A stretch of 38,948 nucleotides of DNA from a bacterium (GTDB taxonomy: Bacteria > Desulfobacterota > Deferrisomatia > Deferrisomatales > BM512), in NCBI GenBank assembly GCA_004322275.1, contig SCTA01000002.1, positions 1 to 38,948 of the forward strand, given 5' to 3'. Positions within the stretch are counted from its first letter, which is position 1; the number at the start of each line of letters is the position of its first letter. Positions 1 through 38,948 of the stretch are shown in pieces. Both the position numbers and the translations under genes were made by a program. A model generated the notes under the pieces. That model searched no databases and was not told the DNA's origin. It worked only from the letters and a program-made list of their open reading frames with translations.

Positions 1-168
1 TCTTTTGAGCGACCAAAAGAAATGGGGGAAAGAAAAGTCGCGCTCCCTTTGTGCCCAAAGCTCGCTCGTTCGTCGCTCGGCGAGCTCATATTCGCTGCGG
101 CTCAGAATGAGCTCGGAACATCCTCGCTCTCTCACTCGCTGGCGCCGGAGGGCGTGGGGAAACGAAAA

Positions 169-216
169 GAAGGCTCGAACAAAAGCGAAATCTTTTTGAG
201 CTTTTGTTCTCGAAGG
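169..216 (+). repeat. Hairpin repeat, copy A (GAAGGCTCG...CTCGAAGG flanks)
   Basis: GAAGGCTCG (169-177) and CTCGAAGG (209-216) bracket a perfect stem AACAAAAGC/GCTTTTGTT (178-186 with 200-208) and a 13-nt loop. G177 and C209 extend the stem to 10 bp. The same flanks with an unrelated stem sequence occur twice more in the next 270 bases, so the flank sequence and the ability to pair are conserved while the stem sequence is not. Confidence 0.8.
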
Positions 217-243
217 TATTTTTTCGACAGCTATAAAAATCTT

Positions 244-291
244 CCTTCGAGTCCAAAAACATTTTGTTATCTCGTTTTTGGACGAGCCTTC
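244..291 (-). repeat. Hairpin repeat, copy B (inverted)
   Basis: On the minus strand this reads GAAGGCTCG (291-283), a perfect stem TCCAAAAAC/GTTTTTGGA (274-282 with 252-260), and CTCGAAGG (251-244). The loop is 13 nt, as in copy A, and the spacing between flanks is the same 31 nt. It faces copy A, so A and B with the AT-rich 217-243 spacer form a larger inverted repeat. Confidence 0.8.
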
Positions 292-320
292 ACTTCGTAC
301 CCTTCCGGGCCGATTTCTTG

Positions 321-369
321 GGTACTTCTTTCTAAAAGAAGTACCAGGGGGAGTGGGGCAGAGCCCCAC
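321..369. repeat. Two adjacent perfect hairpins (GGTACTTCTT and GTGGGGC)
   Basis: GGTACTTCTT (321-330) pairs perfectly with AAGAAGTACC (336-345), and GTGGGGC (353-359) pairs with GCCCCAC (363-369) across a 3-nt loop. No T-run follows either stem, so neither is an obvious intrinsic terminator. Similar GTACTT...AAGTAC palindromes occur in intergenic DNA of various bacteria. I read these as part of the repeat cluster. Confidence 0.6.
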
Positions 370-431
370 AAGATGTAAAAGACCCCCACGATCTCTCACT
401 GCTGGGCACCGGAGAGCGTGGGGAACGAAAA

Positions 432-478
432 GAAGGCTCGCACATGAGCAAGATAATTGTTGCTCATGTACTCGAAGG
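432..478 (+). repeat. Hairpin repeat, copy C
   Basis: GAAGGCTCG (432-440) and CTCGAAGG (471-478) flank a perfect 10-bp stem ACATGAGCAA/TTGCTCATGT (442-451 with 460-469). The upstream sequence from about 385 is a diverged direct repeat of that preceding copy A. The right end lies just 5' of the gpmI ribosome binding site, so the hairpin is likely in the gpmI leader if transcription begins upstream. Confidence 0.8.
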
Positions 479-508
479 TAGTTTGTGTACACTATTTCGG
501 AGATCGAA

Positions 509-2050
509 ATGCGAAAGACCGCCCTTATCATCCTCGACGGCTGGGGATACCGCCCCGAGAGGGAGAACAACGCTATTGCCGAGGCGGGGACGCCGAACCT
601 CGATAAATTGTGCCGGGAGTACCCCTGCGCCACCCTGGCGGCCTCCGGCCTCGCCGTCGGGCTGCCGGAGGGGCAGATGGGGAACTCCGAGGTCGGCCAC
701 CTCAATCTGGGCGCGGGGCGGATAGTCTATCAGGACCTGACGAGGATCAACCTGGCGGTCAAGGACGGCTCGATAAAGGAGAACAGGGTCCTTCGCGAGG
801 CGTGCGACGCGGCGGCGAGGGGGGGCAAGGCGCTCCACCTGATGGGGCTTTTGTCCGACGGCGGCGTCCACAGCCATCAGGAGCACCTCTACGCCCTCGT
901 CCGCATGGCAAAACTTTGCGGGGTGAAGAATATCTTCGTCCACGCCTTCATGGACGGCCGCGACACTCCCCCCCGGTCGGGGCTCGGGTACGTGGAAAAG
1001 CTCGAAGCAGCCCTGAAAGAGATCGGCGCGGGCAGGATTGCCACGGTCTCCGGCAGATTCTACGCGATGGACCGCGACAACCGCTGGGAGAGGGTGGAAA
1101 AGGCTTACAGGGCTCTGGTGAGGGGCGAGGGCGAGAGGGCGGGAAGCGCCGCCGAAGCGGTTAAAGCCTCTTACGAGGCGGGGCAGGTGGACGAGTTCAT
1201 CCTTCCCACCGTGGTTGTTGCCGAGGCGGGCAGTCCGGCGGGGAAGATCGAAGACGGCGATTCTGTGGTCTTCTTTAACTTCCGCTCCGACCGCGCCCGG
1301 CAGCTCACCCGGGTCTTCACGGAGGAGGGGTTCTCCCACTTCGACGTTTCGGACCGGCCTCGCCTCTCAAGCTACGTCACGATGACCGAGTACGACGAGA
1401 CCTTCACGACCCCCATCGCCTTCCCGCAGCAGACCCTGCGAAACATCCTCGCCGAGGTCCTTTCGGACGCGGGCAAGACCCAGCTGCGGATAGCGGAGAC
1501 GGAAAAATACGCCCACGTCACCTTCTTTTTCAACGGCGGCGTGGAGAAATCCTGGCCCGGCGAGGAGCGGATACTTATACCGAGCCCCCGCGAGGTAGCC
1601 ACCTACGACCAAAAGCCCCAGATGAGCGCCTTCGCGGTCAGGGACAGGCTGCTTCAGGAGATAGAATCGAAAAAATTCGACAATATAGTCGTGAACTTCG
1701 CCAATCTGGACATGGTGGGCCACACCGGGATAATGGAGGCCGCCAAAGAGGCGGTGAAGGCGGTGGATTCCTGCGTGGGCGAGCTTGCGGCGGCGCTTTG
1801 CAGGAACGGCTACTGTGCGATAATCACCGCCGACCACGGCAACGCCGAGGAGATGTGGGACGCGGCCTCCGGCCAGCCCATGACAGCCCACACCACCAAC
1901 AGGGTGCCGTTGATACTGATGGACGACGACCTCAGGGGGGAGAAGCTGCGAGCGGACGGCATTCTGGCCGACGTTGCGCCGACGCTGCTCGCTCTGATGG
2001 GAGTCGAAATTCCCCCTGAGATGACGGGGAGAAGCCTTTTAGCAAAGTAG
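509..2050 (+). CDS. gpmI: 2,3-bisphosphoglycerate-independent phosphoglycerate mutase
   Basis: This enzyme interconverts 3- and 2-phosphoglycerate in glycolysis and gluconeogenesis using two Mn2+ ions. The 513-aa length is typical of the family. The N-terminal phosphatase-like metal core is visible ([11 protein letters not shown]). The serine nucleophile lies in [10 protein letters not shown] (about Ser60), followed by the [11 protein letters not shown] and [13 protein letters not shown] substrate-binding motifs and the C-terminal metal motif ADHGNAEEM with HTTNRVPLI. An in-frame GTG exists at 485, but the ATG at 509 has a well-placed GGAG at 499-502 and puts the [11 protein letters not shown] start where family members begin. 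comF follows 15 nt downstream. Confidence 0.96.
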
Positions 2051-2065
2051 TTCCAAGAGGGGAAG

Positions 2066-2797
2066 ATGGGGGGTATTTTAAGCGGTCTGGCGGAGTTGTT
2101 TTTTCCGGAGAGCTGCGCCCTCTGCGGAGGCGAAATCGCCGCCGCTTCCCGCCACCTTTGCGCCTCCTGCCTCGAAGCCCTGCATCCTCTTCCGGTTTTT
2201 AGGTGCCCCGTCTGCTCTCTCCCCTACGCCGGGGAGGGAGCGCCCCACCCCTGCCCCTCCTGTCAAAAGAAAGCACCGCCCTTCGCCATGGCCGTCGCGT
2301 GGGGGGCCTTCGGCGGAACTCTGAGGGAGGCGATACACGCGGTCAAATACAGGAGGGAACTCGTGGTGAGGGGGGTTCTCGGAGAGCTGTTTCTGGAGGC
2401 GTGCGAAGGGCAGTGGGGTCAGGGGGAGGGGTTCGACGCGGTCGTCCCGGTCCCCTGCCACGGAAGCGCCCTGGCCGAGCGGGGATTTTCCCTGCCCGCG
2501 ATGCTGGCCAAAAGGGTGGCTTCGCGCTGGAAGGTGGAGCTTCGGCTTCGGGCGCTTGAGAAGACGAGGGCCGGGGAAAAGATGGCCGGACTCGGGCTGG
2601 CGCAGCGCAGGGTTGCGGTAAGGGGGCTCTACAGGGCGAGAGAGAAACTGGCGGGAAGGGTTCTGCTGGTGGACGACGTGCTGACCTCGCTCTCCACCGT
2701 CAAGGCCTGCACTCTCGCCCTGCGCAAGGCGGGTGCAAGTGAAGTCTGCGTAGCGGCTCTGGCCAGGGCGGAAGTGGACCCTTCAAACAAAACCTGA
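2066..2797 (+). CDS. comF: ComF family phosphoribosyltransferase-like protein
   Basis: 243 aa. The N-terminal third carries a four-cysteine zinc-ribbon pattern (CALCGG, CASC, CPVC, CPSC), followed by a type I phosphoribosyltransferase fold ending in the PRPP-binding motif VLLVDDVLTSLSTV near residue 210. ComF/GntX proteins take part in DNA uptake in naturally competent species; elsewhere their role is unclear, and no other competence gene is visible here. An AGAGGGGAAG ribosome binding site precedes the ATG. It probably shares a transcript with gpmI and converges on moaA. Confidence 0.9.
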   Translation: MGGILSGLAELFFPESCALCGGEIAAASRHLCASCLEALHPLPVFRCPVCSLPYAGEGAPHPCPSCQKKAPPFAMAVAWGAFGGTLREAIHAVKYRRELVVRGVLGELFLEACEGQWGQGEGFDAVVPVPCHGSALAERGFSLPAMLAKRVASRWKVELRLRALEKTRAGEKMAGLGLAQRRVAVRGLYRAREKLAGRVLLVDDVLTSLSTVKACTLALRKAGASEVCVAALARAEVDPSNKT

Positions 2798-2901
2798 ATT
2801 TTTCGCATTTAAACTTAATAGGGTACATCCCGGCAAACTATTTCGGCGAAGGGCCAGGAGTCCAAATCGGGAAAGTAGAAATCAAAAGTAATTGTCGCCC
2901 A

Positions 2902-3045
2902 AAATTTCCTTGAAAAACGTTGCGAGCAGCGTCGTATGCAAGGAGACGCGCAGCGAGAAGCGAGACATAACAAATTGTTAGGCGAGCTTTCGAGTGAGCA
3001 CGCGACGCCGCAGACGGCGCGCACAGCAGTTTTTCAAGGAAATTT
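2902..3045. repeat. 144-bp element with perfect 17-bp terminal inverted repeats, between convergent comF and moaA
   Basis: The 17 bases at 2902-2918 are exactly complementary to 3029-3045 (AAATTTCCTTGAAAAAC / GTTTTTCAAGGAAATTT). The interior has no coding potential. The right repeat touches the moaA stop codon. Its reverse complement matches 9911-10038 near the tRNA cluster over most of its length, including 25 of 26 bases at 2981-3006 against 9940-9965. It is therefore a dispersed repeat, MITE- or REP-like, that may also end transcription from both sides. The bases 2798-2901 between comF and the element hold nothing recognisable. Confidence 0.75.
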
Positions 3046-4043
3046 CAGCCGCCGACGCGGTTCATGGATAGTCCACACTTCTCCCCCGCATCCGACCGCT
3101 CTTCGAGTTTGTGGCCCTCCGGCTTGCCCATGATGGTGTCGAGCAGGGCTTTTTTCACCGCCTCGTCGCTCTGGGCTGGGTCGCGGAGTATCGTCTTCAG
3201 GTCCAGTTCGCGGGAACTGAAGAGGCACCCCCTGAGCTTTCCGTCGGCGGTGAGGCGCACGCGGTTGCACTCCCCGCAGAAGTGATCGCTCATCGGGCTT
3301 ATGACCCCTATCCTGCCCGCCTTCGGAAGCCGAAAAACCCTGCACGGCCCCGCCGAGACCTCCCTTTCGACCGGGGTCAGCTCGAAACGGGAGGAGATTA
3401 TCCCCAGTATCTCCTCGGCGGGCACGAGGGCCGATTTCTCCCAGGTGTCGTCGCGGCTTGGCATGAACTCGATAAAGCGCACCTCAAGGTCGTTGTCGCT
3501 CGCGAAATTCACGAAATCAGGTATCTCGCCATCGTTTACGCCCCTCATCACCACGACGTTGACCTTCACCGGGTCCAGCCCCGCCCTTTTCGCCGCCGCG
3601 ATGCCGTCGAGAACCTTCTGGAGCGCGTCCACCCTCGTAATCTCGGCGAAGGTCTCCGGCTTCAGGGTGTCGAGGCTGACGTTTATGCGCCGAAGACCCG
3701 CCGCGCGGAGATCCTCCGCCATTTCGGAGAGGAGTGTGCCGTTGGTGGTGAGGGCGAGGTCCTTAAGCCCCCCGAGCGAGGACAGCTGGCGCAGGAAATC
3801 GCAGATGCCGCGCCTGACGAGCGGTTCCCCGCCGGTTATCCGTATCTTGGAAATACCCGTTTCGAGGGCTATTCTCGCCACCCGCAGCAGTTCCTCGTAG
3901 GTGAGGACTTCGCCGTGGCCGAGAAGCTTTACTCCCTCGGCGGGCATGCAGTAGCGGCAGCGCAGGTTACACCTGTCGGTGACCGAGATGCGCAGGTAGT
4001 TTATGCGCCGCGAGAAGCTGTCGAGAAGGGCGGGGCCGCTCAT
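3045..4043 (-). CDS. moaA: GTP 3',8-cyclase MoaA (molybdenum cofactor biosynthesis)
   Basis: A radical-SAM enzyme that, with MoaC, converts GTP to cyclic pyranopterin monophosphate, the first step of molybdopterin synthesis. 332 aa. The N-terminal SAM cluster motif CNLRCRYC has cysteines at 25, 29 and 32. The GGEPL motif follows, and the C-terminal second [4Fe-4S] site is CGECNRVRL plus a downstream cysteine in GCLFS. The protein ends in the conserved Gly-Gly needed for activation. Its ATG overlaps the mrcA stop (ATGA), so it is translationally coupled to a peptidoglycan synthase gene, an odd pairing. The reading frame stays open upstream into mrcA, but homology begins at MSGPALLDSF. Confidence 0.95.
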   Translation of the reverse strand: MSGPALLDSFSRRINYLRISVTDRCNLRCRYCMPAEGVKLLGHGEVLTYEELLRVARIALETGISKIRITGGEPLVRRGICDFLRQLSSLGGLKDLALTTNGTLLSEMAEDLRAAGLRRINVSLDTLKPETFAEITRVDALQKVLDGIAAAKRAGLDPVKVNVVVMRGVNDGEIPDFVNFASDNDLEVRFIEFMPSRDDTWEKSALVPAEEILGIISSRFELTPVEREVSAGPCRVFRLPKAGRIGVISPMSDHFCGECNRVRLTADGKLRGCLFSSRELDLKTILRDPAQSDEAVKKALLDTIMGKPEGHKLEERSDAGEKCGLSMNRVGG

Positions 4044-6367
4044 CGGAGCATCTCCAGCGCGCCGGGGTCTTGAAAATCCACCGAGGAGTCGCTTTCCTCG
4101 CGCTTCTTTCTCGATTTGCCGGAGGGCCGGGGGTCGACGGGAGCGGTCCCCTCGATAAAGGCGGTGTAGTAGGCCTGCTGGGTGCGGGAGTTGGGTAGCT
4201 TGCCGGTTATCGAATCGAAGCGGGCGAACTCTATGCCGGAGGGAACGGGGAAATCCCCGGTCTTCGAGTAGTACCATACAGCCTTTTCCATGAAGGCCTT
4301 CCATATCGGGGCCGCCGCCCGCCCGCCTGTCTCCGAGTCTTCCAGGGGCTGGCTGTCGTCGTAGCCTATCCATACCGCGGTGACGAGGTCGGGGGTGACC
4401 CCGATGAACCATGCGTCGCGATTTTCGTTTGTCGTGCCGGTCTTGCCCGCCGAGGGCACAGGGAGTCCCTGCGCCCGCCCGCCGGTGCCGCTGCGGATAA
4501 CCTCCTGCATCATCTGGTTGACGACGCAGGCCACGGCTGGGTCGAGCCGCCTGGGGGGACTTTGCTCGGGGTGCTGCTCCATGATGACCGTCGAGTCCGC
4601 TTCCTGAACGCGCTTTATGAAGAGCGGAGGCCTGCGGTACCCTCCGGTGGCGAAAACCTCGTAGACGGAGGCCATTTCGGCCACGGTCACGGTGGGGGAG
4701 CCCAGCGCGAGGGAAAGGTTCGGCTCGATTCTGGATTCCATCCCGAGATTGTGGAGGAAATCCACCGCGCCCGGGGCCCCGATGTCCTGGAGCATCTTCA
4801 CGGTGACGACGTTTCTTGATTTGACGAGCGCCTCCATCATGGTGGTCGCGCCGTAGAACTTTTCTCCGTAGTTTTTCGGCTTCCACTTTTTGTCGATGTC
4901 GGCGGTGTCGAAGACTATGGGGGAGTCGTAAATCTGCGTCGCCGGAGTGTAGCCCTTGGTCACGGCGTAGGCGTAGATGAGGGGTTTTATCGCCGAGCCG
5001 ACCTGCCTTTGCGCCTGCGTCGTGCGGTTGAACTGGCTTTTGGAAAAGTCGTAACCCCCCACGTCGGCGAGCACCTCTCCCGTGTCGGCCTTCAGGCAGA
5101 TGAGCGCGCCCTCGACCTTGGGCTCCTGAATGAGGTAGGCTTTCAACTCGCCGGAATCCTTCTGGATGAATTTGCAGTAGACCATGTCGCCCACCCGGAA
5201 TCTCGCTCTGGGATTCGCGTAGACGGTGGAAAGCGCCCACTCCATCTCTTCCGCCGGAAGGAAGTATATCTTTCCGCTCTTCATAACCGTTATGCCGGAG
5301 GTGTTTACGCTTTTTACGAGCGCCTTCGCCCTCGTGCCGTTAACCGGGGCGTCGCCCTCGATGAACTCGGCCTCTCCGGCGGCGTCGGTGACTTTGCCGA
5401 GTGCGCCCCTGTACCCCGCCCGCATGGATATCTCCTCCAACCCGGAGCGCAGAGCTTCCTCGGCTGCTCTCTGGAGGCGCGAATCCATCGAGGTGGTTAT
5501 CTTCAGGCCACCTTCGAGCAGCTTCTTGGTGCCCAGTTTGGCGTCGAGAGACCGCCGCACCTCCTCCGAGTAATAGGGAGCTATCGACTTGAAGAGGTTG
5601 CGGAAACCGTAGAGCTTGAGGGGGGTCTTAACCGCCTCTTCCGCTTCTTTAGCGGTTATCCAGCCGTTTTTCTCCATCTGCCGGATGACGTAAGCCCTGC
5701 GATCGAGCGCCTGCTCCGGGTTCTTGTAGGGATCGTAGCGGCTGGGGGCCTGCGGGAGACCGGCGATTAGAGCCGCCTGCGGGATGGTCAGGCTCGAAGC
5801 GGAGACGCCGAAGTAATTTCTCGCCGCGGCCTCGATTCCGTAAGCGCCGTGGCCGAGGTAAATCTGGTTCAGGTAGAGGTTGAGTATCTCTTCCTTGGTG
5901 AGGTTTTTCTCGATGCGGATGGCGAGGACGGCTTCGCGCACCTTCCTCCTCAGGCTCCTTTCGGGCGAAAGGAGGAGGGATTTGGCGACCTGCTGGGTGA
6001 TGGTGGAGCCGCCCTGAACTACTCGCCCTTCCCTGAAATTGGCGAAGGCGGCGCGGAGTATCCCCAGAAAATCCAGGCCCCCGTGCTCGAAGAATCGGTC
6101 GTCCTCGGCGGCGATAAAGGCCATGCGGGTGTATGCCGGGAGCGAGCGGGGATCGATGGGATAGCGGTTTTCATTGTAAAGCTCCGCCATGAGAGCGCCG
6201 TCCCTGCTCCAGACGGTGGATGTTCTCGGCGGCCTGTAATCGCGGAGGGAATTGACGTCCGGAAGTTCCTTCAGAACCACGTATATAAAAATTCCGGCGG
6301 CCAAAGCCAGCACCAGAGCCAGCGCCGCAGCTATTTTGGCGTTGCGTCTCGTCAGGAACCTTTTCAG
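4040..6367 (-). CDS. mrcA: Penicillin-binding protein 1A (bifunctional glycosyltransferase/transpeptidase)
   Basis: Polymerises and cross-links peptidoglycan from lipid II at the periplasmic face. An N-terminal basic stretch and one membrane segment are followed by a GT51 domain (EDDRFFEHGG, GGSTITQQVAKSLLL, KEEILNLYLNQIYLG) and a transpeptidase domain with SAIK, SRN and KTGTTN motifs. No in-frame ATG precedes the GT51 domain. The first GTG (6313) has no ribosome binding site and would cut off the cytoplasmic basic residues. A CTG at 6367 restores LKRFLTRRNAKI before the membrane helix and has GGGAG 7 nt upstream, so I propose it (775 aa; 757 aa if GTG is used). An ATG at 6372 stops after two codons. 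Confidence 0.9.
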   Translation of the reverse strand: MKRFLTRRNAKIAAALALVLALAAGIFIYVVLKELPDVNSLRDYRPPRTSTVWSRDGALMAELYNENRYPIDPRSLPAYTRMAFIAAEDDRFFEHGGLDFLGILRAAFANFREGRVVQGGSTITQQVAKSLLLSPERSLRRKVREAVLAIRIEKNLTKEEILNLYLNQIYLGHGAYGIEAAARNYFGVSASSLTIPQAALIAGLPQAPSRYDPYKNPEQALDRRAYVIRQMEKNGWITAKEAEEAVKTPLKLYGFRNLFKSIAPYYSEEVRRSLDAKLGTKKLLEGGLKITTSMDSRLQRAAEEALRSGLEEISMRAGYRGALGKVTDAAGEAEFIEGDAPVNGTRAKALVKSVNTSGITVMKSGKIYFLPAEEMEWALSTVYANPRARFRVGDMVYCKFIQKDSGELKAYLIQEPKVEGALICLKADTGEVLADVGGYDFSKSQFNRTTQAQRQVGSAIKPLIYAYAVTKGYTPATQIYDSPIVFDTADIDKKWKPKNYGEKFYGATTMMEALVKSRNVVTVKMLQDIGAPGAVDFLHNLGMESRIEPNLSLALGSPTVTVAEMASVYEVFATGGYRRPPLFIKRVQEADSTVIMEQHPEQSPPRRLDPAVACVVNQMMQEVIRSGTGGRAQGLPVPSAGKTGTTNENRDAWFIGVTPDLVTAVWIGYDDSQPLEDSETGGRAAAPIWKAFMEKAVWYYSKTGDFPVPSGIEFARFDSITGKLPNSRTQQAYYTAFIEGTAPVDPRPSGKSRKKREESDSSVDFQDPGALEMLR

Positions 6368-6394
6368 CGCATAGCTCCCGTAAGGTTTTTATAA

Positions 6395-6423
6395 ATTAGA
6401 ATGAAGAGAGATGTCCGTTGCAA
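6395..6423 (-). promoter_or_regulatory. Sigma70-like promoter of mrcA-moaA
   Basis: On the minus strand: TTGCAA (6423-6418), a 17-bp spacer, then TCTAAT (6400-6395), which is 4/6 and 5/6 of consensus. The predicted start near 6388 gives a leader of about 21 nt to the proposed CTG start. It sits just after the cpoB terminator, which makes mrcA-moaA a separate transcription unit. Confidence 0.6.
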
Positions 6424-6427
6424 AATT

Positions 6428-6453
6428 AAAAAGCGCGGCCAGCGGGGCCGCGC
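6428..6453 (-). terminator. Intrinsic terminator of tolB-pal-cpoB
   Basis: On the minus strand GCGCGGCC (6453-6446) pairs perfectly with GGCCGCGC (6440-6433) across a 5-nt loop and is followed by TTTTTAATTTT. It lies 27 bases past the cpoB stop. Confidence 0.85.
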
Positions 6454-6479
6454 CTCTTTGAGTGGCTGTAAGGTAAAGG

Positions 6480-7379
6480 CTACTCGCCGAGAACCTCGAG
6501 TTTGCGCCTTGCCACCGCGGCCTGCTCGGAATCGGGATGCTCCTTGATGAGTTTTTTGAGGAGTATCTTCGCGTCGAGCTGGTCGCCGAGGGCGTCGAAG
6601 GCGAAAGCCTGCTTCAAAAGGGCGCTGGGTATCTTGTCGCCCTTCTGGAACTCGCGCACGATCTTGTCGTAGGTGAGTATCGCCTTCTCGTACTGGCCTT
6701 CGTTGTAGAAGGCCTCGCCTATCCAGAACCAGGCGTTGTCGGAGAGCGGGGTATCGGGGAAACCCTTGAGGTAATCCTCGAAAGCCTGCCGCGCCTCCGG
6801 GTATTTGCCCTGGCGGTAAAGGTTGTAGCCGGTATCGTAAAGCTTCTTGGTGTCTTCGGCGCTCTTTTGCGCCTGATCGGGCGCGGGCGCGGGCGCGGCG
6901 GCCGAAGTAGCGGCTTCCCTGGCTTTCTGGTCGTTCTTCGAGTCGGCGGGCTGCGGTTTTGCCTGACCTCTGGGAGCCATCTGGGTGGAAAGGGATTCGA
7001 TTCTCGTCGCCAGATCGGCTATCTGGGTCTTTATTCCGTCCACTCCGCCGGTCTGCTGCGCTTCGGCGGCCTGACGGCGCTTGACTTCATCCTCCTCGAT
7101 CTTGCCTTTCAGCGCCTTTATTTCCTGTTCGAGCTGATCGGCCTTCGCGCCTATCTGCGCGACCCTCTCGGAGAGGGATATCTCCTTGGATTGCCGGGCG
7201 TTGTGCTCGTCCATCGCGCGCTTGAGGAGCTGCACCTCTTCCTGGAGCTTTGAAACCATGTCGGTGCGCTCGTCCGGGGTCATCTGCGGGTCCATGGTTA
7301 CGCAGCCGCCTATAAAGAGCGAGCCTGCGGCCAGGGTTGCGACGGCGGTCCTCCTGAGAGTCTCTATCCGGGTTCTCAT
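6480..7379 (-). CDS. cpoB: Tol-Pal system protein CpoB/YbgF (lipoprotein form)
   Basis: Periplasmic coordinator of peptidoglycan synthesis and outer-membrane constriction in the Tol-Pal system. 299 aa. It begins with a signal peptide ending in a lipobox-like FIGGC, unlike E. coli CpoB, which is soluble. A heptad-rich coiled coil spans about residues 40-100, then an Ala/Pro/Gln-rich linker, then TPR-like repeats from about residue 175 (YDTGYNLYRQGKYPEARQAF..., WFWIGEAFYNEGQYEKAI...). It starts 8 nt after the pal stop and ends the operon at a clear terminator. Confidence 0.9.
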   Translation of the reverse strand: MRTRIETLRRTAVATLAAGSLFIGGCVTMDPQMTPDERTDMVSKLQEEVQLLKRAMDEHNARQSKEISLSERVAQIGAKADQLEQEIKALKGKIEEDEVKRRQAAEAQQTGGVDGIKTQIADLATRIESLSTQMAPRGQAKPQPADSKNDQKAREAATSAAAPAPAPDQAQKSAEDTKKLYDTGYNLYRQGKYPEARQAFEDYLKGFPDTPLSDNAWFWIGEAFYNEGQYEKAILTYDKIVREFQKGDKIPSALLKQAFAFDALGDQLDAKILLKKLIKEHPDSEQAAVARRKLEVLGE

Positions 7380-7387
7380 TTCGTCTT

Positions 7388-8056
7388 TTAAAGCTCTCTG
7401 AAATCCGCCCTGCGGTTTTTAGCCCAGGCGTCTTCGTTGGCGGCCGGATCGAGGGGGCGCTCTTCGCCGTAGCTGATTATGTCCATGCGCCTGGAATCGA
7501 TGCGAAGATCCTCAAGGAAGCGGCGTACCGCGTTGGCGCGCCTTTCGCCAAGCGCGAGGTTGTAATCGACGGTGCCGCGCTCGTCGCAGTGGCCCTCGAT
7601 GAGAATCCTTACGTTCGGACGGCTCATCAGGTAGTCGCGGTTTTTCTTGAGGATGTCGGCCGCTTCGGGGGTTATGTTGAACTTGTCGAACTCGAAGTGG
7701 ACGCGCTTCAAATTCCCCTCGTCGGCGGTCCCCGCCGAGGTTTTCGGGGGCACGACGGGAGGCTCGGTCTCGCCCTTCAGAGGCTTGCCGTCGGGGCCGA
7801 GCCCCGCGGCGGCCAGTTTGGCCACCCTCTGTGCTTCCTCCTGAGCCGCCTTCTGGACGGCCGCTTCGCGCTGGGCTGCTATTTCGGCCTCAGTGGGCTT
7901 GGGTTTTTCCTGGCCGGGCTGCGCCGGAGCCTCTTTTTTCACCTCGGCGCCCTTCTGCTGTTCCGACACCGCCTGCTGGCTGCCTGCGCACGCCGAGAGG
8001 AGCCCCAGTACGGCAGCGGACAGAATCAGTCCTTTAAACAGTTTTTTGAAAGTCAT
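7388..8056 (-). CDS. pal: Peptidoglycan-associated lipoprotein Pal
   Basis: Outer-membrane lipoprotein that binds peptidoglycan and TolB. The signal peptide ends in LLSAC (lipobox, lipidated Cys). A long Glu/Ala/Lys/Pro linker precedes the C-terminal OmpA-like domain (VHFEFDKFNITPEA, ILIEGHCDERGTVDYNLALGERRA). The linker makes it longer than E. coli Pal. I start it at the ATG at 8056, whose AAGGAGGAG ribosome binding site lies within the codons of a longer GTG-initiated frame (8080). The gap to tolB is 34 nt. Confidence 0.94.
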   Translation of the reverse strand: MTFKKLFKGLILSAAVLGLLSACAGSQQAVSEQQKGAEVKKEAPAQPGQEKPKPTEAEIAAQREAAVQKAAQEEAQRVAKLAAAGLGPDGKPLKGETEPPVVPPKTSAGTADEGNLKRVHFEFDKFNITPEAADILKKNRDYLMSRPNVRILIEGHCDERGTVDYNLALGERRANAVRRFLEDLRIDSRRMDIISYGEERPLDPAANEDAWAKNRRADFREL

Positions 8057-8090
8057 GCTGAAAAACTCCTCCTTTTTCACTGAGGCGTAT

Positions 8091-9434
8091 CTAATTTTTT
8101 GCCGGGTCGCCGTAGGACCACGAAGGCTGGCTCGCCTTTACGCCAACGGGAGAAACCCGGCGCATGGCGCTGCTGCCCACCCGCAGAACGTAAACACCTT
8201 CTTCGCCGTCCTTCCGGGAAGTGACGGCTAAAAACCGTCCGTCGGGAGACCAACTCGGTTCCAGTGTATCATACGATCCGAAAGTCGCTTGAGAAATTTT
8301 CCCCCCTTCGGGATCGGTTATAAATACCTGAAATACCCCCTTCTCGTCCATACCCGAAAACGCAATTTTTTCGCCGTCCGGAGACCAGGCGGGATCGCCG
8401 TTGTGGGCTCCGGAGAAGGTGATTCTTTTAGGTTCCTCCGAGCCGCCCGCGTCCATCACGAAGATGTTGGGGCTGCCCTTGCGGTCGGAGACGAAGGAGA
8501 TTCTCTTCCCGTCCGGCGACCAGGTCGGAGAGACGTTTATGGAGTTGCCGGAGGTGAGGCGGGTAACGTTCCTTGTGCGCAGGTCAAGCGTGTAAATGTC
8601 GGTGTTGCCCCCGGAGGAGGAGGCGAAGCTGAGCGTCCTGCCGTCGGGAGATTCCTCGCCGGGCATGTCAAGACCCTCCCCCTTGTAGACGTAGCGGAGA
8701 ACCCCCTCGCCGAGGTTGACCCTGCAAAGGTCCGGGACGCCGCCGAAGTAGGAGGAGAGGTAGATGGAGCGGTTGTTTCGCGACCAGACGGGGTGGAGGT
8801 TAAGCGAGCCGTTGTTCGTCACCGGGACCGGCGGGCCGGACTCGTTGAGCCTGGACCGCACGATCTCCTTGGCGCCGCCCTTTTGCGCCACGTAGGCGAT
8901 CTCGCTGCCGAAAGGGCCCGTCTTGCCGGTGAATTTTTCGAGCATGGCGTTGGCGAACATGTGGGCCATGTTGCCTGCGGTATCCCTGCCGCCCCTGTAC
9001 CGCTTTCCGAAGAGAAATTCCCTGCGGAAGACGTCGTAGGCGAAAAGATCGACGACAAGCTCTTCCCCCTCCTGATCGACCTGCCCCTTCACCAGCAGTT
9101 CCGCGCCCGAGACGTACCAGCCTGAAAAGGACTCCGTCGTGGGGACCATCTCCGCCGTCTGGGGGTCTTCGAGGTATTTTTTCGGATCGAGGACCTCGAA
9201 GACGCCGACGAAGTCGAGATCTCTTCTGAGAGTTTCGGCGATGACCGCCTGGGGCTCTTCGGTTCCCCGGCCGGGCCGGAAATTTGCTGATGTTTTCAAA
9301 ACGGGAACGGCGACGGGAACGCGCTTTATGCTGGCGGCGTTGATGTCGATGTAGACTTTGGCCCTGGACAGGGCCGGAACGAGGAGCGCCAGAAAAAGCA
9401 CGAGCGCGCCCGGCAAGACTCTTTTTAGTATCAT
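8091..9434 (-). CDS. tolB: Tol-Pal system translocation protein TolB
   Basis: Periplasmic beta-propeller protein that binds Pal and links it to the inner-membrane TolQRA motor. 447 aa from the ATG at 9434, which has GAGG 6 nt upstream (a TTG at 9437 is adjacent). A Sec signal peptide (about residues 1-24, ending SRA) is followed by the alpha/beta N-terminal domain and then several blades with WSPDG-type repeats. First gene of tolB-pal-cpoB. tolQ, tolR and tolA are not in the window, so the motor genes are elsewhere. Confidence 0.95.
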   Translation of the reverse strand: MILKRVLPGALVLFLALLVPALSRAKVYIDINAASIKRVPVAVPVLKTSANFRPGRGTEEPQAVIAETLRRDLDFVGVFEVLDPKKYLEDPQTAEMVPTTESFSGWYVSGAELLVKGQVDQEGEELVVDLFAYDVFRREFLFGKRYRGGRDTAGNMAHMFANAMLEKFTGKTGPFGSEIAYVAQKGGAKEIVRSRLNESGPPVPVTNNGSLNLHPVWSRNNRSIYLSSYFGGVPDLCRVNLGEGVLRYVYKGEGLDMPGEESPDGRTLSFASSSGGNTDIYTLDLRTRNVTRLTSGNSINVSPTWSPDGKRISFVSDRKGSPNIFVMDAGGSEEPKRITFSGAHNGDPAWSPDGEKIAFSGMDEKGVFQVFITDPEGGKISQATFGSYDTLEPSWSPDGRFLAVTSRKDGEEGVYVLRVGSSAMRRVSPVGVKASQPSWSYGDPAKN

Positions 9435-9498
9435 CAATAACCTCGGGCGGAACTGGGTGTTCCGTCCTCAGGCAACCCTGGAAATCATGTTTCGCCGA

Positions 9499-9527
9499 AT
9501 GTTAGTTTCTAACTGTCGCCAAGTCAA
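9499..9527 (-). promoter_or_regulatory. Sigma70-like promoter of tolB-pal-cpoB
   Basis: On the minus strand: TTGACT (9527-9522), a 17-bp spacer, and TAACAT (9504-9499). It lies 65 bases upstream of the tolB start and just after the tRNA terminator, consistent with an independent promoter. Confidence 0.6.
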
Positions 9528-9550
9528 GGAACGGCGGGAATGAAAAAGTG

Positions 9551-9576
9551 AAAAAGGCCGCCTCGACGGCGGCCTT
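9551..9576 (-). terminator. Intrinsic terminator of the tRNA-Val/Asp/Asp cluster
   Basis: On the minus strand AAGGCCGCC (9576-9568) pairs perfectly with GGCGGCCTT (9562-9554) across a 5-nt loop and continues into a T-run. It lies 10 bases past the last tRNA. Confidence 0.85.
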
Positions 9577-9585
9577 GCGCAAATC

Positions 9586-9662
<77 letters not shown>

Positions 9663-9690
9663 GCGTATCAGAAAATTTAAGAAAGAAGAA

Positions 9691-9715
9691 GGCTACCGTG
9701 CAGGACACGGTAGCC
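9691..9715 (-). terminator. Perfect 10-bp hairpin between the two tRNA-Asp genes
   Basis: GGCTACCGTG (9691-9700) pairs perfectly with CACGGTAGCC (9706-9715), with a 5-nt loop. On the minus strand it is followed by a pyrimidine-rich TTCTTCTTTCTTAAATTTTC, so it could be a partial terminator or a processing signal between the tRNAs. Confidence 0.5.
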
Positions 9716-9729
9716 CCCTTCTGCGATTT

Positions 9730-9806
<77 letters not shown>

Positions 9807-9827
9807 GCGAATCGGCATACTGAATTT

Positions 9828-9903
9828 TGGTAGGCGGAACAGGTCTCGAACCTGCGACCTCCGGCTTGTAAGGCCAGCGCTCTTCCAACTGAGCTATCCG
9901 CCT
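9828..9903 (-). tRNA. tRNA-Val (TAC)
   Basis: 76 nt with encoded CCA. The acceptor stem pairs AGGCGGA with TCCGCCT, discriminator A. The anticodon stem CTGGC/GCCGG encloses CTTACAA, giving anticodon TAC. First of the three tRNAs in transcription order. Its 5' end abuts the repeat element at 9904-10088. Confidence 0.96.
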
Positions 9904-10088
9904 GTGAATTTAAAAACTGCTGCGAACCCCGTTTTTTATGTCGCGTGCTCACTCGGAAGCTCGCCGTAGCGCTGCTACTGCCTCGCTCCCTCGCTGCGCG
10001 GCTCCTCAAAACCGGGATTCTCGCGACGTTTTTTGCAGCCTGTGAATTTTTAAAAACTGCTGCGAACCCCGTTTTTTATGTCGCGTGC
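9901..10088. repeat. Second copy of the dispersed element, bounded by a 48/50-bp direct repeat
   Basis: 9901-9948 and 10039-10088 are the same sequence except for two extra T in the second copy. They begin at the last bases of the tRNA-Val gene. Between them, 9911-10038 is a diverged, oppositely oriented copy of the element at 2902-3045. Both start AAAAACTGCTG, share the GTCGCGTGCTCACTCG core, then a CTCGCT-rich stretch, and end near CG(C/A)ACGTTTTT. The remaining 10089-10202 shows no gene or clear signal. No transposase or coding frame is present. Confidence 0.7.
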
Positions 10089-10202
10089 CCGCCGCCGGGA
10101 ACTAAAAACCGCGCCGGCAAACCTCTTCGCATAAAATGGATTGCCCAAACCCGGAAGAGCGCTTTGCGCCTCCCTTTGTAACCGGGGGCTTTTTCGGGAG
10201 CC

Positions 10203-10475
10203 TTAGGCTACCTTGTCCTTGAGGGCTTTTCCGGCCTTGAACTTCGGGGCCTTGGTTCCCTTGATGACCATCTCTTTGCCGGTCTGGGGATTTCTGCCCT
10301 TGCGGGCCTTGCGTTCGCTGACGCTGAAAGTCCCGAAGCCGACAAGGGCTACCTTGTCGCCACCCTTCAGGGTGTCCGTGACAGTCTCGGTGAATGAGTC
10401 CAGAAACCGCTTTGCCGCAGCCTTGGAAACATCGGTTTTTTCAGCCATTGCATTGATGAGTTCAGCCTTCGTCAC
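10203..10475 (-). CDS. hup: HU family DNA-binding protein
   Basis: Small dimeric nucleoid protein of 90 aa. It shows the typical [28 protein letters not shown] helical N-terminus and the [26 protein letters not shown]-binding arm with the conserved RNPQTG. It starts with GTG, with a strong AGGAGGG 6 nt upstream. It lies directly after lon, as hupB does in E. coli, but has its own promoter. Confidence 0.95.
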
Positions 10476-10512
10476 GGTTATCCCTCCTTAATGTTGGCCA
10501 TGTAGGCGCCGG

Positions 10513-10542
10513 TTTATATCAACTGTCGAGGACCAGTGTCAA
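10513..10542 (-). promoter_or_regulatory. Strong sigma70-like promoter of hup
   Basis: On the minus strand: TTGACA (10542-10537, perfect), an 18-bp spacer, and TATAAA (10518-10513). It sits immediately past the lon stop, giving hup independent and probably high expression. Confidence 0.75.
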
Positions 10543-10550
10543 GGCAGTTT

Positions 10551-13013
10551 TTACTGCATCTCGTGAACTCCGGCCCCCTCGCCCTTGGTAAGGGGAACCG
10601 GCAGCGGGAAGCCGAGCATTTCGTCGACGGTGCGCTCCGGATCGTGCTGCCTGGCGAGGATTTCCTCGGGGTGGTCTGTTTCGAGTGCAGTGTAGAGCAC
10701 TTTGTCCATGTGTTCCACAAATATTATTTCAAGGGCGCTCAAAATCGAACGGGGAAGGCCGAGATCGGCGAGATCTTTCTCGTTCTCGGCGGGAAGGATG
10801 ATCTTCGTAATCCCGCCCCTGTGCGCCGCGAGCAGCTTTTCCTTGATTCCGCCGATGGGCAGGACCTTGCCCCTGAGGGTTATTTCACCTGTCATCGCCA
10901 CGTTTTTCCGGACAGGTATGCCGGTGAGCGCCGAGGTGAGGGCGGTGGCTATGGTGATTCCCGCGGAGGGGCCGTCCTTGGGGATGGCTCCTTCCGGCAC
11001 GTGGATGTGGATGTCGATCTTCTGGTAAAAATCCCGCTCCAGGCCCAGATTGTGCGCCCTGCTCCTGACGTAGGAAGCGGCGGCCCTGGCGGACTCCATC
11101 ATTACGTCGCCGAGCTTGCCGGTAATCGTGAGGTTGCCTTTTCCCGGCAGGAGGACGACCTCTATGCCGAGAAGCTCTCCGCCGGTCTCCGTCCAGGCAA
11201 GACCCGTCGCGTAGCCGATCTCGCTCTTCTCCTCCGCCCTGCCGAATTTGTACTTCGGAACGCCGAGGAGCTTCCTGACAAGCTGCTGGGTTACGCGGAT
11301 CGTCCTCTTTGAGGATTTTCCGGCCTTCACCACGTCCTTGGCGATCTTGCGGCAGATCCTGGCGATACGCCTCTCAAGGCTCCTGACGCCCGCCTCCCGG
11401 GTGTAGAGGCGGATTATGTCCAGAAGGGCAGTTTCGGTGAAGGCTACCTCTTCGGGTTTCAGGCCGTGGCCGGCAAGCTGCTTGCCGATGAGGTGGCGCT
11501 GGGCGATGCTTCGCTTCTCCTGCTCGGTGTAGCCGGAAATCTCGATAAGCTCCATCCTGTCGCGAAGGGGCGGCGGGATGTTCGGCAGGTAGTTGGCCGT
11601 CGTTATGAAAAGAACCCGGCTCAGGTCGTAATCCATGTCGAGGTAATGATCGTTGAAGGTGTCGTTCTGCTCGGGGTCGAGGACCTCCAGCAGCGCCGAA
11701 CTCGGATCCCCGCGAAAATCCGCGCTCATCTTGTCGACTTCGTCGAGCAGAAAGACCGGATTGTTGGTGCCCGCCTTCTTGAGGCTCTGGAGTATCTTGC
11801 CCGGCATCGAGCCGATGTAGGTCCTGCGGTGGCCGCGTATCTGCGCCTCGTCGCGCACTCCGCCGAGGCTGAGGCGGACGAATTCCCTGCCCGTCGCCCG
11901 AGCTATGGAGCGGGCGAGGCTCGTCTTGCCGACGCCGGGGGGGCCGACGAAGCAGAGGATGGGAGCCTTCGTGGTGCCGACAAGCTCCAGCACGGCGAGG
12001 TGCTCGATTATCCTCTCCTTGACCTCCTTGAGGCCGTAGTGGTCCTCGTCGAGTATCTTTTCCGCCTCGGCTATAGGAACGACGGTCTTCGAGAGATTGT
12101 TCCAGGGAAGGTCGAGTATCCAGTCGATGTAGTTGCGCACCACGGTGGCCTCGGCCGACATGGGCGACATCATCTTCAGCTTCTGGACCTCTTTTTTAGC
12201 CTTTACCCTGACCTCCTCAGGCATGTCCTTCTGCTGGACCTTTTCGAGCAGCTCCAGGACCTCGTTGGCGTTGTCGTCGCTCTCGCCGAGCTCTTTTTGA
12301 ATCGCCTTCATCTGCTCGTTGAGGTAGTACTCTTTCTGGGACTTCTCCATCTGCTTCTTTACGCGCCTTTTAATCCGGCGCTCGATCTCCAGGACCTCCG
12401 TCTCGGATTTTAAAATCTCGTAGATTTTCTGGAGGCGCTCCACCGGGTCGAAGGTTTCGAGAAGCTCCTGCTTGTCGGCGGTCTTGATGGAGAGGTTCGC
12501 GGCGATGGTATCGGTGAGGCGCGAGGGATCGTCGATCTCGCTTAGCGAGCCGACGATCTCGGCCGGGAGTTTCTGGTTTAGCTTCGCGTACTCGGAAAAG
12601 CTCTCTATGACGGTGCGCATGAGCGCTCTCGCCTCCACGCCGGAACCGGCGCCCTCGGCGACTTCGGCGACGCTGACGAGCATGAACCGTTCAGAGGAGA
12701 GGTATTCCGCGATGCGGGCGCGCCTTTTGCCCTCGACGAGAACCTTCACGGTTCCGTCGGGGAGCTTGAGGAGCTGGACTATGGACGCGATTGTCCCGAC
12801 CCTGTTTATCTCTTCGGGCACGGGCTCGTTCGTCTTCGCTTCCTTCTGGGTGGAGAGGATGATGTCCCTGCCGGAGGAGAGCGCCTCTTCCAGGGCGAGA
12901 ATGGACTTCTCGCGCCCCACGAAGAGGGGAATAACCATGTGGGGGAATACGACTACGTCGCGCAGGGGCAACAAGGGGAGCACGAACCCCTTTACTTCGC
13001 TGGAAATGGCCAT
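10551..13013 (-). CDS. lon: ATP-dependent Lon protease
   Basis: Cytoplasmic AAA+ serine protease that degrades misfolded and regulatory proteins. 820 aa, slightly longer than E. coli Lon (784). An N-terminal substrate-binding LON domain ([24 protein letters not shown]) is followed by the AAA+ module (Walker [12 protein letters not shown], Walker [10 protein letters not shown]) and a C-terminal protease domain with the Ser-Lys dyad (PKDGPSAG and the Lys following [15 protein letters not shown]). Lies 25 nt after clpX and is probably co-transcribed. Confidence 0.97.
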
Positions 13014-13038
13014 ATTGTTGACTTCTCGTTATTTTCTC

Positions 13039-14298
13039 TCAGGCTTCCTGCTGAGCGTTCTTTTTCTCTTCATAGAGGATTATCGGCGACTGGCCGTTCA
13101 GGATCACATCTTCGTTTATGATGATCTCCCGGGCGTTGTTCTGGGACGGTATGTCGTACATGAGGTCAAGCATGACCGTTTCCATGATGGCTCGAAGCCC
13201 TCTGGCCCCGGTCTTTCTCGTGACTGCCTCCCTGGCGACCGCTTTGCGCGCTCCCTCGGTGAACTCCAGCTTGACCCCTTCCATCTCGAAGAGCCTTCTG
13301 TACTGCTTAAGGAGGGCGTTCTTCGGCTCCGAGAGTATGCGGGTGAGCGCTTCCTCGTCGAGCTCCTGGAGGGTCGCGTGGATCGGCATCCTGCCGACGA
13401 ACTCCGGGATCATCCCGTACCTGACGAGGTCTTCGGACTGCACCAGAGAAAGTATACCTGACTCGCGCTTCTTGCGGCGGCTTTCGACCTTCGCTCCGAA
13501 GCCGATGGATTTCTTGCCGATGCGCCTCTCGATCACCTCTTCGAGGCCGATGAAGGCTCCGCCGCAGATAAAGAGGATATTCTTTGTATCCACCTTTATG
13601 TATTCCTGCTGGGGGTGCTTTCTGCCGCCCTTGGGGGGCACGGAGGCCACCGTGCCCTCGACGATCTTCAAAAGGGCCTGCTGGACGCCCTCGCCGGAGA
13701 CGTCGCGGGTTATGGAGGGCCCCTCGCTCTTCTTGGCTATCTTGTCAACCTCGTCGATGTAGACGATGCCCTTGGAGGCGCGGTCCACGTCGTGGTCGGC
13801 GTTCTGGAGGAGGGAGAGGATGATGTTCTCGACATCCTCGCCGACGTAGCCCGCCTCGGTGAGGCTGGTGGCGTCGGCCATCGCGAAGGGGACGTTCAGG
13901 AATTTCGCGAGGCTCTGCGCCAGCAGGGTCTTGCCGGAGCCGGTCGGGCCGATGAGGATGATGTTGGCCTTTTCGAGCTCGGCCTCGTCCTTCATGGCGG
14001 GCGCGTAAATTCTCTTGTAGTGGTTGTAAACCGCCACGGAGAGGACCTTCTTGGCCGACTCCTGCCCGATTACGTACTGGTCGAGGAAGGTTTTAATCTC
14101 GGCGGGGGTAGGGACGTTCTCCCGGTCGCGCTCCCCGAGGTCTCCCGCCTTCTCTTCTGCGATAATGTCGGTGCAAAGGTTTATGCACTCGTCGCAGATG
14201 TAGGCCGAGGGGCCGGCGATGAGTTTCGTCACCTGCCTCTGGCTCTTTCCGCAAAAAGAGCAGTGGAGTTCGCCGGGTTTGTCTTTTCGTGTGCTCAA
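13039..14298 (-). CDS. clpX: ATP-dependent Clp protease ATP-binding subunit ClpX
   Basis: AAA+ unfoldase that feeds substrates into ClpP. 419 aa from the proposed TTG at 14298, close to the usual ~420 aa. The N-terminal zinc-binding domain ([15 protein letters not shown]), Walker A ([12 protein letters not shown]), Walker B (IVYIDEVDK) and the IGF loop for ClpP docking (KKSIGFGAK) are visible. The frame is open to 14388, but the extra residues look unlike ClpX and the TTG has GAGG 4 nt upstream. No ATG precedes the zinc domain. Confidence 0.95.
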
Positions 14299-14397
14299 GA
14301 CGCCTCGTTTCTTGTTTGTAGCAATCCTGGGTCTGCTGCAATTCCGAATATTCCCATGCCTGAAAAAATAACCACGACTTTGAAGCAAGTCAGGTTT

Positions 14398-14997
14398 TTA
14401 TTTTTCCATGCGGAAGTTTTTCGTAAGCACTGCGTCGATTATACCATAATTCACGGCTTCTTCGCCATTCATGAAGAAATCGCGGTCGGTATCCTTCGCG
14501 ATGGTCTCCACGTCGCGTCCGGTGTGAAGGGCCATGAGGTGGTTAAGCTCCCTTTTCATGCGCAGAATCTCGTTCGCGTGAATCTCGATATCCGACGCCT
14601 GCCCCTGGAACCCTCCGAGGGGCTGGTGGATCATGATTCTCGCGTGGGGAAGAGACCACCTCTTGCCCTTTGCTCCCGCGGTGAGGAGCATCGCCCCCAT
14701 CGAGGCCGCCTGGCCGATGCAGATGGTGGCTACGTCGGGCTTTATGTACTGCATCGTGTCGTAGATCGCCAGCCCGCCGGTGACCACCCCGCCGGGAGAG
14801 TTGATATAGAGAAATATATCAGCTTCGGGGTCTTCGGATTCCAGAAAAAGAAGCTGGGCGACTATCGAATTGGCGACGATGTCGTCTATGGGAAGCCCGA
14901 GGAAGATAATGCGGTCGCGAAGCAGCCGCGACCAGATGTCGTGGACTCTCTCGCCCCTGCCGGTTTCCTCGACGACGAACGGCGTAAGGTTACTCAT
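14398..14997 (-). CDS. clpP: ATP-dependent Clp protease proteolytic subunit ClpP
   Basis: Tetradecameric serine protease core. 199 aa from the ATG at 14997. Catalytic Ser99 ([10 protein letters not shown]) and His124 (MIHQPLGG) are visible. The ATG overlaps the tig stop by 8 nt (ATGAGTAA) and an AGGAAG precedes it, so I reject the 13-residue longer GTG-type start at 15036. It is followed by clpX after a 99-nt gap. Confidence 0.96.
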
Positions 14998-16312
14998 CTT
15001 CCTGGCCTCTCCACGCGGCGAAAGTCTCCGCGTCAACCTCTTCGACCGTGGCCTTGGCGATTATCGCGCCGAGGGTTTTTTCCTCAAGGAGGGTGTCGAA
15101 AAGCGACATCATGTGCTGGGGTTTTTCAAAGAAGGCCTGTATCGACTCCACGGGCCTCCCGTCGGCCTTCGCTATCTCCTCGATTCTCGCGTCGATGTCC
15201 GCCTTCTCCACGGAGATTCCTTCGGCTTCGGCGATGGCGTCCCGGAGGTAGACCCACCTGACGGTACGAACCGCCTGCTTTCTCGCCTCCTCGGCGAAGG
15301 CGGGGGAATCGATCCCTATCGCCACGGGGTCGAGGCCGCGCTTGGTCAGATCCTCGCGGGTGCGGCTTATCGAATGCTCCTTTTGCCTCTCGACAACCGA
15401 GGGGGGGACTTCAAACTCGTTCGCGGCGAGGACAAGGTCAATGAGCTTTCTCTTGAACTCGCGCTCTATGCGGCTTGCGTCTTCGACGCCGAGGGATTCG
15501 GCCAGCTTCTGCCGCATTTCCTCGACCGATTCGAGGCCGAGCTGTTTGGCGAAGTCGTCGTTCACCTCGGGGAGGGTTCTGCGCTTGACCTCCAGCACCT
15601 TCACGTCGAAGCGGGCGGCTTTGCCCGCAAGGGCGGCCGCGTGGTAGCTCTCGGGAAAGGCAACGTCGACGGCTATTTCGTCGCCCGCCGCCGCGCCGGC
15701 AATCCCGTCTTCAAAGCCGGGGATCATCCTCCCCGAGCCGAGGATCAGGGGGAAGTTCTCGGCGGCGCCGCCCTCGAAGGGCTCGCCGTCGATCTTGCCG
15801 GAGAAGTTGATCTGGACCATATCCCCGGAGGCGGCCTTGTGCCCCTCTTCGGCGGGCTCCAGAGAAGCGCACTGGCTGCGGAAACTCTCGATGCGCGCGT
15901 CGATCGCCTTTTCGTCCACCTTCGGGATTTCTTTTTTCAGCGCAAGCCCCTCGTACCCCTGCGGCTTGACCTCGGGGCGGACCTCAATGGTCGCGGTGTA
16001 GACCAGAGCTCCGTCCTCGTCGAATTTCTCTATGCTGACGGAGGGCTCGTTCACCGGCTCCGCTTTCGTCTCTTCGATGGCTTGGGTGTAGGTCTTGTGG
16101 ATAATCTCGTTGACGGCGTCGGCGCGCACTCTCTCGCCGAAGGCGCGCTTTACCGCCGAGGCGGGCGCCTTGCCCTTGCGAAAGCCGGGAAGAACCACCT
16201 GGCTCCTGAGCTTGTTGAAGGCGTTCGTCTCTTCCTTGCGGAATTCCTCTGCGCTGACTTCGACGGTCAATTTTTTCGTTACGGAGCTAAGTTGCTCCAG
16301 CTGGGCGTTCAT
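14990..16312 (-). CDS. tig: Trigger factor (ribosome-associated chaperone/PPIase)
   Basis: Binds at the ribosomal exit tunnel and assists nascent-chain folding. 440 aa. The N-terminal ribosome-binding domain contains a GFRKGKAP loop matching the signature GFRxGKxP. A central FKBP-type domain follows ([30 protein letters not shown]), then a helical C-terminal arm domain. AAGGAG lies 6 nt before the ATG. First gene of tig-clpP-clpX-lon. Confidence 0.96.
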
Positions 16313-16393
16313 GAAGTTCTCCTTATGGTTATTAAAAGCCGTGCAAGCGAATCAATGCGCCGTGGCGCGTAATTTCCGTTAAGGCGGCTATCG

Positions 16394-16476
16394 TGGTGCG
16401 AGAGGGGGGACTCGAACCCCCATGGTTGCCCGCTGGATCCTAAGTCCAGTGCGTCTGCCAATTCCGCCACTCTCGC
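16394..16476 (-). tRNA. tRNA-Leu (TAG)
   Basis: 83 nt with encoded CCA. The acceptor stem pairs GCGAGAG with CTCTCGC, discriminator A. The anticodon stem CTGGA/TCCAG encloses CTTAGGA, giving TAG. A class II variable arm is present. It lies 81 bases upstream of tig on the same strand. Confidence 0.95.
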
Positions 16477-16518
16477 GGACGAAAATCCTGATTTCGAAGG
16501 GGATTAGCCAAGAGGCGC

Positions 16519-16547
16519 AATATAAATTCGCCCGCTTTGCCTGTCAA
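16519..16547 (-). promoter_or_regulatory. Strong sigma70-like promoter of tRNA-Leu (and possibly tig-clpPX-lon)
   Basis: On the minus strand: TTGACA (16547-16542, perfect), a 17-bp spacer, and TATATT (16524-16519). The predicted start is about 35 bases before the tRNA. No terminator separates the tRNA from tig, so read-through is plausible. Confidence 0.7.
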
Positions 16548-16601
16548 GGTCGAGGTTGGGCGGCTGCGGCGGGGGTGCGAGTTTTATGCGACGGGTGAAA
16601 A

Positions 16602-16619
16602 ATCACTCCAACGAGTGAT
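16602..16619. repeat. 7-bp hairpin upstream of the biosynthetic operon
   Basis: ATCACTC (16602-16608) pairs with GAGTGAT (16613-16619) across CAAC. It could be an operator dyad or a leader hairpin for the operon starting at 16718. I see no convincing plus-strand -35/-10 pair in 16548-16717. Confidence 0.4.
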
Positions 16620-16717
16620 GCGCGGGAAAGAGGGTTCGTTTAGCCTTAAGCGAGCGCGCGACAAAGAAAACACGGGCTCGCAACGGTTTTTTGAGCAGCC
16701 TTCCGGAGGCGGAGCGG

Positions 16718-17431
16718 ATGGAACAGAGGGGAGGGGGGGACTTTGCAACCGGGTCCGGCGCAAACGCGCCCGGGCCGGAAAAGCTTTTTGCCCTCCGGAT
16801 GCGGATATCGCCGCTCGCCCCCCTCGCAAGGGATTTTTACCTGGGTCTGATTGGTTTCACGGGGGGAAAGGGGGTGGCTGTCGGCGCACCCGCCGTGGAT
16901 CTTTTCACCGGCGCAAAGGGAGTCCCGGGGCTCTCCTATGGCCTGCCCGGAACGGCGGCCGCCTGCTCCCTCGATTACGCGCTCTCGCCCCTAAGGGGGT
17001 TTTCGCTTCTGCCCTCGGCGGAAGAGGTTGTCCGCTCCTTTCGGGAGATAGCGCGGGTTCTCAAGCCGGGGGGACTTCTCGCCTTCGACCTGGACAACTG
17101 CTGCCCGGAAAAGACGGGGGAGGGGACGATGCGCGTAATAGGCGCCGCCCGCCTTCCCAACGGGGCGCAGGGGGTCATCAGCGAGTCGCGCTCCGCGCTT
17201 CCCGGAGGGAGGAAGACCTTTTGCAGGCTTGGCTTGGAGGAGCTCGACGGGTCGGGAAAGGTGAAGTTCAAGAGCTACCACACCCTGACCCTGCTCACGC
17301 TTTCGCACAACAAAGTTCTTGATCTGGCGAGAAGCGCCGGGTTCGAGGCGGAGGGAGTCTTCGGAGGCTTCAAGATGGAACTCTTCGACAGCTCTTCTCC
17401 GACGCAGCTTTGGCTTTTCAGGAAGTTATGA
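16718..17431 (+). CDS. Degenerate class I SAM-methyltransferase-like protein
   Basis: 237 aa from the ATG at 16718 (GGAG upstream; a TTG-initiated frame begins at 16691). The central block EEVVRSFREIARVLKPGGLLAFDLD matches the post-motif region of class I methyltransferases, and the C-terminal half resembles their substrate-side strands. The N-terminal SAM-binding region is abnormal: there is no D/ExGxGxG motif I, and the ~60 residues normally between motif I and the acidic motif are mostly missing (compressed to roughly VDLFTGAKG...SLDYALSP). It may be non-catalytic or an in-frame deletion product. Its stop overlaps the next start (ATGA). First gene of the operon. Confidence 0.6.
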   Translation: MEQRGGGDFATGSGANAPGPEKLFALRMRISPLAPLARDFYLGLIGFTGGKGVAVGAPAVDLFTGAKGVPGLSYGLPGTAAACSLDYALSPLRGFSLLPSAEEVVRSFREIARVLKPGGLLAFDLDNCCPEKTGEGTMRVIGAARLPNGAQGVISESRSALPGGRKTFCRLGLEELDGSGKVKFKSYHTLTLLTLSHNKVLDLARSAGFEAEGVFGGFKMELFDSSSPTQLWLFRKL

Positions 17432-18681
17432 CCGGGGGTGGGCGGATGAACGGAGAAAATCGCATCCCGGCCGATCCCGGGATCGGCGACGAAACTCTTT
17501 TACGGGCGGCGGCGCATTTCGGAACGCCCCTCTTCGTCTACGACGAAGGGGTGCTGAGGCGAAAGTGGGAGCGCTTGCGAAACCTTCTTCCTCCCTGCGT
17601 CGATATCCTCTACTCGGTCAAGGCCAACCCCGCCGTCGATGTGATAGCCGCCTTCGCGGCCCTGGGCTGCGGCTTTGACGTGGCCTCGCAGGGGGAGGCG
17701 GCAGCCGTCTCTCTGGCGGGCGGAAACCACGCCAAATCCGTCTGGGTCGGCCCCGGCAAGTCGGAGGGGGACCTTCGCTTCGCCGCCGGCGCCGGTATCG
17801 GGGTCCTGGCGGTCGAGTCGGAAGGGGAGTTCGGAAGGGTCTGCAAAATCGCCGAAGAGCGCCCTTTCCCGCCTCTCGTCGCGCTTCGCCTGAATCCGGG
17901 CGGGGGCGGAGGTTCCCTTTCGATGTCGGGCGCGACGCAGTTCGGCGCGGATTTCGACACCGCCGTAAAACTTCTTTCAAAAGAGTCCGGGAGAAAGGTC
18001 GAGATATCGGGGGTTCACGGCTATCTCGGCACCGGACTTCTGGACGCGCGAAAGCTCGCGGCGAATATGGGGCTGGTTTTAAGGGAGGCCGAACGCCTCC
18101 AGAGGGCTACCGGCAGGCTCCTCTCCTTCGTGGACGCGGGAGGGGGGTTCGGCGTTCCCCTCTATCCCGGCGATGCCCCCCTGGACGAGGAAATTCTTAC
18201 GGAGGAACTTTACGACCTCTTCGGGCGCTACCTCGACCGCCACCCCTGGACGGAGGGGCTTTTTGTGGAGTCGGGGCGCTTCCTCACGGCGGAGGCGGGG
18301 GTGATGGTGGCGAGGGTTCTGGACGTAAAGCGGGTCCACGGTAGGAATTTCGCCATAGTGGACGGGGGAATAAACGCCATCGGGGGAAGGGACGGCTACC
18401 TCGGGTCAAAGCACCCGCCCCTTCGCATTCTCGGGAAAGAGGGAGAGGGAGATACCCCGTACACCGTGTGCGGCCCGCTCTGCACCCCGATGGACCGCCT
18501 TGCCGTGAACGTCCGCCTCCGCGAGCCAAAGGAGGGAGACCTGGTGGCGTTTTATATGGCTGGAGCCTACGGCCCTTCGGCGAGTCCCGGCCGCTTTCTT
18601 TGCAGGGGGTTCCCAGAGGAGGTCATTTTTCGCGGCGGGGGACTGACGAGGTGCCGGACGGTATGGGGAGGCGGCGCATGA
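17428..18681 (+). CDS. Fold-type III PLP-dependent amino acid decarboxylase (DAP/ornithine decarboxylase family)
   Basis: 417 aa. Alanine-racemase-type barrel with PLP lysine in YSVKANP (Lys65), GCGFDVASQGE, HGYLGTG, the phosphate-binding DAGGGFG, ESGRFL, and the C-terminal catalytic cysteine region CGPLCTPMD (Cys352) and AGAYG. This family includes diaminopimelate and ornithine decarboxylases, BtrK and VinO (which act on carrier-bound amino acids), and an exosortase-associated group. Sitting next to an ACP rather than in a lysine operon, it most likely acts on a carrier-tethered substrate. Start at the ATGA overlap with the previous gene; an ATG at 17446 is an alternative. Confidence 0.88.
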   Translation: MTGGGRMNGENRIPADPGIGDETLLRAAAHFGTPLFVYDEGVLRRKWERLRNLLPPCVDILYSVKANPAVDVIAAFAALGCGFDVASQGEAAAVSLAGGNHAKSVWVGPGKSEGDLRFAAGAGIGVLAVESEGEFGRVCKIAEERPFPPLVALRLNPGGGGGSLSMSGATQFGADFDTAVKLLSKESGRKVEISGVHGYLGTGLLDARKLAANMGLVLREAERLQRATGRLLSFVDAGGGFGVPLYPGDAPLDEEILTEELYDLFGRYLDRHPWTEGLFVESGRFLTAEAGVMVARVLDVKRVHGRNFAIVDGGINAIGGRDGYLGSKHPPLRILGKEGEGDTPYTVCGPLCTPMDRLAVNVRLREPKEGDLVAFYMAGAYGPSASPGRFLCRGFPEEVIFRGGGLTRCRTVWGGGA

Positions 18682-18941
18682 AGAAGGGCGGCGTGGGTGA
18701 GGAAATAGGAAGAATCATCGCGGAGGTCTCCTGGGGGGGCGTCCAGCCTTCGGAGCTGCGCCCCGGCGACAGGCTGAGGGAGGACATAGGACTCGATTCG
18801 GTCGCGTTGGTCGACCTTATCGTCGCTCTTGAGGGGCGCTACGGCATCTGCGTGGATCCGCTCGACCTACGGGTCGCCGAGGCTTTTTCGACTTACGGCA
18901 GTCTCCTCGAATTTGCCCTTGAGGAGATGGAAAAGAAGTGA
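18678..18941 (+). CDS. Free-standing acyl/peptidyl carrier protein
   Basis: 87 aa. A four-helix carrier protein with the phosphopantetheine attachment site in EDIGLDSVALVDLIVALE (Ser41). It is acidic and ends in a Glu-rich helix. Its ATG overlaps the decarboxylase stop (ATGA) and its TGA shares one base with the next ATG, so it is made in step with its neighbours. It is not next to fab genes, so a dedicated pathway role is likely, comparable to BtrI or VinL. No phosphopantetheinyl transferase is in the window. Confidence 0.9.
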   Translation: MKKGGVGEEIGRIIAEVSWGGVQPSELRPGDRLREDIGLDSVALVDLIVALEGRYGICVDPLDLRVAEAFSTYGSLLEFALEEMEKK

Positions 18942-20368
18942 TGGGGGGAGTCTTCGGAGAGCCGCCGGGGAGAATGGCTCCGAAGGAGGGGGGAGGAGGG
19001 GAGATAATCGTCCCCAACGTCTTCGAGTTCAACCGCGCCTTCATGGACGCGGGGTTCTCCTGCTCCCACCGCCTTGCGTGGCACGCGGGCGCGTTGCCGG
19101 TGGCGGAGTGCTCACTCTTCTGGGGCGGCTCCGAAAAACTGGTTTTTCTGCCGCTTCGCCCGGACCCCTTGTGGGTGGAGGATGTGCAAGAAGCGATGGG
19201 GTACCGCCGTCTGGAGGTCTTCCATCCGCCCTCACGCCTTGCAGGGCTTTGCAGTGCGGCGCAGACGGAGCGGTTGAGGGAAGTTCTCGACGCGGGATGG
19301 AAACCGGCGAAGCTGCTCCCGTGGGGGGCTGGCGGGGAGCTTTATTCTCTGGCGGATTTTCTGGGTGAAGAGAATTTCCCCCTCGGCGGCGAGGTGACGC
19401 CGCGCGAGCGCTTTTTCGAGGCGTTGAATCTGGATTCAAAGGCGGGTTTCAGGCTCGCGGCATCCTTCCCCGGCTCCGGGATACGCATGCCGGAGGGGTT
19501 TGTCATGCCCACCCTGGGCGACGCGCTGGGCCTTCTCCCGCGTTTCGTCGAAAGGGGCGGCGGGGTGCTCAAGGCCAACCACGGCGCGGGCGGGACCAGC
19601 GTCGTCCTCTTCCCGGCGGGTCGCGGGTTCTCACCTGAGGCGGCGAAAAGGGCGATGGAGGCGAGGTGCAGGTGGGACCCCTTCTGGCTCCAGAGTCCCG
19701 TCATCATAGAGGAGCTTATAGGTTCCGGCGAAGCCGTTCCCGCCGTGACGGCGGATTTTTTCAGCGGGGAAGGGGGAAGCTCCCGCCTTGTTGGTGCCGG
19801 GCGGATGAGGATCGCGGCGGGAACGCGCTACTGCGGCCTTTTGGGCGGGCGCGGAGCTCTAAGCGGAGAAGTCCTTGCCGAAATTGAGAAGGCCGGTGAG
19901 CAAATCAGCCGGATTCTTGCCGGGAGAGGCGTGAGGGGGTGGTTCAACGCGGATTTCGTCTCCGGCGACGGGGGGACTCTTTACGTGACCGAGGTAAACG
20001 TCCGGCGAAGCTGCGCCACCCACGGTTTTGACGCCGCCAGATTCCTCTACGGCGAGGGGTGGGCGGGCGAGATAGCCCTTCTCGTGAACGAGCGCCTGAC
20101 CTTTACCGGCGGAAAGCCGGACTACCCCTCCCTGCGAAGAGGGTTTTCAGCCTACAACAAAAAAGGACGCGATCGCGGCGTCTGGGCGATACCGGCTTCC
20201 GTAAACGGAGGGCTCCGGCAAAAAACTCCCCGCATCTCCTTTCTTCTTTTCGCCCCCGGAGCCGGAGACCTTCCCGGGGAAGAGAAAATCCTGGCCGCGC
20301 ACCTCGAAAGAGAGACCGGGAAACGCTGCGCCTCGCCGCCCCTGCCGCACAGGACACTCGGCCCATGA
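18941..20368 (+). CDS. ATP-grasp family ligase, paralogue 1
   Basis: 475 aa. The C-terminal two-thirds shows ATP-grasp features: GGGVLKANHGAGG (Lys211 and glycine loop), VIIEELI hinge, and the Mg-binding FNADFVSGDGG...TEVNVR (Glu351, Asn353). The N-terminal ~150 residues form a family-specific pre-ATP-grasp domain ending in LLPWG, shared with the next gene. ATP-grasp enzymes join a carboxylate, through acyl phosphate, to an amine or thiol. In butirosin biosynthesis BtrJ loads glutamate onto an ACP, a useful model here. The substrate cannot be read from sequence. The start shares one base with the ACP stop. Confidence 0.8.
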   Translation: MGGVFGEPPGRMAPKEGGGGEIIVPNVFEFNRAFMDAGFSCSHRLAWHAGALPVAECSLFWGGSEKLVFLPLRPDPLWVEDVQEAMGYRRLEVFHPPSRLAGLCSAAQTERLREVLDAGWKPAKLLPWGAGGELYSLADFLGEENFPLGGEVTPRERFFEALNLDSKAGFRLAASFPGSGIRMPEGFVMPTLGDALGLLPRFVERGGGVLKANHGAGGTSVVLFPAGRGFSPEAAKRAMEARCRWDPFWLQSPVIIEELIGSGEAVPAVTADFFSGEGGSSRLVGAGRMRIAAGTRYCGLLGGRGALSGEVLAEIEKAGEQISRILAGRGVRGWFNADFVSGDGGTLYVTEVNVRRSCATHGFDAARFLYGEGWAGEIALLVNERLTFTGGKPDYPSLRRGFSAYNKKGRDRGVWAIPASVNGGLRQKTPRISFLLFAPGAGDLPGEEKILAAHLERETGKRCASPPLPHRTLGP

Positions 20369-21642
20369 AAAGCTGCGCTTTTTCCAACATCGAGGAATTC
20401 TACCGCCCGCAGATGTCCGGGTTTGACGAGCGCACAAGCGCGAAGTGGTCTTTCGAGTGCTCCGCGCTCTCGCCGCTCGCCCTCTTCTGGGGTTTTGCGG
20501 ATGGCACCGTCTTCCTTCCGGAAGAAGCGGATGAAGCGTTTCTATCGTATATAAAAGAGAGACTCGGCCTCGGCGCTCTTCGCGTAATCGTCCCCCGTCC
20601 GGGAAGCCACGGGCTTTCAAGGTCAATCCTGAACGACTCCGCAGCCTTCGAGGCTTTGCTGCGGCTTGCCGGGGAAGGGGCGGCGCTCCTGCCGTGGGGG
20701 GAGTCGGAGGGTTACCGCGAGCTTCTGGGGGAACTGGCGAAGGAGACCTGGCGGGACGGATTAAATAATCACGGCGAATTGTGGAAGGTGCGGTATCTGG
20801 GCTCGAAGTCGGGGTTTCGCCACTTCTTCAGCCAAAGGGGGGCGAGACTTCCCGAGGGGAGAATCGCCGGGAACGTCCGCCTTGCGGCGGGGCTGGCCGG
20901 GGAGTTTCTAGACCGGGGCGAAGGGGTGGTTCTGAAGGCCGATTGGGGCGTGGGCGGCAAGTGCCAGCTAATCGTCCCTTCCTCCGGCAAGAAAAGATCC
21001 CTCGCGCCTCTTTCGCGGTGTATACCGGAACTAAAGGCGGGGGCGGTAATAGTTGAGAGATTCATCGAAAGCGCAGGCCATCCCGCTTCCGTCTCCTGTC
21101 AGGGAGAAGCCGACGGACGCGGCGGATTTTCAATTCACTACCTTTCGGCGCACCTCGAAAAATCCCTCTCCGGCGAAGGGGCTCTCATCGGCAAAGGCGC
21201 TTTTGAATCCCCGGCGCTCGAAGGGCAGGCGAGGAAGCTCGGCTTCTTCGCCGGGAAGTGCGTCTCCGCCTTCGGCTACGCGGGCGTCTGCGGCTTTGAC
21301 ATGGCGGTGGACGGCGAAGGGGTCCCCTGGCTCCTTGAAATGAACCCGAGGCGGACGACTACGACCCACGGCGCGGCGCTGGGGGAGCTGCTTCTCGGCG
21401 ATGGCTGGGAGAAAACGCACTGCGTGGCGGTGGCGATGGACGCGGTTTGCGGCGATACTTTCGCGGAGGTAAAAAAAGCCTTGGCGGAACTCCTCTTTCC
21501 TGCCGGGGGAAACCGGGAGGGAGTCGTGATAACCGCTCCGCCTAAAGGCGGGAAAGGGTCTTTCGCCGCGCTGGCGAGAGACGCGGGTAATGCGCGGAAG
21601 TATCTGGCGGCGGTAAGGGAGAGGTTTCGATGGGGGGGATAG
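20365..21642 (+). CDS. ATP-grasp family ligase, paralogue 2
   Basis: 425 aa. Clearly related to the preceding gene: both share LLPWG, a SK(A/S)GFR segment, G(V)VLKA-x-x-G-x-GG (Lys191 here), an E-x-N Mg site (LLEMNPRR, Glu325/Asn327), and THG shortly after. Identity looks low overall, so the duplication is old or both belong to one broad family used as a pair. Starts by ATGA overlap and ends 13 nt inside the next gene. Two ligases could make two successive bonds or take different substrates. Confidence 0.8.
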   Translation: MKSCAFSNIEEFYRPQMSGFDERTSAKWSFECSALSPLALFWGFADGTVFLPEEADEAFLSYIKERLGLGALRVIVPRPGSHGLSRSILNDSAAFEALLRLAGEGAALLPWGESEGYRELLGELAKETWRDGLNNHGELWKVRYLGSKSGFRHFFSQRGARLPEGRIAGNVRLAAGLAGEFLDRGEGVVLKADWGVGGKCQLIVPSSGKKRSLAPLSRCIPELKAGAVIVERFIESAGHPASVSCQGEADGRGGFSIHYLSAHLEKSLSGEGALIGKGAFESPALEGQARKLGFFAGKCVSAFGYAGVCGFDMAVDGEGVPWLLEMNPRRTTTTHGAALGELLLGDGWEKTHCVAVAMDAVCGDTFAEVKKALAELLFPAGGNREGVVITAPPKGGKGSFAALARDAGNARKYLAAVRERFRWGG

Positions 21643-23135
21643 AGGAGTTTCTGCTTGAGGGGGCTGCGAATCGCCCGGAGGCGATTGCGCTTATCGACCC
21701 CTGCGGGAAACTTCGCTACGGCGAACTGGAAAAACTCTCGCGCAGGGTCGCGGGGAGGCTGAAAGTTTCCGGAGCCTCGGAGGGCGACAGAATCCTCATC
21801 GCGGCGAAAAACAGTGTTGGTTACTGCGTGCTCTTCCTCGGGACGCTACTCGCCGGGTGCATCCCCTGCCCTGTCCACCCCGGCTGGCCCGGGGAGCGTT
21901 TTCGCAGGATAGTTGATTCGTCCGGGCCTTCGGCGGTCTTCGCCGACGAAGCCGGGCGGGAGGCCCTCCAAAACTCGTTCCATCCCCTTATTCCCTTACA
22001 TGAGTTCGTCTTCGGGAAAAGCGCCTCGAAAATCCAGTGGCGAAGGGGCGAAATAGGTTCTGACTCGCCTCTGACCGCAATAATGCACACCTCGGCCTCC
22101 TCCGGCGAGCCCAAGGGGGTGATGCTGGGGGAAAGCGCCGTCCGCTGGGTCACGGAGGCGATAGCCGGAGTGCTGAAATACGATAACAAAGACGTAATCC
22201 TCTGCGGCCTCCCTTTCGCCTTCGACTACGCGCTCTACCAGCTCTTTCTGGCGCTGAAGAGCGGCGCGGCGATGATAATCAACCCCGATTTCGGGAGTCC
22301 CCCGGAGATTCCCGGATTGCTGGGCCGTCACGGGGTGACCGTCTTTCCCCTCGTCCCCTCGCTCGCCTCGCTCCTCCTCCGCTCGCGGCTTCTGGAGCGG
22401 GCGGACCTCCCCCCCCTCCGGCTCGTCACCTCCACCGGCGAGGTCTTTCCCGCAGCCCATGTGCTACGCCTTCGCGAGACGCTGAAAGGGGCGGAAATAC
22501 TGCCGATGTACGGCCTCACCGAGTGCAAGCGGGTCTCCATAACGCCGCCGGGCACTCCGGCGGGGCGGGAGCGCTCGGTCGGCCTCCCCCTGCCCGGCAC
22601 GGAGATACGGCTCGTAAACGAAAGGGGGATGGAGGCGGGGTGCGGCGAAACCGGGGCGCTACACGTCGCCGGGCCGCACCTCATGGACGGCTACTGGCGC
22701 GACCGCGAAGAGACGCAGGAAAAGTGGTACACTGGCGTCGGCGGCAAGCGGTGGCTCGACACCGGCGACCTCCTCTCCCGCGACGAAGAGGGGTTTTTGT
22801 ACTTCGAGGGGAGGCGCGACGGACTCCTCAAAATCCGTGGAGAGCGGATACACCCCGCCGAGGTCGAGGTTGTCCTCGCCGGCATCCCCGGCGTCGCCGA
22901 GGCCGCCGTAATTTTGACGAATCAAAAAGAAACGCGCGCGAAGCTCTTCGCGCTCATCCACCCCGAAGCGGGAGCGCAACTTGACGAAACAGCCATCCTC
23001 CGCGAATGCCAAAAAAGGCTTCCGCCGGCCTGGCGGCCTGACGGAGTCGTACTCTCCTTCGCCCCCCTGCCGCGAAACTCCAGCGGCAAGCTCGACAGGA
23101 ACTCCGCCGGTGCGCTCGCTCTTGCCTTGTCCTAA
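21630..23135 (+). CDS. AMP-forming acyl/aminoacyl ligase (ANL superfamily)
   Basis: 501 aa, a single adenylation enzyme without carrier or condensation domain. Motifs in order: A3 TSASSGEPKGV, A4 region LPFAFDYALYQLF, A5 YGLTECKR, A7 LDTGDL, A8 KIRGERIHPAEVE, and A10 NSSGKLDR with catalytic Lys487. The FDYxLxQL segment resembles the AMP-ligases found with a PLP decarboxylase in exosortase loci; an Asp here also fits binding of an amino group. Likely role is to activate an acid and pass it to the neighbouring ACP. Overlaps the ATP-grasp gene by 13 nt. Confidence 0.88.
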   Translation: MGGIEEFLLEGAANRPEAIALIDPCGKLRYGELEKLSRRVAGRLKVSGASEGDRILIAAKNSVGYCVLFLGTLLAGCIPCPVHPGWPGERFRRIVDSSGPSAVFADEAGREALQNSFHPLIPLHEFVFGKSASKIQWRRGEIGSDSPLTAIMHTSASSGEPKGVMLGESAVRWVTEAIAGVLKYDNKDVILCGLPFAFDYALYQLFLALKSGAAMIINPDFGSPPEIPGLLGRHGVTVFPLVPSLASLLLRSRLLERADLPPLRLVTSTGEVFPAAHVLRLRETLKGAEILPMYGLTECKRVSITPPGTPAGRERSVGLPLPGTEIRLVNERGMEAGCGETGALHVAGPHLMDGYWRDREETQEKWYTGVGGKRWLDTGDLLSRDEEGFLYFEGRRDGLLKIRGERIHPAEVEVVLAGIPGVAEAAVILTNQKETRAKLFALIHPEAGAQLDETAILRECQKRLPPAWRPDGVVLSFAPLPRNSSGKLDRNSAGALALALS

Positions 23136-23583
23136 GACTTTGCGGGCGCTTCTCGCCCTCTTTCTTTTCCTTCTTATCGCGGCAAGCGCCCGCGCCGAGT
23201 GGCGAAAGTGCCTCTACGTAATCGACGGCGACACCATCATAGTCTCCGGTCAGGAAAAGGTCCGCCTCATCGGCGTGGACGCTCCCGAGATACCCCACGA
23301 AGACAAGCCCGGCGAACCCGGCGGCGAAAAAGCCCGGAAGTTTCTGAAAAAGCTGGTCGAAGGCAAGAAGGTCAACCTCGAATACGACTGGGAGCGGCTC
23401 GACAAGCACGGCCGCACCCTCGCCTACGTCTACACCGAAGAGGGCAAACTCGCCAACGAAGAGCTCATCTTGTCCGGCAACGCCGAAGCCATGAGGCACT
23501 TCACCTATTCAAAAAAGGAGAGGTTTCTGGAGGCGGAGAAGAAGGCAAGGCAACATAGGGAACGAAAGCCGGCAAAACCATAA
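23110..23583 (+). CDS. Secreted thermonuclease (SNase) family nuclease
   Basis: 157 aa from GTG at 23110, which has AGGA 9 nt upstream and overlaps the ligase gene by 26 nt; a TTG at 23125 is another option. A Sec signal peptide (LRALLALFLFLLIAASARA) precedes the staphylococcal nuclease domain: YVIDGDTIIV, RLIGVDAPEI (Ca2+/catalytic Arg region), ERLDKHGRTLAYVY and NEELILSGNAEA. It probably cleaves nucleic acid in the periplasm or outside. The overlap suggests co-transcription with the biosynthetic operon, but a shared function is not obvious. Confidence 0.88.
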   Translation: MRSLLPCPKTLRALLALFLFLLIAASARAEWRKCLYVIDGDTIIVSGQEKVRLIGVDAPEIPHEDKPGEPGGEKARKFLKKLVEGKKVNLEYDWERLDKHGRTLAYVYTEEGKLANEELILSGNAEAMRHFTYSKKERFLEAEKKARQHRERKPAKP

Positions 23584-23665
23584 ATCTTCCCGCCGGTTAG
23601 CAATTTAACGGATCGTAGCAAACGCCTGGACGCCATGATAAACTATTTCAACAGGGGGATTGATA

Positions 23666-24208
23666 ATGCCGACCATCAGCACGTTTTATGGAATTTTGAT
23701 CCAGATGTTCTGGCAGGATCATGCGCCGCCGCATTTTCACGCGCTATATGCAGAGAGCGAAGCACTCATAGATATACACACGCTGGAAATTCTTGAGGGA
23801 CAATTGCCCCGCCGTGCGCTGGCGCTGGTGCTGGAATGGGCAATGGAGCACCGAGCCGAGCTTCTGGAGGATTGGGAACTGTGTTCACGCATGCAGCAGC
23901 CGAAAAAAGATTCATCCCCTGACCTGACGCCTGCGGTCAGCCCCTCCATGCCATGGCGGGTTGCCGAGGTAAAGGTTTTGGGCGATTACCGGCTTTTCGT
24001 CCGCTTTGTCGATGGGCTTACCGGCACCGTCGATATGAGCGCGTTCATAAAGTCGGAAGAGGCGGGAGTATTTTCCGTCCTCGCCGACCCTCTTCTCTTC
24101 GATCAGGTCTACACCCTCCACGGCGCGGTAACGTGGCCAGGAGAACTCGACATCGCCCCCGACGCCATGTACAGGCAGATTCGCGAAAAAGGCGAGTGGA
24201 GGCTGTAA
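23666..24208 (+). CDS. DUF4160-DUF2442 fusion protein
   Basis: 180 aa from the ATG at 23666 (GGGG upstream). Residues 1-80 match the DUF4160 pattern (PTISTFYGILIQMFWQDHAPPHFHA, LPRRALALVLEWA). From residue 95 (an internal in-frame Met at 23948) DUF2442 begins (WRVAEVKVLGDYRLFVRFVDG, TWPGELDIAPDAMY). These two families usually sit as adjacent small genes of unknown, possibly toxin-antitoxin-like, function. The first half uses AT-richer, less host-like codons than the second, suggesting mixed origin. A GC hairpin directly follows the stop. Confidence 0.82.
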   Translation: MPTISTFYGILIQMFWQDHAPPHFHALYAESEALIDIHTLEILEGQLPRRALALVLEWAMEHRAELLEDWELCSRMQQPKKDSSPDLTPAVSPSMPWRVAEVKVLGDYRLFVRFVDGLTGTVDMSAFIKSEEAGVFSVLADPLLFDQVYTLHGAVTWPGELDIAPDAMYRQIREKGEWRL

Positions 24209-24225
24209 GGCGGGCTCGGCCCGCC
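24209..24225 (+). terminator. GC hairpin after the DUF4160-DUF2442 gene
   Basis: GGCGGGC (24209-24215) pairs with GCCCGCC (24219-24225) across TCG, immediately after the TAA. No T-run follows, so termination would be weak or Rho-assisted. Confidence 0.45.
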
Positions 24226-24291
24226 TGGCGGTAATGAAGCGCAACCTTTCAGCACCTTCCAACCCTCCTTTGTTTCCGGGCCGGACAAGTA

Positions 24292-24336
24292 TTGCATTTT
24301 GCAAGGCGCAATCCCGGCCTGAATTTCATTTTGCAA
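24292..24336 (+). promoter_or_regulatory. Two 13-bp dyads, candidate enhancer sites for the kdp-linked NtrC-type regulator
   Basis: TTGCATTTTGCAA (24292-24304) is a perfect TTGCA-N3-TGCAA dyad, and TTTCATTTTGCAA (24324-24336) repeats it with one change. Their starts are 32 bp apart, about three helical turns. They lie roughly 80-120 bp upstream of the start predicted from the -24/-12 promoter, the usual place for bacterial enhancer-binding protein sites. Confidence 0.6.
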
Positions 24337-24388
24337 TATCCATTTCCCTGACATGCAAAAAACACCCCGATTTCAGCGGGTTTTACTT

Positions 24389-24404
24389 GGGCACGATTGT
24401 TGCG
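24389..24404 (+). promoter_or_regulatory. Sigma54 (-24/-12) promoter upstream of the kdp operon
   Basis: GGGCAC-GATTG-TTGCG fits the consensus TGGCAC-N5-TTGCA, with the invariant GG (24390-24391) and GC (24402-24403) exactly 10 bp apart. The predicted start is near 24415, about 40 nt before the ATG at 24454. A sigma54 activator gene lies at the far end of the same cluster. Confidence 0.65.
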
Positions 24405-24453
24405 GATGCGTATGTCGATTCGCGATTTCGCTTTGCCCGAAAGGAGGCCTGCT

Positions 24454-24957
24454 ATGACGGATGGCGTTTTTGCCTATGAAAGATCGGACTTAACGGGCAT
24501 GGGTACCGCTCAGCCGATTGCCGTGGTCGCCGTGGGGGAGAAGGGTGAGCTGGGAAACTACCTGATGTGCGCGATTCTGGAGAGGGTCCCTCATTTGTGC
24601 AGTAGTATTATATTCTGGAGCGTCAACGCAAGAAGCCGGTTTCTGGGGATTGAAATAAACGGCGGAGCAAAGAAAGAGGCCCTGATGGAAAAACTCGAGA
24701 CGCATGTGAAGGAGGCCCGCAAGAGGAATCTTGGCGCGGCTTTTTACTATGCCGAGGGGAGGGATGAGCCCCGGACCGCCGAATCTCTCTGCGCGGCGAT
24801 AGCCGGGGACTTTCCGGCGGCTACTTTTTATTTCCTGCCTGAGGAAGGGCCGGGCCGGGAAGAACGCGAGTCGCAAAAGCTGCGCCAAAGACTCGACGCG
24901 CGAGGACTCACAACGGCTGTACTGCCTCTCACTCTCGCCGATTTCGCAAGCGCCTGA
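24454..24957 (+). CDS. Unknown protein preceding kdpFABC (possibly USP-like)
   Basis: 167 aa from the ATG at 24454, preceded by AAGGAGG at ideal distance; the frame is open further upstream without a good start. I do not recognise a named family. The alternation of hydrophobic strands and helices (PIAVVAVGEKGELGNYLMCAILERV...SSIIFWSV, then helix, AAFYYAEG, helix, FPAATFYFLPEE) resembles a universal-stress-protein/Rossmann-like fold, which is suggestive because KdpD carries a USP domain. It is the first gene after the sigma54 promoter and 17 nt before kdpF, so it likely belongs to the K+ response. Confidence 0.6.
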   Translation: MTDGVFAYERSDLTGMGTAQPIAVVAVGEKGELGNYLMCAILERVPHLCSSIIFWSVNARSRFLGIEINGGAKKEALMEKLETHVKEARKRNLGAAFYYAEGRDEPRTAESLCAAIAGDFPAATFYFLPEEGPGREERESQKLRQRLDARGLTTAVLPLTLADFASA

Positions 24958-24974
24958 CAAGGAGAGAATCTATC

Positions 24975-25064
24975 ATGAACTTCGACTACGTAATCGGGGC
25001 CGGAGCGGCGGCGTTTTTGTTCGCCTATCTGGCCTACGCGCTCTTCAATCCCGAAAAATTCTGA
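24975..25064 (+). CDS. kdpF: KdpF, small subunit of the K+-transporting ATPase
   Basis: 29 aa: one membrane helix (YVIGAGAAAFLFAYLAYALF) ending NPEKF, the typical KdpF end. It stabilises the KdpFABC complex in the inner membrane. AAGGAGAG lies upstream of the ATG, and kdpA begins 7 nt after its stop. Confidence 0.9.
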   Translation: MNFDYVIGAGAAAFLFAYLAYALFNPEKF

Positions 25065-25071
25065 GGTTTTG

Positions 25072-26790
25072 ATGGATATTTACGGTCTTTTGCAGATTGT
25101 TCTTTTGCTCCTTTCGGTGCTTTTGACGACAAAACCACTAGGGACGTACCTTTACAGGGTTTTTGAGACTCCCGCACCTCCTCTTGGCGGATTTTTCGGC
25201 CCGCTGGAGCGGATTATCTACCGTATAGCGGGAGCTGATCCCGGGAAGGAGCAGAACTGGAGGGAATACGCCGTTTCCCTGCTTCTTTTCAGCGCCGTAT
25301 CCATCGCAGTCTCCTTCGCCATCTTTATGGCGCAAGGCTTGCTGCCTCTGAACGATAAGGGGATGGGCGGCATGGGCGCGGACCTTGCCTTTAACGCCGC
25401 CGTCAGCTTTGTCACCAATACAAACTGGCAGTCCTATGCCGGTGAGGCCGCCGTGACCAATCTCACCCAGATGCTGATTCTAACATGGCAGAACTTCGTT
25501 TCCGCTGCCGCAGGAATCGGCGCCGCCCTCGCGCTTTGCCGCGGGCTCACCCGCAGACAGGCCGACGGCGCTTCGGACGCGCTCGGCAATTTCTGGGTTG
25601 ATTTAGTCAGGGGCTGCCTTTACGTATTCCTGCCCTTTTGTATAATTTACACCCTCGTTCTGGTCTCGCAGGGCGTTGTCCAGACTCTCGCCTCGCAAGT
25701 CGCCGTTACCGGCGTTGAAGGAAGCGTCCAAAACATAGCCCTCGGCCCCGTAGCCTCCCAGGAGGCGATAAAGATGTTCGGGACAAACGGCGGCGGCTTC
25801 TTCAACGCCAACAGCGCCCATCCTTTCGAGAACCCGACGCCGCTGACCAACTTCCTCCAGATGTTTTCGATTTTCGTAATCCCCGCCGCCCTCACATATA
25901 CCTTCGGCCTCATGGCAGGGGACAAAAAGCAGGGGTGGGTGCTCTTCGCCTCGATGATGGTTCTCTTCGTCGCAGGAACGACAGCCCTTTACCGCGCCGA
26001 AGCGGGGCCCAATCCCGCTCTTTCGGGGATAGAAACCTCCGGCGCGGGCAACATGGAGGGCAAGGAGGTCCGCTTCGGCATCGCCTCCTCCTCGCTTTTC
26101 GCCGCAATAACGACCTCGGCCTCATGCGGGGCGGTGAATTCGATGCACGACTCCTTCACCCCTCTGGGCGGACTGGTACCCCTGACCAACATCCTTCTCG
26201 GAGAGGTTATTTTCGGCGGGGTCGGAGCCGGTCTTTACGGCATGCTGATCTTCGTTCTTCTGGCGGTTTTCATAGCCGGGCTGATGGTCGGAAGAACCCC
26301 CGAATACCTCGGAAAGAAGATAGAGGCGCGAGAGATAAAACTGACCGTGCTCTACATTCTTATTTTTCCGATGTTCGTGCTGGGTTTCGCCGCCGTCTCC
26401 TCGGTGACGGCGATGGGGATTTCGTCTCTTTCCAATCACGGGCCGCACGGCATATCCCAGATCCTTTACGCATACGCCAGCGCAACCGGCAACAACGGCT
26501 CGGCCTTCGCGGGGCTTAACGCCAATACGACGTGGTGGAACCTCTCGATGGCTGCGGCGATGCTGGCCGGAAGATTCGGGATGATACTGCCGGTGCTTGC
26601 TCTGGCGGGTTCGATGGCGCCGAAACGCATAGTTCCGACCACGTCGGGCACTTTCCCCACGGGAGGAGCGACCTTCGTCTTTCTGCTCCTCGGGGTAATC
26701 GTGATAGTCGGGGCGCTGACTTTCTTCCCGGCTCTCACTCTGGGTCCGGTTCTGGAACATTTCCTCGCAGGCGAAGGAAGGCTTTTTTAA
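25072..26790 (+). CDS. kdpA: Potassium-transporting ATPase channel subunit KdpA
   Basis: Inner-membrane K+-binding subunit related to SKT channels. 572 aa with about ten membrane segments. The selectivity-filter-like segments are visible ([56 protein letters not shown]). The ATG at 25072 has GAGG upstream; a TTG directly precedes it. kdpB starts 2 nt after its stop. Confidence 0.97.
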
Positions 26791-26792
26791 CC

Positions 26793-28844
26793 ATGCACAA
26801 GCCGGTGGCAAAAGAACTCTCCATCTTCGATCCCCAGATACTGCGGCCCGCGACAGCCGAAAGCCTGAGAAAGCTCTCCCCCGCCTACGTCGTAAAAAAC
26901 CCTGTGATGTTCGTCGTCGAAGTGGGCAGCGCCCTCGTAACCCTCCTTTGCCTGCGCGACGTTTTCTTTCCGAACCCCGGAAGCCCGCCGGTGTGGTTCA
27001 CCGCCCAGGTGGCGATCTGGCTCTGGGGAACCCTCCTTTTCGCAAACTTCTCGGAGGCGGTGGCCGAAGGAAGAGGCAAGGCCCAAGCCTCGGCCCTGAG
27101 GAGCATGAGAAAAGACACTGTGGCGAGAAGGCGGCAGGGCGACAAACTGGTGGAGGTTTCTTCCACCGAACTTCGGCGCGGGGACGTCGTCGTGGTTGAG
27201 GCGGGAGAGGTCATTCCTCTGGACGGCGAGATAATCGAAGGCGTCGCCTCCGTGGACGAATCGGCCATAACCGGCGAATCAGCGCCCGTGATCCGCGAGA
27301 GCGGCGGCGACCGCTCGGCGGTGACCGGCTGCACGAGGGTGCTCTCCGACCGGATTGTCGTGCGCATAACTTCGGCGCCCGGCGAATCCTTCCTTGACCG
27401 GATGATCTCGATGGTCGAGGGGGCGAAGCGCCAGAAGACGCCGAACGAAATTGCCCTGCAGATCCTCCTCGTCGGCCTTACGCTCACTTTTCTTATCGCC
27501 TGCACGACACTCGTCCCTCTCGCCCTCTACCACGGCGTGGAACTTTCCGTGACCGAGGTGGTGGCGCTGCTGGTGTGCCTTATCCCGACGACCATCGGCG
27601 GGCTTCTTTCAGCGATAGGAATCGCGGGCATGGACCGCCTTATCCGGCGAAACGTACTTGCCATGAGCGGCCGGGCAGTGGAGGCGGCCGGTGACGTGGA
27701 CACCCTTCTTCTGGACAAGACCGGCACCATAACCTACGGTAACCGCATGGCGAGCGAGCTCATTCCGCTTGAGGGAATTTCCGTCAGCCATCTGGCGGAG
27801 ATAGCAAGGCTCTCAAGTCTCGCCGACGAAACTCCGGAGGGGCGCTCAATCGTGGACTTCGTTGAAAAGAACCATCATGAAGTCTCCCACGGGCTAAACC
27901 CGGAGGAACTGGAGTTCGTCCCCTTCACCGCCCAGACCAGAATGAGCGGATGCAACATGGGAGGGAGGGCTCTGAGAAAGGGGGCCGTAGACTCCATCTC
28001 CGACTACGTGAGGTCGCAGGGCGGTTTCGTGGCGGAAGAGCTGGAGCTCATATCGGAGCGCATAGGCGACGAAGGCGGAACGCCGCTGGCCGTGGCCGAG
28101 GACAACCGCCTGCTCGGGGTCATATACCTCAAGGACGTGGTTAAAAGCAGGATACGCGAGCGGTTTGAGCGCCTTCGGATGATGGGAATACGAACGGTTA
28201 TGATAACCGGCGACAACGAGCGCACCGCCGCTTCGATCGCCAGGGAGGCCGGGGTGGACGACTTTCTGGCCCGGGCAACGCCGGAGGACAAGCTGCGGCT
28301 CATACGCGAAGAGCAGGCGAAAGGAAAACTGGTCGCCATGATCGGCGACGGCACCAACGATGCGCCCGCGCTGGCCCAGTCCGACGTCGGGGTCGCCATG
28401 AATTCCGGGACTCAGGCGGCAAAAGAAGCGGGCAACATGATAGACCTCGACTCCAACCCCACAAAGCTTCTGGAGATAGTCGAGATAGGCAAGCAGCTCC
28501 TGATGACGCGGGGGGCGCTGACGACCTTCTCCATCTCCAACGACATCTCCAAGTATTTCGCCATCCTGCCCGCGCTCTTCATGGGGATCTTCCCCGCCAT
28601 AGCCCCATTGAACGTAATGGGGCTGGCGTCGCCCAGAAGCGCCATCCTTTCCGCGATCATCTTCAACGCTCTCGTCATCGTGTTTTTGATCCCGCTGGCG
28701 CTCCGGGGCGTAGCCTACAGGCCCCTCGGCGCGGGCGCTCTTTTTCGCAGCAGGATGCTCGTTTACGGGGTGGGCGGGCTTGTATCTCCCTTTATCGGCA
28801 TTAAACTGATCGACCTCGGCCTTGCCTGGCTTGGAATGAAGTGA
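26793..28844 (+). CDS. kdpB: Potassium-transporting ATPase ATP-binding subunit KdpB
   Basis: P-type ATPase subunit that energises K+ uptake through KdpA. 683 aa. The TGES actuator motif, the phosphorylation motif [10 protein letters not shown] (Asp308), [10 protein letters not shown] and the hinge [10 protein letters not shown] are intact. The frame is open well upstream inside kdpA, but the ATG at 26793 and [13 protein letters not shown] match the family start. Confidence 0.97.
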
Positions 28845-28854
28845 GGAATTCGCG

Positions 28855-29460
28855 GTGAAAACTCTTGTCGTCTCCATCCGCATGGCTCTCGCCACCCTGG
28901 TGCTGACCGGCCTGCTCTATCCGCTTTTCGTCACCGGTCTGGCGCAGGCGCTCCTCCCCTTTCAGGCCAACGGAAGCCTGATAGCCGATTCCGAAAGCAG
29001 GAATATCGGCTCGGAGCTGATAGGGCAGGATTTTAAATCCCCCGCGTACCTCAACCCCCGTCCCTCCCCGGCCGGAAACGGCTACGACGGCTCGGCCTCT
29101 TCCGGCTCGAACCTCGGCCCCTCCTCGGCTGCGCTGAGGGACAGAGCGCTCGGAGCTTTTAAAGCCCTTGAGGAAAACAACCCCGAGGCCGGAGGAAAGG
29201 TGCCTCTGGACCTCATAACCGCCTCCGCCAGCGGCCTTGACCCGCACATATCCCCAAATGCCGCCCTTTGGCAGGTTCCCCGCATCGCAAAAGCGCGAGG
29301 CGTCTCGCCCGAGAGGGTTAAAGCGCTGATTGAAGACCGGGTGGAAGGCAGAACCCTCGGTTTCATGGGCGAACCCCGCGTAAACGTGTTAACGGCCAAC
29401 ATCGCGCTTGACCGGCAATTCGGCCGCCCGAAACCGGCGAGAGGGAAGCCGGGTGACTGA
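28855..29460 (+). CDS. kdpC: Potassium-transporting ATPase subunit KdpC
   Basis: 201 aa, starting with GTG. One N-terminal membrane helix is followed by the periplasmic/assembly domain with [21 protein letters not shown], a SGSNLGPSS stretch, [21 protein letters not shown] and the [19 protein letters not shown] end, all typical of KdpC. The stop overlaps the kdpD start by 8 nt. Confidence 0.96.
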
Positions 29461-30595
29461 TCAACGGCCTACTCCGCGCGATTTCCTTGAGATAGTTCAG
29501 CGCGCCAGGCAAGGAAGGCTCAAGGTCTATCTCGGTTTCGCGGCGGGGGTCGGCAAAACCTACCGTATGCTTCAGGAAGCCCACGCCCTCAAAAAGCGCG
29601 GGGTCGATATCGTGATTGCCTCGGTGGATACCCACGGCAGGCCGGAGACGGCGGAATTGCTGCCCGGTCTGGACAAGGTTCCCCTCAGGAAAATCGAATA
29701 CAGGGGGGTGACGGTAGAGGAAATGGACCTCGACGCCGTTCTGGCCCGAGCGCCGACCATAGCCATCGTGGACGAGGTCGCTCACACCAACGCGCCGGGA
29801 TCAAGAAACACCAAAAGATACAAAGACATTCTGGAACTTCTCGGCGCGGGCATAAATGTCGTCTGCGCCTTCAACATCCAGCACCTCGAAAGCCTCAACG
29901 ACGTAATAGAAAGGGCTACCCGTGTAAGGGTGCGCGAAACGGTGCCCGACACCTTCCTCGAAAGGGCGGACCAGATCGTAAACGTCGATCTTCCCGTCGA
30001 GGAACTCGTCGAACGCCTCAAAATCGGCAAAATTTACGCTCATGACAAGATCCCCGTGGCCCTGGAGGGTTTTTTCAAGGACGCCAACCTTCTTGCCCTG
30101 AGGGAGCTCACCTTCAGGGAGATTGTCGACAGTCTGGAGCGCATCGGCGCGCCCAAAGCCGGAGAAACGGGCAAGCCCACCGGCCCGAACCGGGTAATGG
30201 TCTGCATATCCTCCATGCCCGAGCGCTCCGCCGCGCTTTTGAGGCACGGGTCGAGGATGGCGGGAAGGCTGAACACGAAGTGGTACGTCGTTTACGTCCA
30301 GACGCCCGCCGAAGCGCCGAATCGCATCTCTTCGGAAGCGCAGCGGCATCTGCTGGACAATTTCCAGCGGGCGCAGGAGCTGGGAGCGGAAGTAGTGCGC
30401 CTTTACGGCAAAGACCCGGTCGAGGCGGTTCTGGATTTCGCCCGCTCCCACGGGGTGGGCTACATGCTCATCGGAAGAAGCCGGCGCAACTGGTTTTACC
30501 GGCTCCTGGGCCGGGATCCCATGCACAGAATGGTTGACATGGCGGAGGGGCTGGATCTCAACATCGTCTCTCTTGAACATGGAGAAAACCCGTGA
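29453..30595 (+). CDS. kdpD: Truncated KdpD: KdpD sensor domain plus USP domain, no kinase
   Basis: 380 aa from the GTG at 29453. Residues about 20-230 form the KdpD N-terminal domain with Walker A ([12 protein letters not shown]) and the [19 protein letters not shown] Walker B-like motif. A USP domain follows (about 245-375, [20 protein letters not shown] to [10 protein letters not shown]). The four-helix membrane region, HisKA and ATPase domains of full-length (~900 aa) KdpD are missing; the next gene supplies a kinase. Short KdpD proteins are known in some bacteria. It may sense K+ or c-di-AMP through the USP domain, which is an inference. Confidence 0.92.
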
Positions 30596-32418
30596 CCCTG
30601 AGAGGCAAACTTTTAGCGGCGCAAATGCCGCTCGGCATAGCCCTGGCCATCATAAGCCTGGTCTCGACCTTTTCCCTTGTGCGCCTTGGCGAGAAATCCG
30701 AGCGGATTCTGAGCGAGAATTACCGTAGCGTGCTGGCGGCGCAGAGGATGGACGAATCTCTCGAACGCCTCGACGACGTTGCCGTTAAAATCGTCTTCGG
30801 CGCGCCCTTGTCCGAAGTCGATGAGCCATCCTCAAAGCTGATAAAGGATTTTGAGGATGAGCTTACAGCCGCCGAAAGCAACATAACGGAGCCGGGAGAG
30901 AGAGAAACGCTTGCGAGGCTCTGGACGGACTGGCTCGAAGCGGCCGGCCGCTTCGAGGTCCTGGGCAAGACCCCTCCATCGGCGCAAAGCCGCGTCTACT
31001 ACGACTCGGAGGTTTCGCCCGCCGTCGCTCGCGTCAAGGCGGGAATAACGAATCTGCTGGACCTGAATCAGGATGCGATGGTTAGAAAGAGCGACCGCGC
31101 CGCCGAGCTTTCAAAAAATCTGCAAAAATTCGTTCTGGCCTGCTGGATATTGTCGGTGGCCAGCGCGCTGACGCTGGTCTGGCACATGACCCGAAGGTTT
31201 TTACGCCCCTTCCAGATACTTCAGCAGGCCGTGAGAAACGTCGGAGAAGGAGATCTGGAGGTAAGGACCAGCCTTAAGGGGCAGGACGAGGTCGCCGTGC
31301 TCGCGCGCGACTTCGACGCGATGGCGGAGCGGCTCAGCCAGTATCGCAAGAGCTCTCTCGGGGAACTGCTTCGCGCTCAGCAGGCCGCTCAGGCCGCCAT
31401 AGACAGTCTTCCCGAACCCGTCCTGATTTTCGGCACGGACGGGGAGCTTATGAGCTGCAACCTGGCGGCGGACAGTCTCGGAGGAAAGGAATTCGACCTA
31501 AAAAAAGCCGACAAGCAGTTTCTCGCAGCCATAGACATGCTGAAAAAGCACGTCACGGGAGGCAAAGGCGTCTACTCGCCGAAGGGACTGGACGAAACCA
31601 TAAGGGTTGCTTCGCACTCCGGCGACAGGTACTTCCTCCCCTCCGCCAGCCCGCTCAGGGACGAAGAGGGCGCGACCATCGGCTTTACCGTGGTCCTTCA
31701 GGACGTGACCCGCTTCAAAAGATTCGACGAGCTAAAAGACGACATGGTTTCGACTGTCGCGCACGAGTTTCGCACGCCGCTGACCTCGCTTAGAATGGCC
31801 ATACACATCTGCCTTGAGCAGATTGCCGGGCCCCTCACTGAAAAGCAGGCCGACATGCTGACGGCGGCGCGGGAGGAGTGCGAGAGACTTCAGACGCTTG
31901 TGGACGACCTCCTCGATCTGTCGCGGCTGCAAAAGGGAATAACCCCCACAAGCCCCGAGCCTGTCCCCGCCGCCTCCCTTATGACCCGGGCGATAGCGAG
32001 ACACCGCGAAGACGCGAAGGCTGGAGAAATAGGGCTGCGGGCCGAGGCGGGAGACGACGTTACGGTGCTTGCCGACCCCGACCGCATAGCAACCGTCCTC
32101 GACAACCTTATCGCCAATGCGTTGCGTTACTCGCCAAGGGGCGGTTCCGTATCGGTCAGGGCTTTCGCCTGGGAGGGCAAGGTGAAGTTCGAGGTAGAAG
32201 ACAACGGACCGGGCATACCGCCGGAACATCAAAACCGCATATTCGACAAACTCTATCAGGTTCCGGGAATCGAGGGCGGGGCTTCGGGGCTCGGGCTTTC
32301 GATAGTGAGGGAGATTGTACTGGCGCACGGCGGGGAGGTGGGCGTACGAAGCGAACCCGGATTCGGCAGCGTTTTCTGGTTTACCTTAAACTCCGCCAAT
32401 CCGGCCGCGAGCGCCTGA
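30592..32418 (+). CDS. Membrane sensor histidine kinase (2TM-HAMP-PAS-HisKA-HATPase)
   Basis: 608 aa, GTG start overlapping the kdpD stop by 4 nt. A membrane segment at about 10-30, a ~150-residue periplasmic helical domain, a second membrane segment near 183-200, HAMP, PAS (AIDSLPEPVLIFGTDGELM), then HisKA with HEFRTP (His391) and the HATPase boxes NALRYSPRGG, DNGPGIP and GLGLSIV. It is not the KdpD kinase half by architecture, having its own periplasmic sensor. With the truncated KdpD and the facing NtrC-type regulator it probably forms the kdp control system. Confidence 0.93.
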   Translation: MTLRGKLLAAQMPLGIALAIISLVSTFSLVRLGEKSERILSENYRSVLAAQRMDESLERLDDVAVKIVFGAPLSEVDEPSSKLIKDFEDELTAAESNITEPGERETLARLWTDWLEAAGRFEVLGKTPPSAQSRVYYDSEVSPAVARVKAGITNLLDLNQDAMVRKSDRAAELSKNLQKFVLACWILSVASALTLVWHMTRRFLRPFQILQQAVRNVGEGDLEVRTSLKGQDEVAVLARDFDAMAERLSQYRKSSLGELLRAQQAAQAAIDSLPEPVLIFGTDGELMSCNLAADSLGGKEFDLKKADKQFLAAIDMLKKHVTGGKGVYSPKGLDETIRVASHSGDRYFLPSASPLRDEEGATIGFTVVLQDVTRFKRFDELKDDMVSTVAHEFRTPLTSLRMAIHICLEQIAGPLTEKQADMLTAAREECERLQTLVDDLLDLSRLQKGITPTSPEPVPAASLMTRAIARHREDAKAGEIGLRAEAGDDVTVLADPDRIATVLDNLIANALRYSPRGGSVSVRAFAWEGKVKFEVEDNGPGIPPEHQNRIFDKLYQVPGIEGGASGLGLSIVREIVLAHGGEVGVRSEPGFGSVFWFTLNSANPAASA

Positions 32419-32424
32419 AAAAGC

Positions 32425-33801
32425 TTACGATTCCAGCTTCTTTCTTTTGCGCCAGAGGGTCGAGGCATCGATGCCGAGAGTCTTCGCCGCGTCTTCCAGG
32501 GTTTCCGCTTTCGCCAGAACCAGACGCAGGTGTTCCTCCTCAATCTCTTCGAGGCGAAAATCGCCGCCGACGAAGGGAGCCGATGCGCCTCCACCGGCTA
32601 TCCTGTCGCCAAAAGCTTCGGGGCCGAGTACGGGCGAGGGCCAAAGAATTATCGCTCTCTCAACCGCGTTTCTAAGTTCGCGCACGTTTCCGGGCCACGG
32701 GTACGATTCAAGCACGGACTGCGACTCCGGCGAAAGCCCGGGCGGTTTCCTTCCGCCGACCTGGGCGAAAAAGGCCGCAAATCTTTCCGCCAGCAAAATT
32801 ATGTCCTCCCTCCTCTCTCTGAGGGGAGGAACCGTTATCTCTATTACGTTCAGGCGATAGAGCAGATCCTCGCGAAAACGTCCGGATTTAACCGCTTCTT
32901 CAAGGTCGCGGTTGGTGGCGGCGACGATCCTTACGTCGGCGGTTCTCGTCCGGTTTTCGCCCAGGCGTTCAAACTCCCTGTCCTGTAAAAATCTCAGCAG
33001 CTTTGCCTGCAGATTTACCGAAATCTCACTTATCTCATCCAGAAAAAGGGTCCCGCCCTGCGCCGCCTCCACCTTGCCGGGCTGGTCGCGAAGGGCGCCG
33101 GTGAAAGCCCCTTTGGAGTGACCGAAAAGCTCGCTGGCAAGAAGATTTTCGCTGAGCGTCGGACAATTGACCACTACAAAGGGATTTTCTCGTCTTAAAC
33201 TCATGCGGTGAAGAGCCCTTGCGAAAACACCCTTGCCGGTGCCGTTCTCTCCCCTGAGAAAAACCGAGGCGTCCGAATCGGCGGCCCGCCTGAGCACCTC
33301 GATGGCGCTTAGCATCTTTTGGGAATGGGTCTCCATGTCTTCTACGGGCACCGCCTCGCCGAGACGGAGCCGAAGATCGCCGACCTCCGTCTCAAGTTTC
33401 TTTACCGCCATCACGCGCTCGACCACGTAGCGTATCTGGGAAGGCTCGAACGGCTTTGGCAGATAGTCTTTTGCGCCGAGCTTTATGGCCTTTACCGCAG
33501 TGGATATGGTCGCATGGGCGGTGATTACGACAACTTCCAGGTTGGGATTTTCGGTCAGGATATCCGGCAGCAGGTCGAGGCCGTCCTCGTTGCCGAGGCG
33601 AAGGTCGAGAAACGCCAGATCGAAAGAGCGGCGGCGCATGGCCAGAAGGGCGGCCTCGCGGTTTGCGGCCTCGGCGACGGAGCAGCCCATCGCTTCAAGG
33701 CAGGCCGTGAGGGTGACGCGGATATTCTTGTCGTCGTCAATGACGAGCACCCGCAAAACCCTGGGCTTGTTCCCGGAAGCGGCGAAGTCTTTGTAGTTCA
33801 T
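32425..33801 (-). CDS. NtrC-family sigma54-dependent response regulator
   Basis: 458 aa. Receiver domain (VIDDD; phosphoacceptor Asp66; Lys116 in LPKPFE), AAA+ sigma54-activation domain with Walker A GENGTGK (184-190), the sigma54-contact loop GAFTGA (231-236) and Walker B TLFLDE, then a Fis-type helix-turn-helix (AAKTLGIDASTLWRKRKKL). Convergent with the histidine kinase, 6 nt apart. Canonical KdpE is an OmpR-type regulator without this domain, so this is a different mode of control. The start at 33801 fits the receiver domain; an ATG at 33849 is possible but has no ribosome binding site. Confidence 0.94.
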   Translation of the reverse strand: MNYKDFAASGNKPRVLRVLVIDDDKNIRVTLTACLEAMGCSVAEAANREAALLAMRRRSFDLAFLDLRLGNEDGLDLLPDILTENPNLEVVVITAHATISTAVKAIKLGAKDYLPKPFEPSQIRYVVERVMAVKKLETEVGDLRLRLGEAVPVEDMETHSQKMLSAIEVLRRAADSDASVFLRGENGTGKGVFARALHRMSLRRENPFVVVNCPTLSENLLASELFGHSKGAFTGALRDQPGKVEAAQGGTLFLDEISEISVNLQAKLLRFLQDREFERLGENRTRTADVRIVAATNRDLEEAVKSGRFREDLLYRLNVIEITVPPLRERREDIILLAERFAAFFAQVGGRKPPGLSPESQSVLESYPWPGNVRELRNAVERAIILWPSPVLGPEAFGDRIAGGGASAPFVGGDFRLEEIEEEHLRLVLAKAETLEDAAKTLGIDASTLWRKRKKLES

Positions 33802-34019
33802 CCGGCTATTTTGTTCCCCCGCGCCCCGCCAGTCAACCCCGCCTTCCATATGCGAAACCGTAGAAGACCGAGGTGAAAAAATCCCGATTTTAGCGCCCGT
33901 CCGCCGGTTTTTCCGGTATTATTCTGGTTGTCCGCCAAGACGTTCGTTACGCGCCATATAGTAATAATGTATAGTCTCCTCCCCTGGAGGCTTAACGGTA
34001 AGCGAAGAGGAGTAACGGG

Positions 34020-34211
34020 ATGAAGGTCAGAATCGATTACGATCTGTGCATGGGCGACGGCAACTGCGCCAGGGTATGTCCCGAGGTTTTCTCTTACGAC
34101 AGCGGCAAGCTGCAGGGCGTTGTGAAGACCGCCGAGGTTCCGAAGGAATACGAGAGCAAGGTTCTTCGCGCCGCTTCCGAGTGCGTTCCCGGAGCCATAA
34201 AGGTGGAGTGA
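34020..34211 (+). CDS. Small single-cluster ferredoxin, Pyrococcus type with Asp ligand
   Basis: 63 aa. Cysteines at 10, 16, 20 and 55 with Asp13 in place of the second cluster cysteine (CMGDGNCARVCP). This matches the Pyrococcus furiosus ferredoxin ligand spacing (C11, D14, C17, C21, C56) residue for residue with an offset of one. The second disulfide cysteine of that protein is absent (Lys47), and the last motif is CVP, not CPV. A cytoplasmic one-electron carrier able to hold a [4Fe-4S] or [3Fe-4S] cluster. AGAGGAG precedes the ATG. The partner is unknown. Confidence 0.9.
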   Translation: MKVRIDYDLCMGDGNCARVCPEVFSYDSGKLQGVVKTAEVPKEYESKVLRAASECVPGAIKVE

Positions 34212-34232
34212 CCGGGGTGCGATTTTTAAAAA

Positions 34233-34261
34233 TTGTCGGTGTGCCTTCAAAATACTCTATT
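34233..34261 (+). promoter_or_regulatory. Possible sigma70-like promoter of ahcY
   Basis: TTGTCG (34233-34238), a 17-bp spacer, and TCTATT (34256-34261): 4/6 matches in each box. It would give a leader of about 105 nt. Confidence 0.35.
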
Positions 34262-34373
34262 TTGGACCGTCAAAGAGTGATAAAGTCAGAGGCTGGCAAA
34301 ATCTTTGTGCAGTTTTTATCTTTTCACCGGTGATGACAACGAAGTGAAGAACACAGCCGCTACAGAAGGTTCT

Positions 34374-35657
34374 ATGGATTACAAGGTCGCAGACATCTCG
34401 CTCGCCGAGTGGGGACGCCGGGAAATTCTCATCGCCGAGACGGAGATGCCCGGCCTCATGGAGCTTCGCCGCGAGTTCGGGCGCACAAAGCCTCTGGCTG
34501 GCGCGCACATCGCGGGCTGCATCCACATGACCATTCAGACCGCCGTCCTCGTCGAGACGCTGCAGATTCTCGGCGCCGAGGTGAGGTGGTCTTCGTGCAA
34601 CATCTTCTCCACCCAGGATCAAGCCGCCGCGGCCATCGCCGCCGCAGGCACTCCCGTCTTCGCCTGGAAGGGCGAAACCGAGGAGGAGTATTACTGGTGC
34701 GTCGAGAGGACGATACTGGGTCCCGGCGGCTGGACGCCGAACATGGTCCTCGACGACGGGGGCGATCTCACGGCGGTGCTTCACGACAGGTACCCGCAGC
34801 TTATGCCCGCCATACGCGGCATAACCGAGGAGACCACCACGGGGGTTCACCGCCTGTACCAGATGGAGCAGCGCGGCGAGCTTAAATGCCCTGCGATAAA
34901 CGTCAACGATTCGGTGACCAAGTCCAAGTTCGACAACCTCTACGGCTGCCGCGAGTCGCTGCTCGACGGGATCAAGAGGGCAACCGGAGTCATGATCGCG
35001 GGCAAGACCGCCGTGGTCTGCGGCTACGGCGACGTAGGCAAGGGGTGTTCCCAGTCGCTCCGCAACATGGGGGCGAGGGTGATAGTCACCGAGATAGACC
35101 CCATCTGCGCCCTGCAGGCGGCGATGGAAGGTTATCAGGTTTCCACCGTGGACGACGTCTGCGGCGAGGCGGACATCTTCATCACCGCCACCGGCAATCA
35201 CGGGGTGATAACCCGCGCCCACATGGACAGGATGAAGAACAACGCCATAGTCGGCAACATCGGCCATTTCGACGTAGAGATAGACGTAGCCGGTCTCGCC
35301 GGGCTTGAATGGGAAGAGATAAAGCCCCAGGTGGATCACGTCATCTGGCCTGACGGAAAGAGGATAATCCTGCTCTCGAAGGGCAGGCTCCTCAACCTCG
35401 GCAACGCCAACGGCCACCCGAGCTTCGTAATGTCCAGCTCCTTCACCAATCAGGTGCTGGCGCAGATAGAGCTTTTCACAAAGCATGGGAGCTACGGCAA
35501 CAGCGTCTACGTTCTGCCGAAGCACCTCGACGAGCGCGTGGCGCGGCTGCACCTCGGAGCGGTCGGAGCGAAGCTCACCGTGCTTACCGGCGAGCAGGCG
35601 AAATACCTCGGGGTAGACGCAGGCGGGCCGTACAAAGCGGAGCATTACCGCTACTGA
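34374..35657 (+). CDS. ahcY: S-adenosylhomocysteinase
   Basis: Cleaves S-adenosylhomocysteine to adenosine and homocysteine, removing the product of SAM-dependent methylation. 427 aa from the ATG at 34374, which has AGAAGG 5 nt upstream; a longer frame begins at 34305. The NAD-binding GYGDVGKG, the substrate region [12 protein letters not shown], the [12 protein letters not shown] segment and the C-terminal KAEHYRY signature (NAD contact by the penultimate residues) are present. Confidence 0.96.
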
Positions 35658-35676
35658 AATTTTTTTGATTTGTTTT

Positions 35677-35692
35677 GAAACCAATTGGTTTC
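35677..35692. repeat. 16-bp perfect palindrome between ahcY and the cytochrome gene
   Basis: GAAACCAATTGGTTTC is its own reverse complement. It lies 20 bases after the ahcY stop and 153 before the cytochrome start. It could be an operator; without a loop it is less likely to be a terminator. Confidence 0.55.
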
Positions 35693-35714
35693 GGCGAAGT
35701 ATTTCAAAGTGAAT

Positions 35715-35732
35715 GTCGCGAGAAGTCGCGAC
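35715..35732 (+). terminator. Hairpin downstream of ahcY
   Basis: GTCGCGA (35715-35721) pairs perfectly with TCGCGAC (35726-35732) across GAAG, followed after a few bases by ATTTT. A probable terminator for ahcY, with only a short T-tract. The AT-rich stretch at 35760-35800 beyond it probably holds the cytochrome promoter, but I cannot fix its boxes. Confidence 0.5.
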
Positions 35733-35844
35733 GGGCATTTTCGCGTTACGGGTATTAGACTGTAAGTTGTTGATTTTTAAATAAAATTTTGTCGTTTGGG
35801 CTGTTTGAGTTTTGCCGGCGTGTAGCTGGCGGTGGAGGTTCGAC

Positions 35845-38800
35845 ATGAGTTTAGTCGGGCGAGCAATCAGATTGATGGTGCTTGCGGCGGTTCTCCTCGG
35901 AGTTACCAACGCGGCGTACGCAACCCACTACCCCGCCGGGGCCTCGTGCATGGATTGTCATGCTCTCGGGTACGGCCAGGTGATCAGCGGAACGAAGCTC
36001 ATCCGCTCGGATGCCTTCCTGACTTCGATAGGTTTCACAACGGGGCAGCTCCCTTGTCTCTTCTGTCACAGGACAGACAGGGGAACCGCCACCGAGATGA
36101 AGGGGATGGAGGTTCAGTTCGGCGCAGCGGTCGCTTCAAAGCACCGCATCCTCGATCTGAAGTCCGGCTTCGAGGCGGTTTCCACCCTCGACGGTCTGGA
36201 CTGCGTGGATTGCCATACCGGGCTTTTCAACGGCTATGTCGCAACCGACGGCGCCGGAAACGCCAACATCCACGGTATCGACGCCAAGACCCTGACGGTC
36301 GATATTCTGGGCACACTGGTTGACAACGGAACGAACCCGACCATCTCCAACTATACCAATACCTGCCGGGCCGCCACCTGCCACGGCGGCGCTTCTTTTG
36401 TCGATTATGACACTCAGAGAGCCCGCAAGCAGCACAACATGACGGCCGTCTCTCTGGGAAGCGCCCAGACCGCGGCGACCAGTTGCAACAACTGCCACGA
36501 TACGCACAGCAGCGACGGCCAGCCCTCGCTCCTCATCCTCCAGGACAACGGCACCGCCGTTTTGCGCAGGGCCGGAGGAGGTTCGGGGCTAAACCCCGTC
36601 ACCGCCAACGAGTGCACCGGCTGCCACACCGCTGACGACGGCACAAACGCCTGGACGAGCTACGGCCACGGCATGGCCACCAGCGAAATAACCACCGGCT
36701 CGATGGGCTACGCCTGCACGGCCTGCCACAGTGCTACGGTTCCCCACGATTTCGCGATGGACTCCCCGACGAATCCGATGCGTTTCAGCCTGACGGAAAA
36801 CACCACTCAGGCTTCGGCGATGCGCCTCAAGAGTTCCGACTACACCGATCTCGCGGCCAACGTCGGCAGACAGAGCGCTTACTCCATCTGCGGCAACTGC
36901 CATCAGGCCCACGACAACAACGCCCCGCACGGCAATACCGGCACTAATGCATACGCCGGCTGCAACGACTGCCACGAGCCCCACGGCGTAGGCGTTTCTC
37001 TCAGCGGCACCGCCAACGACTTCATGATCCGCCGCCAGATGCCCAAGATCGACGCCAGCGGAAACCCTGTCTCATCTCCCTGGGAAGAAGTCACCTACAT
37101 AGGCGTGCTCGATGCAGGCAAACTAAAACTTAAGACCAGCCCCTCCTATTATATCCCCGCGGATCTTTCTTATCCCGGCGAGGGCGTCTGCGACTCGCAG
37201 GAGTGCCACGAGGGCGTGACCGTAGCGGGCGACCTGATCTACCCCCTCTCGACTTTCACGGCGGGCAGCAGGCATAGCGGCGGCAATTTTACGGCGAATG
37301 AGGGATGCATAAGGTGCCACCAGCACACCGATTCCACCGGCACCATGCAGACGCAGGACAGCTGCGTATCCTGCCACGGCCAGCCTCCTGCCAGCGCGGC
37401 GACCGCGTCCGCCGGCTACGTGACCTACGATGAACTGAAGACGCCCCACGCGAAGCACGGGGTGGTCTACGGCGGCACGGGGTCCTGTTCCCAGTGCCAT
37501 CCGCCGCTCGACGGGACGACCCACGACGCCGCCGTCAAGACCTACCAGACCGTCAGCTTCGCGGGCGGCCTCGGCAACACCGCCGCCGATTCCTATAATA
37601 CCGGCACCTTTCTTTGCACCAGCGTCTACTGCCATTCCGACGGTGCGGGCGTCTACACCAACCCGACCTGGAACGCAGCCAACTGGGATACCACGAACCT
37701 CTCCTGCGCCGGTTGCCACAAGGGCATCGACGCGGGCGCGACGCAGATATCGAGCAACGCGCACGACGCGCACCTTGCCTCCGGCATACTCTGCAACACC
37801 TGCCATTACACCACGGTAACGGCCGTCGGCACAGACACGACCACCACCGCGGACGGCGCGGCGCACGCGAACGGCGCGATAAACGTCTCGGCCAGTGGCG
37901 CTCTTTTCCACGGTACGGCGGTGGGCTTCACCTGGAATGACGCAGGCAACACCTGCACCGCCCTTACCTGCCACAGCGCTACGCTCCTGTGGACGAACGC
38001 AGCGGTGCTTTGCTCGGATTGCCATTCCGACCCCACGGTTGACGTCAACAACTTCGTCGGCAACGACGGCATACTCAGTAAAGTATCCACCGCAGAGTTC
38101 AGCGGCGCCAGCGGCAGGGGCCACGGCACCACCGCCATAGTCACCCCCACGGCCCCGAAGGTTTGCGCCGATTGCCACGACAAGACCGTCGGCCACGATT
38201 TCTCCGCCGCGCTTAACGGAACCAACCCCTACAGGCTCAAAGACCTCGACGCCGGCACGGGCGGGCTGCAGTTCACCTGCTCCGACAACATAGCCGGTTG
38301 CCACGTCTCCGCCACCGCCACCAACGAAGCGGCTCTCAGCCTCACCTACGGCAACATAGTCAGCCACACCGATGCTGCGATGGGGGCCGATTCGGACGTC
38401 GTCACCTGGGGCTTCACTCCCAAGTGCGTTGACTGCCACGACCCGCACGGCGACTCCACCAACGTCAAGATGATCCAGAATGATCTCTGGGACAACGGCT
38501 CCGCGGGCACTGCTATCGCGACAGCGGTACCGACGAGCTATGCCACCATCGGCAACACCAACGTGGTCTTCACCACTTACACCACCGGTCAGACCGCCGC
38601 CGGGTCCGCCTACGCGCAGACCGGCAGCGTTTTCAGTTCCATATGCCAGGAGTGCCACGAAACGGTGGAAGCGGGTTTCACCGCCTACAAAGACGGCGTA
38701 AACGCCGACGCTTCCCCCCATCCGACCGCTCCCGGCGACTGCAGCGGCTGCCACAAGCACGACAGCGGCTTCAAGCCCTCCGGCTGCAACGGTTGCCACG

Positions 38801-38948
38801 GCGGACATAACGCCACCGTCACCAACGTGAACTACTGGCCCGACGGCATCACGGTAACAATCCGTCCGAACCGCCCCGGCAAACACGACATCCATGTGCA
38901 GCGCCTGGCCCTCAAGCTCGGCTTCGCCTTCACGCAGGCCGGGATGAC
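35845..38948 (+). CDS. Secreted multiheme c-type cytochrome, CxxxxCH/CxxCH family (3' end beyond window)
   Basis: At least 1034 residues, still open at the window edge. GGAGG lies 6 nt before the ATG. A signal peptide (MSLVGRAIRLMVLAAVLLG..., cleavage near AYA) is followed by 19 canonical CxxCH heme sites plus four CxxxxCH (36364, 37192, 37615, 37951) and one CxxxxxxCH (38278), spread over the whole length. Pairs such as CTSVYCHSDG...LSCAGCHKG match the CxxxxCH...CxxCH domain described in Geobacter. Between hemes are Thr/Asn/Gly-rich beta-type stretches. Probably an outer-surface or periplasmic electron conduit. A 590-aa minus-strand frame here is only its shadow. Confidence 0.94.
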   Translation, partial: MSLVGRAIRLMVLAAVLLGVTNAAYATHYPAGASCMDCHALGYGQVISGTKLIRSDAFLTSIGFTTGQLPCLFCHRTDRGTATEMKGMEVQFGAAVASKHRILDLKSGFEAVSTLDGLDCVDCHTGLFNGYVATDGAGNANIHGIDAKTLTVDILGTLVDNGTNPTISNYTNTCRAATCHGGASFVDYDTQRARKQHNMTAVSLGSAQTAATSCNNCHDTHSSDGQPSLLILQDNGTAVLRRAGGGSGLNPVTANECTGCHTADDGTNAWTSYGHGMATSEITTGSMGYACTACHSATVPHDFAMDSPTNPMRFSLTENTTQASAMRLKSSDYTDLAANVGRQSAYSICGNCHQAHDNNAPHGNTGTNAYAGCNDCHEPHGVGVSLSGTANDFMIRRQMPKIDASGNPVSSPWEEVTYIGVLDAGKLKLKTSPSYYIPADLSYPGEGVCDSQECHEGVTVAGDLIYPLSTFTAGSRHSGGNFTANEGCIRCHQHTDSTGTMQTQDSCVSCHGQPPASAATASAGYVTYDELKTPHAKHGVVYGGTGSCSQCHPPLDGTTHDAAVKTYQTVSFAGGLGNTAADSYNTGTFLCTSVYCHSDGAGVYTNPTWNAANWDTTNLSCAGCHKGIDAGATQISSNAHDAHLASGILCNTCHYTTVTAVGTDTTTTADGAAHANGAINVSASGALFHGTAVGFTWNDAGNTCTALTCHSATLLWTNAAVLCSDCHSDPTVDVNNFVGNDGILSKVSTAEFSGASGRGHGTTAIVTPTAPKVCADCHDKTVGHDFSAALNGTNPYRLKDLDAGTGGLQFTCSDNIAGCHVSATATNEAALSLTYGNIVSHTDAAMGADSDVVTWGFTPKCVDCHDPHGDSTNVKMIQNDLWDNGSAGTAIATAVPTSYATIGNTNVVFTTYTTGQTAAGSAYAQTGSVFSSICQECHETVEAGFTAYKDGVNADASPHPTAPGDCSGCHKHDSGFKPSGCNGCHGGHNATVTNVNYWPDGITVTIRPNRPGKHDIHVQRLALKLGFAFTQAGM

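Follow-up and report, generated by a model that had tools for sequence, protein, structure and literature searches.

A short operon in a Desulfobacterota genome combines a decarboxylase of the BtrK/VinO type, a stand-alone acyl carrier protein (ACP) and two paralogous ATP-grasp ligases, in an order that is conserved across three genera of one family. With modest confidence, the operon is read here as a carrier-protein pathway of the kind represented by BtrI/BtrJ/BtrK of butirosin and VinL/VinN/VinO of vicenistatin biosynthesis, in which an amino acid would be loaded onto the ACP, decarboxylated while attached to it, and amidated. So far, carrier-bound amino-acid decarboxylation has been described in a few antibiotic pathways; here it would be a fixed feature, apparently shared by the whole family, of a lineage with small genomes in which no condensation domains were found.

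Organisation and conservation of the operon

The window, a stretch of 38,948 nucleotides, carries all six reading frames of the operon on the + strand between positions 16718 and 23135 (Table 1). The overlaps between the six genes, read from the bases, are exactly those given in the first-pass annotation (ATGA, TGATG and 13 nt), and Pfam scans of the neighbouring genes agreed with it that condensation, ketosynthase and exosortase genes are missing from the vicinity.

Table 1 Genes of the operon and the adjoining SNase homologue, with positions in the window.
Gene	Protein	Position	Strand	Description
MT-like	P0001	16718..17431	+	First gene of the operon; methyltransferase-like, lacks SAM motif I
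Decarboxylase (DC)	P0002	17428..18681	+	ATGA overlap with P0001; PLP-dependent fold III, predicted BtrK/VinO-like
ACP	P0003	18678..18941	+	ATGA overlap with DC; stand-alone acyl carrier protein
ATP-grasp ligase AG1	P0004	18938 (GTG) or 18941 (ATG) to 20368	+	TGATG overlap with ACP
ATP-grasp ligase AG2	P0005	20365..21642	+	ATGA overlap with AG1
AMP-ligase	P0006	21630..23135	+	13-nt overlap with AG2; adenylate-forming, predicted VinN-type
SNase homologue		23140..23583	+	Secreted; 4 nt past the ligase stop; probable last gene of the operon

Three genera of the window's family share the order DC-ACP-AG1-AG2, for which a sample of 391 other genomes from the phylum gave no further example. Because this order has been kept while the proteins themselves are only ~30-50% identical between the three genera, the linkage is not attributable to chance. 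The ACP gene adjoins the decarboxylase gene in G002, G003 and G004, and the two are adjacent in every assembled relative. Scattered or unlinked homologues were looked for in the relatives; linkage was found to be kept instead, and the original claim of a linked pathway stands. The gene 3' of AG2 differs between the genera, being the AMP-ligase in the window's genus, the SNase homologue in another (G003) and a different gene in the third. Beyond the phylum, decarboxylase homologues are adjoined by a BtrJ-type ATP-grasp in 24 loci and by an AMP-ligase in 26, often with a free ACP, and in Paenibacillus and Actinomycetota homologous ATP-grasps adjoin homologous decarboxylases and ACPs.

The decarboxylase and its carrier protein

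P0002 matches PF02784 (2.7e-31) and PF00278, and the best PDB match of its family profile is BtrK (1.3e-79). Its PLP lysine is K65. Cys352 lies within the sequence GPLCTPMD, which is the BtrK form of the motif (GPLCTPxD); the LysA motif GPxCESGD is not matched, and the Glu of the LysA pocket is replaced by Thr. Judged by these residues, P0002 is BtrK/VinO-like and not LysA-like. In the phylogenetic tree P0002 and the other family members form their own clade (97/85), the sister of which is a Bacteroides protein (100/99); the branch that places the decarboxylase on the BtrK/ATP-grasp side is weak (75/82).

The carrier protein P0003 matches PF00550 (3e-7), with the predicted phosphopantetheine serine, Ser41, in the sequence GLDSVALVDL. 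Its nearest NCBIfam families are AsbD and AmcB, each scoring below its cut-off. The window's genome contains one match to PF01648, the AcpS-type family.

Two paralogous ATP-grasp ligases

AG1 and AG2 are paralogous (E 1.8e-22, 30% identity) and fall into two clades, each with support of 100/99, that both contain the four family members with an assembled locus. The pair is derived from one old duplication and has been kept together. No Pfam family matches AG1 itself, which is strongly divergent. Its AlphaFold2 model, of middling confidence (pLDDT 62), gave PGM1 (3wvr, 3.5e-19), 8ynd (1.2e-18) and BesA (8yi6, 1.4e-14) as the best PDB folds, and residues Lys212, Glu258, Asp339, Glu352, Asn354 and Arg356 are invariant with BtrJ-type ATP-grasps. 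AG2 matches the PreAtp-grasp domain PF18604 (31.3 bits, cut-off 27.5) and PGM1 (4.5e-8). It is also related to the ATP-grasp of L065, a BtrK-clade locus, which carries PF18604 and PGM1_C and was compared in place of BtrJ; the L065 locus also has a weak BtrH_N match next to it. ATP-grasps beside decarboxylases of other phyla were matched by the AG2 profile down to 4e-21 and by the AG1 profile at 1e-9. Both proteins are ligases of the PGM1/BtrJ type in which the catalytic Lys, Glu and Glu-x-Asn-x-Arg are intact; AG2 is the copy more like BtrJ/PGM1.

The same folds provide the starting point for the strongest of the alternative explanations, a carrier-independent dipeptide route in which AG1 and AG2 would couple unbound amino acids in the manner of PGM1, BesA or L-amino acid ligases, the decarboxylase would act on the free conjugate, and the ACP and AMP-ligase would form a separate acyl-loading branch. 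The closest solved folds of both ligases, those of PGM1, 8ynd and BesA, belong to enzymes that use free peptides or amino acids. The related decarboxylases FigC, SbnH and MccE likewise work on conjugates that are not bound to a carrier (PMC7857480). Against such a route, the decarboxylase and ACP genes are translationally coupled in the window, in addition to being neighbours in all assembled relatives, and the nearest solved relative of the decarboxylase is the ACP-dependent BtrK. The dipeptide route is considered unlikely.

The VinN-type AMP-ligase

P0006 matches PF00501 (5e-68), and its best PDB match is VinN (3wvn, 2.2e-65). Asp199 aligns with Asp230 of VinN, which is taken to be the residue that binds the amine in enzymes adenylating amino acids. 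Within the sequence TECKR, K300 and R301 align with K330 and R331 of VinN. TECKR is replaced by TEAFR in another clade of decarboxylase-linked ligases, which is regarded here as the exosortase type, and by these motifs P0006 is VinN-type and not exosortase-type.

An orthologue of P0006 was found only in G001, a genome of the same genus (55% identity). As the ligase was found only in the window's genus and is absent from the locus in the other two genera, it is a genus-level addition to the ATP-grasp core. The proposal that ATP-grasp and AMP-ligase loading types surround one ACP therefore applies at most to the window's genus and does not describe the conserved core.

An N-acyl amine route, in which P0006 would charge the ACP with a carboxylic acid, fatty or otherwise, for amidation with an amine made by the decarboxylase, is improbable. 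Fatty or aryl acids are frequent substrates of AMP-ligases in this superfamily, and many of the NCBIfam matches of P0006 are acyl-CoA ligases; P0006 nevertheless retains the amine-binding Asp and the TECKR of VinN, and the two genera without the ligase at the locus keep the remaining genes.

Free amino-acid decarboxylation, exosortase systems and peptide synthetases

The decarboxylase belongs to the fold III superfamily that also includes LysA and ODC, and it could in principle be an ordinary enzyme for free diaminopimelate, ornithine or lysine that lies beside unrelated ligases by chance. A separate LysA is encoded in the window's genome (G000:C18) with the motif GPICE(S/T)GD (GPICESGD). On this ground and on that of GPLCTPMD in P0002, a LysA or ornithine decarboxylase role was rejected for P0002, and the replaced pocket Glu and the ACP and ATP-grasp linkage conserved in three genera make a chance neighbourhood very improbable.

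An exosortase-A-type surface system is weaker still and scarcely credible. TIGR03099 and TIGR03098 are the top NCBIfam matches of the decarboxylase and the ligase, respectively, and the exosortase-A-associated set likewise has a related decarboxylase and ligase side by side; however, the scores lie far under the curated cut-offs (271.5 bits against 478.45 for P0002 and 259.6 against 592.35 for P0006), the ligase has TECKR instead of TEAFR, and no exosortase (PF09721) was found in the whole genome, which largely rules this system out. A non-ribosomal peptide synthetase was ruled out because no condensation domain (PF00668) was found in any of five genomes of the family.

Proposed pathway and comparison with known systems

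The carrier logic put forward in the first-pass annotation is supported by a decarboxylase resembling BtrK/VinO and not LysA, a free ACP and ATP-grasps of the BtrJ/PGM1/BesA group. In the carrier-protein pathway favoured here, AcpS would convert the ACP to its holo form at Ser41. An acidic amino acid, most likely Asp or Glu, would then be attached to the ACP by the carboxyl group of its side chain, with the alpha-carboxylate still free. The loader is probably the VinN-type P0006 in the window's genus and may be one of the ATP-grasps in the other genera. By homology and motif, P0002 would strip the alpha-carboxylate from the tethered residue to give a beta- or gamma-aminoacyl-ACP. BtrK decarboxylates glutamyl-S-BtrI (PMC7857480), and VinO decarboxylates 3-methylaspartyl-VinL only once VinN has loaded it (PMC11284099). 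Glutamate mutase E (PF06368), as a source of 3-methylaspartate, gave only a sub-cut-off match in the window's genome. AG1 and AG2 would form amide bonds, one of them likely acting as loader or as ligase of a second residue in the manner of BtrJ and the other in further coupling or release. The product would be a small amine or amide.

Several points count against this carrier-protein reading. The branch that joins the decarboxylase to the BtrK side of the tree is weak, and AG1 is a strongly divergent protein with a model of middling confidence. Two of the three genera lack the ligase at the locus, so that any assignment of the loader is tentative, and with neither BtrH nor condensation domains found in the genome the reading does not account for release. 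A more specific version is possible but is put forward tentatively: in a lineage-specific pathway, the two anciently duplicated ATP-grasps would work one after the other on the same ACP, around one decarboxylation step, the VinN-type loader having been added later in one genus, to give a short beta- or gamma-amino amide without NRPS, PKS or exosortase.

The butirosin module BtrI-BtrJ-BtrK shares with the operon a free ACP, a fold III decarboxylase with GPLCTPxD, a PreATP-grasp/PGM1-type ligase and adjacent genes. Unlike that module, the operon has two paralogous ATP-grasps instead of one, an additional VinN-type ligase in the window's genus, and methyltransferase-like and SNase genes; its decarboxylase forms a separate clade, BtrH_N was not found in the genome, and no aminoglycoside genes were found among the scanned neighbours. 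The vicenistatin module VinL-VinN-VinO(-VinM) resembles the operon in having a VinN-type ligase with TECKR beside an ACP and a decarboxylase of the ACP-dependent type. It differs in that VinM, the acyltransferase VinK and a polyketide synthase were not found in the operon or the scanned neighbouring genes, and in that the ligase here is a genus-level addition; the role of VinM may be taken by the ATP-grasps. AG1 and AG2 share fold and ATP-binding residues with PGM1 of the pheganomycin pathway, the ATP-grasp peptide ligase 8ynd and BesA, none of which is known to depend on a carrier protein or to be partnered by a decarboxylase.

To call the pathway undescribed, as had been suggested, goes too far, as for every step a counterpart has been characterised in the biosynthesis of butirosin or vicenistatin. 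The novelty is in the combination of parts, the paired ATP-grasps and the lineage. Little literature on BtrJ/BtrK with an ATP-grasp and an ACP was found in a search that covered few subscription journals, and a prior description is possible. Since the VinN-type ligase is present in one genus and lacking at the locus in others, the identity of the carrier loader can be tested directly, and AG1 and AG2 form a natural system in which to see how ATP-grasp ligases share out loading and coupling.

Flanking genes

P0001 matches class I methyltransferases in its C-terminal half only (PF08241, 0.0024, below the cut-off; profile against 9sot, 6e-8 at profile positions 83-224), and its single-sequence structure prediction had a pLDDT of 33. 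No glycine-rich SAM motif I is conserved among the four P0001 orthologues, and P0001 is probably not a working methyltransferase. Orthologues lie 5' of the decarboxylase gene in G001, G002 and G004; none was found in G003. The SNase homologue (PF00565, 6.9e-21) is the probable seventh gene of the operon; it lies 3' of the ligase in G001 as well as directly 3' of AG2 in G003.

Organization of the operon

The six genes and overlaps reported by the first-pass annotation were borne out when the bases of the window, contig 2 of a 2.88 Mb genome (G000), were re-read. Pfam searches identified a fold III PLP decarboxylase (DC), a PP-binding carrier protein (ACP), an ATP-grasp enzyme with a PreATP-grasp domain and an AMP-binding ligase (P0006); the first ATP-grasp, AG1, had no Pfam match of its own. 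The methyltransferase (MT)-like gene is conserved without SAM motif I, has counterparts in three relatives (L020, L021, L138), and possibly encodes a non-catalytic pathway partner. A seventh gene, for a secreted SNase homologue, is the apparent last of the operon in two genera and has no obvious tie to the chemistry.

Coordinates of features in the window and in related or comparison genomes
Feature	Sequence	Position	Strand	Remark
MT-like gene	window	16718-17431		
Secreted SNase homologue	window	23140-23583	+	4 nt after ligase stop
DUF4160 + DUF2442 protein	window	23660-24208		
kdp-adjacent genes	window	29408-33849		
Reading frame, 550 aa	window	34257-35909	-	no Pfam match at 0.001
Reading frame, 590 aa	window	37123-38895	-	no Pfam match at 0.001
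AG1/AG2 region	G002 (L021)	6547-9138		
DC-relative locus	Bacteroides sp. 519 (L030)	7000-13500		
BtrH_N gene	G003 (L149)	C64:15282-15677		match 1.7e-47
Exosortase gene	G004 (L146)	C16:21798-22553		

Conservation of the gene order

The window was compared with four other species of its family (G001-G004). An order of DC-ACP-ATP-grasp-ATP-grasp-ligase had been proposed for a search of other genomes; its first four genes, DC-ACP-AG1-AG2, were found in that order in G002, G003 and G004, and the ligase was not found with them. In G004 and G002 DC is preceded by the MT-like gene. The assembly of G001, which shares the window's genus, is fragmented: MT and DC sit together at the end of a contig, ligase and SNase at a second contig end, and neither ACP nor AG1 or AG2 was found in it. 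Among 395 sampled genomes of the phylum, full-length AG1-type matches occurred only in G000, G002, G003 and G004, with short weak matches in seven more. The block adjoins tRNA-Leu and trigger factor genes in the window, G001 and G003; neither was found within the contig stretches read in G002 and G004, where glutamate dehydrogenase is the next gene 3' of AG2. The gene order has therefore outlived a change of neighbours. In G002, AG2 contains an in-frame TAG and AG1 has an altered, shortened C-terminus, defects that reflect decay or assembly error; both frames are open in G004, of the same genus.

Two paralogous ATP-grasp enzymes

AG1 and AG2 share 30% identity. The AlphaFold2 model of AG1 (13 sequences; pLDDT 62, pTM 0.69) best matched PGM1, the ATP-grasp peptide ligase 8ynd and BesA in the PDB. 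Each group was recovered at 100/99 (branch supports), and the two jointly excluded outside enzymes at 100/100, indicating a single duplication older than the family. Lys212/191, Glu258/231, Asp339/312 (AG1/AG2) and an E-x-N-x-R motif are kept in both, and AG2 lies nearer than AG1 to outside BtrJ-type enzymes.

The decarboxylase resembles BtrK

A profile built from four family proteins gave BtrK as the top PDB match of DC. In the catalytic region, the window, G002 and G004 carry GPLCTP(M/T)D and G003 carries GPLCTPLD; the counterpart is GPLCTPED in BtrK and GPICESGD in LysA of the window's genome. A tree of 88 sequences placed the family proteins in one clade (97/85) on the side of BtrK and ATP-grasp-linked proteins, the latter branch being weak (75/82). 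A Bacteroides protein, the only outside member, joins this clade (100/99) on a long branch; at its locus an ACP and a true methyltransferase are accompanied by uncharacterised proteins and a weak radical-SAM match, perhaps a different carrier pathway.

At least 80 loci with DC relatives were surveyed by genome scan. Among the matches listed, an ATP-grasp homologous to AG1/AG2 adjoined the DC relative at at least 24 loci and an AMP-ligase at at least 26, often with a free ACP; none outside the family had two ATP-grasps. At a Paenibacillus locus (L065), a BtrK-clade decarboxylase and an ATP-grasp are joined by a weak match to BtrH_N, a butirosin-like set.

The AMP-ligase is of the VinN type

The ligase lies outside the conserved core: SNase in G003 follows AG2 after only a few nucleotides, with no ligase between. 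The closest ligase matches in G002, G003 and G004 were about 26-31% identical, and TECKR was absent from those whose motif was readable; among the five family genomes, only G000 and G001 have a TECKR ligase. The best solved relative of P0006 is 3wvn (2.2e-65; PDB title 'Non-ribosomal peptide synthetase'), which we take to be VinN. Aligned with VinN, P0006 has the same amine-binding Asp (Asp199; VinN 230) and TECKR sequence, where its Arg301 pairs with VinN Arg331; VinN positions are given as chain numbers minus 16, in keeping with VinN's residue numbering, and these VinN residues presumably contact the substrate. DC-linked ligases of TEC(K/H)R and TE(A/S)FR types were split by a 100/100 branch, with P0006 on the VinN side. 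VinN loads 3-methyl-Asp, and Asp poorly, FlvN loads Asp, and VinO acts once loading is done (PMC11284099). On this basis, an acidic amino acid is the best guess for the substrate of P0006.

Proposed pathway

The single ACPS-family protein matched in G000 would likely activate the ACP. Carrier-bound decarboxylation by the operon is probable; that the substrate in the window's genus is an acidic amino acid we consider evenly balanced, and we lean slightly against a division of loading and coupling between the two ATP-grasps. On balance we narrowly favour a pathway like BtrI/J/K (butirosin) and VinL/N/O (vicenistatin), in which an acidic residue would be decarboxylated on the ACP and then amidated. 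BtrH_N, condensation-domain and exosortase genes were sought in G000 and none was found. Since every step has a known counterpart, the operon is a variation on known chemistry rather than a new category; its novelty would be greater if the two ATP-grasps proved to act in turn on one carrier.

Other observations

The BtrH_N gene of G003 and the exosortase gene, present in G004 only, each lie on a different contig from the respective cluster. Two minus-strand frames of the window are listed in the table. One protein of the window combines DUF4160 and DUF2442, which usually occur as two genes. KdpDE is split in an unusual way beside the kdp genes: a protein of its own carries the KdpD sensor and a Usp domain, the PAS/HAMP histidine kinase is encoded separately, and a sigma-54-type response regulator lies on the opposite strand.
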